A stretch of 64,000 nt of DNA, from assembly GCA_029260715.1 (NCBI GenBank), contig JAJDCS010000031.1, forward strand, positions 1 to 64,000. The letters are read 5' to 3'. How positions within the stretch are numbered: the stretch's first letter is position 1; each line of letters starts with the position of its first letter. Shown one piece after another: positions 1 to 64,000 of this stretch. The translations under genes and the position numbers were made by a program. The notes under the pieces were generated by a model. That model saw only the letters and a list, made by a program, of their open reading frames with translations, did not search any database and had not been told where the DNA came from. The stretch is from Phycisphaeraceae bacterium (GTDB lineage: Bacteria; Planctomycetota; Phycisphaerae; Phycisphaerales; Phycisphaeraceae).

Positions 1-1236
1 CTGGCGGCGGCATTGCTGCGGAACCCCGAGCTGGCGACTTTCGCGTACAGCGTTCGGTCTGCGGAGGCGCGGACGCTCCAAGCAGGACTCTGGCCAAACC
101 CGGAGGTAGAAGCTGAGTTTGAGAATTTTGCCGGGTCGGGAGGCGCATCGGGCACCGACGCCTTGGAGACAACGATTGCGCTGAGTCAGACCTTTCCGCT
201 CGGTGGTGATATCGAGCACCGGCGGCGAAGCGCTGAACTGCAAGGTGAACTGGCGGGTTGGGACTACGAAGCCGCTCGAATCGCTTTGTTGACCGAGGTG
301 ACACAACGATTCGTGAATGTCCTTGTCACGCAACGCCAAGTCGAACTGGCGCAGGAATCGGTGAAGCTTGCCGAGCAGGTGCGCGATTCGATCAATCGCC
401 GCGTCGACGCGGGTGATGCCCCGGCCGTTGAACGTCTACGGGCCGTCGTGCCGGTGGTGTCGGCCAAAGTTGAGCTTCAGGGCGCCCAGCGCGCGTCGGA
501 TGCGGCGCGCCTGCACCTAACATCGACCTGGGGCAGCACGTCGCCGCGTTTCGTGAAGGTGGTAGGCGATCTCAACACCATACAACCCGTTCCACCCGCC
601 CCGGCATTGGTCGCCCTGGTTAATCAAAACCCCGACGTGGCGCGTTGGGCGATAGAAATCACTGCCCGCCAGACAAAGATAAAGCTTACTCAAGCCGAGG
701 CCATGCCTGACCTGACCGGCGCCCTTGGTTATCGACGCCTCAACGACTCGGACGACAACGCTCTGGTGGCGGGCATTTCAATCCCACTTCCTATCTTTGA
801 CCGTCGACAGGGCGACATTCTTGCCGCAAGACTGGACGTGGCATCCGCTCATCAGGAACGCCGGGCAGCCGAGTTGCGGGTGCAGGCCGCGCTTGCCGCG
901 GCTTACGCCCAGCTTACGACGGCTCACAGCAAAGCGGTCATACTCCGCGACGAAGCTCTGCCTCCAGCCACCGAGGCTTACGAGGCTATCCGGCGGGCGT
1001 TCGATCAAGGCGACTTGGGCTTTCTTGATGTACTGGACGCAGAACGCACGCTAATTGATTTTCGACAGCAATACCTGGACGCATTGGCTGCCTACCACGG
1101 GGCGGTGGCCCAGATCGAGGGCCTGATCGGTCAACCGCTGGCGACGATACCGGTCGACTCTGCCCATAAACGCCAAGCCGACCTCGACACAAGCATGCCG
1201 GCATCGCCCGAACCTTTTGAGGAACCCAACCCATGA
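1..1236 (+). CDS. czcC: TolC/CzcC-family outer-membrane efflux protein (5' end outside window)
   Basis: Outer-membrane channel of a tripartite heavy-metal RND pump. The reading frame is open to base 1, so the true start lies upstream; compared with its paralogue at 10589-12010 about 85-90 N-terminal residues are missing, including the signal peptide. The visible part has the two long helical OEP repeats and shares the segment EFENFAGSGG / SGTDALETTI with the paralogue, which identifies the CzcC branch. The stop overlaps the next start (ATGA at 1233-1236), so it is co-translated with the adaptor. Family assignment is firm. Substrate (divalent cations) is inferred from the pump gene downstream. 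Confidence 0.93.
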   Translation: MAAALLRNPELATFAYSVRSAEARTLQAGLWPNPEVEAEFENFAGSGGASGTDALETTIALSQTFPLGGDIEHRRRSAELQGELAGWDYEAARIALLTEVTQRFVNVLVTQRQVELAQESVKLAEQVRDSINRRVDAGDAPAVERLRAVVPVVSAKVELQGAQRASDAARLHLTSTWGSTSPRFVKVVGDLNTIQPVPPAPALVALVNQNPDVARWAIEITARQTKIKLTQAEAMPDLTGALGYRRLNDSDDNALVAGISIPLPIFDRRQGDILAARLDVASAHQERRAAELRVQAALAAAYAQLTTAHSKAVILRDEALPPATEAYEAIRRAFDQGDLGFLDVLDAERTLIDFRQQYLDALAAYHGAVAQIEGLIGQPLATIPVDSAHKRQADLDTSMPASPEPFEEPNP

Positions 1237-2555
1237 AGATATTAGAAACAACGACTGGAATGATTCGGACCCTTACGCTACTGCTGGGCTTGGTTCTCGT
1301 GCCCAACCCGACGTGGGCACAGCACGCCGAACATGATGACCATGCCGGGGATGACCATGGCGCAGAGAGCAGTCAGACTGAAGGCGACGAGCACGCCGGG
1401 CACGATCATGAAGAAAGCCATGACGACCACGGCGAGGAAGCAGACGGTCACGAAGGCCACGAGGGGCATGGCGAAGAGGAAACTGGCGCCATAAAGATTT
1501 CGCCATCGGTGGTGGAGGAGTACGGCATCAAGATCGAGCGTGCCAACCAAGGCAAGCTTGGCCAGACACTTCGGCTGCCGGGAGAAGTCGTATTCAATGC
1601 CGACCTGATCGCTCATGTCACGCCCAGTGTTGCGGGAATCGTAGTGAAAGTGACCAAGAGCGTTGGTGATCACGTCGAGGCAGGCGACATCATGGCGGTA
1701 CTCAACAGCCGAGAGCTCGCCAGCGCCCGAAGTGATTTTCTGGCTGCCAAGGCACGCCTTGAGTTGGCCCAAGAGAATCTGGTTCGTGACGAGCGGTTGC
1801 TCAAGGACAAGATCGGGACCGAACGCAAGGTGCTCGAATCCCGCCAAGCGGTTCGGGAAGCCCAAATCGCTTTGAACTTAGCCGAGCAGAACCTACACGC
1901 CCTGGGGCATACCGATGAGGAGGTGCAGGCTATCCTCAAGGCGAAAGATACGTTACTGAGTCGATACGAGTTGCGTGCCCCGATTGGCGGTCTTGTGATT
2001 GCACGGGAGTTAACACGGGGCGAAGTGGTCAATGAACAACCGGAGCAATCACCCTTTATCGTGGCCGATATGTCAAGCGTGTGGGTCAACCTGACGGTGT
2101 ACCAGCGGGACCTGGCGCGGGTACGGGCTGGCATGGCGGTGCAGATCGAGTTCGGCCACGGCATCCCCAGCGCTAGCGGGATGATCGCCTTCGTGAGCCC
2201 CGCAGTGGATGAGCAGACGCGCACGGCCACAGCGCGGATCGTGTTGCGTAACACGAAAGGCCAGTGGCGGCCGGGCTTGTTCGTGACCGGCTACGTTGCG
2301 CTGGACGAGTCAACGAAGGCCGCGATCGTCGTACCACGGACCGCATTGCAAACCGTCGATGATAAAACCGTGATCTTCGTCCAGACGGATAAAGGGTTCG
2401 AGCCACGCCCCGTTGAGGTCGGCCGGACCAACGGCACGCACGCAGAGATCCTGCGAGGCCTCGAAGCCGGCAGCCGTTACGTCGCCGCGAATGCGTTCGC
2501 ACTCAAGGCCGAGATGAATCGTGCATCGCTGGAACACGCGGGGCATGCCCACTAA
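1233..2555 (+). CDS. czcB: CzcB-type RND periplasmic adaptor with His-rich N-terminus
   Basis: Membrane-fusion protein (440 aa) linking the CzcA pump to the TolC channel. A signal peptide (about residues 1-29, ending near WAQ) is followed by an acidic His-rich stretch (about 31-80) made of repeated DDH/GHDH/HEGH units, a plausible periplasmic metal buffer. Lipoyl/barrel-sandwich and alpha-hairpin regions follow (residues about 100-250), then the beta-barrel. The start overlaps the czcC stop by 4 bp, and 25 bp separate its stop from czcA. The protein ends in another His cluster (HAGHAH). The family call is secure; metal binding by the His region is inferred from composition. Confidence 0.94.
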   Translation: MKILETTTGMIRTLTLLLGLVLVPNPTWAQHAEHDDHAGDDHGAESSQTEGDEHAGHDHEESHDDHGEEADGHEGHEGHGEEETGAIKISPSVVEEYGIKIERANQGKLGQTLRLPGEVVFNADLIAHVTPSVAGIVVKVTKSVGDHVEAGDIMAVLNSRELASARSDFLAAKARLELAQENLVRDERLLKDKIGTERKVLESRQAVREAQIALNLAEQNLHALGHTDEEVQAILKAKDTLLSRYELRAPIGGLVIARELTRGEVVNEQPEQSPFIVADMSSVWVNLTVYQRDLARVRAGMAVQIEFGHGIPSASGMIAFVSPAVDEQTRTATARIVLRNTKGQWRPGLFVTGYVALDESTKAAIVVPRTALQTVDDKTVIFVQTDKGFEPRPVEVGRTNGTHAEILRGLEAGSRYVAANAFALKAEMNRASLEHAGHAH

Positions 2556-2580
2556 TTAAGTTCACGAAAGATATTGAGCC

Positions 2581-5500
2581 ATGATAGAACGAATCATTGA
2601 TTTTTCCTTGCGCAGCCGGCTGATGGTGGCCTTGTTCGTGCTGCTGGTGATGGGCGCCGGCTACTGGTCGTACACGCAACTGCCGGTGGATGCGTTCCCC
2701 GACGTCTCGCCCAATCTTGTGCAGGTTTTCACCATTACAGATGGCCTCGCACCCGAGGAAATTGAGAAGTATGTGACCTACCCCGTCGAGGCCTCGATGA
2801 CGGGGCTTCCGGGCATTGTCGAAATCCGAAGTATTTCCAATTTTGGGCTGTCGGTTGTCAACGTCTACTTCGAAGACGGCATGGACATCTATTTCACCCG
2901 CCGCCTGGTTGGCGAGCGGCTCCAGGAAGCCCGAGAGCAGATCCCCGAAGGCTTCGGCGAACCCGAGATGGGGCCGATCGCTTCCGGCATGGGCTTGATT
3001 CTCTATTACTATCTTGAAGACACAACAGGGCAATACACGCTCGAAGAGCTAAGGACCATCCAGGACTGGACCGTCAAGTTCCAACTCCAGACCGTGCCCG
3101 GCGTGACAGAAGTCCTCGGCATCGGCGGCTATGAGAAGCAATTCCACGTCAACATCGATCCTCAGGCGCTGCTCCGCTACGACCTGTCACTGCACGACGT
3201 CATCGAGCGGATCGAAGAGAACAACGTCAGCGTCGGCGCGCAATTTCTAGAGATAGATGCCGAAGAATATGTAGTGCGATCCGAAGGCTTGGCTCACGGT
3301 GTGGAGGACTTATCCAACATCGTGGTAAAGACCGAGGATGGCCGTGCCATCTACCTGCGGGATGTATCCAACATCGTGGTCGGCGGTGCTATCCGTCGCG
3401 GGCTGCAAACCCTAAACGGTGAGAAGGAGGTGGTGTCGGGGATGGTCGTGCAACTCTACGGCACCAACGCCTCGACCGTCATCGAGCGGGTTGAGGCGAA
3501 GCTTAAAGAGGTTCAGAAGGCACTGCCCGATGGCGTCAACATCGTCCCGTATTATGAGCAGAGCGAATTGGTCCAATCTTCTGTTAGCACCGTTCAGGGC
3601 GCCTTGTTCCAAGGCATCGGCCTGGTGGCGTTGGTCCTGCTCGTGTTCATGGGTGGATTCCGGCCGTCCATCGTGGTGGCTCTGGCAATTCCCTTTTCGG
3701 TGCTCTTCGCCACGCTGGCGATGGGTTACTTCGAGATCTCGGCCAACCTGATGTCGCTGGGTGGCTTGGCGATCGCTATCGGAATGATGGTCGACGGTAC
3801 GATCGTCATGGTCGAGAACGTAGACCGCCTGCTGCGTGAGTCGGACCCGCACGAGTCGCGCAGTCATGTGGTGGCCCGCGCGTGTCATGAAGTCGGGCGG
3901 CCCATTGTCTTTGCAATTGCGATCATCATTATTGTTTTCCTACCGTTGTTCACGCTCCAGGGCGTCGAGGGAAAGATGTTTCGACCTCTCGCCTACACGG
4001 TCGCCTTGGCGATGCTGGGGTCACTTATCTTCGCGATCGTTGCTGCACCGATCTTCGCCGATCTCTTAATGAGGCGGCCCCAAACCGGTGACAGTGTGTC
4101 GGCTCGGATTCGCCGAGCGATCTTGAGCAGCCTGCCTGGGCAACGCAAGGCAAAACCACAAGACGTGCGTAGGGCTGAACAAGCCAATGACTCGAAAGAG
4201 AGCTTGGTCGTGCGGGCGTTGCTCGTGCCGTATCGGCCGGTTGTACGTTATTTTGTCAAGCAGCGATGGGCCGCGGTCGCGTTGTCGCTGGCCATGCTAA
4301 TCGTCGGCATCATGATCTTTCCGCGTTTGGGCAGCGAATTCACCCCCCGTCTTAACGAGGGCGACCTCATCCTGAATCTAACGATGGCCCCGTCGATCTC
4401 ACTCGAAGAAACCAAACGGCTGAATATGCTCGTTGAGCGTCGGATGATGCAGATCCCCGAGGTCGAATCCATCGTCAGCCGTATAGGCCGCGGTGAGGTG
4501 GGCGCCCATGCCGACCCGATCAATACCGTGCATGGACTGGTGGTACTCAAGCCCAAGGATCAATGGGTCAACGCCAAAAACCAGTCCGACGTGGAACGTG
4601 CGATCCGCAAGAAGCTTCAAGGCATGCCCGGCGTGCTGCTCAATATTACCCAGCCCATCCAGTTGACGGTCGACGAACTCATCGGTGGGGTCCGAGCGGA
4701 ATTGGCGGTCAAACTCTTTGGCGAGGACTTGGACACACTTAAGGACAAGGCTGATGAGATCGCGTCAACCTTGCAGACACTCCAGGGTGCTGAAGATGTT
4801 CAGACCGCCCAAGTCACGGGCACCCCGCAACTGGTTATCCGCCCTAACCGTGAGGCGCTGGCTCGCTACGGCGTCAACTTGTCAGAGGTGCAGGAAACCA
4901 TTCGTGCGGCGATTGGCGGTGTCGATGCGGGTCAAGTCTTCGACGGGATCCGCCGCTTCGATATCTATGTCCGCTACCAGAAGCCCTACCGAGCGATGCC
5001 TGAAGATGTGGCGAGCCTACTTGTGAGGACGCCCGATGGTCAGCGCTTGCCTCTCTCTGATCTGGCCGAGATCACATCGGTAGTCGGGCCACGCCAGATT
5101 ACTCGTGAGAACACCCAGCGGTTTATCACCATCCAGGCAAACGTCGTCGGCCGTGACATCGGCGGGTTTGTCGAGGAGGCGCAGCAGGCCATCGAACGTG
5201 ACGTGGAACTGCCGCCGGGATACCTCGTCACATGGGGCGGCCAATTCGAGCTGGCCCAACAGGCGAACAAGCGGCTGATGATCGTCGTGCCCATCACACT
5301 CGGGCTGATCTGTCTGCTGCTCTACAGCAGCTTCAATTCGCTAAAGAATACCGCTCTGATCATGCTCAACATCCCGTTGGCTCTGGTCGGCGGGATCCTC
5401 GGACTCTGGCTTCTAGGTGAGAATCTTTCGGTCCCGGCATCCGTCGGTTTTATCGCGTTGTTTGGAATCGCACTGGAGAACGGCATGGTGCTACTCACCT

Positions 5501-5808
5501 ACCTGAATCAGCTCCTAGAAGAAGGTAAGCCGATAGATGAAGCCTCCATTCAAGGCGCCTTGTTGCGCGTTCGGCCTGTGCTGATGACAGCCGTGACGAC
5601 CGCCTTGGGGCTGATCCCACTGTTGTTGGCCACTGGCACGGGTAGTGAGGTACAACGCCCACTGGCGATCGTCGTCATCGGGGGGTTGGTGACCTCCACG
5701 ATTCTAACCCTGTTGGTTTTACCAGCCCTGTATAAGTGGTTCGCGATCAGTGTCGCTCGCAATAACATCTATTCACCGACTCGGACCGAGTCTCCTGATG
5801 GAGCTTAA
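2581..5808 (+). CDS. czcA: CzcA/CusA-family heavy-metal RND efflux permease (pump 1)
   Basis: Inner-membrane proton-driven metal efflux pump, 1075 aa, close to the usual 1030-1080. It has TM1, the first large periplasmic domain, TM2-6, the second periplasmic loop and TM7-12. The TM4 proton-relay region reads IGMMVDGTIVMVEN (about residue 400-413). The position before it, an Asp in CzcA proper, is Ala-Ile here. The copper-type Met triad is absent (EGDLILNLT where CusA has LLYMPST), and the ELIGGVRAELAVKLFG segment resembles divalent-cation pumps. I infer a divalent cation such as Zn, Cd, Co or Ni. It is followed after 3 bp by a PII-like gene. Confidence 0.95.
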   Translation: MIERIIDFSLRSRLMVALFVLLVMGAGYWSYTQLPVDAFPDVSPNLVQVFTITDGLAPEEIEKYVTYPVEASMTGLPGIVEIRSISNFGLSVVNVYFEDGMDIYFTRRLVGERLQEAREQIPEGFGEPEMGPIASGMGLILYYYLEDTTGQYTLEELRTIQDWTVKFQLQTVPGVTEVLGIGGYEKQFHVNIDPQALLRYDLSLHDVIERIEENNVSVGAQFLEIDAEEYVVRSEGLAHGVEDLSNIVVKTEDGRAIYLRDVSNIVVGGAIRRGLQTLNGEKEVVSGMVVQLYGTNASTVIERVEAKLKEVQKALPDGVNIVPYYEQSELVQSSVSTVQGALFQGIGLVALVLLVFMGGFRPSIVVALAIPFSVLFATLAMGYFEISANLMSLGGLAIAIGMMVDGTIVMVENVDRLLRESDPHESRSHVVARACHEVGRPIVFAIAIIIIVFLPLFTLQGVEGKMFRPLAYTVALAMLGSLIFAIVAAPIFADLLMRRPQTGDSVSARIRRAILSSLPGQRKAKPQDVRRAEQANDSKESLVVRALLVPYRPVVRYFVKQRWAAVALSLAMLIVGIMIFPRLGSEFTPRLNEGDLILNLTMAPSISLEETKRLNMLVERRMMQIPEVESIVSRIGRGEVGAHADPINTVHGLVVLKPKDQWVNAKNQSDVERAIRKKLQGMPGVLLNITQPIQLTVDELIGGVRAELAVKLFGEDLDTLKDKADEIASTLQTLQGAEDVQTAQVTGTPQLVIRPNREALARYGVNLSEVQETIRAAIGGVDAGQVFDGIRRFDIYVRYQKPYRAMPEDVASLLVRTPDGQRLPLSDLAEITSVVGPRQITRENTQRFITIQANVVGRDIGGFVEEAQQAIERDVELPPGYLVTWGGQFELAQQANKRLMIVVPITLGLICLLLYSSFNSLKNTALIMLNIPLALVGGILGLWLLGENLSVPASVGFIALFGIALENGMVLLTYLNQLLEEGKPIDEASIQGALLRVRPVLMTAVTTALGLIPLLLATGTGSEVQRPLAIVVIGGLVTSTILTLLVLPALYKWFAISVARNNIYSPTRTESPDGA

Positions 5809-5811
5809 GAA

Positions 5812-6147
5812 ATGAAAAAGATTGAAGCGTTTTTAAAAACCCATCGCTTAGATGAAGTAACCCTCGCTCTACATAAGGTTGAAGGACTGAGTGGTATGAC
5901 TGTCACAGATGCGCGTGGCTTTGGGCGTGGCACGACCGATGGTTCATCAGGACGAGAAGTCGTTGGTGACTTTGTTCCGACGGCGCGGATCGAAGTGTTC
6001 TGCAGTGACGATCTTGCGCCCAGCGTAATTAAAGCCATTGAAGGCGCCGCCCATACCGGCCTCCGTGGCGACGGCAAGGTGTACATGATTCCGGTTGAAG
6101 AGGCTGTCCGAATCAGCACAAACGAGCGAGGCGAGGCCGCGGTGTAG
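5812..6147 (+). CDS. PII-family (GlnB-like) regulator linked to the metal RND pump
   Basis: A 111-aa protein that aligns along its length with GlnB: N-terminal MKKIEAFLKTHRLDEV, the GMTVTDARGFGRG segment, the B-loop TGLRGDGKVYMIPV, and VRISTNERGE near the C-terminus, where GlnB has IRIRTGEEDD. The T-loop is short and lacks the GlnB uridylylation tyrosine: between GFGRG and GDFVP there are only 11 residues, rich in Gly/Ser/Thr. Nucleotide-binding parts look intact. It starts 3 bp after czcA and is surely co-transcribed. A PII subgroup lacking that Tyr and encoded beside heavy-metal RND pumps has been described (PII-NG). Control of pump 1 by a nucleotide or metal is inference. Confidence 0.88.
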   Translation: MKKIEAFLKTHRLDEVTLALHKVEGLSGMTVTDARGFGRGTTDGSSGREVVGDFVPTARIEVFCSDDLAPSVIKAIEGAAHTGLRGDGKVYMIPVEEAVRISTNERGEAAV

Positions 6148-6190
6148 TCGCGGCACCGGTTCCAACGAACCTCTAACCGAAAGGGATGAC

Positions 6191-6406
6191 ATGAAGACGT
6201 TGTTAATAACGACACTCACCGTCTTGATCTCAACGCTTGGCGGCTGTGGAGAGGATAACACCGACAGCGACTCGACTCATCCTCCTATCCACGTCGGAGA
6301 CGACCACGATGAAACAGAACATCACAAAGACCAATTGCACGACCACGCTGAAGAGGGGCGTGCGGAGCATGATGGAGATGACCACACAGGACATGACCAT
6401 CATTGA
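6191..6406 (+). CDS. Small His-rich lipoprotein
   Basis: 71-aa predicted lipoprotein. The ATG at 6191 is chosen because it begins a standard signal peptide with lipobox LGGC (Cys 19), and AAGGG lies upstream; a longer in-frame extension to 6095 has no signal-like start. The mature part is almost entirely Asp/Glu/His, ending GHDHH, like the His-rich stretch of the adaptor at 1233. A periplasmic metal-buffering role is inferred from composition and from the position between pump and P-type ATPase genes. No known domain. Confidence 0.7.
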   Translation: MKTLLITTLTVLISTLGGCGEDNTDSDSTHPPIHVGDDHDETEHHKDQLHDHAEEGRAEHDGDDHTGHDHH

Positions 6407-6421
6407 CCAAGGAACGTACGA

Positions 6422-6700
6422 GTGGCTAGAACCCGCAACAGAAAGCGGAAGCAAGTAGCGCGGACCGCTAAGCAGCAAAACAGCAGATGCGGCTCACCAA
6501 GCGGATGGAGCCTGATTGGTTTGTGGGCCCTAACCCCCATTCTCATGTGGGCCACCAGAGTCAGTCAGCGCTCACAGATTGCTCAAAAAGGTTATGCCCA
6601 CGTGCCACTGCTATGGATTATTGTGCTGCTGGGGTTGGCGGTGATGACGATTGTGTTGACCGTTCAGTGGTACCGAGTCTATCGAGACAGACAGTCATAA
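6422..6700 (+). CDS. Small two-TM membrane protein
   Basis: 92-aa protein from a GTG with an AAGGAA ribosome site about 9 bp upstream. A basic N-terminus (RTRNRKRKQ) is followed by two hydrophobic segments, about residues 28-46 and 62-85, and a short basic tail. No family recognised. It lies 15 bp after the His-rich lipoprotein and in its orientation, which supports membership of the operon. An overlapping frame starting at 6487 lacks membrane segments and was judged a shadow. Confidence 0.55.
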   Translation: MARTRNRKRKQVARTAKQQNSRCGSPSGWSLIGLWALTPILMWATRVSQRSQIAQKGYAHVPLLWIIVLLGLAVMTIVLTVQWYRVYRDRQS

Positions 6701-6791
6701 TGCCTGTGGTCAAAGAATGGCCTCCACGTTCCGGCCCGCTGGAATCAGACAGGCGAATGCGGTGAGAACACAGCGTAAGGAGACTACGCAT

Positions 6792-7265
6792 ATGAACACA
6801 AGAATACAATCGCGAGTCATCCTGACTGTTGGTAGCCTTCTCTTGGTTTTAGGCTGTGCCCCGAATCGGGCAAGCCTCGTAGAGTCCAACAACGTGTCCG
6901 TGGAGCGGATGGCCACGCCCCACGTATATTTCCCGTGGGTGGACGTCTTCCGCGAAAACGGCGCGGCGGTCGTCAAGGGTGCGATTCGACAACGATATCA
7001 GCATAAGCACTCAATGTCGGGACACATTGATGTGTTGCTCAGTGACCCCGACGGACAGGTGATTGAACAAGCTCAGGCCTCCATCCGACCCCACCGTCTT
7101 ACTCGAAGAGGTCCAAAACAAGCCCACTTCGACGTGCCATTAACCACGATGCCCCCCGATGGCGCCGTGATCCGAGTCCAGTATCACAATCGCCCTCACC
7201 ATACGTCGGAAGGCAATCATTCTTCAAGAGAACCTGTTAAGCCTTTAATCATGAATGACACATAG
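6792..7265 (+). CDS. Hypothetical lipoprotein
   Basis: 157-aa predicted lipoprotein. The ATG at 6792 has AAGGAGA 8-14 bp upstream and opens a signal peptide with lipobox VLGC (Cys 22). The mature part (residues 23-157) looks like a small beta domain with the segments GHIDVLLSDPDGQVIEQA and PPDGAVIRVQYHNR, and has a His-containing C-terminus. This resembles periplasmic metal-operon lipoproteins of unknown function. It overlaps the region just upstream of the P-type ATPase gene, so translation is probably coupled. I do not recognise the family. Confidence 0.75.
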   Translation: MNTRIQSRVILTVGSLLLVLGCAPNRASLVESNNVSVERMATPHVYFPWVDVFRENGAAVVKGAIRQRYQHKHSMSGHIDVLLSDPDGQVIEQAQASIRPHRLTRRGPKQAHFDVPLTTMPPDGAVIRVQYHNRPHHTSEGNHSSREPVKPLIMNDT

Positions 7266-7269
7266 AACC

Positions 7270-9444
7270 ATGAGTCAACAGGCATTCAAAGTCGAAGGCA
7301 TGGACTGCGCCGAGGAGGTGGCGGTATTAAAGCATGAACTCGGACCTATGGTAGGAGGAGAAGGCCGGCTCTCCTTCGACCTGATCCGGGGCACAATGAC
7401 GGTGCAGTTGGAGTCAAACAAACTCCCTACGGCTGACATCATCCAAGCCGCTTCTCGAATAGGGATGCGAGTACGGGTCTTAGAAGAGGGAAAGCAGACC
7501 GCCCCAGAGCGACCTGGTATAACCTCGTGGCTTCGGCCAGCCCTGACGGCCGCAAGCGGCGTATTCACACTCGCGGCTTTTTCCATCCACGCCTCACAGA
7601 CCGGTGGGATAGTCCAGGCGCTTGGGGCTGAGGGAGTCGCTGTGGCTCACCAGGTGCCCTTGGCGGCTAAGGCCCTTTACACCCTCGCCGTGATATCCGG
7701 GGTATGGCTCGTTCTTCCAAAAGCCTGGTTTGCGCTTAGACGTGCTAGGCCGGACATGAACCTGCTCATGACCGTCGCGGTGTGCGGTGCCGTGGCGATC
7801 AACGAGTGGTTTGAGGCTGCTACGGTCGCTTTTCTCTTTTCGGTTTCACTGCTACTTGAATCCTGGAGTGTAGGTCGTGCCCGGCGGGCCGTTGAAGCAC
7901 TGCTTGAGAGCGCGCCGACCACCGCTCACATCAAGCACCCAGACGGCACGGAGAAGCAGGTGCCAGCCGAGTCCGTGCCCGTTGAGTCCACCATCATCGT
8001 CAAACCCGGCGAACGCATCCCGCTCGACGGGCTTGTCCTGCAGGGCGGCAGCCGGGTGAATCAGGCGCCCATCACCGGCGAGAGCGTCCCTGTCGCCAAA
8101 ACCATCGGTGATGAGGTCTTTGCAGGCACCGTTAATGGCGACGGAGCCCTTGAAATCCGGACGACCAAGGCCGCCTCCGATACCACCCTGGCACACATCA
8201 TCCGCCTCGTTAGCGAGGCCCAGTCCCGACGCGCACCCACTGAGCAATGGGTTGACCGGTTTGCCCGTGTCTACACACCCGCTGTGATGGGGCTCGCTGT
8301 TCTGGTGTTCGTTGTGCCCCCAATGGTATTCGGCGGCGCCTGGGGAGACTGGTTTTACCGCTCGCTGGTTCTGCTGGTTATCGCGTGCCCGTGTGCGCTG
8401 GTGATCTCTACGCCGGTGAGTATTGTGGCGGCGCTTGCCGCTTCTGCTAGCCGCGGCGTGCTTGTCAAGGGCGGTGTGTACATGGAGGCCGCCGGTCGAC
8501 TCAGAGCCTTTGCCTTTGATAAGACCGGCACGCTCACGGAGGGCCGCCCCAAGGTGGTGGCGGTAGTACCACTTGCTGACCACAACGAGCGCGAGCTTCT
8601 TGAAAGGGCCGCGGCGATGGAGATGCGAAGCAACCATCCTGTGGCCAGGTCCATCATCGAGTACGCAGATAACGGGGGGATTAAAGTCCTTGCCGCAGCC
8701 GATGTCCGGGCTATCCAAGGAAAAGGTGTCACGGCGCGATTCAACGGCAAGAACTATTGGCTGGGATCACACCGATACCTGGAGGAACGGGGGCAGGAGA
8801 CGCCGGACATCCATCAGAAGCTGGAGGAGATGTCGGGCGCGGGCCGTACAGCCGTCGTTGTGGGCAATGACTCGCATGTGTGTGGCCTTATCGGCATAGC
8901 CGACGCGGTGCGCTCTGACACCAGACAGATTATTCAAGCACTTCGCGACACGGGCATATCCCACATCGTGATGCTTACCGGCGATAACCTGGGGACGGCC
9001 CAGGCGATCGCCAGCGAAACCGGTGTGGACGAGTTTCGTGCCGAGCTTCTACCCGAAGATAAAGTCGCAGCGGTTGAGGCATTGGTCTCCAAATATGGGG
9101 ATGTCGCCATGGTGGGCGATGGCGTCAATGATGCACCGGCCATGGCGCGGGCTTCTCTTGGCATCGCCATGGGCGCTGCGGGAAGTGATGCCGCTATTGA
9201 AACAGCCGACATCGCCCTGATGTCTGACGACCTCTCTAAGCTGCCGTGGCTCATCCGCCACTCCCGCCGCACACTCGTCATCATCCGACAGAACATCGTT
9301 CTATCGCTCGCCGTTAAGGCGCTTTTCGTGCTTTTGACTGTTGTCGGATACGCGTCCCTCTGGGCCGCTATCGCGGCTGACATGGGGACCTCATTGATTG
9401 TGATCTTCAACGGGCTTCGGTTACTGCGGGGCAAGCAGGTATGA
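7270..9444 (+). CDS. zntA: Zn/Cd/Pb-translocating P1B-type ATPase
   Basis: Inner-membrane ATPase of about 724 aa exporting soft divalent metals from cytosol to periplasm. An N-terminal HMA-like domain carries GMDCAEE (one Cys and Glu instead of CxxC). The transmembrane metal site is CPC (IACPCALV, about residue 372), the phosphorylation site is DKTGTLTEG (about 417), and the hinge is GDGVNDAPA. The last helices show the P1B-2 signature, a Lys in NIVLSLAVKALF and ADMG near the C-terminus, which favours Zn/Cd/Pb. Start 7270 (MSQQAF) is preferred; an in-frame ATG at 7255 overlaps the previous gene. It is last in the left operon and converges on the arsR gene. Confidence 0.94.
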   Translation: MSQQAFKVEGMDCAEEVAVLKHELGPMVGGEGRLSFDLIRGTMTVQLESNKLPTADIIQAASRIGMRVRVLEEGKQTAPERPGITSWLRPALTAASGVFTLAAFSIHASQTGGIVQALGAEGVAVAHQVPLAAKALYTLAVISGVWLVLPKAWFALRRARPDMNLLMTVAVCGAVAINEWFEAATVAFLFSVSLLLESWSVGRARRAVEALLESAPTTAHIKHPDGTEKQVPAESVPVESTIIVKPGERIPLDGLVLQGGSRVNQAPITGESVPVAKTIGDEVFAGTVNGDGALEIRTTKAASDTTLAHIIRLVSEAQSRRAPTEQWVDRFARVYTPAVMGLAVLVFVVPPMVFGGAWGDWFYRSLVLLVIACPCALVISTPVSIVAALAASASRGVLVKGGVYMEAAGRLRAFAFDKTGTLTEGRPKVVAVVPLADHNERELLERAAAMEMRSNHPVARSIIEYADNGGIKVLAAADVRAIQGKGVTARFNGKNYWLGSHRYLEERGQETPDIHQKLEEMSGAGRTAVVVGNDSHVCGLIGIADAVRSDTRQIIQALRDTGISHIVMLTGDNLGTAQAIASETGVDEFRAELLPEDKVAAVEALVSKYGDVAMVGDGVNDAPAMARASLGIAMGAAGSDAAIETADIALMSDDLSKLPWLIRHSRRTLVIIRQNIVLSLAVKALFVLLTVVGYASLWAAIAADMGTSLIVIFNGLRLLRGKQV

Positions 9445-9570
9445 TTTGGTTCATAGAGCAGCCGATGATCGCCTTGCCGAAGAATATGAAGCCATTGATG
9501 CATAGCAGCATCAAGAGCGTCCGGCGTTCGAGCGAAGCGCTTCCCCCGGCGCCACAGCCACAGTCGGACA

Positions 9571-9969
9571 TCAAACCAGCTCCAGTTTGTCGGCTAGATC
9601 TTCGGTTTCAGTCAAAATGTGAAGTGCACCACTGCCTTCAAACTCTTCGATATGGCACCAGCCCCGTTCGAGCAGGACCTGCACGCAGGGGTCAATGACT
9701 CGATAAAAGATTTGAAGGCCATCTCGATGGCAATCTACCACGCCAGCCTCGGCCAATCTCTTGAGTTGATTAGACACGGCCTGTACTGACATGCCGACCT
9801 CCGCCGCCAAGTCGCTAACACACAGTTCGCCGCTGCAGATCAGGGCGTGGATGAGCCGAAGCCGGGTTGGGTGTGAAAGACTCTTGAAGAGGATTCCGAG
9901 ACGCTCCGCATTCTGGCCCCCGATCAGCGGACGGCGATGCAGAGGTGGTTTTGGTGTACAGCTGTTCAA
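9571..9969 (-). CDS. ArsR/SmtB-family metal-sensing repressor
   Basis: 132-aa winged-helix repressor. The HTH core is HPTRLRLIHALICSGELC then VSDLAAEVGMSVQAVSNQLK (about residues 33-70). Helix alpha-3 carries ELCVSDLA (Cys 50), as in CadC/SmtB relatives (ELCVCD/ELCVGD) but with Ser at the second Cys site. Other Cys occur at residue 4 and near the C-terminus (DPCVQV, GWCHIE), usable for a CadC-like N-terminal site. It diverges from the second efflux operon across the palindrome at 10011-10048, which should be its operator. Zn/Cd/Pb sensing is inferred from the neighbours. Confidence 0.92.
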   Translation of the reverse strand: MNSCTPKPPLHRRPLIGGQNAERLGILFKSLSHPTRLRLIHALICSGELCVSDLAAEVGMSVQAVSNQLKRLAEAGVVDCHRDGLQIFYRVIDPCVQVLLERGWCHIEEFEGSGALHILTETEDLADKLELV

Positions 9970-10012
9970 GGGTTCTCCATTCTTTGGCCAGAAAAAGGGT
10001 GTTGACGTGGCC

Positions 10013-10041
10013 TTGCCATATTACACGATGTCGTGTAATAT
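10013..10041 (+). promoter_or_regulatory. Sigma70-type promoter for the second efflux operon
   Basis: TTGCCA at 10013-10018, 17-bp spacer, TAATAT at 10036-10041, placing the start point near 10048, about 40 bp upstream of the gene at 10088. The whole promoter is inside the palindrome, so repressor binding would block it. Confidence 0.6.
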
Positions 10042-10046
10042 GGCAA
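10018..10046 (-). promoter_or_regulatory. Sigma70-type promoter for arsR (face to face with the + promoter)
   Basis: Because the palindrome is symmetric, the minus strand has the same boxes: TTGCCA at 10046-10041 and TAATAT at 10023-10018, 17-bp spacer, transcription towards arsR (start codon 9969). The -10 box of each promoter overlaps the -35 box of the other by one base, so the two cannot be occupied together. Confidence 0.58.
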
Positions 10047-10087
10047 GGCAGCAACATAAATCACGATAGACTGCCCGATATTTGACC

Positions 10088-10495
10088 ATGCATGTACACC
10101 CAATTATCTCGATCCTGCTTGCAGCCTGGCTCGGAATCGGCAGCACAGTTGGGCTGCGCTTCGAGTGTTCTTGCGCTGACGGGACCACGACCATTGAGGT
10201 CGGACGGAGGTTCTGCTGCGATTCGGAGGACGCTCGCCCGAGGTCTGCTGAGAAGTCGCTGTTGCGTTCGGATGGCGGTTGTGAATCAACGCTCATCACC
10301 GACGGAGTTGTTGTTACCTTAGATCGTGGCGCTGAAAGCGAGCATGAGACTTCGCTCTCAACAAACCAACCCCATCAAACGATGGTCGCCGCTACGCAAA
10401 GGACACCATTCCCAGGCATTTGGTCCACAGTGTACGCACTAAGCTGTCGTACAACCGGCATATCCCAAATTCGGTCCGTAATCCTGCTCGTTTAG
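10088..10495 (+). CDS. Small Cys-rich exported protein
   Basis: About 135 aa from ATG 10088 (a TTG at 10082 is also in frame). A signal peptide (HPIISILLAAWLGIGSTVGL) is followed by a Cys-rich start of the mature region (RFECSCADG, RRFCCDSED) and a Ser/Thr-rich remainder with a hydrophobic end. It is first gene after the palindromic promoter and leads the second CzcCBA operon. A comparable short Cys-rich exported protein leads the cus region (17835-18272). No family recognised; a role in metal capture or sensing is inference only. Confidence 0.6.
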   Translation: MHVHPIISILLAAWLGIGSTVGLRFECSCADGTTTIEVGRRFCCDSEDARPRSAEKSLLRSDGGCESTLITDGVVVTLDRGAESEHETSLSTNQPHQTMVAATQRTPFPGIWSTVYALSCRTTGISQIRSVILLV

Positions 10496-10588
10496 GAAAG
10501 ACCCGTGTTCGGGCGCTGTTCTTGGCGTCTCTGTTGCTTGTCAGATCCCAGCAACTACTGAATGCCTCTTTCCAATCGAGTAGAGATT

Positions 10589-12010
10589 ATGCAATCGTGT
10601 TTGAAATCCAGAACGTTTATGTGCTCCGTGCTCAGCGCGTTCGTCGTGCTTCCCGCATGTGCGCCGTCGCCGTTTGATCAAGCACTACCAGAATCGCCCT
10701 CCCTGATTCGCGACCTGCCCCGTTATTCGGCTCCAGCAAAGCCTTCGGACCTGAATAAACAACCGGCAGAATTAACGGTCACGCCCACGGGTGATTTGGC
10801 CTTGAGGGATGCGCTTGCGGCTGCACTTCTCCACAATCCACGGCTTCATGCGACGGCATGGAGCCCCCGCATTGAGGAGGCACGCCGTCTCCAGGCAGGA
10901 CTCGCACCGAATCCCAAAGTCGGTGTTGAGTTCGAAAACTTCGCGGGTTCTGGCGACCTTAGCGGGACCGACGCGCTTGAGACCACAATCCTTCTCAGTC
11001 AACTCATCGAGTTAGGTGGCAAGAGGGATCTCCGTGTTCAAGTCGCGGGGAATGCGTGGCATGTCTCCGTCCTCGACTACGAGGCCCGACGACTTGAGGT
11101 TGCGACCGAGACTGCTGCACGATTCGTCAGGGTGCTCGAAATTCAGCACCGCGTGGGTTTCGCCGAACGGGCCGGGGCATTGGCCGAAGAGAGCCGTCGA
11201 GTGATCGATCGTCGCGTGCAAATCGGCGAAGTCTCCCCGATCGATGAAATCAAGGCGAGGCTTGAGAGTGAATCAGCTCGGATTGCCGCCGATCGCCTGA
11301 AACGTGAGCTCGATGCGGCTCGTCGCGAACTGAGCGCAATGTGGGATGAATCCGAGCCAGCGTTTGGCGTGGTCCTTGGCTCATTGGATGAGCTTGTGGC
11401 CGTCCCATCCCTTCTCGTTCTGGCCGATCGGCTGGAGGCGCACCCCGAGGTTCTACGATGGGTAGCCGAGACGGAGCGACGAGCAGCTGCCGTCAAACTG
11501 GAGCGTGCGCAGGCCGTTACCAATGTTAGCGCGGGCCTTGGCGTCCGCTACATGAATGATATCGATGACGCGGTGCTTGTCGGCGAGATTTCTTTGCCCA
11601 TCCCCGCGTTCGATCGGAACCAGGGCGGCATTCTTACCGCTCGCTTGCAAGCGGCGCAAGCTGTCGATGAAGGCCGTGCATCGCGGCGTGCATTGGCGAC
11701 GAGATTGGTTCGCGAGCATTCACGACTGGTCTCGGCTTATCACGAAGCGCAGTCAATCGAGTCTACTCTGCTCCCCGCGGCTCGTGACGCATATAAGGCG
11801 ACACATCGCGCCTACGAAGAAGGCAAGCTCCCATATCTCAGTGTTCTCGACGCCCAGAGAACCATGTTTGAGACAGAGTCACAGCGATTAGAAGTGCTGG
11901 CTGAGTATCACACGGCGCTGGTTCAAGTCGAAGGGCTCATCTCGGCTTCGCTGAGCGCCATTGTTGTAGACACCACCAATTCCCTTCCACACACAGGAGA
12001 CAACCCATGA
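10589..12010 (+). CDS. czcC: TolC/CzcC-family outer-membrane efflux lipoprotein (pump 2)
   Basis: About 473 aa. The start at 10589 gives a signal peptide with lipobox LPAC (Cys about 24); alternatives are 10562 and 10619. Two OEP repeats follow. It shares the EFENFAGSG / SGTDALETTI region and the DVLDAER-like motif (here SVLDAQRT) with the gene at 1-1236, so the two are paralogues. The stop overlaps the next gene by 4 bp (ATGA, 12007-12010). It is the outer-membrane exit duct for the adaptor and pump encoded next. Confidence 0.92.
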   Translation: MQSCLKSRTFMCSVLSAFVVLPACAPSPFDQALPESPSLIRDLPRYSAPAKPSDLNKQPAELTVTPTGDLALRDALAAALLHNPRLHATAWSPRIEEARRLQAGLAPNPKVGVEFENFAGSGDLSGTDALETTILLSQLIELGGKRDLRVQVAGNAWHVSVLDYEARRLEVATETAARFVRVLEIQHRVGFAERAGALAEESRRVIDRRVQIGEVSPIDEIKARLESESARIAADRLKRELDAARRELSAMWDESEPAFGVVLGSLDELVAVPSLLVLADRLEAHPEVLRWVAETERRAAAVKLERAQAVTNVSAGLGVRYMNDIDDAVLVGEISLPIPAFDRNQGGILTARLQAAQAVDEGRASRRALATRLVREHSRLVSAYHEAQSIESTLLPAARDAYKATHRAYEEGKLPYLSVLDAQRTMFETESQRLEVLAEYHTALVQVEGLISASLSAIVVDTTNSLPHTGDNP

Positions 12011-13566
12011 GCACCACAATACTACAATGGTTTAGAGTCCTCGCAGTCACAGGTTTGCTAGTCACAACGGCTATCCTGTCTGCCTGTGGCAGCGATGAAC
12101 CCGATTCATTGATGTCAGGTAAGGCAGTTCAGGACACGACCGCGACACTCGTGGCACACAGCCACGAAGCGGGCGAAACCTGCTTCATCTGTGACCCCAC
12201 AAAGCGAGATGCCGGACGGTTTTGGTGCGCCGAGCATTCTCGCTATGAGGACCGATGCTGGGAATGTCAGCCGCAATTGCAAGACACCTCTCGCGCCTAC
12301 TGTGAAGAGCACGGCCTGTATGAAGATGAGTGCCATCTGTGCAATCCGTCCCTCCGAAGTGGCGCCGCAACACCGCCCGACGCAGCAGCGGGAACCGCCG
12401 CCGCGGACACCCTCTTCTGCAATGAACACAACGTCCCAGAAGCCGAATGCGGTATTTGCCAGCCGCAGCTTGCGGGCGGGCTCGCTGTGGGTGAGTCTCT
12501 TAAAATCCGCATGCCCTCAGCGCGATCGGCAGAGCTTGCCGGTCTAACGCTTGAGCACCCCAGTCGGGGGGATGTGACAGCGTCCTTGGAGCTCCTTGGT
12601 GAGGTTCAGTACAACGAGAACAAGCGGGCGAAGGTAACACCGTTGGCATCCGGTGTGCTCGTTAAGATTCGCGTCGACGTTGGCGAGTCGGTTGAAGCGG
12701 GTCAGGTCTTAGCGGTTGTGAACTCGCTCGGTGTCGCCAAAGCAAAGTCCGAGCACCTTTCGGCGCTAGCACAGCTCGATGTTAAGTCCGCTACATACGA
12801 ACGAGAACAACGCCTGGCCGAAGAGAACATCGCTGCACGGCGTGACTTGCAGGAAGCAGAAGCTGCCCATCGGCTTGCCGTGCTGTCTGTACGGCAAACA
12901 CGTCAACAACTGCTCAACCTAGGATTCTCGGAGACGGACGTTACTGAGGTCGAAAAGACGCAGTCCGCTTCGTCGGACCTTTTTGTCCGAGCACCGTTTG
13001 CCGGGACCGTTGTCGAACGGAATGCCGTGCTTGGCGAAGCGGTCGACTCCGAGGCGCTATTTGAGATCGCAGATCTCTCGACGATGTGGATTGAGTTGGC
13101 CGTTCCAGAATCGCAAGTCTTTCGTCTCCGCCAAGGTGGCATCATTGTCGCCCGCATCCCATATCTGCCGCAGCTTCGAATCGAAGGCCAGATCATCTGG
13201 ATCAGCCCACAGATTGACGAGACGACCCGCATGGTGCGCGCTCGGGCCACGGTGCCAAATGCTCAGGGTGTTCTGCGCCACGGCATATTCACCAAAGTCG
13301 ATGCCATCTTAGGCAACACAGACGAATCGCTGATTGTGCCCCGCGAGTCCGTCCATGAAATAGACGGCGCGGCATTCGTGTTTGTCCGCGAGCAAGCGGA
13401 CTTGTTTGCGGCTCGACGTGTCAGGGTCGGCCCTCCGGTTGCTCCGGGGACTGTTGCGGTCCTCGCTGGCCTTACCGAAGCCGACCCAGTCGTGACGAGC
13501 GGCAGTTTCACGATGAAGACAGAGTTTCTGAAGTCACGGCTCGGTGCCGGATGCGTTGACGATTGA
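12007..13566 (+). CDS. czcB: CzcB-type RND adaptor lipoprotein with three Cys/His metal-binding repeats
   Basis: 519-aa membrane-fusion protein. Signal peptide with lipobox LSAC (Cys 27). Before the adaptor core there is a CFIC pair (59/62) and three copies of C-x2-H-x6-C-x2-C at residues 74-87, 99-112 and 138-151, each in the context CxEH...E..C..C.P. This is a zinc-finger-like repeat and a likely periplasmic metal-binding antenna. From about residue 165 the usual adaptor domains follow (barrel-sandwich, alpha-hairpin with QTRQQLLNLGFSETDV, beta-barrel). It overlaps czcC and is 11 bp from the pump start. Family certain; metal capture inferred. Confidence 0.93.
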   Translation: MSTTILQWFRVLAVTGLLVTTAILSACGSDEPDSLMSGKAVQDTTATLVAHSHEAGETCFICDPTKRDAGRFWCAEHSRYEDRCWECQPQLQDTSRAYCEEHGLYEDECHLCNPSLRSGAATPPDAAAGTAAADTLFCNEHNVPEAECGICQPQLAGGLAVGESLKIRMPSARSAELAGLTLEHPSRGDVTASLELLGEVQYNENKRAKVTPLASGVLVKIRVDVGESVEAGQVLAVVNSLGVAKAKSEHLSALAQLDVKSATYEREQRLAEENIAARRDLQEAEAAHRLAVLSVRQTRQQLLNLGFSETDVTEVEKTQSASSDLFVRAPFAGTVVERNAVLGEAVDSEALFEIADLSTMWIELAVPESQVFRLRQGGIIVARIPYLPQLRIEGQIIWISPQIDETTRMVRARATVPNAQGVLRHGIFTKVDAILGNTDESLIVPRESVHEIDGAAFVFVREQADLFAARRVRVGPPVAPGTVAVLAGLTEADPVVTSGSFTMKTEFLKSRLGAGCVDD

Positions 13567-13577
13567 TTGGAGCCACT

Positions 13578-16500
13578 ATGCTACCTCGCCTCATTACATT
13601 TGCACTCAAGAACCGTATGCTAATGCTCCTGCTGTTCACGATCGCGTGCGCAGCCGGTGTCTACCGGCTCGTGCAACTCCCGGTCGATGCTTTCCCCGAT
13701 ACGACCCCGGTACAGGTGCAGATTAATACTGTCGCCCCGGCACTGAGCCCGGAGGAGATTGAGCAGCAGATCACACTGCCGGTAGAACTCTCAATCGGTG
13801 GGCTCCCCGGCTTACAGAACGTTCGCTCGGTCTCGAAATTCGGATTCTCTCAAGTCGTCGCCACCTTTGATGACAGGACTGAGATTATCGATGCGCGACA
13901 GTACGTCACCGAACGGCTCTCGACAGTGGAGCTCCCGGAGGAGGTCTCACGGCCTGAACTCGGGCCAATCGCGACCGGCCTTGGCGAAGTCTTCCACTAC
14001 ACCGTCCGTTCCAACAACCCAGAGCGGTCAATTGAGGAACTGCGGACGATTCATGACTGGGTCATCAAACCGGAACTCAGAAAGGTCCCTGGTGTTGCTG
14101 AGGTGAACTCTTGGGGAGGCAAAGAGCGGCAGTATCACGTTGTCATCGACCCCGAATCGCTCATTAAGTACGGCTTTACGATGGACCAGGTTCTCGTGGC
14201 ACTACGTCGCAACAACGCGAATGTCGGCGGCGGTCAGATTGTGACATCAGGAGAAGCACGGATCGTCCGTGGCCTCGCCAGGGTTTCGACCATCGAAGAG
14301 ATCGAAAACATTGTCGTCGCGTCAAGCGACGGAACACCCGTCCACATCCGTAATGTCGCTAGCGTGGAGATTGGCAGCGAAATTCGCCGAGGGGCCATCT
14401 CCACCTCCGGCGAGGGCGAAGCAGTACTCGGGCTGGCCTTCATGCTGATGGGTGAGAACAGCCAGGAGGTCACCCATCAGCTTCAACAGCGGCTGGATTC
14501 ATTAAGGCCATCGTTGCCAAGTGATGTTGTCGTTGAAGTCGTATACGACCGCACCACGCTCGTGGATAAGGTGATCGAGACCGTCAAACACAACCTAGTC
14601 GTCGGCGCGGTCCTGGTTATTGTCGTGTTACTTCTCCTTCTCGGGAATATTCGTGCCGGTTTGCTGGTCGCCGTTGCCATCCCGATTTCAGCACTCTTCG
14701 CTGTCCAAGGGATGTATGAGTTTAGTATCGCGGCGAGCCTACTGAGCCTAGGAGCTATTGACTTCGGCATCCTCGTTGATGGCTCCGTGGTCATGACAGA
14801 GGCAAACCTACGGGCTCTCAAGCAGCGGCACCGAGAGTTGGGTCGCAGGCTAACCGCCGCCGAGCGTCTTCAGTCGATCTCCGAATCCAGTGCGCACGTC
14901 GTGCGTCCAATCGTCTTTGGCATGGGCATCATCACGCTCGTATTCGTACCGGTGCTGACCCTGGAAGGTATTGAAGGAAAGCTGTTCCGACCGATGGCGT
15001 GGACATTTATCTTTGCTCTTGTTGGGGCATTATTGGTTGCGGTCTTCCTCTCTCCCGTGCTGTCGTATTACTTCCTGCCTCGCCGTACAAAGCCAACGGA
15101 GGGGGTCATTAGCCGTGCATTGACTGACTCCTATGGCTGGCTTGTAGGCAACGCCCTGCGCCTCCGGTGGGTGGTTCTGATCATAGCCCTCAGCCTTCTT
15201 AGCATTGCCGGCTACCTGAGCACCAGGTTGGGAGGAGAGTTCGTTCCACGTTTGAGCGAGGGGTCGATTGTCATCAATACCATCAGACTGGCGGGCGTCT
15301 CAATTGAGGAGTCGGTCCGCTACAACACCCGCATTGAGGCTGTCCTTCTGGAGGAGTTCCCGGACGAGATCGAGCATGTCTGGAGCCGGATTGGCACTGC
15401 AGAAGTTGCCACTGACCCCATGGGGATTGAACTGACTGACATCTTCCTCACCCTCGCGCCTCGACCCGAATGGACCCGCGCACAAACGCAGATGGAGTTG
15501 GTCTCAGAGATGGAAAAGACCATCTCGCAGTTTCCCGGCGTGAACATGATTTTCACGCAGCCAATTGAGATGCGAATGAACGAAATGGTCTCCGGTATCC
15601 GCTCGGACATCGGAATCAAGATCTACGGGGACGATTTTGACGAACTATTGCGTCTGGCCGACGAGGTCCAGCGTGTTCTTTTAGAGGTGCCCGGTGTCTC
15701 AGACATCTCCGTCGACCAGATCACGGGCCAGCCAGCGTTAGACATTTCCGTCGACCAGGGCCGCGTTGCCCGATACGGCGTCGCGTCACGCGAGGTTCTC
15801 GACTTTGTCGAGGCGATTGGCGGGATACGGGTTGGCGTCATATTCGAGGGGCAGCGTGTGTTCCCGCTGGTAGTTCGTCTTCCACAGGCTTATCGTGAGG
15901 ATGTCTCGGCAATTGAAACGGTCCGGGTTCCAACCGAAGGCGGGGTTGCGGTTCCACTCTCGGCGATGGCATCGGTTGAGATGTCGGAAGGTTCCTCCAC
16001 TATCAATCGTGAGTGGGGGCGTCGGCTCATCCGGGTCCAGTGCAACGTCCTAGGTCGTGACCCGGCGTCGTTCGTCGATGAGGCGAGAAATGCGATCGAG
16101 TCACGCGTTGCTCTTCCGGAGGGCTATGTCCTGGAGTGGGGCGGTCAGTTTGAGAATTTGGAGCGCGCGAAGCTCCGCCTATCAGTCGTCGTGCCCGCGG
16201 TTCTGTTGATGATCTTCTTCCTCCTGTATTTCAGCATGAAGAATGTACGCGATGTGCTGATTATCTATACCGGCATTCCGTTCGCGGCGGTAGGCGCGAT
16301 TCTTGCGCTCTGGTGGCGCGGAATCCCATTCAGTGTAAGCGCCGCGGTGGGGTTCATCGCGTTGTCCGGAATAGCCGTGCTCAACGGCCAGATCCTCATT
16401 GAGGCTGTGCGCGATTGCCTTAGGGCAGGTCTCCATCGGCGAGAGGCCATCATAGAAGCCGCCAAAACAAGACTGCGGCCCGTTCTTGCCACGGCCATCA

Positions 16501-16676
16501 CAGACGCTGCAGGGTTTATCCCGATGGCCATCTCAACAGGTGTCGGGAGCGAAGTGCAACGTCCGCTCGCGACGGTCGTAATTGGCGGCATCACCACGTC
16601 AACGGTGTTGACGCTCTTTGTTCTCCCGGCGGTGAGCTACGTCTTCATAGCAAAACCGCCCAAGATGAGGGGATGA
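13578..16676 (+). CDS. czcA: CzcA-family heavy-metal RND efflux permease (pump 2)
   Basis: 1032-aa permease from ATG 13578, with GGAG 8-11 bp upstream; a TTG at 13563 is in frame but overlaps the adaptor stop. TM4 reads LSLGAIDFGILVDGSVVMTE, the DFG...VDG arrangement of classic Zn/Co/Cd CzcA pumps, unlike pumps 1 and 3. The pore region EGSIVINTIRLAG lacks the copper-type Met. The segment EMVSGIRSDIGIKIYG matches CzcA-type proteins. It is under the ArsR palindrome as part of 10088-16676. Substrate class Zn/Cd/Co is inferred from these residues. Confidence 0.95.
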   Translation: MLPRLITFALKNRMLMLLLFTIACAAGVYRLVQLPVDAFPDTTPVQVQINTVAPALSPEEIEQQITLPVELSIGGLPGLQNVRSVSKFGFSQVVATFDDRTEIIDARQYVTERLSTVELPEEVSRPELGPIATGLGEVFHYTVRSNNPERSIEELRTIHDWVIKPELRKVPGVAEVNSWGGKERQYHVVIDPESLIKYGFTMDQVLVALRRNNANVGGGQIVTSGEARIVRGLARVSTIEEIENIVVASSDGTPVHIRNVASVEIGSEIRRGAISTSGEGEAVLGLAFMLMGENSQEVTHQLQQRLDSLRPSLPSDVVVEVVYDRTTLVDKVIETVKHNLVVGAVLVIVVLLLLLGNIRAGLLVAVAIPISALFAVQGMYEFSIAASLLSLGAIDFGILVDGSVVMTEANLRALKQRHRELGRRLTAAERLQSISESSAHVVRPIVFGMGIITLVFVPVLTLEGIEGKLFRPMAWTFIFALVGALLVAVFLSPVLSYYFLPRRTKPTEGVISRALTDSYGWLVGNALRLRWVVLIIALSLLSIAGYLSTRLGGEFVPRLSEGSIVINTIRLAGVSIEESVRYNTRIEAVLLEEFPDEIEHVWSRIGTAEVATDPMGIELTDIFLTLAPRPEWTRAQTQMELVSEMEKTISQFPGVNMIFTQPIEMRMNEMVSGIRSDIGIKIYGDDFDELLRLADEVQRVLLEVPGVSDISVDQITGQPALDISVDQGRVARYGVASREVLDFVEAIGGIRVGVIFEGQRVFPLVVRLPQAYREDVSAIETVRVPTEGGVAVPLSAMASVEMSEGSSTINREWGRRLIRVQCNVLGRDPASFVDEARNAIESRVALPEGYVLEWGGQFENLERAKLRLSVVVPAVLLMIFFLLYFSMKNVRDVLIIYTGIPFAAVGAILALWWRGIPFSVSAAVGFIALSGIAVLNGQILIEAVRDCLRAGLHRREAIIEAAKTRLRPVLATAITDAAGFIPMAISTGVGSEVQRPLATVVIGGITTSTVLTLFVLPAVSYVFIAKPPKMRG

Positions 16677-16772
16677 GCATGACAAACAGTCTTCCAATCG
16701 CGTTATAGCATGCCTTCGCTTGTGGTGGCGTCATAAAATCAGATGTAGTAGTACTTTTACGAGGAGCTTGCC

Positions 16773-17369
16773 ATGAAAACCGTAGTCACTCTTTCCGCAG
16801 TGTTCGTTGCCATAACATTATCAGCATGGACTTTTCGTGCCCTGGCACAAAACCCCGACCCAAGAGAGCCTGGTCCACCAATGATGATGGACCACCAAGC
16901 CTGGATGGACAGGATGAAGGATATGGGCATGTCCGATGCGATGATGTCCCGCTGCCGTATGATGAGGACGTTAGAGGTTAGCGCCTACGACCACGCCGGT
17001 ATTCTTGCCCTTAAAGATGAACTGCAGTTAAGCGATGAGCAGGTTCGGAAGATTCAGACGCTCCTGGAGGTCTCGCGAGACGGGGCAAAGGCTGCCCTAA
17101 CGGACAGCCAGAGGCAGAAGCTCCAGGCCATAGATAGGACACCCGCCAGTGTCACACAGATGCACAACCACATGATGGGCCGGATGCAGGAGAAGATGAA
17201 GGACGAAGGCTGGACCCATCAGAGAATGATGTGCCCGATGCACATGATGATGGGTCCCGTGATGATGAATCCGCCTGTAATGGCGCCTGCGGGACCCGGT
17301 AGTGCGACGCAGCCAGGGCAGAACACCACCCCATCTCAGACACCGAAGTGGGGCTGCTGCGATTGGTAG
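16773..17369 (+). CDS. Met-rich periplasmic protein, Spy/CpxP-like
   Basis: 198 aa. The ATG has GAGGAG upstream. Signal peptide to about residue 25 (RALAQ), then a Met-rich stretch (PPMMMDHQAWMDRMKDMGMS), a helical central part with LQLSDEQVRKIQTLLEVSRD and LTDSQRQKLQ like the LTxxQ repeats of Spy/CpxP, a second Met/His run (MHNHMMGRMQEKMKDE; MCPMHMMMGPVMM), and a Cys-Cys end (WGCCDW). Binding of Cu(I)/Ag(I) or a chaperone-type role is inferred from Met clusters and fold. It lies 96 bp after pump 2 and may share its transcript. Confidence 0.78.
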   Translation: MKTVVTLSAVFVAITLSAWTFRALAQNPDPREPGPPMMMDHQAWMDRMKDMGMSDAMMSRCRMMRTLEVSAYDHAGILALKDELQLSDEQVRKIQTLLEVSRDGAKAALTDSQRQKLQAIDRTPASVTQMHNHMMGRMQEKMKDEGWTHQRMMCPMHMMMGPVMMNPPVMAPAGPGSATQPGQNTTPSQTPKWGCCDW

Positions 17370-17834
17370 AGATTCGCTGCTCTAATGTTAATGAGACTCG
17401 ACTCGCACCGACGCCACGTGGTGCTAAAGCTACGCTGATTAAGAGAAATGATGAGGCGTACGATTACACGCGAATCGAACCCCTCAGACTCTGAACCGCC
17501 CCGGCAGAGTGGAGGAAAGCCTGCCTTACCTCGTCCCTCGTCGCCGGGGCCAGAGGCCTTCGGCCCTCGGGTGAACCCCGACGACGACGGCCGAGGACGG
17601 CAGGCAAGAAATCTTCTGTAAGGTGTATCCAATACAAGGATTATACGGGCGAGATCATCCCGGCGCGTCGTGGGGTAACCTCGCTTTGGCCTTTGATGTC
17701 TCTATGCGATACCGAGACACTGAACCCTGGCGGCGGTTTCACGCGTTGACTGTATTGAGGCCCGCTACCGGATCCGCTGTATGGACGATTGAAGATAATA
17801 GGACCGTTTGGATAGTAGAAGTGGCTTTCCGCCT
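17370..17834. other. Intergenic region holding repeat copy 1
   Basis: No convincing gene. The 129-bp structured repeat occupies 17477-17605. The rest (17606-17834) shows no clear promoter or coding signal to me. Confidence 0.6.
17477..17605 (+). repeat. 129-bp hairpin-forming repeat, copy 1
   Basis: Begins GAACCCCTCAGACTC and ends GGACGGCAGGC. By eye 121 of 129 bases match the copy at 45017-45145, with no gaps and the same orientation. The last 87 bases fold back: GCCTGCC (17519-17525) pairs with GGCAGGC (17599-17605), an inner CGTCGCCGGGG pairs with CCCCGACGACG with one mismatch, and GGCC-TTC-GGCC caps it. A non-coding mobile repeat or structured RNA is more likely than a gene. Confidence 0.85.
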
Positions 17835-18272
17835 ATGGCTTGTTTCAATAAGGCATTCCGTCTTCTCCTTGCCGGTTGGGTTGCGTTGCTCTCGCCGCTG
17901 TGGTGTTGCTGCCCTTCGTGGGGAGATGACGTAGGCGACGTCTCACTTGAGCGCGTTTCTATGACATCTAGTGATAGGTCGTGTTCAGGGTGCCCGTCCG
18001 ATGCGCAAAGCCAGCCAACCAGGCATATCCCGTCACACCCTGCGAAGCCATGTGATTGCGACCACCCTCAAACGATTGGCTCAACGACCGTGGCAGCGAT
18101 CGAGACGTCTTTCATAGCGCAACTCCAGACCTGGCCCGTTTGGGTTATGCGGTCTGACCCCATACCACCTTTCTCCATGAATACCGCTACGTACATCGGT
18201 AAAATTCGTGGAGCACCACCCAACATCGGACCACAAAGCCTCGTTTCCCTTCACTGCCTCCTGGTGGTCTAG
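17835..18272 (+). CDS. Small Cys-rich exported protein
   Basis: 145 aa from ATG 17835; an in-frame start at 17808 is possible and neither has a strong ribosome site. A signal peptide (LLLAGWVALLSPLWCCC) precedes a Cys-rich segment (SCSGCPSD, KPCDCDHPQ) and a C-terminal part with hydrophobic stretches. It resembles in size and layout the protein at 10088-10495, which also leads an efflux operon. Unrecognised family. No regulator is seen next to it. Confidence 0.5.
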   Translation: MACFNKAFRLLLAGWVALLSPLWCCCPSWGDDVGDVSLERVSMTSSDRSCSGCPSDAQSQPTRHIPSHPAKPCDCDHPQTIGSTTVAAIETSFIAQLQTWPVWVMRSDPIPPFSMNTATYIGKIRGAPPNIGPQSLVSLHCLLVV

Positions 18273-18397
18273 CTCGAATCCATCAATCTGAGTGTTTTAT
18301 GACGTGTGGCTCGTCCCAGCCGTTGTGGCTGCCGTGCCAACACGTGTGTGTTGGTGTTTATCTACACCGTTCTATTAGATAAAAAGGGAGTATCCCC

Positions 18398-18835
18398 GTG
18401 ATTCAAACCAGTCGTCACCGTTGCTGCATGTGCTTGATTCCAGCCGTGCTTGCTGTACCGCTAATCCTACTTGTTCCGGGCTGCGGCAAAGAGGAGTCGC
18501 CGCAAGATCACGATGCTCACGTTCACGCCGACTCGGATTCGGCGGCGACTAGACCGTCATCCGAGACTTCAACGAAACAAGATAAGGACTACCCCCTCAC
18601 GACCTGTGTTGTCTCAGGCGATCCGCTTGACACCATGGGCGAAGCATTCGTCATTCAGCACGAGGGGCGCGAAGTCCGGTTCTGCTGCCGGTCCTGCATC
18701 ACCCAGTTTAAGGAAGACCCGGCCAAGTATCTGGCTCTGCTTGATCAAGCCGAAAGATCACACGACAAGGCAGAACCGAGCAGTATCGACCACGACGAGG
18801 CGGGCCACAATGACCACGAAGGCCATCAGCATTGA
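18398..18835 (+). CDS. His-rich lipoprotein with a YHS/TRASH-like Cys motif
   Basis: 145 aa from GTG 18398, preceded by AAGGGAG at good spacing. Lipobox VPGC (Cys about 29), then a His/Asp stretch. A small domain follows with LTTCVVSGDPLDTMGE and VRFCCRSCITQFKEDPAKYL, the pattern of YHS/TRASH-type metal-binding domains (C...CC..C plus FxxDPxKYL). The His-rich tail is GHNDHEGHQH. A periplasmic heavy-metal binding role is expected from that family. It is followed 17 bp later by the DUF2231 gene, forming the head of the cus operon. Confidence 0.78.
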   Translation: MIQTSRHRCCMCLIPAVLAVPLILLVPGCGKEESPQDHDAHVHADSDSAATRPSSETSTKQDKDYPLTTCVVSGDPLDTMGEAFVIQHEGREVRFCCRSCITQFKEDPAKYLALLDQAERSHDKAEPSSIDHDEAGHNDHEGHQH

Positions 18836-18852
18836 AGTGAAGACCCTACGCG

Positions 18853-19512
18853 ATGAATAAATTAAGCTCCTCTATCACGCTGTTTTTGGTGACCATTGGG
18901 TTCTTGATAGCAATCGCCCCGGTGTTCGCCTCGGCTGACGACCAGGCGCACCCCCACGACACCGCTGAGGCCACATCCGGTCACGACCACACCGATCACT
19001 CGCCGGGCCAAGATGTTCTTGAGCCGGCACACGATCACACCTCGCACGCGCAGGGTAACGAGATAGGCGGTGTGTCTCGACTGGGCCGGTGGCTGGGCAA
19101 GTTCCACCCCGTGGTGGTTCACTTCCCGATCGCGCTACTTATCGCTGCCGCGGTGGCGGAGCTGCTCAAGTGTCTGCTGGGTGCCGAATGGTTGGGCGGT
19201 GCGGCTAGGTTCTCTGTGCTGGCCGGCGCCGTAGGAGGTGTTGTGTCTGCGCTGCTGGGTTGGCTGGACGCTGCGTTCGCCAGCTACACCGGGAGCCTGG
19301 CATGGACGTTAGAACTCCACCGGTGGCTGGGCACGACCACAGCCGTGTGGTCAGTCCTGACCGCAGTTCTTTGCGAGGTGTCCGTTCGGTCAAACAGCTG
19401 CAGGTATCGTCGGTGGTACCTGGGCACGCTTGCCGTTGGCGCCATTTTAGTTGGAGTGACCGGCCATTTCGGGGGCACGCTCATATTCGGAAGAGGCTAT
19501 TACTCATGGTGA
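18853..19512 (+). CDS. DUF2231-family membrane protein with His-rich N-terminus
   Basis: 219 aa. An N-terminal hydrophobic signal/TM is followed by a His-rich region (residues about 32-70, e.g. HDHTDHS, HDHTSH) and a four-TM domain starting GKFHPVVVHFPIALLIAA, the hallmark of DUF2231. Conserved His in HPVVVHFP and later LELHRWLG could bind haem or metal. The stop overlaps the next start by 7 bp. DUF2231 genes often accompany metal-efflux operons; the function is not established. Confidence 0.82.
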   Translation: MNKLSSSITLFLVTIGFLIAIAPVFASADDQAHPHDTAEATSGHDHTDHSPGQDVLEPAHDHTSHAQGNEIGGVSRLGRWLGKFHPVVVHFPIALLIAAAVAELLKCLLGAEWLGGAARFSVLAGAVGGVVSALLGWLDAAFASYTGSLAWTLELHRWLGTTTAVWSVLTAVLCEVSVRSNSCRYRRWYLGTLAVGAILVGVTGHFGGTLIFGRGYYSW

Positions 19513-20993
19513 CCGTTAACACGATTCACAAGAACAACCACCGTCCCGATGTACGGTGGGCGATGATAGGCCTATTGGGCGCATCTCTTGTCGGATGCGC
19601 CTCTACGGAGGAGCGGTATGCGTTTGAGGAGTGGGTCAACTCTGACCGAGCTATCTACCACACCTCCATGCACAACAGTGCCGCCAATATGCAGGATGCC
19701 GTAGCAAAACAGGAAGATAGTCTAACAGGCCAGGCCACACTCGACGATTACATTGCCTATGCTGCGATGCACAACGCCGGCTTGGAAGCAGCTTTCAATC
19801 GTTGGAAGGCCGTGCTGGAGCGCATCCCACAGGTCCGGACCCTGCCCGACCCACGGTTTAACTACCGCTATTTCATTGAGAACGTGGAAACGCGCGTCGG
19901 GCCGCAGCGTCAAAGCCTGGGCCTCTCGCAGATGTTCCCGTGGTTCGGCAAGTTGGAGTTGCGTGGCGGCGTAGCCGTCGAAGCGGCGCGGGCAGCCCAG
20001 GCAATGTACGAAGCCGAAAAACTCAAGCTCTTCTACAAGGTCAAGAAGACCTATTACGAATACTACTACCTGGCCCGGGTGATCGCGGTGGTCCGCGAGA
20101 ACCTGGAACTGGTCAAGTATCTCGAAGAAGTTGCCCGGACACGTTTCAAGGCCGCCGAGGGCGGTCACCCCGACGTCATAAGAGCCCAGGTCGAACTCGG
20201 CAAGCTCGACGACCGGTTGCGAACACTCCAAGACCTGCGCGGGCCGATGATGGCTCGCCTCAACGCGCTTTTGAATCGTCCAACGCAAGCACCTTTACCC
20301 TGGCCAAAGCAGATCGCCGAAGAACTCGTCGCGGTGGATGACAAGCAATTGTTCGATTGGCTTGGCAAGAACAACCCCCAGCTCACCGCGCTCCAACACC
20401 AAATCGCCCAGCAGCGAGAAAGCATCCGGCTCGCCCGCAAAGACTACTATCCAGACCTCACTGTGGGGGTGGACTACATCGACACAGGCGATGCGGTGAT
20501 GCCGGGTGTACCCGACAGCGGTGACGACCCGATCTTGGTCGGCGTGTCGATCAACATACCGCTTTGGCGAGACAAATATGACGCCGCGGTTCGTGAGTCC
20601 CTGGCAAGGTTTGGCGCTGCCACCAAGACGCGTGTGGACCGTCAGAACACGCTCGAAGCGGACCTCAAAACAGCGATCTATTATTTCCACGATGCCGAAC
20701 GCAAGATCGACCTCTATCGCGACACCTTAGTGCCCAAGGCCAAACAATCCATCAAAGCCACCGAAGCGGCGTTTCGGGCCGGCACAGCGGGGTTCATTGA
20801 CCTGATCGACGCTGAGCGCGTGCTCTTGGAATTCCAGCTGGCTTTCGAAAGGGCGCTCACGGACCGAGGCAGCCGCCTAGCCGAGATTGAGATGCTCGTC
20901 GGTCGTGAATTGAACAGAGTCGGGGCAAGAACAAACCCTGCGGAGAAACATCAAGCGCCCGACGCTCCTCATCCAGGAGAACACAAACCATGA
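19506..20993 (+). CDS. cusC: TolC/CusC-family outer-membrane efflux lipoprotein (pump 3)
   Basis: About 495 aa from ATG 19506, overlapping the DUF2231 stop. Lipobox LVGC (Cys 31). Two OEP repeats with PRFNYRYFIENVETRVGPQR, the MFPWFGKLELRGG segment typical of metal-pump TolC proteins, and GFIDLIDAERVLLEFQL. It is more distant from the two CzcC paralogues. ATGA overlap (20990-20993) with the adaptor. It serves as the outer-membrane duct of the Cu/Ag pump. Confidence 0.92.
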   Translation: MVTVNTIHKNNHRPDVRWAMIGLLGASLVGCASTEERYAFEEWVNSDRAIYHTSMHNSAANMQDAVAKQEDSLTGQATLDDYIAYAAMHNAGLEAAFNRWKAVLERIPQVRTLPDPRFNYRYFIENVETRVGPQRQSLGLSQMFPWFGKLELRGGVAVEAARAAQAMYEAEKLKLFYKVKKTYYEYYYLARVIAVVRENLELVKYLEEVARTRFKAAEGGHPDVIRAQVELGKLDDRLRTLQDLRGPMMARLNALLNRPTQAPLPWPKQIAEELVAVDDKQLFDWLGKNNPQLTALQHQIAQQRESIRLARKDYYPDLTVGVDYIDTGDAVMPGVPDSGDDPILVGVSINIPLWRDKYDAAVRESLARFGAATKTRVDRQNTLEADLKTAIYYFHDAERKIDLYRDTLVPKAKQSIKATEAAFRAGTAGFIDLIDAERVLLEFQLAFERALTDRGSRLAEIEMLVGRELNRVGARTNPAEKHQAPDAPHPGEHKP

Positions 20994-23407
20994 ACAATAA
21001 ATCTTCAGGAATTGGCAAACGGATTGGGGGCTGGCTGTGGCGGAAATATAGCACTGTGATCGTTGTGGCATTGGTGATTGCCGCGTTCATCGCCGGTCTC
21101 ACGATACGCAGTGGTCCGAACGCTCCACATCCAGACTCCGCGACCACCCAAACGGCCGCCCACGACCATGAATCGACCGACCAGGCGAAGGTATGGACCT
21201 GCTCCATGCACCCCCAGATCCGCCAGCCTAAGCCGGGCAAGTGCCCGATCTGCGGCATGAACCTGATTCCGGCGAACGATAGTGGGTCCGACTCTATGGC
21301 AGGTATGCGGCAGATGACGGTCACGCCGGAAGCGGCCAAGCTCATGGAGATCGAGACCAGCCTCGTCGAGCGGCGCTACGTGGAAGCCACCATCCGTATG
21401 GTCGGCAAGGTCGAATATGACGAGACGCGACTCGGCTACATCACCGCTTGGGTGGGCGGTCGGTTGGACCGGCTGTTTGTCGATTACACGGGGGTTGCGG
21501 TCAAGCAAGGCGACCACATGGTGCAGTTGTACAGCCCGGAACTCCTCTCGGCACAAGAGGAGTTGATCCAAGCGATCCGGGCGGTCAAGGAGCTGGAGAA
21601 GAGCGGCGTGGGGATCGTTCGCGAAACCGCCTCGGCCACGGTGATCGCCTCGCGCGAAAAGCTGCGCCTATGGGGTCTCACACCGCAGCAGATCAAGCAG
21701 ATCGAAGAACGGGGCGCACCCAGCGATCACGTGACCATCCAATCGCCGATGGGCGGGATTGTCATCCACAAGAACGCCCAGGAAGGCATGTATGTCCAGA
21801 CCGGTACACGCATCTACACCATCGCCGACCTGACCCACCTGTGGGTGATGTTCGATGCCTACGAATCGGACCTGGCGTGGCTGCGCTACGGACAGCCGGT
21901 TCGGTTTATCACCGAGGCCTATCCGGGGGACGAGTTCACCGGCACGATCGCGTTCATCGACCCTGTGCTCGACGACCAAAGGCGTACGGTCAAGGTACGC
22001 GTCAATGTGGCCAATGATGACGGCAGACTCAAGCCGGGGATGTTCATCCGTGGGACGGTCAGGGCCAAGGTTGCAAGTAGCGGTCGGGTTATGGACTCGG
22101 CCTTGGCCGGGAAATGGATCAGCCCGATGCACCCGGAGATTCTCAAAGACGAGCCTGGAAAGTGTGATATCTGCGGCATGCCGCTCGTGAGAGTGGAGGA
22201 GCACGGCTACATCTCGTCTCAAGAAGAGGAATCCGCCAAACCGCTTGTCGTGCCCGCCTCGGCCGTGCTCGCCACCGGCACGCGAGCCATTGTCTATGTC
22301 AAAGTGCAGGGGGCTGACAAACCTACTTTTGAAGGTCGAGAGATCGTCTTGGGGGCGCGAACTGGCGACTACTACATCGTGCGCAGCAACCTCCATGAAG
22401 GCGATGAGGTGGTCACTCAAGGCAATTTCAAGATTGATAGCGCCCTACAACTCAGCGCCAAGCCCAGCATGATGAACCCCCAAGGCGGTGGTAGTGCGGG
22501 GGGTCACCAGCACGGCGGCTCTGCCAATGTGTCCAAGAACAAAGACCAGGCAGCAGGGGTTTTAAAGATGCCGGCGGTGTCGGTTCCCGAGGTCTTTCGT
22601 GTCCAATGGCGAAAGGTCGAAACGACCTACCGGGAGCTGTCTGACGCGATGGAATCACAGCCGATCGAAGTGATCCAATCACACTACCGCGCGGTCGCCG
22701 AGGCCCTGAAAAACATCGACATGCACCAGCTCTCGGGTGACACCCACAACAGGTGGATGGAGATCTCGATGCGCATGGCCAACGACACGGTTGAGGGCCA
22801 ACAAGCCGAAACCCTCAAGCACGCACATCGATTGTTCCGTGCCCTCACCATGAATGTCCAACAGGTCCGCCTCCATTTTGGGATCCACGAGGCGCACGCC
22901 CCGACGGTGGTTATCCAAATACCGGGTGAGTTCTCTAACGAGGTCGGGCTGTTGGTCAAGGTGTACTTTGAGGTTGCTGCGGCTTTGTCAGACGACGATT
23001 TCACGGGAGCACAAGCCGCTTTAACACGCCTCCAGTCAGCCTTCGATGCGATCAACCCTACGGCACTCGATGATAATACACGCGGCCAGTGGACGAATAC
23101 AAAAGCAAGCTTGGATAAGTCCCTGCTCACGATGCGCAACGCGAAGGGCATCGCCCCGTTCCGCGAGGGGTTCGCAACGCTTTCTGAAGAGTTGTCGGCT
23201 GTGGTCAAGACCTTTACGCCTCAAGCAGGCTCCGTGTACCGGGTGAAGTGCCCGATGGCGTTTGGCGGTCGCGGTGCTACATGGATCCAGAGCAGTACGA
23301 CTGTCGCTAACCCCTACTTCGGCTCCATGATGCCGCGTTGTGGATTGGTGGTCGAGACGCTCTCAGGTCAAGAGGGACTCTCACACGAAGGGCACGACCA
23401 TGAGTAA
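20990..23407 (+). CDS. cusB: CusB-type adaptor with two metal-binding motifs and a DUF3347 tail
   Basis: 805 aa, much longer than the usual 400-500. N-terminal membrane anchor (about 20-40). First heavy-metal-binding motif CSMHPQI...GKCPICGM (71-90). Adaptor core follows (about 100-370). A second motif, SPMHPEIL...GKCDICGM (about 376-398), has its first Cys replaced by Ser. After the beta-barrel and membrane-proximal part comes a Gly/His linker and a long C-terminal helical region (about 525-800) of DUF3347 type, ending VKCPMAFGGRGATW and NPYFGSMMPRCG. Overlaps pump start by 8 bp. Cu/Ag delivery to CusA is the family role. Confidence 0.92.
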   Translation: MNNKSSGIGKRIGGWLWRKYSTVIVVALVIAAFIAGLTIRSGPNAPHPDSATTQTAAHDHESTDQAKVWTCSMHPQIRQPKPGKCPICGMNLIPANDSGSDSMAGMRQMTVTPEAAKLMEIETSLVERRYVEATIRMVGKVEYDETRLGYITAWVGGRLDRLFVDYTGVAVKQGDHMVQLYSPELLSAQEELIQAIRAVKELEKSGVGIVRETASATVIASREKLRLWGLTPQQIKQIEERGAPSDHVTIQSPMGGIVIHKNAQEGMYVQTGTRIYTIADLTHLWVMFDAYESDLAWLRYGQPVRFITEAYPGDEFTGTIAFIDPVLDDQRRTVKVRVNVANDDGRLKPGMFIRGTVRAKVASSGRVMDSALAGKWISPMHPEILKDEPGKCDICGMPLVRVEEHGYISSQEEESAKPLVVPASAVLATGTRAIVYVKVQGADKPTFEGREIVLGARTGDYYIVRSNLHEGDEVVTQGNFKIDSALQLSAKPSMMNPQGGGSAGGHQHGGSANVSKNKDQAAGVLKMPAVSVPEVFRVQWRKVETTYRELSDAMESQPIEVIQSHYRAVAEALKNIDMHQLSGDTHNRWMEISMRMANDTVEGQQAETLKHAHRLFRALTMNVQQVRLHFGIHEAHAPTVVIQIPGEFSNEVGLLVKVYFEVAAALSDDDFTGAQAALTRLQSAFDAINPTALDDNTRGQWTNTKASLDKSLLTMRNAKGIAPFREGFATLSEELSAVVKTFTPQAGSVYRVKCPMAFGGRGATWIQSSTTVANPYFGSMMPRCGLVVETLSGQEGLSHEGHDHE

Positions 23408-26400
23408 GAACCCCGCAACCGACCGTGGCGATGGTTGGATCGGTGCGGTCATCCGGTTCTGTCTTGAGCAGAAGCTGGTGGTCGTATTGATGGTGCTTTT
23501 CGTTGTCGGCTGGGGTGTGATCGTCGCGCCTTTCGATTGGGACATTGGTTGGTTGCCACGCGACCCCGTTGCGGTCGATGCCATCCCCGACATCGGTGAG
23601 AACCAACAGATCGTTTTTACCCAGTGGATGGGCCGTTCGCCTCAGGACGTCGAGGACCAGGTGACTTACCCATTGACCGTCGCCCTGCTGGGCGTTCCCG
23701 AGGTCAAGACGGTCCGCAGTTACTCGCTATTCGGATTCTCGTCGATCTACGTCGTGTTCAAAGACCACGTTGATTTTTACTGGTCTCGAAGCCGCCTGTT
23801 GGAGAAGCTCAACAGCCTGCCTGCCGGATCGCTCCCGCCGGGCGTGCAGCCGGCCTTGGGCCCGGATGCCACCGCGCTGGGGCAGGTGTTTTGGTACACC
23901 CTCGAAGGCCGCGGCCCCGACGGCGAACCCGAGGGCGGTTGGAACTTGGACGAGCTGCGGAGTGTTCAGGACTGGTATGTACGCTATGGATTGCTCTCTG
24001 CCGACGGGGTGAGCGAGGTCGCCTCGGTGGGTGGGTTCGTTCGCGAATACCAGATCGATGTCGACCCGGATGCGATACGCGCCCACGGCGTAACGCTTGA
24101 AGAGGTCTTTAACGCGGTGCGGATGTCCAACATCGACGTGGGGGCCCGCACCATCGAGATCAACCGCGTCGAATACGTTGTCCGCGGCCTGGGTTTTATC
24201 GAATCCCTCTCGGACATCGAGCAGGCGGTGGTGAAGGTCAAGGACAACGTTCCTTTGACTATTAAAGACATCGGCACGGTGGCCCTGGGACCCGCGATCC
24301 GGCGTGGTGCACTCGACAAGGCCGGTGCCGAGGCGGTCGGTGGTGTGGTGGTGGTGCGTTATGGTGAGAACCCGCTGGCGTCCATCAAGAACGTAAAGAA
24401 GAAGATGGAGGAACTCGCCCCGGGCCTACCCACCAAGGCCGTGTTCGATTGGTCGCAGGCCAACCGAGAGCAAGTCAAGCGGTTCGCTAAAGAACAAGAG
24501 TTTGAAGCTTTCGTAGATGATGGCCCCAAGATCAATCAAGAAGGCTGGCTCAGTTGGCTGCGGAACAATCCCCGTAGCAATTGGCCCACATGGATCACGA
24601 CCAGCCATGTGACCATCGTGCCATTTTATGACCGTTCAGGACTGATCTACGAGACGCTGGGCACGCTCAACGAAGCGTTGTTGGAAGAGATCCTGGTGAC
24701 GATCATCGTGGTGATATTCATGGTGATCCACCTGCGAAGTTCGCTGATCATCAGCGCGCTGTTGCCACTTGCGGTCCTGATGACCTTTATCGCGATGAAG
24801 ACATTCGGCGTAGATGCCAACATCGTGGCGCTATCGGGTATCGCCATTGCTATCGGCACGATGGTCGATATGGGGGTGGTGCTGACCGAAAACATTCTCA
24901 AACACCTGGATGACGCATCGCCGGATGAGAACCGGCTCGAGGTGATCTATCGGGCCGCTACCGAAGTCGGCTCAGCAGTCCTCACCGCAGTGGCGACAAC
25001 GGTCGTGAGCTTCCTGCCGGTGTTCACGATGATCGGTGCCGAGGGCAAGCTCTTCAAGCCGCTGGCGTTTACAAAGACATTCGCGCTGATCGCATCGGTC
25101 ATTGTCGCCCTGACGATCATCCCCCCGGTTGCTCATGTACTAATCGCCGGGCGAATACCCTCCAAGCGTCTCAAGCAAGCAAGCCTGATCGGTTTGTTGC
25201 TCGTCGGTCTCGCAATCATGTTCTTCGTCAAATGGTGGGCGGGGCTGATTGTCGTCTCCTTCGCGGTCTACCACCTCGCGAGTCAGTGGATCCCCCCCAA
25301 GATTCAAAAAGCCGGCCCATGGGTCGCCAACGCTATCGCCTGCATCGTTGTGGCGATCTTTCTGACCCGAAGCTGGCTGCCGCTTGGCCCCGAACGGGGT
25401 GTGGCGCGCAATTTTATATTCGTCGCAATACTCATCGGCGGCCTGCTGATCTTCTTCCGTCTCTTCGAACAGTTCTACGGCCGGATCCTTCGCTGGTGCC
25501 TGGCTCACAAGGCCCTGTTCCTGGCCATGCCGACCGTGGTCGTCATCCTGGGGGCTTGCGTCTGGCTGGGGTTCGACCGTGTCTTTTCTTTTGTGCCCAC
25601 AACTACTTCGAGCGTAGGTATCGAGCCACAGCGGGTGCGGCAGACTTCGGTCTGGACCGGTGCGTCGAAAATGTTTCCAGGCTTGGGCAAGGAGTTCATG
25701 CCAACGCTCGACGAGGGCTCCTTCCTCTACATGCCCACCACCATGCCTCACGCCTCGATCGGAGAGGCCCTGGATGTGATCCAGAAGCTGGACATGGCGA
25801 CGGCGGCGATCCCCGAGATCGACTCGGTCGTGGGAAAATTGGGGCGGGCAGAGACACCCCTGGACCCGGCCCCGATATCCATGATCGAAACCGTCATCAA
25901 CTACAAGACCGAGTACATCTCGGACAAGGACGGGCACCGCATCAACTTCCGCTTTGACCGGTCGGTGGACGACTTCGTCCGCGGTGATGATGGCGAGTTG
26001 ATCCCAGACAAAAATGGCCGCCCGTTCCGGCAGTGGCGCGACCATATCAGGACGCCAAACGATATCTGGAAAGAGATCGAAAAGGCATCCCGTCTACCCG
26101 GCACCACCGGAGCGCCCAAGCTCCAGCCAATCGCCGCCCGTATCGTGATGCTCCAGAGCGGTATGCGCGCGCCTATGGGTGTGAAGATCAAAGGGCCGGA
26201 CCTGGAGACCATCGAACGCGTCGGGCTTGATGTCGAGCGTTTGCTCAAGCAGATCCCCAGTGTCGAGCCATCTGCCGTCATCGCCGATCGTATCGTGGGC
26301 AAGCCCTATCTAGAGATAGATATTGATCGCGAGGCCATCGCCAGGTATGGGCTCAAGATCGGCCAGGTCCAGGAAGTCATTGAGGTCGCTATCGGAGGCA

Positions 26401-27389
26401 AAACACTCACCAGAACGGTCGAGGGCCGGGAACGATATCCCGTCCGTGTTCGCTATAAAAGAGAGCTGCGGGACAGCATCGAAACACTCGGGCGGGTGCT
26501 GGTTGCCGCTCCCAACGGCACCCAGGTCCCGCTGTCTCAGGTCTCTGAGGTTGTCTATGTGCGCGGGCCTCAGGTCATCAAGAGCGAGGACACGTTCCTT
26601 GTTGGCTACGTGCTGTTTGACATGAAACCCGGATACGCGGAGGTGGATGTTGTCGAGCAAGTGCAAGGCTATCTTGATGAAAAGCGTCTAAGCGGCGAGT
26701 TTACTCTGCCCGCCGGCGTGAGCTACACGTTTGCAGGCAACTACGAAAACCAGATCCGATCGCAGAAGACCCTGGCCGTGGTGCTGCCCGTCGCGCTGTT
26801 TGCCATCTTCATGATTCTCTACCTGCAGTTCCGTTCGACATTGACTACCAGCCTGGTCTTCAGCGGCATCGTCGTCGCTTGGGCCGGCGGGTTCCTCATG
26901 ATCTGGCTCTACGGCCAGCCGTGGTTCATGGACTTCAGCGTGTTCGGCGTGGGCATGCGCGAATTATTCCAGGTGCATCCGATCAACCTGAGTGTGGCGA
27001 TATGGGTCGGCTTCCTCGCGCTGTTCGGAATCGCTTCGGACAACGGCGTCATCATCGCGACATACCTGAATCAGAGCTTCGCCCAGCGTCGGCCACAAAC
27101 CGTTGACGATATCCGCGAGGCAACGGTTTATGCCGGCACGCGGCGGATCCGGCCCGCGCTGATGACCACCGCCACCACGTTGTTAGCGCTGATCCCCGTG
27201 CTGACCTCTACCGGGCGGGGTTCGGACATCATGGTGCCCATGGCGATACCGAGTTTCGGTGGCATGGCAATTGTGCTGGTGACGATCTACGTCGTCCCGG
27301 TCCTCTACTGCACGATCGAAGAATTCAAGCTGAAACTGAGCGGCACAGCCGCCCTGGAGGCGCACGAACTACAGGCGCCCAAGAACTAA
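23400..27389 (+). CDS. cusA: CusA-type Cu/Ag RND efflux permease with extra membrane insert (pump 3)
   Basis: 1329 aa from ATG 23400; CusA is about 1050. TM4 region GIAIAIGTMVDMGVVLTEN (about residue 480-497). The Cu(I)/Ag(I) Met triad of CusA has counterparts: FLYMPTT, APISMIET and IVMLQSGM, so copper/silver is the likely substrate. The additional length includes about 120 residues (580-700) between TM6 and TM7 with three or four extra hydrophobic segments, plus a longer periplasmic part (DKDGHRINFRF to QWRDHIR). The start overlaps the cusB stop. Family certain; meaning of the insert unknown. Confidence 0.93.
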   Translation: MSKNPATDRGDGWIGAVIRFCLEQKLVVVLMVLFVVGWGVIVAPFDWDIGWLPRDPVAVDAIPDIGENQQIVFTQWMGRSPQDVEDQVTYPLTVALLGVPEVKTVRSYSLFGFSSIYVVFKDHVDFYWSRSRLLEKLNSLPAGSLPPGVQPALGPDATALGQVFWYTLEGRGPDGEPEGGWNLDELRSVQDWYVRYGLLSADGVSEVASVGGFVREYQIDVDPDAIRAHGVTLEEVFNAVRMSNIDVGARTIEINRVEYVVRGLGFIESLSDIEQAVVKVKDNVPLTIKDIGTVALGPAIRRGALDKAGAEAVGGVVVVRYGENPLASIKNVKKKMEELAPGLPTKAVFDWSQANREQVKRFAKEQEFEAFVDDGPKINQEGWLSWLRNNPRSNWPTWITTSHVTIVPFYDRSGLIYETLGTLNEALLEEILVTIIVVIFMVIHLRSSLIISALLPLAVLMTFIAMKTFGVDANIVALSGIAIAIGTMVDMGVVLTENILKHLDDASPDENRLEVIYRAATEVGSAVLTAVATTVVSFLPVFTMIGAEGKLFKPLAFTKTFALIASVIVALTIIPPVAHVLIAGRIPSKRLKQASLIGLLLVGLAIMFFVKWWAGLIVVSFAVYHLASQWIPPKIQKAGPWVANAIACIVVAIFLTRSWLPLGPERGVARNFIFVAILIGGLLIFFRLFEQFYGRILRWCLAHKALFLAMPTVVVILGACVWLGFDRVFSFVPTTTSSVGIEPQRVRQTSVWTGASKMFPGLGKEFMPTLDEGSFLYMPTTMPHASIGEALDVIQKLDMATAAIPEIDSVVGKLGRAETPLDPAPISMIETVINYKTEYISDKDGHRINFRFDRSVDDFVRGDDGELIPDKNGRPFRQWRDHIRTPNDIWKEIEKASRLPGTTGAPKLQPIAARIVMLQSGMRAPMGVKIKGPDLETIERVGLDVERLLKQIPSVEPSAVIADRIVGKPYLEIDIDREAIARYGLKIGQVQEVIEVAIGGKTLTRTVEGRERYPVRVRYKRELRDSIETLGRVLVAAPNGTQVPLSQVSEVVYVRGPQVIKSEDTFLVGYVLFDMKPGYAEVDVVEQVQGYLDEKRLSGEFTLPAGVSYTFAGNYENQIRSQKTLAVVLPVALFAIFMILYLQFRSTLTTSLVFSGIVVAWAGGFLMIWLYGQPWFMDFSVFGVGMRELFQVHPINLSVAIWVGFLALFGIASDNGVIIATYLNQSFAQRRPQTVDDIREATVYAGTRRIRPALMTTATTLLALIPVLTSTGRGSDIMVPMAIPSFGGMAIVLVTIYVVPVLYCTIEEFKLKLSGTAALEAHELQAPKN

Positions 27390-27575
27390 TGGTTCGCATG
27401 AATAGATCATTGCGGTAAGAGGACGCTGCAACCGCCGCAATCGCATTGTCGAGAAGATATTGAACTTGAGACGGGTCAGACTCCGTTGACTCTAGTAGTG
27501 GTCGCCACAATCAATTGTTCTCGGGGTGGCGGCATAACTAGAGGTCATGAAGTGACTAAGAAAGGAAGGTTTGTG

Positions 27576-27917
27576 ATGTCAAAGGTTTCTCGCATCTCAG
27601 TTGCCGCGTCCGTGGTGACAATGGGCCTGGTTTTGACAGGTTGTGCTTCCTCTAATCAGATGGTCGACGACACCGACCACATGATCATGTGCCCCAGTTG
27701 TGAGACTGTTTGGGGACAAGAACTAGGCCGTTCTGGACCTCGTGGCAGGCGTTACCACGCAACCTCTAAGATGACCTGCGACACCTGCGACAAGATGGCC
27801 AAGTCCTACTTCGAAGGTGACCAACAGGTGCTGCACGATTGCCCCACCTGCAAGGTCAAGCCTCAAGTGCTCACCAAGCGCAAGCCAATCAGCCACCAGG
27901 GCCACAAGCACCAGTAG
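27576..27917 (+). CDS. Exported lipoprotein with three CxxC pairs
   Basis: 113 aa from ATG 27576 with AAGGAAGG upstream. Lipobox LTGC (Cys about 22). The mature part has three CxxC pairs, MCPSCETVW, TCDTCDKMA and DCPTCKVK, about 25 residues apart, and a His-rich end (HQGHKHQ). This is the layout of a rubredoxin/zinc-ribbon-like metal binder. The protein at 36634-37128 has the same arrangement. It lies 186 bp after cusA. Family unrecognised; metal binding inferred. Confidence 0.72.
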   Translation: MSKVSRISVAASVVTMGLVLTGCASSNQMVDDTDHMIMCPSCETVWGQELGRSGPRGRRYHATSKMTCDTCDKMAKSYFEGDQQVLHDCPTCKVKPQVLTKRKPISHQGHKHQ

Positions 27918-28165
27918 CGATCCAACTGCGTAGCGAACCTTTAGGCTGATTGATTCCCTGTAAAGAGCTGCAGGTTTGCCGTCGGATCAATAAGGTGAAG
28001 AGCTTGGCGTTAAGCCAAGGGCATACGGCGTGATGCCTTGCCCCTATGCAATGCACTCATGTTTGTCTGCTTTATCTTCGTCTTGTGTCGCGCGATCGAG
28101 GCATACAATTTCAAACACAGAGGATTATCCAATCAGATACGTTTTGAACCCTAGGCAGTGAAAGG

Positions 28166-30205
28166 TTGATGATTCACAATAACCACCACGAACATGATGG
28201 TCGTCACGGTCAGAAGCCCAACCATCACGATCATCATGCGCACCACGCTCACATGGTGGCTGACTTCAAACGCCGGTTTTGTGTGTCCCTAATCTTGACC
28301 GCACCGGTGCTCGCCCTGGCGCCCATGATCCAAACCTGGCTTGGCCTGCGGCAGGCCTTGGATTTTCCGGGCGACAGCTACGTGCAATTTGTGTTCGCGA
28401 GTGTTCTCTTCTTTTACGGCGGTTGGCCCTTCCTGGCAGGGATAGTCAACGAGCTTCGAAAGAAGCAGCCGGGCATGATGACGCTCATTGCGCTGGCGAT
28501 CATCGTGGCCTATAGCTACAGCAGCGTCGTGGCGTTCGGTTTGCCAGGGAAGGTGTTCTTCTGGGAGCTGGCCACGCTGATCGACATCATGCTTCTGGGC
28601 CACTGGATCGAGATGAAGTCGGTCATGGGCGCCTCGGCGGCGCTGGAGAACCTGGTCAAGCTCATGCCGGCCGATGCGCACGTGCTCAATGACGACGGCT
28701 CGACCCGCGATATACCGGTTGCCGACCTTAAGCACGGCAATCGCGTTCTCGTCAAACCGGGCGAGAAGGTCCCCACGGACGGTGTTGTCACCGATGGACG
28801 AACCAGCATCAATGAATCGATGCTGACGGGTGAGAGCATGCCTGTCGAGAAAGGAGAGGGGGACGAGGTGATTGGTGGCTCGATCAATGGCGAATCGGCA
28901 ATCACGGTCGAGGTAAGAAAAACCGGTGATGAAACCTATCTCGCCCAGGTGATTGAGATGGTCCGCCAAGCGCAGCATTCACGGTCGCGGACTCAGGATT
29001 TAGCCAATCGCGCTGCCCTATGGCTCACGATGATCGCGATTACTGCGGGCAGTCTCACGCTCACTGTATGGTTGGCTGTTGGCCAGGAGTTCGCATTTGC
29101 CCTTGAGCGCACGGTGACCGTGATGGTGATCACCTGCCCTCACGCCCTGGGCCTCGCGGTCCCGCTCGTCGTGGCCGTCTCGACTGCTCTTTCAGCCCGC
29201 CACGGGCTTCTCATCCGCGACCGCTCGGCCTTCGAACGTGCCAGGGGCATTAACGCAATTGTCTTCGACAAGACCGGAACGCTTACCGAGGGGCGATTTG
29301 GTGTAACCGATGTCGTTTTGCTGGATGACTTGGCCGAGCAAGAGCTATTGACGATAGCTGCAAGTCTCGAAAGCCAATCGGAGCACCCGATCGCGGCCGG
29401 GATTGTCCGCTACGCCCAAGACCAGGGGCTTTCCTACCCAGCACCCAAGGAATTCAGTGCGATTCCCGGCAAGGGGGCTCAGGCAACGGTGGACGGCTTA
29501 AGCGTTAAGGTCGTAAGCCCCGGCTATCTCAAAGACCAGGGACTCTCCGTAAACGACGATCGTGTAACCCGTGTGGCCCAAGAGGGCAAGACCGTTGTGT
29601 ATGTCATCGCTAACGAGCGTCTGGTAGGGGCTATCGCCCTGGCTGACATTATCAGGCCCGAATCACGCCAGGCGATCCAACGCCTCAAAGAGATGGGGAT
29701 CAGCGTCATGATGCTCACCGGCGACGCCACAGCCGTGGCGAAATGGGTGGCACGTGAACTAGACCTCGACGAGTACTTTGCCGAGGTGCTCCCCGACCAG
29801 AAGGCGGAGAAGATTAAGGAGCTTCAGGGCCGTGGGCTGACGGTCGCGATGACCGGTGACGGTGTAAACGACGCCCCGGCTCTCACCCAGGCCGATGTCG
29901 GCATCGCTATCGGCACCGGAACCGATGTCGCCGTGGAGTCCGCGGATATTGTGCTCGTGCGTTCCGACCCACGCGACGTGACCGCGATCGTGGAGCTGGC
30001 CCGCGCCACCTACCGCAAGATGGTGCAAAACCTCTGGTGGGCAACCGGGTACAACGCCTTCGCCATCCCGTTGGCCGCGGGTGTCTTCTACCGCGCGGGT
30101 ATTGTTCTCTCGCCCGCTGCGGGCGCAGTGCTGATGTCGCTTTCCACGGTTATAGTGGCTATTAACGCCAGGCTACTACGGGTTAACAGAAACGGCCAAC
30201 TTTGA
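28166..30205 (+). CDS. CopB-type copper P1B-ATPase (CPH class)
   Basis: 679-aa ATPase. The His-rich N-terminus (residues about 4-30, repeated HH/HDHHAHHAH) replaces an HMA domain. The intramembrane site is CPH (ITCPHALG, about residue 323), the phosphorylation site is DKTGTLTEG (about 367), and the last helix carries MSLST (about 655), the P1B-3 signature (CopB: Cu, possibly Ag export). Hinge GDGVNDAPALTQ is intact. It stands alone on the + strand after a 248-bp gap in which I see no clear operator, and converges with the sigma/anti-sigma operon. Confidence 0.93.
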   Translation: MMIHNNHHEHDGRHGQKPNHHDHHAHHAHMVADFKRRFCVSLILTAPVLALAPMIQTWLGLRQALDFPGDSYVQFVFASVLFFYGGWPFLAGIVNELRKKQPGMMTLIALAIIVAYSYSSVVAFGLPGKVFFWELATLIDIMLLGHWIEMKSVMGASAALENLVKLMPADAHVLNDDGSTRDIPVADLKHGNRVLVKPGEKVPTDGVVTDGRTSINESMLTGESMPVEKGEGDEVIGGSINGESAITVEVRKTGDETYLAQVIEMVRQAQHSRSRTQDLANRAALWLTMIAITAGSLTLTVWLAVGQEFAFALERTVTVMVITCPHALGLAVPLVVAVSTALSARHGLLIRDRSAFERARGINAIVFDKTGTLTEGRFGVTDVVLLDDLAEQELLTIAASLESQSEHPIAAGIVRYAQDQGLSYPAPKEFSAIPGKGAQATVDGLSVKVVSPGYLKDQGLSVNDDRVTRVAQEGKTVVYVIANERLVGAIALADIIRPESRQAIQRLKEMGISVMMLTGDATAVAKWVARELDLDEYFAEVLPDQKAEKIKELQGRGLTVAMTGDGVNDAPALTQADVGIAIGTGTDVAVESADIVLVRSDPRDVTAIVELARATYRKMVQNLWWATGYNAFAIPLAAGVFYRAGIVLSPAAGAVLMSLSTVIVAINARLLRVNRNGQL

Positions 30206-30263
30206 TCATATGTCTATATTCGTGCAGCGGAAGACGCTGTGTGGGACAGAAAACGAAGTCGTT

Positions 30264-30419
30264 TTAAGGGCGTTGCGACGGTACATCGGGATCGTTCATG
30301 TCGCGCATGAGCTTCGCGTGATCTTCCTCGGAATGGGTTTGGTGGCCTACGGAGGAGCAGCCACCAAGGACGATCGACCCGACAATCATCCACAACCATG
30401 TAAGCCGTATGCGGTTCAT
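30264..30419 (-). CDS. Very small lipoprotein, third gene of the ECF operon
   Basis: 51 aa. The ATG at 30419 overlaps the anti-sigma stop as ATGA (30416-30419), which fixes the start. Hydrophobic segment LTWLWMIVGSIVLGGC with lipobox LGGC, then a short charged His-containing tail (HQTHSEEDHAKLMRDMND). The length and position suggest a third partner of the sigma/anti-sigma pair at the membrane. No family known. Confidence 0.6.
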   Translation of the reverse strand: MNRIRLTWLWMIVGSIVLGGCSSVGHQTHSEEDHAKLMRDMNDPDVPSQRP

Positions 30420-31096
30420 GACGTTGTCCATTCCTTTGACAACAACTGCGCGAGTTCTTCGTGAGGTAATTCGCCTACCAGCCATACATTTGTGCCATTC
30501 TTCTGCATGCAGACCATGTTGACGTTCCCTTTGGCATACCTGGTGTACGGGTGTTGATTTGTTGTTGCCTTGATGCCGTCAACCGGCGTTAAGTCCTTGC
30601 TATTGGCCACGACCATCGTGATGGATTTACCTCGAACGCGAAGCAGCACACAGGCTATCTTGCGACCCTCAACTTCGTGAACACAGCACGACATGATTTC
30701 ACAGTCGGCAGGGTTTGGTAGCGCGGGAGCGTTCGACCACCGAGTGGCGATTTCATGGTTCGCACTATCAACATCTGCCACCGGGATAGAGTAGGGCCCT
30801 CCCTCGGTCACTTCGTGGTGGAGGTCAGCCAGCAGAGAAGACGTCGCAACAACAGGCGCGTCGTTCGAGACAAGATAAAGGCCGCCGATCGTTGCCGATA
30901 CAAGCAGAACCGCGGCTACCCCCGCAAGCGGTGCCCACCATCGCAACACACGCGAGGCCGGCGCGGGTCGGACCCCCGTCATGGCCCCTTCGAGCTGACG
31001 CTCCAGGCGTGAGGTGTCCTGGGGTGTCGTGGCTAATCTCGCCAATCGCGCCCGTGTCGCCTGCTCCAATCTGTCATTGAAATCGTCTGTCCGCAT
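30416..31096 (-). CDS. Anti-sigma factor with Cys-rich periplasmic domain
   Basis: 226 aa. A cytosolic N-terminal segment (1-50, helical and charged) precedes one TM (about 52-76) and a periplasmic domain of about 150 residues with Cys clusters (ADCEIMSCCVHEV, KIACVLL, NMVCMQKNG). It starts 6 bp after the ECF sigma gene, the normal arrangement for a membrane anti-sigma factor. The Cys residues could sense metal or redox state; this is inference. It does not show a clear zinc-binding HxxxCxxC anti-sigma motif. Confidence 0.8.
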   Translation of the reverse strand: MRTDDFNDRLEQATRARLARLATTPQDTSRLERQLEGAMTGVRPAPASRVLRWWAPLAGVAAVLLVSATIGGLYLVSNDAPVVATSSLLADLHHEVTEGGPYSIPVADVDSANHEIATRWSNAPALPNPADCEIMSCCVHEVEGRKIACVLLRVRGKSITMVVANSKDLTPVDGIKATTNQHPYTRYAKGNVNMVCMQKNGTNVWLVGELPHEELAQLLSKEWTTS

Positions 31097-31102
31097 CTTT
31101 GT

Positions 31103-31726
31103 CTATGCCTTGATTTCTACCCACCCACGTTGCTGAGCCTTCGAAAACAACCGGTCCCGCAACATTCCCCGTCCGCGATGGGCACGAGACTTAACCGTAC
31201 CCACCGGAATCTCCAGCACCCTGGCCGCACCGGCGTAATCCAACTGCTCAATGTCGACCAGCAGGAGTGTCCAGCGGATCTCATCGGGCAATGTCTGCAG
31301 TGCCTCGATCATATCCTTGTCTTCGAACTGATCGAGGATCTTCTCCGGGTTGTCCCACCGGTCGTCCAACTCGCCCGAGGTGGCCGCTTCCTCCCGGCCC
31401 TCGACTTGATCGCATGAGTCAAGCCGAACCTCATGCTGGCGAGAACGGTTTGCCCGCAGCCGGTCGATGAACGTCCTGCGGAGGATGGTCATCAACCACG
31501 CCTTGACATTGGTGCCCTCCTGAAACGAATCGATCGCCTTCATCGCTTTAAGCATGGTTTCCTGAACCACGTCCTCCGCTTCTTGTTCGTGTCGAGCCAG
31601 GTACCTCGCCGTCCGCAGCAAAAAGGCTAGATGTGGCCAGGCCAGCCGTTTGAATCGCTTGGCCTGGCCATCGTTGATCGCCTGCCCCGCTGCGTGTTGT
31701 CTATTAATTCCTAACGGATTAGCCAC
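31103..31726 (-). CDS. ECF-type RNA polymerase sigma factor
   Basis: Region 2 is clear (ARHEQEAEDVVQETMLKAMK; the -10 recognition part NVKAWLMTILRRTFIDRLR) and so is region 4 (LPDEIRWTLLLVDIEQLDYA then ARVLEIPVGTVKSRAHRGR). The frame is open to an ATG at 31894, but that extension is unlike sigma factors; the GTG at 31726 puts about 24 residues before region 2 and is preferred. It is co-transcribed with the anti-sigma and small lipoprotein genes, lies downstream of copAB on the same strand, and probably controls an envelope copper response. Confidence 0.85.
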   Translation of the reverse strand: MANPLGINRQHAAGQAINDGQAKRFKRLAWPHLAFLLRTARYLARHEQEAEDVVQETMLKAMKAIDSFQEGTNVKAWLMTILRRTFIDRLRANRSRQHEVRLDSCDQVEGREEAATSGELDDRWDNPEKILDQFEDKDMIEALQTLPDEIRWTLLLVDIEQLDYAGAARVLEIPVGTVKSRAHRGRGMLRDRLFSKAQQRGWVEIKA

Positions 31727-32170
31727 GGTCTGTAGTTCCACCAAGTAGATAAAGGCAACCTTGTCTTTTAGAGACTTACAGTTTACAGGGATCAGAAGGG
31801 TTGAGACAGCGTGGGCCGAACCGCAATGTTCGTCCAAATCAACTGCGCCTCGGGTGGTCTCCCGAGAGGCGGTGGGGTGGCCAACGGTGGGCAATTCATC
31901 GTGCAGGTGGGTTGTGCCACCTAGAGGTACGACGGTTCACCCGCGCGTATCCGCTGGAGCTGAGCGGAAGCGGACAACAGTGCATGGTCCTCCAGTATGC
32001 CCTGAACGCGTAGTTGTACAACCACGAAGTGGAGCCAAGCATTTCCACATAAATATGAAGATGGGGGAGTAGGTGCCGCTCACACACCGAACAACAGCGT
32101 AATCTCAGAGGCGGTTATGAACCCGCTCTAAGTTCCATCCAGAGGGCGCGGAGTCGGCGGCGGGCCTGAA
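31727..32170. other. Intergenic region between copB and the sigma operon
   Basis: No credible gene on either strand; small + frames here have no signal or domain features. It should hold the end of the copAB transcript and the promoter of the ECF operon. An imperfect inverted repeat around 32109-32131 is present, without a T run. I could not identify an ECF-type promoter with confidence. Confidence 0.4.
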
Positions 32171-33055
32171 TCAGAATGCAATTCGCGCACCCACTATGAA
32201 CAGCAGGTCGTGATCTTCGTCGCCGTTTCGGGACGAGATGTCGGCGGTTTCACCAAAGACCGTGCTGTAGCGAACGCCTATATAAGGAGCGAATTCGCGA
32301 CTAATCTCGTATCGCAAACGGAAGTCAAAGTCGGCACCATGGACACCCGCCCCCAAGTCCGATTCCGGTATATCCTGCGCAGACGCGCTGAGTTCAATTC
32401 GAGGTTGAAGCACCAGCCGCTGTGTGATGTAAAGGTCATAAGAAGCCGTGAGCTGCGCCATCACATCGCCGTCGTCCGTTAAGTAGAGGGTCGGCTCCAG
32501 GTCGAACTTGTAGGGGGCGAATCCTTGAATACCGAGCGCGGCGGAGAAACGCTCATCCAAGCTGCCGGGCTCCCATGCCTGTTCGTACCGAACGCCCACC
32601 TGCAGGTACCAGAACGCTGAAAGGGGCATCGCATAGAACGCTTGAAGATCGATGCCGCCCTCGTCGGCACCGTCAAAGATCGCGTCACCCTCCGTCTTCC
32701 ACCAGAACTTGTGATCGTCGTTGCCGACCCACCCCTGAACATCCCACCCCAGTTCGTCACGCCCTTCATTTGAGAAACGGTATTCAAACAACTCAATCAA
32801 CGTGAAGGCGTAGACGGCATTGTCGTGGAGCGGCTTTGGCCAAGACGCCGGCGGCGGATTCTCGGCGTAGTCGAGTACCTCATCCAGCGTAAGCCCCTCG
32901 GGTAGCGGTGGGTCGGGATGCCACTGATCTTCGCGTCCAGGCACGGCTTGATGATCCCGGTGAATGTCACCTTGGCCTTGCTGCGCATTGGCTATCCCGG
33001 CCATCACCAGCACCAGGACGACGGGGACCGAATGATCAAGAATCAAATTAATCAT
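32171..33055 (-). CDS. copB: CopB-family outer-membrane copper resistance protein
   Basis: 294 aa from ATG 33055, overlapping the copA stop by 8 bp. Signal peptide (LVLVMAGIANAQQ), then a short His/Asp-containing segment and beta-barrel repeats typical of CopB/PcoB: YRFSNEGRDELGWDVQGW, WWKTEGDA, YLQVGVRYEQAWEP, LQPRIELSAS, FAPYIGVRYS, ending in Phe. The Met-rich N-terminal repeats of classical CopB are missing, so binding capacity is probably lower. The partner CopA is encoded immediately upstream. Confidence 0.9.
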   Translation of the reverse strand: MINLILDHSVPVVLVLVMAGIANAQQGQGDIHRDHQAVPGREDQWHPDPPLPEGLTLDEVLDYAENPPPASWPKPLHDNAVYAFTLIELFEYRFSNEGRDELGWDVQGWVGNDDHKFWWKTEGDAIFDGADEGGIDLQAFYAMPLSAFWYLQVGVRYEQAWEPGSLDERFSAALGIQGFAPYKFDLEPTLYLTDDGDVMAQLTASYDLYITQRLVLQPRIELSASAQDIPESDLGAGVHGADFDFRLRYEISREFAPYIGVRYSTVFGETADISSRNGDEDHDLLFIVGARIAF

Positions 33056-34919
33056 CGTTGTTCTGCTCCTCGACGGAACGGACAACCGCCACCGTGCGGA
33101 ACATGCCCATATCCATGTGATAGAGCAGGTGGCAATGGAAGGCCCATTGCCCGGGCGCATCGGCACTAATATCGACCGAGAGTAATTCTCCCGGTTTTAC
33201 GCTGACGGTATGTTTGCGGGGGTTGTCTTCGAGTGTGCCCCCGGCGTAGAGGTCCATCCACATGCCGTGCAGGTGGATGGGGTGCTCCATCATGGTGTCA
33301 TTGATCATGTTGATCCGTACACGCTCGCCGTAGGCGAACCGGATCATGCCGTCTTCGGAAAACTTCTTGCCATCAAAGCCCCAGATGTAGCGGCCCATGT
33401 TGCCGGTTAGGTGCAGGTCGAATTGACGGTCGGGCGCTCGCCGGTCCGGCAGAGGCCGTAACGCCCGCAGGTCCGCGTACCGCAATACCCGCCAGCCATC
33501 ATTACCTAAACCGATCCCCGGTTCAGCGTAGCGACGGAACGGCATCATGGCCGTCATCGAATTGCCGGGCCCGTGGTCGTCCGGCCCATGCATCACTGAT
33601 TCGAGCAGGTCTTCTGTTGGCAAGGGTGTCGGTCCGTGGGCCGCGCCATGCGGCTTGGGAGCCATGTCGTGCCCGGCCGAATCGCTATGGGCCGCACCCT
33701 TGTTGGTGGGTTGACCCGGCATGTCCATGCTGTCCATGCTCATCGAACTATCTGCCATACCCATGTCGGCCATGGTTCGCATCGGGCGTTGGCGCCGGGG
33801 CGGGATCGCGGCCGACATGCCGGGCTGGGTGGTCAGCGTGCCGCGGGCGTAGCCGCTACGGTCCATGGTCTCTGCGAACAGTGTGTAAGCGCGATCGTCG
33901 GGAATCGTAACCAGCACGTCGTAGGTCTCGGCGACCGCAATCCGTAGTTCATCGGTTTCGACCGGCTTGATATTCTGGCCGTCTGCCGCCACGACCGTCA
34001 TCGGTAATCCCGGGATGCGGAAGTCGTAATAGGTCATCGTCGCGGCGTTGATCAACCGCAGCCGCACCCGCTCGCCGGGATCGGCTATCGCAGTCCAATT
34101 CTCTTCCGGGGAGCGGCCGTTCATCAGATACGTGTATGTGGCGCCGGTAACGTCGGCGATGTCTGTCGGGTCCATCCGCATCCTGTCCCATTGCAGACGC
34201 TGGCGTAGCACCGTCCACAGATCCTTCGGCTGATTATCCGCGAGCAGATTCGCGATAGTGGGGCGTTGGTAGTTGTAATAGCCCTCGAAGGTTTTCAGCT
34301 TCTCAAGGACCCGATACGGGTTTTCAAAGGTCCAATCCGATAGCACCACGACGAATTCACGGTCGTACTCGAATGGTTCGCGGTCCGCCGGGTCGATGAT
34401 CAGAGCGCCGTAGTGACCGAGTTGTTCCTGAAGACCCGAATGGCTGTGATACCAGTAGGTGCCCGACTGCCGTACGCGGTAGCGGTATGTGAACGTTTCA
34501 CCGGGCTTGATACCGGGGAAACTCACCCCCGGAACGCCGTCCATGTCCATCGGCACGACCAGACCGTGCCAATGGATCGAGGTGTCCTCGTCCTCCATGC
34601 GGTTCTGCACGTGGATCACGACGTCCTGACCTTCTCTCATCCGCAAGACCGGTCCGGGTATAGTGCCATTCACAGTGATCGCCGACTTGGTCTGTCGGCC
34701 CGCCACGTTCATCCGGCTTCGATCAATTGTCAGATTCAGGGCGCTGTCTGTTGGCACCTGTACCTCTGCCATCGCCCCGAGATTGCGCGGCGCGTTGTCG
34801 TCAGCGTAGGCCCATCGCCCCACGACACCGCTGCTCAGTACTACTGCTGTAGCCGCAATGAGCAAGTCGCGGCGGGCCCGCCAACCCGGCCTTATCCGTG
34901 GCGCCGTTCTGTTCATCAT
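33048..34919 (-). CDS. copA: CopA-family periplasmic multicopper oxidase
   Basis: 623 aa. A twin-arginine-like leader (RARRDLLIAATA) implies export folded with copper. Copper ligands: HWHG (116-119), WYHSHSG, HPIHLHGM, and HCHLLYHMDMGM near the C-terminus, giving the type 1 Cys-His-Met and the trinuclear set. A Met-rich insert (around MADMGMADSSMSMDSMDM) is typical of CopA/PcoA. It oxidises or sequesters periplasmic Cu(I). It starts the copAB operon and diverges from the Met-rich protein gene at 35221. Assignment is firm. Confidence 0.95.
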   Translation of the reverse strand: MMNRTAPRIRPGWRARRDLLIAATAVVLSSGVVGRWAYADDNAPRNLGAMAEVQVPTDSALNLTIDRSRMNVAGRQTKSAITVNGTIPGPVLRMREGQDVVIHVQNRMEDEDTSIHWHGLVVPMDMDGVPGVSFPGIKPGETFTYRYRVRQSGTYWYHSHSGLQEQLGHYGALIIDPADREPFEYDREFVVVLSDWTFENPYRVLEKLKTFEGYYNYQRPTIANLLADNQPKDLWTVLRQRLQWDRMRMDPTDIADVTGATYTYLMNGRSPEENWTAIADPGERVRLRLINAATMTYYDFRIPGLPMTVVAADGQNIKPVETDELRIAVAETYDVLVTIPDDRAYTLFAETMDRSGYARGTLTTQPGMSAAIPPRRQRPMRTMADMGMADSSMSMDSMDMPGQPTNKGAAHSDSAGHDMAPKPHGAAHGPTPLPTEDLLESVMHGPDDHGPGNSMTAMMPFRRYAEPGIGLGNDGWRVLRYADLRALRPLPDRRAPDRQFDLHLTGNMGRYIWGFDGKKFSEDGMIRFAYGERVRINMINDTMMEHPIHLHGMWMDLYAGGTLEDNPRKHTVSVKPGELLSVDISADAPGQWAFHCHLLYHMDMGMFRTVAVVRSVEEQNNDD

Positions 34920-35220
34920 TAAAAACCCTGGTGAGCGTGTCCTAGTCCTCGCGTCGCGACTTCTGTCGCATATATTTCTTACGACGTTGTATGACTTAAC
35001 GAACCGACAGCATCGTGAGGTTCATTTAGGCTTCTGCATGTTGCTGCCGACGAGAGGCAGAGGGGATTCGCCGCGTTTCAGACCATATGTCGCAGTAAGT
35101 CGCCGGCAGATTGAACCTGTGGCCGGTATCCCATCGTTGATGATTATATAGAGGCGCTATGACGGCCGCCGGCCGAACGCCTGCTACACAAAAGCTCGGC
35201 ATCCACCCAGGAGAACCGCG
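34920..35220. other. Divergent control region of copA and the Met-rich gene
   Basis: 301 bp without a gene. It contains a short exact hairpin GCGAC-TTCT-GTCGC at 34956-34969, close upstream of copA, but I found no CueR- or CopR-type operator I would defend. Promoters for both directions must lie here. Confidence 0.4.
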
Positions 35221-36108
35221 ATGAATCCGAATGCGCTTCAGCATTTCAGAATTTGGCCCAGGGCGGGAGTAGTGGTGGCATTCGCTCTCGCTCTTGTAGT
35301 TTATGGCCAGCCCGCACACGGCCAAACCGACCACAATTTGCATCGTGCAGCAGACGACGCAACGGACGGTTCGCTGGACGATCAGATCACCGAATTGCGG
35401 GCGCAGGTTGCCCGGCTGCAAGCCCGGCTCGACCAGGGACATCAAGCCAATGCCGCCAGTTCCCATTCTGATACAGGTGGGGGCATGGGTTCCATGAAAG
35501 GAAAGGCCGGCATGCAAGGCATGAGCATGAAGGGGACGGAGGGCATGCCCAAGATGGACATGATGGGTGGTATGCAGGGCAAGGACCAGAGCCCCATGCA
35601 AGGTTCCTCTATGCAGGGCATGGGCATGATGGGGATGGAAGGCATGCAGATGATGGGCCGCATGGGGAAGAAGGGGTCGGGCCCACCACCGATGATTCAG
35701 TCCGCCTTACCTGCGTTCCCCGGATCATCGCACCTGTATCACATCGGTGCGACGGGCTACTTTCTTGACCACACCCAGCACATCACACTGAACCGTGACC
35801 AGCAGACAACACTCAACCAGATCAAGGAGCGGGTGTTGCTGGCCCAAGCCACGACCAACCGGCAGATCGAGCAGGCTGAACAGGAATTATGGGTGCTGAC
35901 AGGCACCGATGGACCGGACGTTAGAACGATCGAGGCAAAGGTACGTGAAATCGAAAAGCTCAAAGGCGACCAACGGTTGGGGTTCATCCATGCGGTGGGC
36001 GAAGCCGCAAGGGTTCTCACCGATGAGCAGATTGAGGTACTGGTTGGTGAAAAGGGATCGACTGAGCAGCAGGCCGCGACTTCACAGCCAGCGCATACCT
36101 CACACTAA
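35221..36108 (+). CDS. Met/Gly-rich periplasmic protein, Spy/CpxP-like
   Basis: 295 aa; GGAG upstream of the ATG. Signal peptide to about residue 35 (PAHGQ), a short coiled-coil segment (ITELRAQVARLQARL), then a low-complexity stretch (residues about 85-155) of Met-Gly-Lys units such as GMQGMSMKGTEGMPKMDMMG. The C-terminal helical part, ITLNRDQQTTLNQIKERVLL and LTDEQIEVLVGEKG, carries LTxxQ-like motifs. Likely a Cu(I)/Ag(I)-binding periplasmic protein; the Met stretch supports this but function is inferred. Divergent from copA. Confidence 0.8.
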   Translation: MNPNALQHFRIWPRAGVVVAFALALVVYGQPAHGQTDHNLHRAADDATDGSLDDQITELRAQVARLQARLDQGHQANAASSHSDTGGGMGSMKGKAGMQGMSMKGTEGMPKMDMMGGMQGKDQSPMQGSSMQGMGMMGMEGMQMMGRMGKKGSGPPPMIQSALPAFPGSSHLYHIGATGYFLDHTQHITLNRDQQTTLNQIKERVLLAQATTNRQIEQAEQELWVLTGTDGPDVRTIEAKVREIEKLKGDQRLGFIHAVGEAARVLTDEQIEVLVGEKGSTEQQAATSQPAHTSH

Positions 36109-36234
36109 TGTGCTTCTATCGACGGTTGATCAGTTAGGTGGTCAGGAGCGCGTTGAAGAGTATGTGTCAGAGGCCTGCCCAGATGGCCCGCACTAGGAAG
36201 GCAATACTCACTTGCGTGTTAAGGAAGAAACACC

Positions 36235-36555
36235 ATGGTTACGAAGCGGCCCAACCCGTCTAGCAAGTCCGAAACGCTAAAGACCGTGAAGTTCACGTGT
36301 GATGCCCCCGAAGCGCAGGCGGTCCTTTTGATTGGCAGCTTCGACGACTGGGAACGTCACCCGACGCCGATGAAGCGGGACAAGAAGGGCCAGTGGAGTG
36401 TCAGCAAACGCTTGGCGTCGGGCTGGTATGAGTACAAGTTCATCATCGACGGTCGGTGCTGTTGCGAACCGGGTTGTAGTGATGGCGACATCGACTGCCC
36501 GAAATGCATCCCTAATGCTTTTGGCACCATGAACCGCGTGATTGAGGTGGCCTAG
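36235..36555 (+). CDS. Single CBM48/isoamylase-N-like domain with a Cys-rich loop
   Basis: 106 aa. The fold is recognisable from VKFTCDAPEAQAVLLIGSF, DDWERHPTPMKRD, GQWSVSKRL, GWYEYKFIIDG and NAFGTMNRVIEV, the core of the early-set glycogen-binding domain (CBM48/AMPK-beta type). Where relatives have an acidic loop after YKFIVDG, this protein has CCCEPGCSDGDIDCPKC, six Cys in 17 residues. No signal peptide, so cytosolic. Stand-alone CBM48 proteins occur in metal loci; a metal-binding use of the Cys loop is inference. Confidence 0.8.
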   Translation: MVTKRPNPSSKSETLKTVKFTCDAPEAQAVLLIGSFDDWERHPTPMKRDKKGQWSVSKRLASGWYEYKFIIDGRCCCEPGCSDGDIDCPKCIPNAFGTMNRVIEVA

Positions 36556-36633
36556 AGACGCCTAGGCTCAGTGTTGATTCTTCATAGCCAATGTTTCATG
36601 CTCAGATAGCACCATTAACGAAAGGACCCCTCC

Positions 36634-37128
36634 ATGATAAAGAAGTCTAATATTGTTGGCAGAATCAGTCTCGGCTCGGGACTTGCGCTTGCTTTGGCGT
36701 TCGCAATGTGGTGGTCCGTGGCAGCTCAGGCGGCGGGCAAGGAGCATGGACCGAATCACCCGCTGCATATGAACCAAATCAAAACCCGGGCGGAGGCAGA
36801 AGCCCTTAAGCCCGGTGACTCGATCGCAATGGTATGCAGCGTCTGCAAAAACGTTGTATTGCATAGAGTTGCCGAGGGTGATGCGCACGTCGAGATGATG
36901 ACCATTGGCCACAAGCACACATGTTCCGACTGTGACGGCCGTGTCGAGGTCGTGGGCACCTCAAACGGCAAAGCAGAGAACGAGCAAGTCAAGCATGCAT
37001 GTTCGAAGTGCGGTGCCGATGCCATGTTCGTCTGCGCTACGAGTCCGGGCAGCGGCGGGGATCACCATCAACCCGGAACGCATCACGATGATGGGGACCG
37101 CCACAAGAAGGGCAAGCATGCGCATTAG
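36634..37128 (+). CDS. Exported protein with three CxxC pairs and His-rich tail
   Basis: 164 aa; AAAGGA upstream of the ATG. Signal peptide to about residue 34 (AAQAAG). Three CxxC pairs, VCSVCKNVV, TCSDCDGRV and ACSKCGADA, spaced about 25 residues apart, then a His/Asp-rich tail (HHQPGTHHDDGDRHKKGKHAH). It matches the layout of the lipoprotein at 27576-27917, without a lipobox. A periplasmic soft-metal binding protein is the most natural guess. Family not recognised. Confidence 0.72.
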   Translation: MIKKSNIVGRISLGSGLALALAFAMWWSVAAQAAGKEHGPNHPLHMNQIKTRAEAEALKPGDSIAMVCSVCKNVVLHRVAEGDAHVEMMTIGHKHTCSDCDGRVEVVGTSNGKAENEQVKHACSKCGADAMFVCATSPGSGGDHHQPGTHHDDGDRHKKGKHAH

Positions 37129-37233
37129 CTGGATGGCGTAGCAACCCACTCTTCTCTTGTCTGACCGGAGCTTTGTCGCCTTGGTCTCACACCGTTGAGA
37201 TGAGTGGGTTGTGATTTGGGAGTTCAACCAGTC

Positions 37234-37779
37234 ATGACCAGAACCATTGTTGGAATCATCCTGGGAGTCGCGCTAATGGCCGGCGCGTACGTTATGTTTA
37301 TAAGCAATTCCGCCGAGGCCGGCCCTTATGGCGGTGACCTTGTGTCGATCGCGGAAGGAGACGCCTACGCGGAACTGCTCGCCAATGCGGACACGGGTGA
37401 ACTCATGGTTCACACCTGGGACAAAGACCAGAAGACGGCGCGACCGATCAAGAGTGAACCGCTCACCGTTGGCAGCGCGGATAAGAGCGTTACGCTAGAA
37501 CCGCATCCGACATCCACCGATCCACCCGGCTACTGCAGCCGCTTCTATGGCCAGGCCGACTGGGTTCGTGGTGGCGGTGTGCGCCATGGTTGGTTACACG
37601 AGAGTGGCCATGCACAACACCGTCGAGAGTTTGACTGGAGCAGCGGGTGGAGAGGGGGCCGGAAACACGGATCGATGTGGAAACAAGTGGCTGAGCACAG
37701 AACGCCGGATGGCACCCATCGCGGTCCAGCGGGTAACAGCGGAAGTGGCCCTGGGCACCACGGCGGGCCACATCAATAG
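37234..37779 (+). CDS. Exported protein of unknown function
   Basis: 181 aa from ATG 37234 (a GTG at 37204 is possible). Signal/anchor (IVGIILGVALMAGAYVMF), then a small domain GGDLVSIAEGDAYAELLANA, GELMVHTWDKDQKTARPI and CSRFYGQADWVRGGGVRHGW. The C-terminal third is basic and rich in Gly/His (GHHGGPHQ). The compositional change along the protein raised the question of a frameshift, but the downstream part keeps the Gly-His character seen in such exported proteins, so I treat it as intact. It ends 14 bp before the redox gene. Confidence 0.65.
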   Translation: MTRTIVGIILGVALMAGAYVMFISNSAEAGPYGGDLVSIAEGDAYAELLANADTGELMVHTWDKDQKTARPIKSEPLTVGSADKSVTLEPHPTSTDPPGYCSRFYGQADWVRGGGVRHGWLHESGHAQHRREFDWSSGWRGGRKHGSMWKQVAEHRTPDGTHRGPAGNSGSGPGHHGGPHQ

Positions 37780-37793
37780 GCTACGGTGGTCAA

Positions 37794-39794
37794 ATGAATG
37801 ATTCCCGGAACCGCGACAATGTTTGGCAGCGACACCGACTTCTCGTGGTTCTATCGTCGGTGGTGGTGTTAAGTATTTCGGCTGCCATGGCCCAGCCCGG
37901 CCCGAGCGAACACGAGAAGCACCATCCTAAGCCACCAAGCGGGGAAGCCCCGGGACCCGCAAGCGGAGAATCTCCGACCCCAGCCGGTTCCGGCATGATG
38001 GGCGGCGGCGGTGGTGATGGCATGGGGAAGATGATGGAGAAGATGGGCGCGCCAAAGCCCAAACAACTCTACCCCTCGCTGATGGCTCTGCCCGACTTGC
38101 CGCTTGAGCAGCGCCAGATAATCCAGCAACAGGCCCACGACCGCATGAAGGCCGGGGCGGCGCTGATGTCAGAAGGGATGGCAGCGCTATCACGGGCTGC
38201 GCCAACCGACGACTTTGCGGTGATGCAGGAATCGACGGCTCAACTCAGAGAAGGGCTGGCTCAGTTCGAGAGCGGGCTGGCCGCCCACCGGGCCTTGGCC
38301 GAAGGCAAAGCCCCTCGCAACGTCGCGTTGCAGTGGTTCAAGCAGCAGATGAATCTCCTGCCCCCCACGGGTGGCGCCACCAATCAGGGGCTGTTAGGCC
38401 TGTCCTGGTTTCACTTATTTGTCATGACCCTCCTGACGGTCTTCGCGGTCGCGATGATCTGCATGTACTTCTTCAAAATGCGTCGTGCGTCCGCTTTGAT
38501 GAAACGACTTGTCGATGGTGCCGGACCCACGAACACTCAAACTGCTGAAAGTCCGACCGCTGTTGCCAAGAAGCCGACCGTGGCCGAGAAGCCAACCATC
38601 GCCGAGAAATCAGCCGTCTCCGATTGCTGTGATGACTCAGCCGACGTATGCCCAACGGAGCAGGCTGGATCAACGGACCGCCCTGAGATATCTACGGGAT
38701 TCCTGCCTATCGCGAAGAAGAAGCTGTGCAGGCTCCGCGTCGCCCACATCTTCCAGGATACCGCGGACGTCAAGACCTTTCGGCTCGTGGCTTGTCATGG
38801 AGGTGGTATCCCCTTCAGTTATCTGCCCGGTCAATTCTTGACGCTAACCCTGCCGACCGGCGACAAACCGATCCGGCGCAGCTACACCATGTCATCCTCC
38901 CCGACCCAGGGGTACTACTGCGAGATCACCGTCAAGCGTGAAGAGCAAGGGGCCGGGTCGCGATACCTGCACGACCAGCTCAAGGAGGGCGATACCCTCG
39001 AGGTTCAGGCGCCCAGCGGTAAGTTTGTTTTCACGGGCAAACAGGCGGACAACGTGGTGTTGATTGCCGGTGGCGTGGGCATCACCCCGATGGTGAGCAT
39101 TACCCGTTCCCTGACCGACACCGGCTGGCACGGGGAGATCTACTTCGTCGTGTCCTGCCGCGACCCCGAACACCTCATCTTCGCCTCCGAATTGAAACGG
39201 TTACAAGAACGCCATCAAAACTTGCACTTGTTCATCGCCGCGAGCCGTATCGACCAGGACATCGACGGCTTCCATCGAGGCCGTATCACCAAGCAGTTGC
39301 TCGAACAGTGGGTACCCAACATCGCAACCCAAAGGATCCACCTCTGTGGCGCGCCGCCGATGATGGAAAGCGTCAAGCAGATGTTGGCCGAGCTGGGCGT
39401 GCCACAGGGGAGTATCCACACCGAGAACTTCGGCTCGCTGCAGAAGCCGCGGCTCCGTAGCCCGAATCCTGAAAAGCAAAAAGAAGGTGTATCCGCCAAG
39501 CAGGGCGCGACCCACCAAGAGGTACTTATCCAGAGTGGCACGGTCGCTTTTAAGGCGTCGGATAAATCAACGGAACTCCAGCCGGATGAGACCGTCCTGG
39601 ACGCGGCCGAGCGGGTCGATGTCGACATCGACTACTCTTGCCGCGTCGGGTCATGCGGCGTGTGCCTTGTCAAACTCCTGTCAGGAAACGTCACGATGGA
39701 GGTCGAGGACGGCCTGGACCCCGACGACAAGGCCAAGGGGATGATCCTCGCGTGCCAAGCCAAATCGACGGGCAACATTGAGGTTGACGCCTGA
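37794..39794 (+). CDS. Membrane-anchored FAD/NAD(P)H oxidoreductase with C-terminal 2Fe-2S ferredoxin
   Basis: 666 aa. Signal peptide, a periplasmic Met/Pro/His-rich region (about 35-200, with GSGMMGGGGGDGMGKMMEKM), one TM (about 205-228), and a Lys-Thr-Ala linker with a Cys group (SDCCDDSADVC). Then comes a ferredoxin-NADP reductase module: RRSYTMSSSP (FAD, about 360) and GGVGITPMVS (NAD(P), about 425). A plant-type 2Fe-2S domain ends it (YSCRVGSCGVC about 613-623, last Cys about 653). Electrons would pass from NAD(P)H to FAD and 2Fe-2S at the membrane. The next two genes encode likely acceptors. Domain calls are firm, substrate unknown. Confidence 0.88.
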   Translation: MNDSRNRDNVWQRHRLLVVLSSVVVLSISAAMAQPGPSEHEKHHPKPPSGEAPGPASGESPTPAGSGMMGGGGGDGMGKMMEKMGAPKPKQLYPSLMALPDLPLEQRQIIQQQAHDRMKAGAALMSEGMAALSRAAPTDDFAVMQESTAQLREGLAQFESGLAAHRALAEGKAPRNVALQWFKQQMNLLPPTGGATNQGLLGLSWFHLFVMTLLTVFAVAMICMYFFKMRRASALMKRLVDGAGPTNTQTAESPTAVAKKPTVAEKPTIAEKSAVSDCCDDSADVCPTEQAGSTDRPEISTGFLPIAKKKLCRLRVAHIFQDTADVKTFRLVACHGGGIPFSYLPGQFLTLTLPTGDKPIRRSYTMSSSPTQGYYCEITVKREEQGAGSRYLHDQLKEGDTLEVQAPSGKFVFTGKQADNVVLIAGGVGITPMVSITRSLTDTGWHGEIYFVVSCRDPEHLIFASELKRLQERHQNLHLFIAASRIDQDIDGFHRGRITKQLLEQWVPNIATQRIHLCGAPPMMESVKQMLAELGVPQGSIHTENFGSLQKPRLRSPNPEKQKEGVSAKQGATHQEVLIQSGTVAFKASDKSTELQPDETVLDAAERVDVDIDYSCRVGSCGVCLVKLLSGNVTMEVEDGLDPDDKAKGMILACQAKSTGNIEVDA

Positions 39795-39807
39795 TGCGGG
39801 GCTTGCC

Positions 39808-40554
39808 ATGAAAGAACGCGAACCCGTAATCGTTGGTGGCCTCGTCGCGCTGCTGCTGATCCTCTGGCTTGGATTTCCATTCCACCAGTCGCCAAGGTTT
39901 GCCGGAAGCTTTTGGGGTGGTGTTCTCGGGGTCACCGGCGCCGCCCTGATGTTGGTTCCGCTGTTATATCTTTTTGTAAAACGAATCATACCTCTCAAGC
40001 GGACCGTCACGAGACACGTCACGATGCGGACACTCCTGGCCTGGCATATCTACGCGGGCGTGCTGGGGCCGATCCTCGTCCTGCTCCACACCGGCCACAA
40101 ATTCGACAGCGTCTTGGGTATTACGCTGACAGCGATGGTGCTGCTCGTCGTTGTGAGCGGGTTCGTTGGGCGATACCTCATGAGCCGTATCAGCAAGGAC
40201 ATCAAGTCAAAGCGAGCCTTGCTCCTGGAAGCCAACACGCACTACGAATCAGCGTTAACCGAGCTTCGGGGCCAACCCGAACAGGCACGGCTGACCCGGC
40301 CATTTACCGGCTTCTTCACCCGGATGTTGATGACTGTGGAGCCGCTGGGCGAGACCTCCGTGCCCGGGGTTCGCGCGGTCCGACTTTCGGAATCGATCGC
40401 TGACCTTGAATACGCGATCCGCACGCACGAGGCTATCAAACGGGCGTTTTCAACATGGCTTCGGTTCCACATCGCGATCTCGTTTGCCCTTTACGCACTG
40501 CTCGCATTGCACATCTGGGGGGCGGTGTACTTCGGAATCAGGTGGTTCCAATGA
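39808..40554 (+). CDS. Membrane b-type haem-like protein (ferric-reductase/cyt b-like)
   Basis: About 248 aa from ATG 39808 (an in-frame ATG at 39793 overlaps the reductase stop). Four or five hydrophobic segments: IVGGLVALLLILWLGF, FWGGVLGVTGAALMLVPLLY, HIYAGVLGPILVLLHTGH, LTAMVLLVVVSGFVG and the C-terminal HIAISFALYALLALHIWGAV. Paired His residues in and at the ends of helices fit bis-His haem b. It sits 13 bp after the reductase and 40 bp before the multihaem cytochrome, so it probably carries electrons across the inner membrane. Confidence 0.75.
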   Translation: MKEREPVIVGGLVALLLILWLGFPFHQSPRFAGSFWGGVLGVTGAALMLVPLLYLFVKRIIPLKRTVTRHVTMRTLLAWHIYAGVLGPILVLLHTGHKFDSVLGITLTAMVLLVVVSGFVGRYLMSRISKDIKSKRALLLEANTHYESALTELRGQPEQARLTRPFTGFFTRMLMTVEPLGETSVPGVRAVRLSESIADLEYAIRTHEAIKRAFSTWLRFHIAISFALYALLALHIWGAVYFGIRWFQ

Positions 40555-40594
40555 ATGACCCGAAGCGACACTACTGTTGTGTGAGGTGGCAGAG

Positions 40595-41419
40595 ATGACA
40601 GAAAGCCACCGAATCAATCTGATCGGGCTGGTGTTGATCACGGCAGGCATTGCTGCCGTGATGGTCATCAGGTATCGCCTGAAGTCTCCTGAGCCGGATG
40701 CAAAGGTATGGGGCGTGAGCACCTGGCAGGCCATGGTCAGTCCGGGCGCTCTATCCGGGCCGCATGCATTTCTCGAAAACAACTGCAACGCCTGTCACAC
40801 GCCGATATCGGGGGTACAGGCGAGCAGCTGTATCGTCTGCCACGCTAACAACCACACGCTTCTACAACGCCAGCCCACCGCGTTTCACGCAGACATAAGC
40901 AGTTGTGTCCAGTGCCACCGTGAACACCAAGGGCCTTCCAAACGCCCAACTGAAATGGACCACTCCGCACTGACCGCGATTGGCCTGCAGCAACTTGAAA
41001 GCAACCCCGACCCCAATAGCGAAGACCGCATGACAGCGCAACAGCTGACCTACTGGCTTGGTGGTCAAAACACAGACCACCCGCCAGGTCACCCGGCCCT
41101 AACCGCGAATGAGATGGTCCTCGACTGCGCGGCCTGCCACAAAAACGACGACCGACACTTCGAGCTATTCGGTAACAACTGTGCCTCATGCCACGCCACG
41201 TCCGCATGGACGATCCCGCAATTCCGCCATCCACCCGCGGCGTCCATGGATTGTGCCCAATGCCATCAGGCTCCGCCCAGTCACTACATGATGCATTTCA
41301 AGATGATTTCCCAGAAAGTCGCAGGCCAGCCACACGCGAACGTCGAGCAGTGCTACAAATGCCACCAGACCACCTCGTGGCCGGACATCAAAGACGTAGG
41401 TTGGTACAAGCATCACTGA
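40595..41419 (+). CDS. Seven-haem membrane-anchored cytochrome c
   Basis: 274 aa from ATG 40595 with GAGGTGG upstream. N-terminal TM (INLIGLVLITAGIAAVMVI), then seven CxxCH haem sites: CNACH, CIVCH, CVQCH, CAACH, CASCH, CAQCH and CYKCH. Other His are available as distal ligands, as in cytochrome c3/NapC-like multihaem proteins. It is periplasmic and last of the three-gene redox unit. It would hand electrons to or take them from a periplasmic partner, perhaps a metal ion. Confidence 0.9.
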   Translation: MTESHRINLIGLVLITAGIAAVMVIRYRLKSPEPDAKVWGVSTWQAMVSPGALSGPHAFLENNCNACHTPISGVQASSCIVCHANNHTLLQRQPTAFHADISSCVQCHREHQGPSKRPTEMDHSALTAIGLQQLESNPDPNSEDRMTAQQLTYWLGGQNTDHPPGHPALTANEMVLDCAACHKNDDRHFELFGNNCASCHATSAWTIPQFRHPPAASMDCAQCHQAPPSHYMMHFKMISQKVAGQPHANVEQCYKCHQTTSWPDIKDVGWYKHH

Positions 41420-41662
41420 CCCCATTGGGCCGTGGAATAGGCAGCATAGTGATATGAAATTCGCACTTGGTATTTTGCGACTAACGGGCAACGCCGTGGT
41501 CATCTTTATAAGGGTAGTTGCGGGGAACGAAGACCAACAAAGCGACGGGGGCGATGGAGTTGATCCTGGTCGACTTCGAAAGACCACGATACAGAATTGG
41601 TCCGACGGACAGTACCTGCCGGTTAGGCCTGGATGGCTTGAACACGATGGTTAGGAGGCGAC

Positions 41663-41995
41663 ATGCACGAAACGATCATCCTATGGCTGGTCCGATTGAT
41701 TGAGCTCATCGCGGTGGTCATGATTGTTGCCGCCGCCCTGGTCGCCACCTCGCGCTTGATCTGGCGTCTGATCAAACAGCAGTACCGATTGGCAACGACC
41801 GATATCCGCTTGACCTTCGGACAGCATTTGGTCTTGGCCCTGGAGTTCATGATCGCTGCCGACATCCTCAAAACTGTTTTAACACCCACGCTAGACGACC
41901 TCGCCTTCCTCGGCGGCATCATCTTGATCCGAACCGTACTGACCGTAAGTATCGCCTATGAGGTGCGTCGATCGTCGAAAGGGATCGAAACGTGA
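41663..41995 (+). CDS. DUF1622 membrane protein
   Basis: 110 aa with a strong ribosome site (AGGAGG). Three TM segments with the DUF1622 features RLIWRLIKQQYRL, FGQHLVLALEFMIAADILKT and LGGIILIRTVLTVSIAYEV. Function unknown in the family. Its stop overlaps the GTG start of the HD-GYP gene by 4 bp, so the two are probably translated together. The 243 bp before it (41420-41662) hold no gene I can support. Confidence 0.85.
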   Translation: MHETIILWLVRLIELIAVVMIVAAALVATSRLIWRLIKQQYRLATTDIRLTFGQHLVLALEFMIAADILKTVLTPTLDDLAFLGGIILIRTVLTVSIAYEVRRSSKGIET

Positions 41996-42966
41996 ACTAC
42001 CGCGTGTTCATCGTTGGACTTCTCTTGTTGACCGTTGGCTTGTCGCACTGGCTCACACCGACCGATACCTACATCCTCCACGCGCTCCATGTCACGATGC
42101 GGAAGATGTTCCTCCTGCCCATCGTATTGGCGGCTATTTGGTTCGGACTCCGTGGTGCATGCCTTGCGGCCCTCGTAGCAACCGCCATCTATATCCCACA
42201 CGTGCTGGTTCAATGGCAGAGTCGGACAGCAGAGAATTTTAGCCAAGCCGGCGATACGGCTGTTTTGTGGGTGGTGGCTTTCATTGCGGGCTGGTTCGTA
42301 GACCAGGAGAGGTTAGCACAAGCGGTTGCTATGGATACGCGTCGTGGCGCCCTCTCAGCCCTGGTAACCGCCTTGGACGCGCGAGAATGCAATACGGAAC
42401 GCCATTCTCTGCGGGTCCGCGCCTATGCCCTGCGGATCGGACGCCAGATGAGGTTGCCGCAGAAGGTGATGGACGTCCTAGACCCCGCGTCGCTTCTTCA
42501 TGACGTTGGCAAGATAGGTGTGCCGGACCATGTCTTGCTGAAGCCCGGCCCACTTGACGACCGGGAGACGGCGATGATGCGGGCACACCCGGAGATCGGC
42601 TATCGCATCGTCCAGTCCGTACCACCCCTGAGAGAGGCTGCCGAGGCGGTTTATGCCCATCACGAGAAGTACGACGGCAGCGGCTACCCCAGGGGGTTGA
42701 TTGGAAAATCGACTCCGGTTGCCGCTCGCGTCTTTGCGGTTGCGGATGCATTCGACGCGCTGACGTCTAACCGTCCCTATCGTCAGGCTGTCGGTGTCGG
42801 CATGGCCCGAAAGGTAATCCAAGAGGAAAGGGGCCGGCAATTCGACCCCGCGGTAGTGGACGCGTTTCTTCGGGTCCCCCAGGGTGATTGGTCCCGGATC
42901 AGGCAAGGCGTCGAAGATGAATCAACCATCATTGAACTCCGAGCAGACCGAGTATCGTTGCATTAA
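41992..42966 (+). CDS. Membrane HD-GYP-domain phosphodiesterase
   Basis: 324 aa from GTG 41992. Several N-terminal TM segments (1-105), then an HD-GYP domain with LLHDVGKIGVPDHVLLKPG and HHEKYDGSGYPRGL, the metal-binding HD and the GYP motif intact. Expected activity is c-di-GMP hydrolysis, possibly sensed through the membrane part. No REC or PAS domain is visible. It overlaps the DUF1622 gene and is followed 47 bp later by the carotenoid-type gene; its link to metal resistance is not evident. Confidence 0.88.
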   Translation: MNYRVFIVGLLLLTVGLSHWLTPTDTYILHALHVTMRKMFLLPIVLAAIWFGLRGACLAALVATAIYIPHVLVQWQSRTAENFSQAGDTAVLWVVAFIAGWFVDQERLAQAVAMDTRRGALSALVTALDARECNTERHSLRVRAYALRIGRQMRLPQKVMDVLDPASLLHDVGKIGVPDHVLLKPGPLDDRETAMMRAHPEIGYRIVQSVPPLREAAEAVYAHHEKYDGSGYPRGLIGKSTPVAARVFAVADAFDALTSNRPYRQAVGVGMARKVIQEERGRQFDPAVVDAFLRVPQGDWSRIRQGVEDESTIIELRADRVSLH

Positions 42967-43013
42967 GGGAGGCAGTTTGCGTTAGCCACATTGTAAAAGA
43001 TCAAGACCCGGCC

Positions 43014-43796
43014 ATGATATCTGAACACTACGCTTGGCTGATCTGGTCGAGCAGCTTCCTGCTGCCGTGGCTGGCGCTCTACGGCTTTTACCCACGGCAC
43101 CGGCGAGCAATGGGATGGGCAAGCGTTTTTACGGCACCTTTTGGTCTAACTGAGCCGCTGTTTGTTCCTGAGTATTGGAATCCACCGAGCCTATTCGACC
43201 TTGCTCAGCGAACTGGGTTTGACGTGGAAAGCATTATCTTCTGCTTCGGCATCGGCGGGGTCTGTGCGGTTCTCTACAACATCCTGACCGGGCGAGTGGT
43301 CCGCCCCGTACCCGCGACGGAACGTGTGCACGGCCGACACCGATACCACCGTTTCATTCTGGCTTCACCTTTCGCGGCATTCGTTCTCCTTTATTGGTTG
43401 CCCTGGAATCCGATCTATCCGGGGATCATTGCGATGGGGGTTGGCGCGATTGCTGCCATGTGGTGTCGGCCAGACCTGACCCGAAAGTCGTGGATTGGGG
43501 GCATCCTTTTCCTGGGTTATTACATCGTTTTCTTGGTTGGCCTTCAGACCACCGTCCCCGGGTACATCGACCGCGTATGGAATCACGGTGCGCTGCTCGG
43601 CGTGTACGTGTTCGGTATGCCCATCGAGGAGCTGCTGTTCGCGTTCGCGTTCGGCCTCTATTGGTCGTCCGTCTACGAGCACTCCACCTGGAGACAAGTC
43701 GGTTCGGCCGCGATTATGGCGAGTGGGAACACCGCCCCCATTCGCGGCACCAATGAGGTATCGGGTTCCTCATGCAGCCAGGAGGCTCCTCAATGA
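43014..43796 (+). CDS. Lycopene cyclase domain membrane protein (CrtYcd-like)
   Basis: 260 aa with six or seven TM segments, the layout of fused CrtYc/CrtYd (CarR-type) lycopene cyclases. Two acidic motifs, LTEPLFVPEYW and MPIEELLFAFAFGLYW, match the conserved PxE(E/D) sites. The family makes cyclic carotenoids from lycopene. No other carotenoid genes are in the window, so it may act with host-encoded enzymes or have another membrane role. The stop overlaps the next start by 4 bp (ATGA). Confidence 0.85.
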   Translation: MISEHYAWLIWSSSFLLPWLALYGFYPRHRRAMGWASVFTAPFGLTEPLFVPEYWNPPSLFDLAQRTGFDVESIIFCFGIGGVCAVLYNILTGRVVRPVPATERVHGRHRYHRFILASPFAAFVLLYWLPWNPIYPGIIAMGVGAIAAMWCRPDLTRKSWIGGILFLGYYIVFLVGLQTTVPGYIDRVWNHGALLGVYVFGMPIEELLFAFAFGLYWSSVYEHSTWRQVGSAAIMASGNTAPIRGTNEVSGSSCSQEAPQ

Positions 43797-43999
43797 GTCA
43801 TCACTTCAAGATGCTGTTGGGATGCCTGCTGCCATTACTGGTGATCGTCTCGCTGCCGGTGTTCGGCGTCAGTGATACGGTAACCGTCTTCATCTTTATC
43901 GTCCTCATGTTCTTCTGCCACCTTGGAATGATGAGAGGACACCTTAAACACGGTTCACACCACAACGACAACTCATCAACAAGGAGAACACCACAATGA
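43793..43999 (+). CDS. Small membrane protein, DUF2933-like
   Basis: 68 aa from ATG 43793, overlapping the cyclase stop, with GGAGG upstream. It has a two-segment hydrophobic core (MLLGCLLPLLVIVSLPVFG; VFIFIVLMFFCHLGMM) and a His/Asn tail (GHLKHGSHHNDNSS). Small His-ended proteins of this form (DUF2933-like) are common in metal-resistance clusters. The stop overlaps the next start by 4 bp. Function unknown. Confidence 0.7.
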   Translation: MSHHFKMLLGCLLPLLVIVSLPVFGVSDTVTVFIFIVLMFFCHLGMMRGHLKHGSHHNDNSSTRRTPQ

Positions 44000-44274
44000 A
44001 CAAACTTAGCGTCAAAGGAACAAGCTGTGCACTGGGCGTGAGCGGCGCCGCACTGTATATCGGCTGTGTCTTTATCATGCTCACGGCTCCCAAAGAGGCG
44101 GTCGTGCGGTTCTTCAACAGTCTTCTGCACGGCTGGGATGTCACGGCGATCATGCGCTGGGACATGCCCTGGTGGGAAGCCGTCATTGGGGTATTCGAGA
44201 TATTCATCCTCGGTTGGCTGGTGGGGGCGCTGTTCGCGGTGATCTACAACCTGGCCACCACAACGAAGGGATAG
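43996..44274 (+). CDS. DUF5676-type membrane protein
   Basis: 92 aa from ATG 43996. Two TM segments (ALGVSGAALYIGCVFIML; GVFEIFILGWLVGALFAVIYN) with the intervening HGWDVTAIMRWDMPWWEA that marks this family. Unknown function; usually next to small DUF2933-like and methyltransferase genes in metal loci, as here. Gap of 3 bp to the next gene. Confidence 0.8.
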   Translation: MNKLSVKGTSCALGVSGAALYIGCVFIMLTAPKEAVVRFFNSLLHGWDVTAIMRWDMPWWEAVIGVFEIFILGWLVGALFAVIYNLATTTKG

Positions 44275-44277
44275 ACC

Positions 44278-44898
44278 ATGCACGGTGAGGGTTACGCCTA
44301 TGGCAGTTGGGGCATCGTCATCACGATGGTGCTCATCAGCCTGTTCTTCATCTTCAAGTTCATCCCGATGCGCACCAGGCTCGGGAAGCGTTCAGGCGGT
44401 GCGCTGATTGCCTTCATTGTCGCTCTATTTGCCGAGATGTACGGGTTCCCGCTGACCATATACCTGCTGTCGCACTTCGTGGGTATCGAGATCCCCTTTA
44501 ACCACATCAGCGGTCACCTGTTGGGGGACCTCATCACCTATCTCAAACTCGGCAATGGATGGTTTATCGTGATGCTGGTCAGCAACGTGCTGCTCGTCAT
44601 CGGCATCTGGGTCGTCAGCGCCGGTTGGGAGCTTGTGTACAAGTCCGAGGGCAAGCTGGTGACCCATGGTGTATACGCTTATATCCGTCACCCACAATAC
44701 ACCGGGATCTTTATTATTACCTTGGCCTTTATGATCCAGTGGCCGACACTGGCCACGCTTGTTCTCTGGCCCTTTGTCATCGCGATGTACGTCAGGCTTG
44801 CTAAACAAGAGGAGAAAGACGTGACCCAACAGTTCCCCGAGGAGTACCGCGAGTACATGCAGCGCACACCGAGGTTCTTCCCGAAATTAATTCAGTAA
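44278..44898 (+). CDS. ICMT/PEMT-family membrane methyltransferase-like protein
   Basis: 206 aa. About five TM segments and the C-terminal SAM-binding signature of isoprenylcysteine/phospholipid methyltransferases: GVYAYIRHPQYTGIFIITLAF, and KQEEKDVTQQFPEEYREYMQRTPRFFP. The bacterial substrate is unknown. It ends the tight run 43014-44898, and a strong hairpin follows 66 bp downstream. Confidence 0.87.
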   Translation: MHGEGYAYGSWGIVITMVLISLFFIFKFIPMRTRLGKRSGGALIAFIVALFAEMYGFPLTIYLLSHFVGIEIPFNHISGHLLGDLITYLKLGNGWFIVMLVSNVLLVIGIWVVSAGWELVYKSEGKLVTHGVYAYIRHPQYTGIFIITLAFMIQWPTLATLVLWPFVIAMYVRLAKQEEKDVTQQFPEEYREYMQRTPRFFPKLIQ

Positions 44899-44963
44899 TA
44901 AGTGTGCCCCGCTTCAGTTGAGGATATTCCCTAAGGTTCATTTAGCGTGCCTCAGACGACGTT

Positions 44964-44989
44964 CGGCCCGGCGGGGCATCGCCGGGCCG
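44964..44989 (+). terminator. Strong GC hairpin, possible transcription terminator
   Basis: CGGCCCGGCG (44964-44973), loop GGGCAT, CGCCGGGCCG (44980-44989): a perfect 10-bp stem. No T run follows, so it may act as a processing or Rho-aided end rather than a classic intrinsic terminator of the 43014-44898 operon. Confidence 0.5.
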
Positions 44990-45016
44990 CGTGAATCACA
45001 CTTGTGTACAGCAGTT

Positions 45017-45145
45017 GAACCCCTCAGACTCCGGACCGACCCGGCAGAGGGAAGGGAAGCCTGCCTTACCCCGTCCCTCGTCGCCGGGGCCGGAGGCCTT
45101 CGGCCCTCGGGTGAACCCCGACGACGACGGCCGAGGACGGCAGGC
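45017..45145 (+). repeat. 129-bp hairpin-forming repeat, copy 2
   Basis: Same length and orientation as the copy at 17477-17605, exactly 27,540 bp away, with about 8 differences, most in the first 50 bases. The outer stem GCCTGCC (45059-45065) / GGCAGGC (45139-45145) and inner stems are kept. Conservation of the paired part more than the 5' part suggests the fold or a protein-binding site matters. Confidence 0.85.
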
Positions 45146-45370
45146 TAGGCGCCACCAATGGTGCGACGGCACCCCGACCCGAGAGAGTAGCTGTTGCCGA
45201 ATAGATCCGAAGCCAGACCACGTTTTGACGGGTTGCTCATTATGCCCGCCGGGTGAGCAAGGAGATGCACCGTTTCTGGTTTGTCAGGAGCGGCCTCTAG
45301 GATTTTTCTCGCCACCACCGCACATCTTGAATGAATGATCGTAATATGGTGAGACTCGGAAGGAACGTGT

Positions 45371-46102
45371 GTGCGATACAAGCGGGTGATGGTCAAACTA
45401 AGCGGTGGGGCCCTGGCCGGTAGCGAGTCGTCGGGGTTTGACCCCCATTGCCTCGACCATATCGCGACCGAGCTGCTGAAACTCCACGGCATGGGGGTTC
45501 AGCTCGGGGTCGTCGTCGGTGGCGGCAACATCTTCCGGGGCAAGCTCGGGCACCAGTGGGGCATCGAACAGGTCGAAGCCGACAACATCGGGATGATGGC
45601 GACGGTCGCCAACAGCCTCATGCTCCGCGGCGTGCTCAAGGCCCGCGGTGATGCTGAAGTGCGGGTGATGACCGCTATCCCCATCAACAACATCGCCGAG
45701 CCGTTTATCCGACTGAGGGCCATCAACCACCTCAAGAAAGACCGCATCGTGGTCTTCGCGGCCGGCACCGGCAATCCCTACGTGACTACCGACTACGCAG
45801 CGGTCCAGCGGGCTTTGGAAATTAGTGCCGAGGCCGTGCTCTCAGCGAAACAAGGCGTGGATGGCGTCTACACCGCCGACCCGCAAGCCGACGCGAGTGC
45901 AAAACGATATCGGAAGGTCTGCTACGACACGGTGCTTGAAAAGAACCTGCAGGCGCTCGACCCCGCAGCAGTGATGCTGGCCAGGCAGCACGGCCTGCCG
46001 GTTCATGTGTTTGGTTTCGACGAGCCGGAAGCCATGGGTCGAATCTGCGGCGGTGAGGATCTGGGGACGTTGATCCAGCAAGACAGCGATGAGTTCGCTT
46101 AG
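45371..46102 (+). CDS. pyrH: UMP kinase
   Basis: 243 aa from GTG 45371 (GGAAGGAA upstream). Full-length PyrH: N-terminal YKRVMVKLSGGAL, GGGNIFRG, NIGMMATVANSLMLR, GTGNPYVTTDYAAVQRALE, KQGVDGVYTADPQ and the C-terminal part. It phosphorylates UMP to UDP with ATP; normally an essential single-copy chromosomal gene next to tsf/frr, which are absent here. It stands alone between a repeat and the mercury operon. Key residues look intact, so an active second copy is plausible. How sure: family certain, reason for presence unknown. Confidence 0.93.
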   Translation: MRYKRVMVKLSGGALAGSESSGFDPHCLDHIATELLKLHGMGVQLGVVVGGGNIFRGKLGHQWGIEQVEADNIGMMATVANSLMLRGVLKARGDAEVRVMTAIPINNIAEPFIRLRAINHLKKDRIVVFAAGTGNPYVTTDYAAVQRALEISAEAVLSAKQGVDGVYTADPQADASAKRYRKVCYDTVLEKNLQALDPAAVMLARQHGLPVHVFGFDEPEAMGRICGGEDLGTLIQQDSDEFA

Positions 46103-46275
46103 AAAACACCGCCTGAGAATTTGATTTACTGGCCTGTTGCCTTGTCCCGCTGGCTTCTGGAGGCCGAGAGCGGGGGGGGCAGAGACCAAGATCCTTCCAA
46201 ATAGAGGTGCCCACACGTTTCAAGATAGAAGCCAGCGTGTGGGGTAGAGATAGCTGCTTACGCTTTACTTTGTGT

Positions 46276-47109
46276 TCAGAACTGAATCCTCAAGCTGACT
46301 ACGACCGTGAAATCCGTCTCCAGTCTCGGTGCTTTCAAGTCCTGATGCACCGGAAGCTGAATTCCCGCCTCAAGGATGACGTTCGAAGTGATGAACTGGA
46401 GACCGGGCGACAGAAATACCTGTGTGCTTCCATCCGCGACATACGTCGAATTGAGTTCCGCGACCGCATACAGCCCCCACGGACCGCTATCTGATGCCTG
46501 GTTGCTCCATAGCCGATGCGAGTAAGCAGAATCGAACCGCAACTCGTCATCACCGTCCGGGCCACCCGCGGTGTTGAATTTGTAGAGCACATCCCAATCG
46601 ACCCACCAGTCGAGCTCTTGATGTGTCCACACCGTCCCAATGATGGGGTCTAGGCTTTCACTGGAGAACGATTCATCATAGGTGGGAATCTCAGCCCCAC
46701 CGATGACGGCCCACCGGGTGGTGCGGCCAAACTCATCATCTTGGTAAAAGCGGTATTTAGCCAGGATGGGGATGTCGCCAACACCGGTGTCGTTGGCTGT
46801 CGCCCCCGAAGCAAAATCCAACTCGCGGTGCACGATAGGAACCGTTCCCAAGATGGCTAGATTTTCCGAGAGCCCATGCACCACGGTGATGGGCTGAATG
46901 CTGAGCTTTACCGTTCGGCCCAGGGGAGTACTGTCGCCGGAGAGTTCACTGTACCGCCACTGGGCACGCACGATGGTTCCACCGGATGGTGGCGTTAGAG
47001 CCACATCGGTGTTCAGACCTGCCCCGTGTGCTGGCTCTTGTGTGCTTACTAGGGTGGCAAGTACTAGTAATGGCCATATGGCGAACGAATATGTTGAGAA
47101 TCTGGTCAT
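46276..47109 (-). CDS. Outer-membrane beta-barrel protein (last gene of mer-like operon)
   Basis: 277 aa. Signal peptide (LLVLATLVSTQEPAHG), then alternating beta-type segments (GTIVRAQWRYSELSG, VHGLSENLAILGTVPIVHRE, GDIPILAKYRFYQDD, WAVIGGAEIPTY, VLYKFNT) and a C-terminal VVSLRIQF with the terminal Phe of outer-membrane barrels. It resembles the transporter-like barrels often annotated as putative outer-membrane channels. Start overlaps the NHL gene stop by 4 bp. Role with the mercury genes unknown; it may pass or hold the metal. Confidence 0.78.
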   Translation of the reverse strand: MTRFSTYSFAIWPLLVLATLVSTQEPAHGAGLNTDVALTPPSGGTIVRAQWRYSELSGDSTPLGRTVKLSIQPITVVHGLSENLAILGTVPIVHRELDFASGATANDTGVGDIPILAKYRFYQDDEFGRTTRWAVIGGAEIPTYDESFSSESLDPIIGTVWTHQELDWWVDWDVLYKFNTAGGPDGDDELRFDSAYSHRLWSNQASDSGPWGLYAVAELNSTYVADGSTQVFLSPGLQFITSNVILEAGIQLPVHQDLKAPRLETDFTVVVSLRIQF

Positions 47110-48086
47110 CGCTGTCCACCGGTTTTCTGTAGTTGTTGGTCTCTTGGCGTTGACATTTTCAACCGCAGCAGGCGGTTGCTGCCGTAATCGACCACATACA
47201 GTTCGCCGGTCCTCGTATCGATGCTCAGGTCGGTCGGATTGTGCAGATGACCATCGACCTTATCCAAACCTGTCCAGACCATGACACGTTCCGGATGACC
47301 GTCAGACGGCACGGTAAACCGCTGCAATCTGTTGTTAAAGAAATCTGCAACCCAGACCCGGCCTTCCACATCAAATGCGACCCCTCCCGGTACGCTGAAT
47401 TGGCCTTCTCCGTCTCCCTCGCTACCGATGATGTGAAGCAGAGTTCCTTCGGGGTCGTACACCTTGAGCCGGTGGTTGTAGGCGTCGGTGACCCAAAGGT
47501 TACCACCGGGTCCCGTGGTGATTCGTGTTGGGTAGTAGAACTCCTTTGCCCCGTGGCCCTCTTTGCCCCAGGTCTTGAGCAAATGTCCGGACGAATCCAA
47601 CTTCACAACCCGACAGCCATTAAACTCAACCACGTACACAAGGCCGTCTTGGTCCACCGTGACATCCGCCGGACCTGTGTACCGAACGCCATTGCCAAAC
47701 GACGACCACTCGCCCCCTGCGCCACTTGCTGAGAGGACCTGCACTCGGTCATTCAGGTAATCAGCCACGTAGATACGGCCGTCGCTACCCGTAGCCACTC
47801 CGAGCGGACGTCGGAATTGCCCGGGTTGCTCTCCCTCTCCACCCCCCCACACGGCCCGTGTATCACCGCAGTCGCTTAGCCACACAACCCGGTTGTTGCC
47901 ACTGTCGGCCACAAGAACACCGCCGCGGGGGTGTAGAGCTATTCCGACTGGCTGTTGAATCCCGACGTCACGAGCCCAGGTAAGTTCGATTGGTTTGACT
48001 GTCGGCATGAGAGCGTGGCAGCCACCAAGCAATCCTGTCAGAAGAAGGGCCATAGGCCATGTTGTCAGTCGGATGAGTTTACTCAT
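47106..48086 (-). CDS. NHL-repeat beta-propeller lipoprotein
   Basis: 326 aa. Lipobox LGGC (LLTGLLGGCHAL). Six NHL blades, each with a pattern such as GVLVADSGNNRVVWLSDCG, GRIYVADYLNDRVQVLSA, GNLWVTDAYNHRLKVYDP, GRVWVADFFNNRLQRF and GELYVVDYGSNRLLRL, so a complete six-bladed propeller in the periplasm or on the outer membrane. NHL domains bind proteins or ligands; no catalytic residues seen. It overlaps both neighbours by 4 bp. Confidence 0.88.
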   Translation of the reverse strand: MSKLIRLTTWPMALLLTGLLGGCHALMPTVKPIELTWARDVGIQQPVGIALHPRGGVLVADSGNNRVVWLSDCGDTRAVWGGGEGEQPGQFRRPLGVATGSDGRIYVADYLNDRVQVLSASGAGGEWSSFGNGVRYTGPADVTVDQDGLVYVVEFNGCRVVKLDSSGHLLKTWGKEGHGAKEFYYPTRITTGPGGNLWVTDAYNHRLKVYDPEGTLLHIIGSEGDGEGQFSVPGGVAFDVEGRVWVADFFNNRLQRFTVPSDGHPERVMVWTGLDKVDGHLHNPTDLSIDTRTGELYVVDYGSNRLLRLKMSTPRDQQLQKTGGQR

Positions 48087-48433
48087 GGCATCTCCACCCT
48101 ATCCACCGTAAATCCGCTTTCTTTGACGGCCTTGCGTAGCTGTTCTTCGCTCGGTGGTTGCCCTTTAGAAAGGGCAACAGTGACCCGTCCCGTCTCCAGC
48201 GTCACGTCGACGCTTTTGACGCCCGGCACTTTCCTCAACTGACGCTCTACGTTGTAAGTACAGAACGGACAGGCGAGGCCCTTAACCCAAAGGACAACCG
48301 CCGGTTCTTCATTAGCCGAGGAGTTCAAGCTAACTGTGCAGGGTGGCTCCTGTGTTGCCAGTGGGACCTGGCAACCCAACAACGACGCCACAACAAAGAA
48401 CGTCATGGCCATGATGGACCTCTTCATAATCAT
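48083..48433 (-). CDS. HMA-domain lipoprotein (MerP-like)
   Basis: 116 aa. Signal with lipobox LLGC. The mature protein is one heavy-metal-associated domain: VKGLACPFCTYNVERQLRKV, GVKSVDVTLETGRVTVAL, AVKESGFTVDRV. The CxxC (CPFC) is intact, so it can bind Hg(II) or another soft metal on the periplasmic side. Unlike soluble MerP it is lipid-anchored. It is placed between the fused transporter and the NHL gene. Confidence 0.87.
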   Translation of the reverse strand: MIMKRSIMAMTFFVVASLLGCQVPLATQEPPCTVSLNSSANEEPAVVLWVKGLACPFCTYNVERQLRKVPGVKSVDVTLETGRVTVALSKGQPPSEEQLRKAVKESGFTVDRVEMP

Positions 48434-48498
48434 TACCTCAATCTGACCTCTGGGGATTGTTCAGCGGCACAATCCCTAAAGCCATCGGACACCAAACC

Positions 48499-49503
48499 CT
48501 ACAGTTGGTTCATCTCACCAGTAACCTTGTATCCCGCTTGTTTGACCGCCTCGACAAGCGATTCTCGTGAAGGTGGTGAGGAGGCATCGATGTTAACCGT
48601 CGCTTGGCCTTCCGAATAGGAGACCGATGCGTTCTTAACACCCGGTACCTTCACCAACTCGCTCTGAATGTGCGTTGCACAGGATTCGCATGTCATCCCT
48701 TCAATGTGAAGAGTAACGGCAACCGTATTGACATAAGTGGTACCGCTATCAGCCGTCGCTGTGCTACCGATAAAATACCCCGCATAGTTTGGGAAGAACG
48801 AGAAGCCGACAACTGCAACCGTTGCCAACCAGAACATCACACGGTTAAACCGCCGAAGTTTTGGATTCGGCACGGCACACACCGAGCCTGGTTCACAGAC
48901 AGGTTGTCGTAGGTATATGAGGTAGAACCCCGCACAGAGAAGAACCGCGGCAACCACGAGGAACAGTGGACGCCAATTGGCAAACCAAGAGGACACGCCA
49001 CCGGCTGAAAGCCCGAACGCAATGAGAAGTAACGGCAACCAGCAGCAGGCAGACGCGACCACCGCCGACACTACTGAGCCACCTGTAGCAACGAGGCCAG
49101 CACGGTCAGTCAGGTTATGTGACGTGTTGCCATCCTCTGATGTTTGAGGCTCAGAGCAGCAATTAGAGCCACTGCCACAACATCCCGCTCCGGATGTCGG
49201 CCCAGGGTCTTTCCCCGTTACCGCACCAATCAACATTGCCCGGGGAGGTACACCTTCAGTGCCATACATCCGGCACGAAAACGCATAATCCGTTCGGCTA
49301 TGAGCTTCAGGTTCGATATCCACGCCATCAACCTGGATGGTAGGGGAGCCAAAGAAGTGAAGCCGCTCGGCGTCGGCCTGCGTTTTGACCTCCACCTCTT
49401 CGACCACGGTATCGACTCCAAGCTCGGCAACGACGCTCCGAGCCATATCGACCGCTGGCTGATGATTTGGGCAGCCCTCAAAATAGAGCACTTGAATCTT
49501 CAT
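48499..49503 (-). CDS. Mercury transporter fusion: thioredoxin-like + MerT + MerP domains
   Basis: 334 aa, three parts. (1) Residues 1-85, a thioredoxin-like fold with Cys in FEGCPNH (11), followed by a Cys-rich linker (GAGCCGSGSNCC, 106-116). (2) MerT-like membrane part: CC pair in TM1 (ASACCWLPLLLIAFG, 153/154) and the loop pair CEPGSVCAVPN (203/209), both MerT hallmarks. (3) C-terminal MerP/HMA domain GMTCESC (272/275). It imports Hg(II) into the cytosol or hands it on. Controlled by the MerR-type promoter immediately upstream. Confidence 0.92.
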   Translation of the reverse strand: MKIQVLYFEGCPNHQPAVDMARSVVAELGVDTVVEEVEVKTQADAERLHFFGSPTIQVDGVDIEPEAHSRTDYAFSCRMYGTEGVPPRAMLIGAVTGKDPGPTSGAGCCGSGSNCCSEPQTSEDGNTSHNLTDRAGLVATGGSVVSAVVASACCWLPLLLIAFGLSAGGVSSWFANWRPLFLVVAAVLLCAGFYLIYLRQPVCEPGSVCAVPNPKLRRFNRVMFWLATVAVVGFSFFPNYAGYFIGSTATADSGTTYVNTVAVTLHIEGMTCESCATHIQSELVKVPGVKNASVSYSEGQATVNIDASSPPSRESLVEAVKQAGYKVTGEMNQL

Positions 49504-49587
49504 GGCTCGACCCTTTCATGTATGCGTCACTGGATACCGGCGGCTGAGAACGTCCTCAGCCTAAAAGCCTTGGTCCATCTATCATGA

Positions 49588-49619
49588 AGCATACACCTTG
49601 AACCCAGGTTCAAGGTCAA
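49588..49619 (-). promoter_or_regulatory. MerR-type promoter of the mer operon
   Basis: On the minus strand, -35 TTGACC (49619-49614), 20-bp spacer, -10 TATGCT (49593-49588). The overlong spacer is what MerR-family activators correct by twisting DNA. The transcript runs towards the fusion gene at 49503. Confidence 0.7.
49595..49616. promoter_or_regulatory. MerR operator, perfect 10-2-10 palindrome
   Basis: ACCTTGAACC (49595-49604), CA, GGTTCAAGGT (49607-49616), lying between the -35 and -10 boxes as in all MerR-family operators. The sequence differs from the GTAC-centred site of Tn501/Tn21 mer. Confidence 0.78.
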
Positions 49620-49627
49620 GCGATATG

Positions 49628-50059
49628 TCAAGATTTCTTTTTGCGGCGTCGAGATGTCTTGGTTGTGAGGGAATCGAGGACCTCACAGCGGCCGCTTCGT
49701 TCGGCCTCGCGGCAAACCTCAAGGGATGATTGGAGCACCCGCTGAACCCGGCGGAGGTTTTTCATACACACCGCCGCATCGGCAAGCCGTTCTTGGATGA
49801 GCTCCTGCACCTCCTGACAAGGAGCAGTGCTCCCATCACGTAGCTCAACTAGTGTCTGCACGTCCTGAAGGCGAAACCCGATTGATTGGGCCGAACGGAT
49901 GAATTGGACTTGCTCAAGAGCGCCCTCGTCGTAGTAGCGATAGTTGCCCGCTGTGCGGCCAGCCGGTCGTACCAGGCCGATTCGCTCGTAATAACGCAGC
50001 GTCGAAGTCGGAACCTCCGCCGCTTGGGCGAGTTCGCCAATGGTGAAGTGCTTGGGCAT
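49628..50059 (-). CDS. merR: MerR mercury-responsive regulator
   Basis: 143 aa. N-terminal HTH (TIGELAQAAEVPTSTLRYYE), long coiled-coil dimer helix, and Cys at 81, 116 and 125. The spacing 35 and 9 is the same as the Hg(II)-binding Cys 82/117/126 of Tn501 MerR, strong support for mercury as the inducer. A fourth Cys is at 98. Basic C-terminus (SRRRKKKS). It is upstream of and codirectional with the operon it controls, ending 8 bp before the -35 box. Confidence 0.93.
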   Translation of the reverse strand: MPKHFTIGELAQAAEVPTSTLRYYERIGLVRPAGRTAGNYRYYDEGALEQVQFIRSAQSIGFRLQDVQTLVELRDGSTAPCQEVQELIQERLADAAVCMKNLRRVQRVLQSSLEVCREAERSGRCEVLDSLTTKTSRRRKKKS

Positions 50060-50064
50060 AACTC

Positions 50065-50094
50065 ATCGTACTACGAGATTGAAGCTGAGTTCAA
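50065..50094 (-). promoter_or_regulatory. Predicted merR promoter with second operator-like site
   Basis: -35 TTGAAC (50094-50089), 18-bp spacer, -10 TACGAT (50070-50065), just upstream of the merR ATG at 50059. The -35 box lies in TTGAA-N6-TTCAA (50079-50094), the same inner half-sites as the mer operator, so MerR may bind and regulate its own gene. Confidence 0.5.
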
Positions 50095-50350
50095 TGTTTG
50101 TGAGTCCGAGGACGGATTTGCTCACTCATCAGATGCCCGTCTGGTTTTGGATAACTCCTTATATACAAAGGATCGTCTGCCCACCCTGCCGATGATATTT
50201 AGAGTAGCACGATGTACATTAAGAAACGTGAAAACCCGCCTCTCATCTTAGGCCACGACTCCACCTAGTCGCCGTAGCCAAGCGGCCTCCTAGCGACAGA
50301 ATAACTCGTCCCCCCTATGTCCGGTCACAACCCATGACTCGAACGGGCCC

Positions 50351-51694
50351 TTAATGAATCAAACCAGCCGCAGCTAACACGGCTGAGGCCGGGACGGGGT
50401 CAACCTGAGTTCTTCTATGAGCTGACCCCATGGGACTGCATAATTCGATTGTCCTCATAGAAGCGCGACTCATGCATGACGACCCGTCCAAGCGACGCCC
50501 CGTGGCGGTGAGCGTGGTTGCTCTGGTTTTCCTTGAACGCCTAGATGGGAGGCCCTGAGTATGCGTCAGTGCCTTAAGACGATTCCTCGCGCCATCTTCG
50601 TCTCGCTGTGTGATGAAGTGCCACAGCTGCCGACGGACCAGTGTGGCAAACAGGCCGCACGGGTTTCGGGTTGCCACACACCGCGCCCGCTCTGCAGCAC
50701 CGAAGAACCTTAGCCGGTCGCATTCGGAATTCATGACCAGGCCCTCCCGCTGCGCCTGCCTGAATAATTCGGTTAACCGCTGAGGGTCGGAGAGATCGGC
50801 CGGCTGAAGGTCGCGAAGCGATGGCGTGCCCTGCTTTTCAGTTTTCTTCCAAACACCAGTCCTCGGCCGGCGTGTGGCGGGTTCTTGGTTTTTAGATCTC
50901 GTAGAGAGTTCTTGGTTGTTTATAAGGGGTGGTAAACCGGTTGTGGAAAGCCGTTCAGGGGGTGGTGCTTTGAGTTCTTGATTCAGTCTCGGTGCTGATG
51001 ACCAATCCAGGTTGATCGTGAACGAGACCCCCCAGCGGTTGAGCCTGCCCTGTGGCGTGGGTTGGAGAACAAGCCATCCTAAATCGACCAGCTGTTTACG
51101 GGCGGCCTTGATGTTGCGCAGGTCGACGTCGAACACCGCGGCGACCCAGGACGCCTTGCAGGTACCCCCGGCAACGCACTGGCCGTTCCGGTAGTAGAGG
51201 CCCCGCAGGAGGTGGCCGAGGACCGTCGCGGCCTTTGCCCGCGTTGTCCCCATTGCGAGCATGCGTAGAACCCGTCGCGGGACCGGCACCCTGCGTCGCG
51301 TGTTCTGCACGAGGGTGAGTTTGACCTCCAACAGTTGCCAAAACCACTCCGGTTGCTTCGACGTATCCACGGTGAGGTCGAGACCGGTCTCTTGCCACAC
51401 CAGCAAGCCGGCGCCCTCAAGCCGCCGGACCGATTTGCGTAGATGCTCGCCCCCCACACCGCCGACCAGCCCGTGAAGCTCCTCGGCGGTGTACCGAGGC
51501 CGCTGGCCTTTCCCAAGCGCGCATCGCCTCGCCCTGAGTTCGTGGCACGCTAGCCAGACTCTTAGATCGAAGAGCCTGATGATGTTCTGCCTGTATGCCG
51601 TATAGGTGGCTACGAGCGCCGTTGCGTTGATGAAGCAATACCCGCCCGCGGGTTTGCGCGCCGACTGAGCGGTTCTTTGGATTGTCCGATACAT
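50351..51694 (-). CDS. Winged-helix protein, probable plasmid replication initiator
   Basis: About 447 aa from ATG 51694 (an ATG at 51751 is in frame). The N-terminal half looks like two winged-helix units: YTAEELHGLVGGVGGEHLRK / SVRRLEGAGLLVWQETGL, and ASWVAAVFDVDLRNIKAARK / QLVDLGWLVLQPTPQGRL. The second half is basic, low complexity and includes a helical stretch (LTELFRQAQREGLVM; ERARCVATRNPCGLFATLVR). No catalytic motif. Its position, divergent from parA across a 0.6-kb control region, suggests a replication initiator, but I do not recognise a Rep family. Confidence 0.6.
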   Translation of the reverse strand: MYRTIQRTAQSARKPAGGYCFINATALVATYTAYRQNIIRLFDLRVWLACHELRARRCALGKGQRPRYTAEELHGLVGGVGGEHLRKSVRRLEGAGLLVWQETGLDLTVDTSKQPEWFWQLLEVKLTLVQNTRRRVPVPRRVLRMLAMGTTRAKAATVLGHLLRGLYYRNGQCVAGGTCKASWVAAVFDVDLRNIKAARKQLVDLGWLVLQPTPQGRLNRWGVSFTINLDWSSAPRLNQELKAPPPERLSTTGLPPLINNQELSTRSKNQEPATRRPRTGVWKKTEKQGTPSLRDLQPADLSDPQRLTELFRQAQREGLVMNSECDRLRFFGAAERARCVATRNPCGLFATLVRRQLWHFITQRDEDGARNRLKALTHTQGLPSRRSRKTRATTLTATGRRLDGSSCMSRASMRTIELCSPMGSAHRRTQVDPVPASAVLAAAGLIH

Positions 51695-51800
51695 ATACCT
51701 GTCCCTCCTGCGGGCACACGACTGGTGACCGCGTAATTCAGCGGGCAACACTGCTGTGGTGGCTCGACAACAGGCACGGGTGGTGTTCGGAATGAATCCG

Positions 51801-51830
51801 TTGACAGGAGATTCGTCGATGCGCTAGGTT
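51801..51830 (+). promoter_or_regulatory. Promoter of the candidate antisense RNA
   Basis: TTGACA (51801-51806), 18-bp spacer, TAGGTT (51825-51830). A consensus -35 with a weak -10, directed rightward, against the direction of the winged-helix gene. Confidence 0.45.
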
Positions 51831-51836
51831 GATTTT

Positions 51837-51925
51837 GCGATGATCAAACCCGCCTCGGTCGGCTCCTCCCCTCCGTGGTGCTACGACGGCCACTGACAAT
51901 AAGCGATCAATCTGGTCGCTTTTTG
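51837..51925 (+). ncRNA. Candidate countertranscript RNA upstream of the rep-like gene
   Basis: About 90 nt between the promoter above and the terminator at 51901-51925, on the strand opposite to the leader of the winged-helix gene. No reading frame. Such antisense RNAs control copy number in many plasmids. Prediction only. Confidence 0.35.
51901..51925 (+). terminator. Intrinsic terminator of the candidate RNA
   Basis: AAGCGATC (51901-51908), loop AATCT, GGTCGCTT (51914-51921, one G-U pair), then TTTGTGTTT. Confidence 0.6.
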
Positions 51926-52371
51926 TGTTTCCTCATTTAGTTGCTGCCCAAATCCGTTCTCCTCTTTGGATGTCTCACTTCTTTCAAAGGCCGCAAAAGT
52001 CCCGAGCCAGACTCAATACGCCCGGCCGCGGCCTCTTTGCTCAAACCCTAGCGAAGCAACGGGAAACCTGACAAGCAAAATCTCCTCCCCCGGACCCCCG
52101 GCCGGCCCGCCCACGGGAGGACCGGCGGGCGGGCTCCACCGCCAACATGCCGGCCCAACATCCCGCACGCCCGCGAGCGAGCCATTGGGCCGACGTGCAC
52201 CTGAAACATTTCCATTGCGCGTCTTCTTTGCTCTGCGATAGAACGGGAAAGCGGGCAGGCCGTTGGGCCCGGCTGCCCTTGAACGGGGGAGCGGGCGAGC
52301 CGGCTTGCGGGGCAACCCGCGTCGGGGGACTCAAGAAAGAAACACAAGAACCCATCGGAGCACGAAGGACT

Positions 52372-53283
52372 ATGAACCAAGCAAAACCACTGGGCATCAC
52401 GATCGCGGTAGGGAACCAGAAAGGCGGAGTCGGCAAGACCACCAACTCGATCCATCTCGCGGCCGCTCTCGGTCTGCGCGGCTACCGATGCCTGGTCATC
52501 GACCTCGACCCGGCCGCCGGAGCTACCAAGCACCTGGGCATCCCCGTCAACAGCTTTGCAGGGTCGCTGGAGCTGATGAGTACTGATGAATCGGTCGAGA
52601 ACCTGGTCGTGAGCGACAACATGCCGACCGGGGTCCACCTGGTCCCGTCTAGGCCTCAGCTCTCAGAGCTGGACAGCCTGCTGTCGAAGTTTGCGGACCG
52701 GACCAAGACCCTTGACCGGCCGATGGCCCGCGCCAGGCAGGTGTACGACTTCATCTTCCTGGACACGGCGCCTTCCGCGGCGGCCATCACCACCGTCGCG
52801 GCGTATTCCACAGCTGATTGGTTCATGCTTTCGGCGTTCCCGCACCCACTGTCATTAGCGGGCCTGAACGAGGCCCTTCGCGACATCGCGGACGTGCGCA
52901 AGCACCGCAACCCCAACCTGGAAATCCTCGGCGTGGTCTTTGCCAACGTCGACGGGCGAGCCACCCGGCTTCGGTCTCAGCTGGAGACAGTGGTCCAAGA
53001 GGTGCTGCCGGGGCGCCAGTTCGAGACCTCGATCTCTCAGGCGGTCATCGTCCCACAGACATCGGGGCAGGGGACGACGCTGTTTCAGTTGGACAACTAC
53101 ACCGATATAGGCGTCGCGATGCAATACCTACGCCTATCCGCGGAGGTCGAACACCGAGTCACCCACCGCGAACCGTTCCTGGCCGGACGGCTCGGCCCGG
53201 TCGACTTCGAGAACATGCTCGCATCACTGAAAGCCGCAGGCGAGCGTGACATCGAACCCATGTTGAACGCTGTAAACGGTTAG
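52372..53283 (+). CDS. parA: ParA-family partition ATPase
   Basis: 303 aa from ATG 52372 (GAAGGA upstream); the frame opens further left but that part has the composition of non-coding DNA. Deviant Walker A QKGGVGKTTNS at about residue 17-27, then LVIDLDPAAGATKHLG (A') and YDFIFLDTAPSAA (Walker B). It drives segregation of the plasmid or element. It has no N-terminal DNA-binding domain, so a small partner is expected; the next gene, 9 bp on, is the candidate. Confidence 0.93.
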   Translation: MNQAKPLGITIAVGNQKGGVGKTTNSIHLAAALGLRGYRCLVIDLDPAAGATKHLGIPVNSFAGSLELMSTDESVENLVVSDNMPTGVHLVPSRPQLSELDSLLSKFADRTKTLDRPMARARQVYDFIFLDTAPSAAAITTVAAYSTADWFMLSAFPHPLSLAGLNEALRDIADVRKHRNPNLEILGVVFANVDGRATRLRSQLETVVQEVLPGRQFETSISQAVIVPQTSGQGTTLFQLDNYTDIGVAMQYLRLSAEVEHRVTHREPFLAGRLGPVDFENMLASLKAAGERDIEPMLNAVNG

Positions 53284-53292
53284 AGAGGAGTC

Positions 53293-53823
53293 ATGGCCAA
53301 ACCGCTTCACGAACCCCTGCCTAGCAGCTCGATCGCGAGACTCTTGGACCGCACAGCGGCGGCCCGTGCAACCGCCCCGCCATCGTCAGCGCCTCTGGTA
53401 TTGCACGCCGCCACTTCTTCAACTCGCCCAGATGACGTGCCCCAGCCTTTGGCCCGGGTGGACGAGACGCCCGCTTGTACCAAGCGAGAGTTCACACTCT
53501 GCTCCCACACGGACGACGTCTTCAGTCAGTTGGCCGACATCTACCGCCGTACGACACGGACCCGGTTGAGCAACAGCCACGTGATGCGAGCTCTATTGAG
53601 AGGCGTTGCCCATTGCTTGGACGGCTTGGAACTGGAGGCCCACAAGCAGCTGGTTCCGCAGAAGCTGCCCAGTAACGCCAGAGGAAGGCAAGAGGAGCGG
53701 GCCCGCTTCGAGGAACGGCTGGCTCGCGTGCTGATCGCCGGCATTCGCGCCGCTTCATCCGACGAGGACCACGACCCGATCCTTGCCGCCAGCGGTGAGA
53801 GCCCACAGATTCCTCGTCAGTAA
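53293..53823 (+). CDS. Small probable ParA partner with ribbon-helix-helix-like region
   Basis: 176 aa; AGAGGAG upstream. N-terminal part Ser/Ala/Pro-rich and probably disordered; middle KREFTLCSHTDDVFSQLADI then TRLSNSHVMRALLRGVAHCL looks like a beta-strand plus two helices as in RHH (CopG-type) proteins; a charged helical C-terminus follows. Located right after parA, it is a natural centromere-binding partner. No sequence match recognised. Its end overlaps the convergent trbI end by 7 bp. Confidence 0.6.
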   Translation: MAKPLHEPLPSSSIARLLDRTAAARATAPPSSAPLVLHAATSSTRPDDVPQPLARVDETPACTKREFTLCSHTDDVFSQLADIYRRTTRTRLSNSHVMRALLRGVAHCLDGLELEAHKQLVPQKLPSNARGRQEERARFEERLARVLIAGIRAASSDEDHDPILAASGESPQIPRQ

Positions 53824-54893
53824 GGCGCAAGGACCATGTCCTTGTTGACCAAGACATTCACGACCGTCCCCTGGGCCAGCTTGATCGTCGGCCTCACGCT
53901 CAACTCCCGCTCCACGATGCGCTGCCCGACCCTTGACGACTCTTGGGCCACCGTGTCACCGACGACGTCGCTGTAGCTACGCTCACCATCGGAGCTGCGG
54001 GCGAGGTTGCCGCCAAAGGCCAGGACCGTGCTGAGCAAGACCCCACCGATGAGCCTGTCATAGTGGTGATCGACGGTGCCCTCGAGCCCGGTCTGACCGG
54101 AACCGTCCACACCGGCCATTCCCTGTAGCTCGATCGACCGCCCGTCCGGCATCACCAGCCGCTGCCAGACCACCAACGCGCGGTCCTGCCCGTTCTCGAC
54201 CACGTCGTCGTACGCGCCGTACAGAACCGCGCCGGCCGGGACCAGGACGTGCCGCCCGGTCAGGGTGTCCATCACTGGCTCGGTGACCCGGGCGACAATG
54301 TCGCCCGGCAGGTCACTGTTGACCGCCGTGACCAGCGCCGCGGGTATGACCGAGCCCGCCGTCAGCGTAAACGGTGACCGTGTTGGCCGGTAAGGCTGAT
54401 CCAGGTACGGGGTGACACCACTGAGCGCGGATGTGAACGGCGTCGACTCGGGGTCGGCCGTTATTTCTTGCAGCGCCGTGCCGGCCGTGGCACCGGCCGT
54501 GGGTGGCAGAGGGACGTCGAAGAAGATCGCGGCCGTCCGCGCCGACTCTGATTCGGCAAACAGCTCTTTGGCCAGTTCGAAGTTGATGTCCGGCGTCGGA
54601 AGCATCGGTGCAGCTCGTTCAACGACGGGTTCCGTTGGTGCAAAGGGAATATCGCTGTAGCGCTGCGGCAGCGCTTGGACCGACGATGGTGGCGACGAAC
54701 TGTAGAGGTTGGTGTGATCTGATTGCGAGTCCCTCGAACGCTCCGCGTTGCGGACACCGGCGAAGAATGCCAGGGTAACGGTCGCCGCCAGAAGGGCCAC
54801 GGCGAGCACCACCATCCTAGGCTTGAGGCCGCCGCCCAGAGGCGGCCTGGGGTGCAGGTCGAGGATGTCGTGAGGGTTCTGTTTCGGTTGCAT
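53817..54893 (-). CDS. trbI: TrbI/VirB10-family conjugation protein
   Basis: 358 aa from ATG 54893; a longer frame to 55043 overlaps trbG and is not used. N-terminal cytosolic Pro-rich tail, one TM (MVVLAVALLAATVTLAFF, about 27-44), Pro/Ser linker, and the conserved C-terminal domain (AGSVIPAALVTAVNSDLPGD; VLVPAGAVLYGAY; GTVNVLVNKDMVLAPY). It spans the envelope and gates the T4SS core complex with TrbG and TrbF. Last gene of the leftward trb operon. Confidence 0.93.
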   Translation of the reverse strand: MQPKQNPHDILDLHPRPPLGGGLKPRMVVLAVALLAATVTLAFFAGVRNAERSRDSQSDHTNLYSSSPPSSVQALPQRYSDIPFAPTEPVVERAAPMLPTPDINFELAKELFAESESARTAAIFFDVPLPPTAGATAGTALQEITADPESTPFTSALSGVTPYLDQPYRPTRSPFTLTAGSVIPAALVTAVNSDLPGDIVARVTEPVMDTLTGRHVLVPAGAVLYGAYDDVVENGQDRALVVWQRLVMPDGRSIELQGMAGVDGSGQTGLEGTVDHHYDRLIGGVLLSTVLAFGGNLARSSDGERSYSDVVGDTVAQESSRVGQRIVERELSVRPTIKLAQGTVVNVLVNKDMVLAPY

Positions 54894-54945
54894 CGGTTTC
54901 GGCTCTGGCCTTCGTTCATCGAATACCCGTGCATGCAAACGGGTG

Positions 54946-55902
54946 TTACCGGGCAATTCGTTCGACTCCAACGGAGGTGCCGCCGAGCAGGAGCACCATC
55001 CGGTCAACCACCTTGTCCAGGATGTAGAAGTCGTCTCGGACACGGTAATTCACAACGATACGGCGCCCACTCAGACCCTTGGCGTAGACCAGGGGCGACA
55101 CCTTGTTGCCGCGGGGGAACTGGATGTAGGTCTTGTTCCCGTCGTTGAAGACGTGCACCGGCGCCCATTTGGGCATCCAACGCCCCTCCAACAGTTTGAC
55201 CCTGTAGTTGAAGTCCGCTTGGTCGAGTTGGACTGGTGCGAGGGAGTCTTCCACCTTCGGTGACTTCGAATGATCAGGCGCCACGAAACGCAGCATCGAC
55301 TCGTTGGGGTATCGCCACGCCACGGTCGCGTTGTACACGCCTTCCGGGACGCTCTTGAGTCCGACCTGGTACACCCGCTGGTTGGTGGTCAGCACCAGGT
55401 TCGTCTGTATCCACGGCCGCAGCGGCTTGACCAGGACCAGCGTCTGGGCGGGTCGCGTGCCGGTCGTCGTCTGCGAGACCTCCCAGCGCGCCGTGTCGCC
55501 CGCGGCGATCGAGGTCAGCTGCTCGCCCGGCTTCAGGGCCAGCGTGGTGATGAACACGGGCGAGGCGACGACCTCGTAGATCTGACCGGGCAGGTAGTCG
55601 TAGAACTGGGTCGACAGGACAAAGTCGTCGGCCGACGACCGGTTGGTCGCATCCTCGTTGGACTCCTGAATCGCTTCGAGGGCTTCCTGGGGGTTTTCTT
55701 CTTGTGCCGGGTCCGTCGTCCGCTCGGGCAGTTTCATCTGCTTGGGCTTGAGCGGTGGGATCGGGGCCTTCGCGACAGGTGGATCGATCTTTCGGTCTAC
55801 CGCGCTAAATTCGTAGGCATAATTCCAGTCACGATCCCAGAGAGAACACCCCGACATTGGGAGAACACACACGGCCAACACGAGAATAGGGGTTATGCGC
55901 AT
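54946..55902 (-). CDS. trbG: TrbG/VirB9-family outer-membrane core lipoprotein
   Basis: 318 aa from ATG 55902, chosen because AAAGG is 8 bp upstream; the ATG at 55908 is too close. Lipobox MSGC. VirB9 features: IYEVVASPVFITTLALKPGE, TLVLVKPLRPWIQTNLVLTT, and the C-terminal domain WAPVHVFNDGNKTYIQFPRG and VNYRVRDDFYILDKVVDRMV. Interacts with TrbI. The Lys/Pro stretch after the lipobox may be the TrbH/VirB7-like replacement, as no separate lipoprotein gene is seen. Confidence 0.92.
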   Translation of the reverse strand: MRITPILVLAVCVLPMSGCSLWDRDWNYAYEFSAVDRKIDPPVAKAPIPPLKPKQMKLPERTTDPAQEENPQEALEAIQESNEDATNRSSADDFVLSTQFYDYLPGQIYEVVASPVFITTLALKPGEQLTSIAAGDTARWEVSQTTTGTRPAQTLVLVKPLRPWIQTNLVLTTNQRVYQVGLKSVPEGVYNATVAWRYPNESMLRFVAPDHSKSPKVEDSLAPVQLDQADFNYRVKLLEGRWMPKWAPVHVFNDGNKTYIQFPRGNKVSPLVYAKGLSGRRIVVNYRVRDDFYILDKVVDRMVLLLGGTSVGVERIAR

Positions 55903-55939
55903 TTTCATTACCTTTATAGACGTCGATGACACCGAGGCA

Positions 55940-56635
55940 TCACAGCCCGGCGTCGAATTCTTCGCTCCAGGAAAAGTCGGTGACCAGAATGCCCAGCGGG
56001 TTGTCGAACGCCTCCTGCTCGTTGGACGGCTGGCGTAGCGTGTACGTGAACAGCCCCGTGTACCTCGCCGTATCCTCAAGAGAGCCGTCCCGATACGTCT
56101 GCTCGACCCAGTTGACCTGCAGCGTCGTGTCGCTGCGCTTCAGCACGTTGCGGACCTCGACGGACCGGGCTTTCGTGGGACCGGTCCTCAGCGCCTCAAG
56201 CGACGAGCCGTATTCGCCCATCCTGGCCACGGCGTCGCCAGCGAGGAACTTGTACGCACGGTCCCAGTTCTCGCGTAGCACCACCGGATCGGTGGGGATG
56301 GACCGCACCTGTTCGACCAGCTGCCTGACCGCGTAGGCCACCCAACCGTCTTCCACGTGATACTGCTTGTTGAGCCGCTGCAGCTGCCCCGGCTTGCCGA
56401 ACTTGTCGACCGGGATGTAAACCACTTCAAAACGGTTCTGAAACGATAGCCACACCAGCGACACGCCCAACACCACCGCCAAGGCGGCGGTGGCGAACGC
56501 CATGGCCCGCCAGTTGCGCGCACGGACCAGACACGAACCCATGCGGTCGTCCCACTCTTGGCGTGCCCGCGCGAACGGCGAGTGCATCTCGATAGGCGGG
56601 TTGTAGGTCAGGGATTGTCGTTTAAACCATGCCAC
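55940..56635 (-). CDS. trbF: TrbF/VirB8-family protein
   Basis: 231 aa from GTG 56635 (AAAGGA upstream). Short cytosolic N-terminus, one TM (AMAFATAALAVVLGVSLVWL), periplasmic domain with VEDGWVAYAVRQLVEQVRSI and DTARYTGLFTYTLRQPSNEQ then NPLGILVTDFSWSEE, typical of VirB8/TrbF. Assembly factor for the inner-membrane complex. Confidence 0.92.
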   Translation of the reverse strand: MAWFKRQSLTYNPPIEMHSPFARARQEWDDRMGSCLVRARNWRAMAFATAALAVVLGVSLVWLSFQNRFEVVYIPVDKFGKPGQLQRLNKQYHVEDGWVAYAVRQLVEQVRSIPTDPVVLRENWDRAYKFLAGDAVARMGEYGSSLEALRTGPTKARSVEVRNVLKRSDTTLQVNWVEQTYRDGSLEDTARYTGLFTYTLRQPSNEQEAFDNPLGILVTDFSWSEEFDAGL

Positions 56636-56668
56636 GGTCTTGGGTCCTTTCGGTTGCTGAAAAAGAGG

Positions 56669-57688
56669 TCATGTTTTCTTGTTCACGGGGTCCTTGGTTG
56701 AAGCGGGTGGTTTGGGGCCTGGTGTTGTTGAGGGTGACAACGCCCTGGCCGCAGCCCGCACGGCGGTGTTCGCCGCGGTCTGCGTACCCCGGCTGACCAT
56801 GTGCGCGGTCGGTTGGGTGGCCGAACCGGCGGCGACGCCCACCGCGGCCGTGCCGGCGAGCAGCCCAAAGGCGCTGCCCAGACCGAACGATGGGCTACCC
56901 GATGCCAGATCCTGGGCTAGGCGCGATGCCTGCCAAGAGAACACGAAGAAGATCACGCCACCGGTGGCCAGTCCCACCGCCTCTCTGAGCTGAACCGCCT
57001 CGGGGTTGTCGACGGTGAATTCCGCGAACAGGGAGAACGACACGGACACCACCAGCGTGATCAGCATCAGCCGCACGGCCGAAGTCACCAGCCAGCCCAT
57101 GGCGCGTTCGGCCATGAACGCCGTGCCCGGGAAGACCGCAAATGGCAACAGCACGTAGCACACAAGCGCCCCGAGTTTGAGCGTGACGATCGCGAAGAAC
57201 ATCTGCAATGCCACAGCCAAAAATGACACCAGCACCACGAACCCGGCGACGAAGAGCAACACGATCTCGCGGAGATTGACCATCGTGTCGAACGGGCCCG
57301 ACAGTCTCGACACCTCCGCCCAAACCATCGCCGCGGTCAGCCAGCCAAGGTTCGCGACTTGGCCCGGGTCGAGCATCTGTGAGCGGGTGACCCGGCCGCC
57401 GCCCGCGTTTAACCCCATCTGAACCGCGGTCTCGGCGACCGTGTCGACGAGGTAGGGGAACCGATCGATAAAGAACAGGATGAAACCGATCAAGAGAATC
57501 CGGCGGAGCATGTCGGCCACGATGTGGCCGCGTGCGCCCAGGGCCCAGTAGATCCCCGCGAGCGTCAGCTGCACGACCACCAGGGCGTTGAACAGCCACA
57601 AGACGTCGGTGGTTAGGAACGCGTACCCCGCGTCCAGACGCTGGACGATCGTGTTCATGAAGCTGTTGAAGACGGTGCCTTCGGCCAT
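56669..57688 (-). CDS. trbL: TrbL/VirB6-family polytopic membrane protein
   Basis: 339 aa with about six TM segments (LFNALVVVQLTLAGIYWALG; ILLIGFILFFIDRFPYLVD; VLLFVAGFVVLVSFLAVALQ; KLGALVCYVLLPFAVFPG; GWLVTSAVRLMLITLVVSVS) and a soluble Ala/Thr/Pro-rich C-terminus. The TrbL/VirB6 family forms part of the inner-membrane channel. Position between trbJ and trbF fits the Ti-type trb order. Confidence 0.9.
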   Translation of the reverse strand: MAEGTVFNSFMNTIVQRLDAGYAFLTTDVLWLFNALVVVQLTLAGIYWALGARGHIVADMLRRILLIGFILFFIDRFPYLVDTVAETAVQMGLNAGGGRVTRSQMLDPGQVANLGWLTAAMVWAEVSRLSGPFDTMVNLREIVLLFVAGFVVLVSFLAVALQMFFAIVTLKLGALVCYVLLPFAVFPGTAFMAERAMGWLVTSAVRLMLITLVVSVSFSLFAEFTVDNPEAVQLREAVGLATGGVIFFVFSWQASRLAQDLASGSPSFGLGSAFGLLAGTAAVGVAAGSATQPTAHMVSRGTQTAANTAVRAAARALSPSTTPGPKPPASTKDPVNKKT

Positions 57689-57700
57689 GGTGTGTCTCGC

Positions 57701-58408
57701 TCATCGGGAACGGGGGAACGGGTCGGCCACGCGAACCCGTGCAAATGTCCGGGTGTCATCTCGGTGTATCTCGATACGGCGCTGCCGGTAGTACTCGTGC
57801 CAAGCGGCGCGTTCGGCCTCACGAACCGCGGCCAGGCGGTGAGACGCCACGGTGGTGGCTTCAAGGCTCTGCAGCTGGGAGCCCAGCTGCCCCAGCATCT
57901 GGGTGTTCGCCTGCAGCGCGGATTTCTGGCCGATGGCCAGACGCGCGGCGTTACCGACGGTCTGGAGCCGGCTGCTCGTGGCGGGCATCGCGTCGACCAG
58001 AGCCTGTTGCACCCGCATCGCGTGCAGCGACACAGCGCGGCGATCCCGGATCCACTTGGCTTGGAGCGCCGCCATCTGGTCCGCCGTCAACCGGCTGAAG
58101 TCTTCCGGGAACGACACGACGGCTTCCACTTCCTGTGACAGCTCGTGCAGGGCGTCCATCGCCGCACGCACCTCGTACACCGTGTTGAGCTTGAGGCTCT
58201 TGAGCATCAGCAGTTGGTTGCGGATCTGCGTGACCGCGTGCGTGATCTGGACCAACGCCCGGTACGCCTGCAGCGAGTTGGCCGAGAAGTTGGCGGGGTC
58301 AAACACCGTCAGGGCCGAAGCGCTGGGTGATGGGGTGGCCATCACCGCGGCGACAACACCAATCAAGACCAGGCGCCGGTGACGGGTCAGTGTGTTCGAG
58401 CGTTTCAT
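57701..58408 (-). CDS. trbJ: TrbJ/VirB5-family minor pilus protein
   Basis: 235 aa. Signal peptide (VLIGVVAAVMATPSPSASA), DPANFSANSLQAYRALVQIT, long helical body with QIRNQLLMLKSL and EVEAVVSFPEDFSR, and a basic C-terminus. Matches TrbJ: the N-terminal FDPxNF and the (Q/A)xxNQ(L) region. Its start overlaps the trbE stop by 4 bp. Likely pilus-tip protein. Confidence 0.87.
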   Translation of the reverse strand: MKRSNTLTRHRRLVLIGVVAAVMATPSPSASALTVFDPANFSANSLQAYRALVQITHAVTQIRNQLLMLKSLKLNTVYEVRAAMDALHELSQEVEAVVSFPEDFSRLTADQMAALQAKWIRDRRAVSLHAMRVQQALVDAMPATSSRLQTVGNAARLAIGQKSALQANTQMLGQLGSQLQSLEATTVASHRLAAVREAERAAWHEYYRQRRIEIHRDDTRTFARVRVADPFPRSR

Positions 58409-60882
58409 GGTGATACCTCGCTTTCCTTTAGTGTTGACGTTGAAAGCCGGTCCGCCGTTTCATCCAGGCCCTTGGCCCGCAGCCACTGCTCGGCGAACCG
58501 CTCGCGGCCGTGCTCACGGAGAATCTGATCGATCAGCCGCTGGTCCTGAGCGGAGCCCGCCGCGAAAAACGCCAGCTCCAGATCACTTAGCCCCAACTCG
58601 AACAGGCGGTTGCCCTCGGGGTTCTGGTAGTAGTAGTGGCGTTTCGGGGTGGCCTTAGCGACCAGGTCAATCTGCTGGTCGTTAAGCCCGAACCCCTCAT
58701 ACGCACCCCGTGCGACCGGGTCGGTGGCCTTGGGATTGGCCAGGAAAACGCGTGTGGGGCAGCCGTCGATTACCGCCGACGCCGCGGGGCTGTCGGTCAG
58801 GTCGCTGAGGCTCTGGGTTGCGAACACGACCGCTACGTTCTTCTTGCGCAGGACCTTGAGCCATTCGCGGAACTTCTCGGCGAAGACGCCGATCAGTAGC
58901 ACCGACCACACCTCGTCCAGCACCAGCAGTGTCGGACGGCCGTCACGGAAACGCTGTTCGAGCCGGTGGAACAGGTACATCAGCACCGGCACGACAATCG
59001 CCTTGACCCCCAGCAGCTGCTCGGTTTCGAAGGTCTGCCAGTCGTTCTGGTTCAGCTGGTCTTCGTCGGCGTCGAAGAACCGGCCGTAGGCGCCCGCCAG
59101 CGTGTACTGCCGCAGCGCCTCCTTGGCTTCCCTGTGCTGCAGCAGGCCGACGAACACGCTCATGGTCCGCTGCTTGCGTTCGTTCCTGGCCAAGACCTCC
59201 AGGGCGCTGCGCAGGGCTTCCTTGACCGAAGTCGTGACCTGCACGTTCTCCTGCTGTAAATCGTCGATCAGCCACCCCAGCGCCCAGCGGCGCTCCGCCT
59301 CGTCATCCACGCCGCCCAGCGGCTGAAACGCCACACCGCGGGTTGTTGCGGCGGCGTCACCACCTTCGGTGGCCGACGCCAGGCCGGTGCCCAGGTCGAC
59401 AAACTCACCCCCAACAGCCAGTGTTAGCGCCCGTGTACCGGCGCCCTTGTCGAAGATGAACACCTGGCTGTCGGGGTAACGCCTGTACGAGGCCACTACA
59501 AGATTCAAGAACGTGGTCTTGCCGCTGCCAGTTGGCCCAATCACCGCCAGGTGCCCCACGTCCTGGTAGAAGTTGCTGAACCGAAACGGCGTCGAGCCCT
59601 GAGTCTTGGCCATGAACAGCACCGGCCCATCGAGGTGCTTGTTCCACCTCGGCCCCGTCCAGACCGAGTGTGCCGGTATGAGGTCGCAGAGGTTCAGCGA
59701 CATCATCACCGCTGTTCTTGGGTCCGCGTAGACCAGGCCCGACAAGCTCCCGAACCAGGCCTCCGGCAGGTTCACCGTCTCAGTGGTCGACGCAAATCCC
59801 AGACCGTCGACGACCTCCTGGACCCGCTTGGCCCGCTCGTTGGCTTCGGCTGCGTCGCGGCCCGTGACCGTGACGGTCAGCGTCGTGTAACCGAAGCTCA
59901 CATGCCCTTCGCCCAATTCGCCCTGCGCGGTGCGCGCGTCTTCTTCCTTGGCCACCGCGTCGGGGTCGTCGGGCGTCTCCTCCTGCCTAAGAACCGCCTC
60001 CTTGAACAGGCTGACGATGGATTTGCGTTTGCCCCAATACTGCCTCCGACGCTTGCTGATCAGCGCCGCCGCGTCGGTGGGGCTCAGCGGCATGTACCGC
60101 ACGACCCACCGAAAAGGCAGCGGCAGGTGGTCCAGCGCGTCCAGCATCGCCGGGACCGTCCGGCCGGGGTGTGCAATCACCGACACGACCCGCACGTGCC
60201 GGTCGCCCAACCGCATATCGAAGCCACCGTACACGGGGCAGTCACAGACCAACGCGTCAATAGGAACGGGGCATTCAGGCGCCACCATGCTTACGTGTCG
60301 TGTCGATACGCAGCTGTGCAGATACGTAAGTGTCTGGGCGGTGTCGAGCGGTTCGACCGTGGGCATGAAGCCGGCCAGGACACCCGTGACCGACCGCACC
60401 TGGTCCAGGAAGTAGTCGAGTTCTCGCCGGTAATCGACCGCCTGTTGGCTTGTGTCGCCTTCCAGAAACAGCTGCTGAGCCCACCCGATCCGCTCGGCCG
60501 GTGGCAGGTAGACGAACGTCAAGAACCGATAGGTCTCGAAGCTCTCATCGCTGGCTTCGAAGGCTTGCCGCCGTACATCATCACACTGCCAGGTCACCGG
60601 GTCGGGGAACGCGCCGCTTAGGTAATCACGCACCTCGACGCGTTGGGCCTCGACGTAGACGGCCCACCGCGTACCCAGCCTACGCAGGGCGTTGTTCAGC
60701 TGAGCGCGTAGCGCCATCAGGTCGTTGATGGTGGCGCTCTCGCGGTCGGGCCCGCGGAACCGGAAGCTCTTCTGAAAGGACCCGTCCTTGTTGAGTACCA
60801 GTCCGTCGTCGATGAAGTAGGCCCAGGGGACCAAGTCAGTCAGTTTCGTGGCCTTGTGGCGGAACTCGCCGATGTGGATCAT
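58405..60882 (-). CDS. trbE: TrbE/VirB4-family conjugation ATPase
   Basis: 825 aa. N-terminal CagE/TrbE domain, then the ATPase part with Walker A GPTGSGKTTFLNLV (about residue 447-460), Walker B TLLVLDEVWSVL (about 650), VVFATQSLSDLTDSPA and the C-terminal region. The most conserved T4SS energiser; this form groups with TrbE of P-type systems by its neighbours. Start follows trbD by 1 bp; the stop overlaps trbJ. Confidence 0.95.
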   Translation of the reverse strand: MIHIGEFRHKATKLTDLVPWAYFIDDGLVLNKDGSFQKSFRFRGPDRESATINDLMALRAQLNNALRRLGTRWAVYVEAQRVEVRDYLSGAFPDPVTWQCDDVRRQAFEASDESFETYRFLTFVYLPPAERIGWAQQLFLEGDTSQQAVDYRRELDYFLDQVRSVTGVLAGFMPTVEPLDTAQTLTYLHSCVSTRHVSMVAPECPVPIDALVCDCPVYGGFDMRLGDRHVRVVSVIAHPGRTVPAMLDALDHLPLPFRWVVRYMPLSPTDAAALISKRRRQYWGKRKSIVSLFKEAVLRQEETPDDPDAVAKEEDARTAQGELGEGHVSFGYTTLTVTVTGRDAAEANERAKRVQEVVDGLGFASTTETVNLPEAWFGSLSGLVYADPRTAVMMSLNLCDLIPAHSVWTGPRWNKHLDGPVLFMAKTQGSTPFRFSNFYQDVGHLAVIGPTGSGKTTFLNLVVASYRRYPDSQVFIFDKGAGTRALTLAVGGEFVDLGTGLASATEGGDAAATTRGVAFQPLGGVDDEAERRWALGWLIDDLQQENVQVTTSVKEALRSALEVLARNERKQRTMSVFVGLLQHREAKEALRQYTLAGAYGRFFDADEDQLNQNDWQTFETEQLLGVKAIVVPVLMYLFHRLEQRFRDGRPTLLVLDEVWSVLLIGVFAEKFREWLKVLRKKNVAVVFATQSLSDLTDSPAASAVIDGCPTRVFLANPKATDPVARGAYEGFGLNDQQIDLVAKATPKRHYYYQNPEGNRLFELGLSDLELAFFAAGSAQDQRLIDQILREHGRERFAEQWLRAKGLDETADRLSTSTLKESEVSP

Positions 60883-60883
60883 G

Positions 60884-61165
60884 TCACAGCCCCAGGTAGC
60901 GGTGGTTGACCAGGTGTTTGACGTGCCGCTGTCCGACCTCGAACCACATGGGGTCGTTGGCGGTCAGATACACCGCAACCGAGTGAAGCGTCAGGCCAAT
61001 CGGCAGGCTCAGCCACCAGATACCGAAACCCAGCGTCAGGACACCGGTCACCGTGAGATTGAACAGAGCGAATGAGCGTGGGACACCCGCCAACAAGACC
61101 GGCTGGGCCAGCGACTGATGGACCGGGACCTCGTAGCCCTCGATGTTGTGCTGAGCCTCATTCAA
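60884..61165 (-). CDS. trbD: TrbD/VirB3-family membrane protein
   Basis: 93 aa from a TTG at 61165 that overlaps the trbC stop; a much longer frame upstream is a shadow of trbC. Features: GYEVPVHQSLAQPVLLAGVP, two TM segments (FALFNLTVTGVLTLGFGIWW; LPIGLTLHSVAVYLTA) and NDPMWFEVGQRHVKHLVNHR, all typical of TrbD. Works with the VirB4 ATPase. Confidence 0.85.
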   Translation of the reverse strand: MNEAQHNIEGYEVPVHQSLAQPVLLAGVPRSFALFNLTVTGVLTLGFGIWWLSLPIGLTLHSVAVYLTANDPMWFEVGQRHVKHLVNHRYLGL

Positions 61166-61476
61166 AACGTTGCTCCACTGGTCACCGGCAGGAGCGTGGC
61201 GGCAACCGACGCGGCACCCGTCGCAAGGCTCAGCCCGAAGATGATCTGGATGACCCTCTGCCAGACTGGGCCGGGATTGGTAAAGGCAAGTAGAAGACCG
61301 AAGATGACGATCGATGCGATTACGCTCCCCTGGAGTACGGGGCCGGTCAGCGAATCCACCAGCATCTGGATGACACGCTCCCAGGGCAACCCGGTGCCCG
61401 CGGCGTGAGCTACCGAGGGCTGGGTCAACACAAACAGCAACGCTAAACACACCAGCCAAGATTTTCGTGAGGGCAT
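61162..61476 (-). CDS. trbC: TrbC/VirB2 pilin subunit (copy 1)
   Basis: 104 aa from ATG 61476. Signal peptide (VCLALLFVLTQPSVAHA), then two TM helices (LTGPVLQGSVIASIVIFGLL; VIQIIFGLSLATGAASVAAT), the VirB2 pilin pattern. Clearly related to the gene at 61551-61991. Likely the major pilus subunit, possibly circular as in RP4. Confidence 0.85.
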   Translation of the reverse strand: MPSRKSWLVCLALLFVLTQPSVAHAAGTGLPWERVIQMLVDSLTGPVLQGSVIASIVIFGLLLAFTNPGPVWQRVIQIIFGLSLATGAASVAATLLPVTSGATF

Positions 61477-61550
61477 GGGATATCTCCTACAGCGCCTAGC
61501 AATGCTTCCTGTCATTCAACTAGACGTACGCGGGTGCGAAGCGCAACAGG

Positions 61551-61991
61551 TCAGGTGTCCTCAGCGTCTTTGTCCTGGGCGTCACAACCACTTCCAAACA
61601 GCGATGTACAAACACATGCCACGACCGCTCCAAAAACGCCGACAGCTAATACGGGGGCTGCGTAGAGCACATAGGCGGCTGCTGGATCGATGTAGAAATG
61701 GGGCAGCAGCATAGCGCCAATGGTCACAACGCCCATCACGAGACTCAGGGCAAAGAAGAACTGGTTAATCGTCCGCCACACTGGGCCCGGATTGCTGAAA
61801 GCTAGTATTAGTCCAAATACAACGATCGATGCGATAACTAGACCCTGCAGCACCGGGCCCGTCAGCAGATCGGCCGGACCTTGAATGGAATACTCGCAGC
61901 CCAGCCCGGTGCCCGCGGCGTTGGTAAACGTGGGTAGTGCCAGCACAAACACGAATGCTAAACACACAGACCAAGACTCTCGTGGACGCAT
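61551..61991 (-). CDS. TrbC/VirB2-like paralogue (copy 2) with C-terminal extension
   Basis: 146 aa from ATG 61991. Closely similar to copy 1 through the leader and both TM segments (SWSVCLAFVFVLALP; LTGPVLQGLVIASIVVFGLI), then about 45 extra residues with a third TM (VLYAAPVLAVGVFGAVVACV) and a polar tail with Cys (SGCDAQDKDAEDT). A tandem duplicate that has diverged. Whether it is a pilin or an accessory is unknown. Confidence 0.8.
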   Translation of the reverse strand: MRPRESWSVCLAFVFVLALPTFTNAAGTGLGCEYSIQGPADLLTGPVLQGLVIASIVVFGLILAFSNPGPVWRTINQFFFALSLVMGVVTIGAMLLPHFYIDPAAAYVLYAAPVLAVGVFGAVVACVCTSLFGSGCDAQDKDAEDT

Positions 61992-62061
61992 CGTGGTTCT
62001 CCTAAAACACCTAACGTCGTTATCTATCAATCAGACGTTGTCAGGGACGAACCGTGACAGG

Positions 62062-62430
62062 TCAGACATCAATCGCATCGTCCTTGGCTTTAGGTGCATC
62101 CCGTTTGCGGCGCAAAAGTAGACAGAACAAGAGGGCCTCAAGCGCTGTAACTGTTGCGAGAATCCCCGCATGGAACAGACGTGTCGTTGTTTTCGGCGCG
62201 CGGGAGAATAGGGCGGCTGCAAACGACAGCGCGGCCGTTACAGGACAGAGTCCCATAGGCCGCTTGATAGAGTACCAGGCCACCTTCGGGTCCAGACCAG
62301 CAAATACAACCATCAGTCCTATGACGAGGGCGAATGCGAAGACGATGGCCTGTCCCGTCAGAAAAACCGAATCCGGCACTCCCATGCAGGGACCAAACAG
62401 CGCGAATGCATATGCCTGCTCCTGAACCAC
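62062..62430 (-). CDS. Small membrane protein, distant VirB2-like (copy 3)
   Basis: 122 aa. Its core, VFLTGQAIVFAFALVIGLMV then VFAGLDPKVAWYSIKRPMGL, parallels LTG...VIASIVVFGLILAFSNPG of the two TrbC proteins, and the last third (ALEALLFCLLLRRKRDAP ... DDAIDV) resembles the extension of copy 2. The N-terminal signal is short or missing. Same operon, 54 bp after trbB. Assignment as VirB2-like is by eye and needs alignment. Confidence 0.6.
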   Translation of the reverse strand: MVQEQAYAFALFGPCMGVPDSVFLTGQAIVFAFALVIGLMVVFAGLDPKVAWYSIKRPMGLCPVTAALSFAAALFSRAPKTTTRLFHAGILATVTALEALLFCLLLRRKRDAPKAKDDAIDV

Positions 62431-62483
62431 GAGGTACTGCTCGGGTATAGAAACAGACGCAGCACAGCGACGATCATCACAGC

Positions 62484-63437
62484 TCAGAGGTCAACCAGCC
62501 GATACCCTCCGCGCTTGCTGTACCCCTCAACCCGGCACATCGACGCCACACGTCGACCCTCGGGGCAGCGTTCCAGGTGCACTACCAGGTCGAGCGCGGC
62601 GGCGATGGATTGGTGGGGGATGTTGGCCGAGACCTGTCCGACCAGGTCTTCGATCCTACTCAGGGCGTGGCGGGCGCTGTTGGCGTGCACCGTGCTGACC
62701 GACCCGGTGTGCCCCGTGTTGAGGGCTTGGATCAGGTCCAGGGCTTCACCACCGCGGACCTCCCCGATCACAATACGGTCGGGACGCAGCCGGAGGGACT
62801 CGCGGACCAGCTGGGTCAGCGTGACCTCGGGGTTGTCTTTCTTGGTCAACATCCTCACCTGGTTCTGAGAGGAACACTGCAGCTCCCGCGTATCCTCCAG
62901 GATGATGACGCGGTCCTTGACGAAAGCCGGTTCGGCCAAGACCGCGTTGGCCAGCGTTGTCTTACCGGTGCCGGTTCCCCCGGAAATGATAAGTGTCCGC
63001 TTGGCCGCGACGGCGGCACGGATTACCTCGCACTGCTCCAACATCATCGACCCCTTGCTCACGTAATCGTCCAGGTCGAAGACCACGGGGGGCGGCTTGC
63101 GGACCGAAAAGCACGCCGCCGTCACGATGGGAGGCAACTCGCCCTGGAAACGTTCTCCAGTTCCCGGTAGTGTTCCAGACAGCGAGGGCCTGCCGTCGTC
63201 GGCGGTTTCTCCCATGTGATGGGCCACCAGCCTGATGACCGCCTCGGTATCCTCCGGTTTGATCAACCCTGCTTGGGTCATGCCCTCGCCGACACGGTCG
63301 ACCCAGACGCTCCCGTCCGGGTTCGCGAACACCTCAAGCACCGTCGGGTCGTCCAGGGCGTCAAGTACCGTCGGCCCCAGCACACGGCGCAGCGCCGAGA
63401 GCTGCCGTGATTGTGTGGGTGTGTCAATCGTCTTCAT
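62484..63437 (-). CDS. trbB: TrbB/VirB11-family secretion ATPase
   Basis: 317 aa. Hexameric ATPase of the T4SS: N-terminal domain (SALRRVLGPTVLDALDDPTV; NPDGSVWVDR), Walker A ISGGTGTGKTTLANAVL (about 148-164), VIILEDTRELQCSSQNQV (Asp box), LRLRPDRIVIGEVRGGEALD, NTGHTGSVSTVHANSARHAL. All motifs intact. It overlaps the preceding gene by 14 bp. Confidence 0.95.
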   Translation of the reverse strand: MKTIDTPTQSRQLSALRRVLGPTVLDALDDPTVLEVFANPDGSVWVDRVGEGMTQAGLIKPEDTEAVIRLVAHHMGETADDGRPSLSGTLPGTGERFQGELPPIVTAACFSVRKPPPVVFDLDDYVSKGSMMLEQCEVIRAAVAAKRTLIISGGTGTGKTTLANAVLAEPAFVKDRVIILEDTRELQCSSQNQVRMLTKKDNPEVTLTQLVRESLRLRPDRIVIGEVRGGEALDLIQALNTGHTGSVSTVHANSARHALSRIEDLVGQVSANIPHQSIAAALDLVVHLERCPEGRRVASMCRVEGYSKRGGYRLVDL

Positions 63438-63900
63438 TGAATTTCACCTCGCTGTTTGATTCACCTGGCGGCAACCGGATGGGCTCTTCCAGGACGGACC
63501 GACCCGTTTCGAGCGACTCCTGAACCACGCCCAGGAATCGGCCGTAGCGCCGCCTGCCCACCGCGGCGGCTTTGGCGCGTTTCGATACCGCCAGCTCAGG
63601 CGTCTGGTTCAGGAAAGTCCGCACAAAGAGCCCGAGCATCTCTTGGACCAGCCGCAACGCCTCGCGTTGGTCCTGGTCCCGCTGCGTGAGCTGGTCGCGC
63701 ATGGCTTCGATGATCTCTTGGATGTCGCCGCTTCCTTGGCTCGGCGGTGGTGTCATCAGCGCCGCCTTCACGGCGTCGTTGACCACCATCGACATGCTCT
63801 TGTTGCTGCGAGCCGCGTACGCCTGCAGCGCCTCCAGCACCGTGTCCTCCAGGTAGGCGGAGACCTTGTTTGTGCCTCGTCTTGACGAACGTTCGTTCAT
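63424..63900 (-). CDS. CopG/RHH-type protein at head of trb operon
   Basis: 158 aa. N-terminal ribbon-helix-helix-like part NKVSAYLEDTVLEALQAYAA then KSMSMVVNDAVKAALM, followed by a coiled-coil-like region (EIIEAMRDQLTQRDQDQREA) and a basic C-terminal part. CopG-type proteins stand in this place, between traG and trbB, in many P-type systems and may regulate transfer genes or bind near oriT. The start overlaps the previous stop (ATGA). Confidence 0.75.
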   Translation of the reverse strand: MNERSSRRGTNKVSAYLEDTVLEALQAYAARSNKSMSMVVNDAVKAALMTPPPSQGSGDIQEIIEAMRDQLTQRDQDQREALRLVQEMLGLFVRTFLNQTPELAVSKRAKAAAVGRRRYGRFLGVVQESLETGRSVLEEPIRLPPGESNSEVKFNEDD

Positions 63901-64000
63901 ACGAAGTACCGATCCTCAAGCCCCCCGTCCTCTAAATCCTCATCCAGGCCGTCGAGCACGAGCTCCGGGTCAGCCGTTTCCGGTGCTGTCTCTTCGCTGC
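63897..64000 (-). CDS. C-terminal tail of a gene entering from the right edge
   Basis: Frame open from base 64000 to a TGA at 63899-63897, overlapping the CopG-type start. The visible tail, about 34 residues, is acidic and ends LEDRYFV. By synteny (gene before the CopG-type gene and trbB) it is probably the VirD4/TraG coupling protein, but nothing in the tail proves it. Confidence 0.5.
   Translation of the reverse strand, partial: SEETAPETADPELVLDGLDEDLEDGGLEDRYFV

Follow-up and report, generated by a model that had tools for sequence, protein, structure and literature searches.

A putatively MerR-controlled operon joining a thioredoxin-like/MerT/MerP fusion to a putative outer-membrane metal module in a planctomycete genome without a recognised mercuric reductase

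We analysed a stretch of 64,000 nucleotides from a Phycisphaeraceae bacterium (contig JAJDCS010000031.1, hereafter the window), which belongs to a Planctomycetota genome assembly of 3.32 Mb in 44 contigs that is 96.5% complete. Five ORFs on the minus strand, in the order MerR regulator, thioredoxin-like/MerT/MerP fusion, HMA lipoprotein, NHL lipoprotein and barrel, were confirmed as a preliminary description of this DNA had given them (Table 1). The HMA and NHL ORFs, and likewise the NHL and barrel ORFs, overlap by exactly 4 bp, and because of these overlaps the three genes are probably translationally coupled; the gap between the fusion and the HMA gene is 65 bp. The intergenic region upstream of the fusion carries a 20-bp spacer, within the 19-20 bp of mer promoters, and their dyad, and an identical 32-bp promoter is present in another locus (L077). 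No ordinary promoter with a 16-18 bp spacer was found in a scan of positions 46000-50400.

Table 1. Features of the operon in the window.
Feature	Coordinates	Strand	Evidence
MerR-family regulator, Cys81/Cys116/Cys125 triad	49628..50059	-	Pfam MerR_1 + MerR-DNA-bind; triad alignment
Operator/promoter TTGACC-TTGAACCTGGGTTCAAGGTG-TATGCT, 20-bp spacer, perfect dyad CCTTGAACCtgGGTTCAAGG	49588..49619	-	MerR-type, merR/fusion intergenic
Fusion, thioredoxin-like DF + MerT + MerP/HMA	48499..49503	-	Pfam, NCBIfam, Cys ligands, low-confidence model
HMA lipoprotein, lipobox Cys21, metal motif GLACPFC	48083..48433	-	Pfam HMA 42.7 bits; lipobox
NHL beta-propeller lipoprotein, lipobox Cys23	47106..48086	-	Pfam NHL 139.6 bits, six repeats; relatives L032, L194, L148
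Outer-membrane barrel, 12 strands, FapF/COG4313 channel fold, C-terminal Phe	46276..47109	-	AlphaFold2, fold comparison

The fusion protein consists of a thioredoxin-like DF domain (residues ~1-95), a MerT part (142-238) and a MerP/HMA part (264-326). Pfam recognises MerT (52.5 bits), HMA (58.6 bits) and, weakly, Thioredoxin_3; NCBIfam assigns the N-terminal domain, at 115 bits, to the DF (seleno)protein family, and its MerTP_fusion model scores 105 bits, under the cut-off of 180. The MerT ligands are intact (Cys153-Cys154 and Cys203-x5-Cys209), and the MerP part has the GMTCxxC motif of mer operons as GMTCESC (Cys272/275). In the AlphaFold model, which is poor (pLDDT 61.8), three long helices can be made out besides an alpha/beta domain and an HMA-like domain. 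A second merR-fusion copy lies on another contig of the same genome (C40), behind a recombinase-like ORF and without the envelope genes, and its fusion is 83% identical. According to record titles, the nearest relative, whose fusion is 82% identical, comes from Phycisphaeraceae, and most of the remaining ones are from Planctomycetota. In two loci (L032:9584-11098 and L107:9539-10762), a CopZ-type zinc domain (zf_CopZ) replaces the thioredoxin-like domain at the N-terminus of a MerT-MerP fusion.

The lipoboxes of the HMA and NHL proteins read LLGC and LGGC, respectively, and neither protein has Asp at +2, which would place both lipoproteins in the outer membrane. The barrel is predicted with confidence (AlphaFold2 pLDDT 87.7), and its nearest solved folds are FapF (5o65, Z 23.8) and a COG4313 channel (4rl8, Z 23.0); the copper barrel PcoB (7pge, Z 15.2) is more distant. 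The predicted structure thus shares the 12-stranded fold of the COG4313/Phenol_MetA_deg channels and FapF, and PF13557 (Phenol_MetA_deg) matches 7/17 members of the barrel family (best E 4.4e-17); unlike those channels, the window barrel has an HMA lipoprotein as a partner and itself gives no match in Pfam. PcoB is likewise an outer-membrane metal-resistance barrel of similar fold, but its structural match is weaker, no sequence relation to it was found, and the partner in the window is the HMA lipoprotein. In a related locus (L033:8274-8681, G278:C8), the barrel-adjoining HMA protein has an in-frame TGA within its metal motif (CPFU) and therefore probably represents the HMA lipoprotein in selenoprotein form.

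The preliminary description had reported neither reductase nor lyase, and this holds for the genome as a whole: no protein exceeds the TIGR02053 cut-off for MerA (best 295 vs 454 bits), and no MerB (PF03243) was found. Identical searches were positive in relatives, among them G555, which served as a positive control for MerB. The idea that merA lies just outside the operon or elsewhere fared less well and is rejected for the assembled genome, where the three best MerA matches are dihydrolipoamide dehydrogenase/transhydrogenase-like proteins without the C-terminal Cys pair; since the assembly is 96.5% complete, a MerA encoded beyond the assembled sequence is conceivable. The genome also has none of the MerA-like oxidoreductases of 380-400 bits that are known from its relatives. 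Among 32 Planctomycetota genomes with a MerT part, MerA above the cut-off is found in four (G220, G206, G084 and G238) and is absent from 28, three of which (G024, G048 and G105) are single-contig assemblies with a listed completeness of 99%. By these searches, MerTP without MerA is the rule among the sampled Planctomycetota. The 80 named loci retrieved with the MerTP query hold at least 12 MerA with an SCC tail, at least eight barrels and at least two MerB, the counts being lower bounds because the flanks extend up to 10 kb. These genomes often encode MerA-like oxidoreductases of about 387-407 bits that have no CC tail and end in WRR (L213, L214, L215 and L216), and that of L216 adjoins MerTP; such proteins are possible alternative partners.

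We found barrel matches in 44 of 294 genomes of the phylum and in 98 of 301 genomes of the order, the latter under a stricter limit (E 1e-8). An HMA protein is encoded within 3.5 kb of the barrel in 40/45 loci, against an expectation of ~1% estimated from five HMA matches in 3.3 Mb, and this recurrence across genomes rejects the explanation of chance neighbours. There are 33 same-strand HMA-barrel neighbours (duplicates counted), and 15 of them may overlap by 4 bp. The window barrel falls into a five-member clade with support 100/98 (window, G220, G519, G555 and L107/G352), and all five members sit in MerR+MerT loci. The complete HMA, NHL and barrel triad is present in four loci and its gene order varies: besides the window, G555 has MerR, DF, a MerB-MerT-MerP fusion, HMA, NHL and barrel without MerA; G220 has MerR, NHL-HMA-barrel, MerR, MerTP and MerA; and the Krumholzibacteriota locus L148 has HMA-barrel-NHL, MerR and MerT. 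That the membership is kept while the order is shuffled argues for a joint function. The MerB domain of G555 (114 bits) retains both the WCALD and the FCCHVHF motif. MerB-MerT-MerP triple fusions also occur in two Planctomycetota loci (L194:4382-5806 and L100:9356-10885), with no CC-tailed MerA in the fetched stretch.

The module is not confined to operons of this form. In G206, HMA and barrel stand beside merA without NHL, and the MerA proteins of G220 and G206 are true ones with an SCCA tail. L081 and L107 lack NHL but have MerR, HMA, barrel and MerTP; a Vibrio diabolicus plasmid carries a MerR-like gene, GDCCVxC, HMA and barrel without MerT and NHL; and HMA+barrel also occurs in Verrucomicrobiota, again without NHL. 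NHL as an obligatory part is therefore rejected, as it is found in four mer loci and is absent from L081, L107, L195 and others. An order-wide NHL search returned just three loci of the order, those behind its model, which shows the subfamily to be rare. A module exclusive to mercury is also rejected, since the HMA+barrel pair of L034 adjoins copper genes, with an outer-membrane efflux protein and also a multicopper oxidase encoded next to it. Because of this copper setting, HMA+barrel looks, from its gene neighbourhoods, like a general outer-membrane metal module recruited by mer operons. The search for recurrence and merA linkage suggested in the preliminary description thus yielded the triad in three further mer loci, one of them merA-linked (G220). 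The module does recur in mer loci, but its proposed tie to the lack of merA does not hold, because G220 and G206 have both; MerA is present in 2/11 MerT-linked barrel loci, a small number of cases, and is about as rare in MerTP loci generally. Small Cys-rich peptides, probably secreted, are encoded between MerR and the HMA or MerTP gene in four loci (L081:3113-3346, L099:6442-6762, L162:13000-13215 and L196:6781-7149) and have repeats like DCPGKxxCPxTGExxCKDRCP; that of L081 has no match in NCBIfam.

The operon resembles the classical mer operon (Tn501/Tn21 merRTPA) in its MerR-type regulator and promoter, the CC and C-x5-C of MerT and the CxxC domain of MerP. It differs in that MerA is missing from operon and genome, and in the added thioredoxin-like domain of the fusion, HMA lipoprotein, NHL lipoprotein and barrel. 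The mer functions tabulated in the accessible part of Boyd and Barkay 2012 (PMC3466566) include neither NHL nor barrel nor any outer-membrane part, in keeping with the earlier remark that NHL and barrel are not standard mer parts. MerB without MerA is described as common and unexplained in the available portion of Christakis et al. 2021 (PMC8261052), whose table there has one Planctomycetes entry. Such genomes also have mercury genes minus the reductase, and the G555 operon combines MerB-MerT-MerP with the triad and no MerA; the portion of PMC8261052 just cited proposes non-mer reduction and sulfur chemistry with no outer-membrane module, whereas the window genome has no MerB. The literature searched, with subscription journals mostly outside it, held no description of the HMA+NHL+barrel triad and nothing relevant on NHL or propeller proteins with mer operons. 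The recurrence of the outer-membrane set beside mercury genes in other bacteria suggests an undescribed envelope handling of mercury.

We tentatively favour, at a little under even chances, the reading that this is a mercury-response operon that deals with Hg(II) at the envelope, either sequestering it or releasing it outwards, without mercuric reductase. It is favoured because no reductase was found, with the same searches positive in relatives, and because the HMA+barrel pair occurs in a detoxification setting, namely beside the efflux protein and multicopper oxidase of L034. The well-supported barrel clade, all of it in MerR+MerT loci, the triad in differing gene orders and the intact MerT and MerP ligands point the same way, and mercury as the metal is supported by the MerA neighbours and by the fusion with MerB. 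Metal-loaded MerR would activate the 20-bp-spacer promoter. MerP/MerT would then pass Hg(II) from thiol to thiol through the inner membrane to the fused cytosolic thioredoxin-like domain or, alternatively, exchange it at the inner membrane. In the outer-membrane set, the CPFC motif of the HMA lipoprotein would bind Hg(II), which would be handed to the barrel or held near it, and the metal, instead of being reduced, would stay sequestered at the envelope or leave the cell. HMA, NHL and barrel would be in physical contact, and the direction would be outward. A stricter form, in which the three proteins are a dedicated outer-membrane route that replaces MerA and expels Hg(II), including that freed by MerB in G555, over thiols and unreduced, is rather doubtful. 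Several observations weigh against envelope disposal: most mer-linked HMA+barrel loci lack NHL, the MerR triad suits Pb and Hg alike, and a MerA could lie in the unassembled remainder. In addition, the MerT of known systems acts as an importer, an awkward fit with export.

That importer role speaks for an inward route. Here Hg(II) would be caught at the outer membrane by the HMA lipoprotein together with the barrel and supplied to MerP/MerT, after which cytosolic thiols would bind the metal or an unrecognised reductase would handle it, merA having been lost. The module beside MerTP and true MerA in G220 and G206, where inward feeding makes sense, speaks for this route and against disposal at the envelope. 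The import of Hg without reduction, however, sensitises E. coli, MerA above the cut-off is absent from most MerTP-bearing Planctomycetota genomes, and the window genome is without even the MerA-like oxidoreductases of its relatives; we consider the inward route unlikely.

The metal itself may be questioned. The MerR cysteines have the C-x34-C-x8-C spacing of mer operons and align with the triads of the MerR structures 4ua1 and 5crl, so that the Tn501-type triad of the preliminary description stands; they align equally with 5gpe, which is listed in the database as a MerR-family regulator and nothing more specific, and which we take to be the lead sensor PbrR691. Because 5gpe carries the same triad, the triad is, on this alignment, non-specific for mercury and fits Pb too. 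The NCBIfam scores are also close (ZntR-type 105 bits, MerR 103 bits, both under the cut-off). These results, together with the copper genes next to the L034 pair and the metal-type genes, among them a multicopper oxidase, that the window holds at 33-45 kb, would suit an operon of reused mer parts that senses another soft metal (Pb, Cu or Cd). Such an operon is quite unlikely in view of the canonical MerT cysteines and of the MerB and MerA loci within the nearest barrel clade, features of sister loci and MerT sequence that favour Hg as the metal that we infer for the operon. A passive periplasmic sponge, in which HMA proteins bind Hg without transport and barrel and propeller serve as anchors or otherwise, accords with the optional NHL and with the lack of an energy source or inner-membrane exporter linked to the HMA+barrel pair, but a barrel with a channel fold would be an unusual anchor, and the barrel is almost always paired with HMA, which makes the sponge improbable.

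How mer-bearing bacteria that are MerA-less or MerB-only dispose of Hg(II) is the question that this defined, recurring gene set addresses, and the triad is a testable candidate for how they cope. If the module exports or traps Hg(II), genome-based predictions of mercury volatilisation change, as mer-positive organisms would keep Hg oxidised.

Further genes of copper or other metal type lie at 33048-44898 of the window (multicopper oxidase, FAD/2Fe-2S oxidoreductase, multihaem cytochrome c, DUF5676 and an isoprenylcysteine methyltransferase-like protein). On the other side of the operon, positions 52147-55043 hold a ParA-like ORF, recognised by eye, and a TrbI conjugation gene, and the GC content climbs from ~0.57 to 0.63 near 52 kb; because of these genes and this shift, the mer operon looks as if it adjoins a conjugative element.
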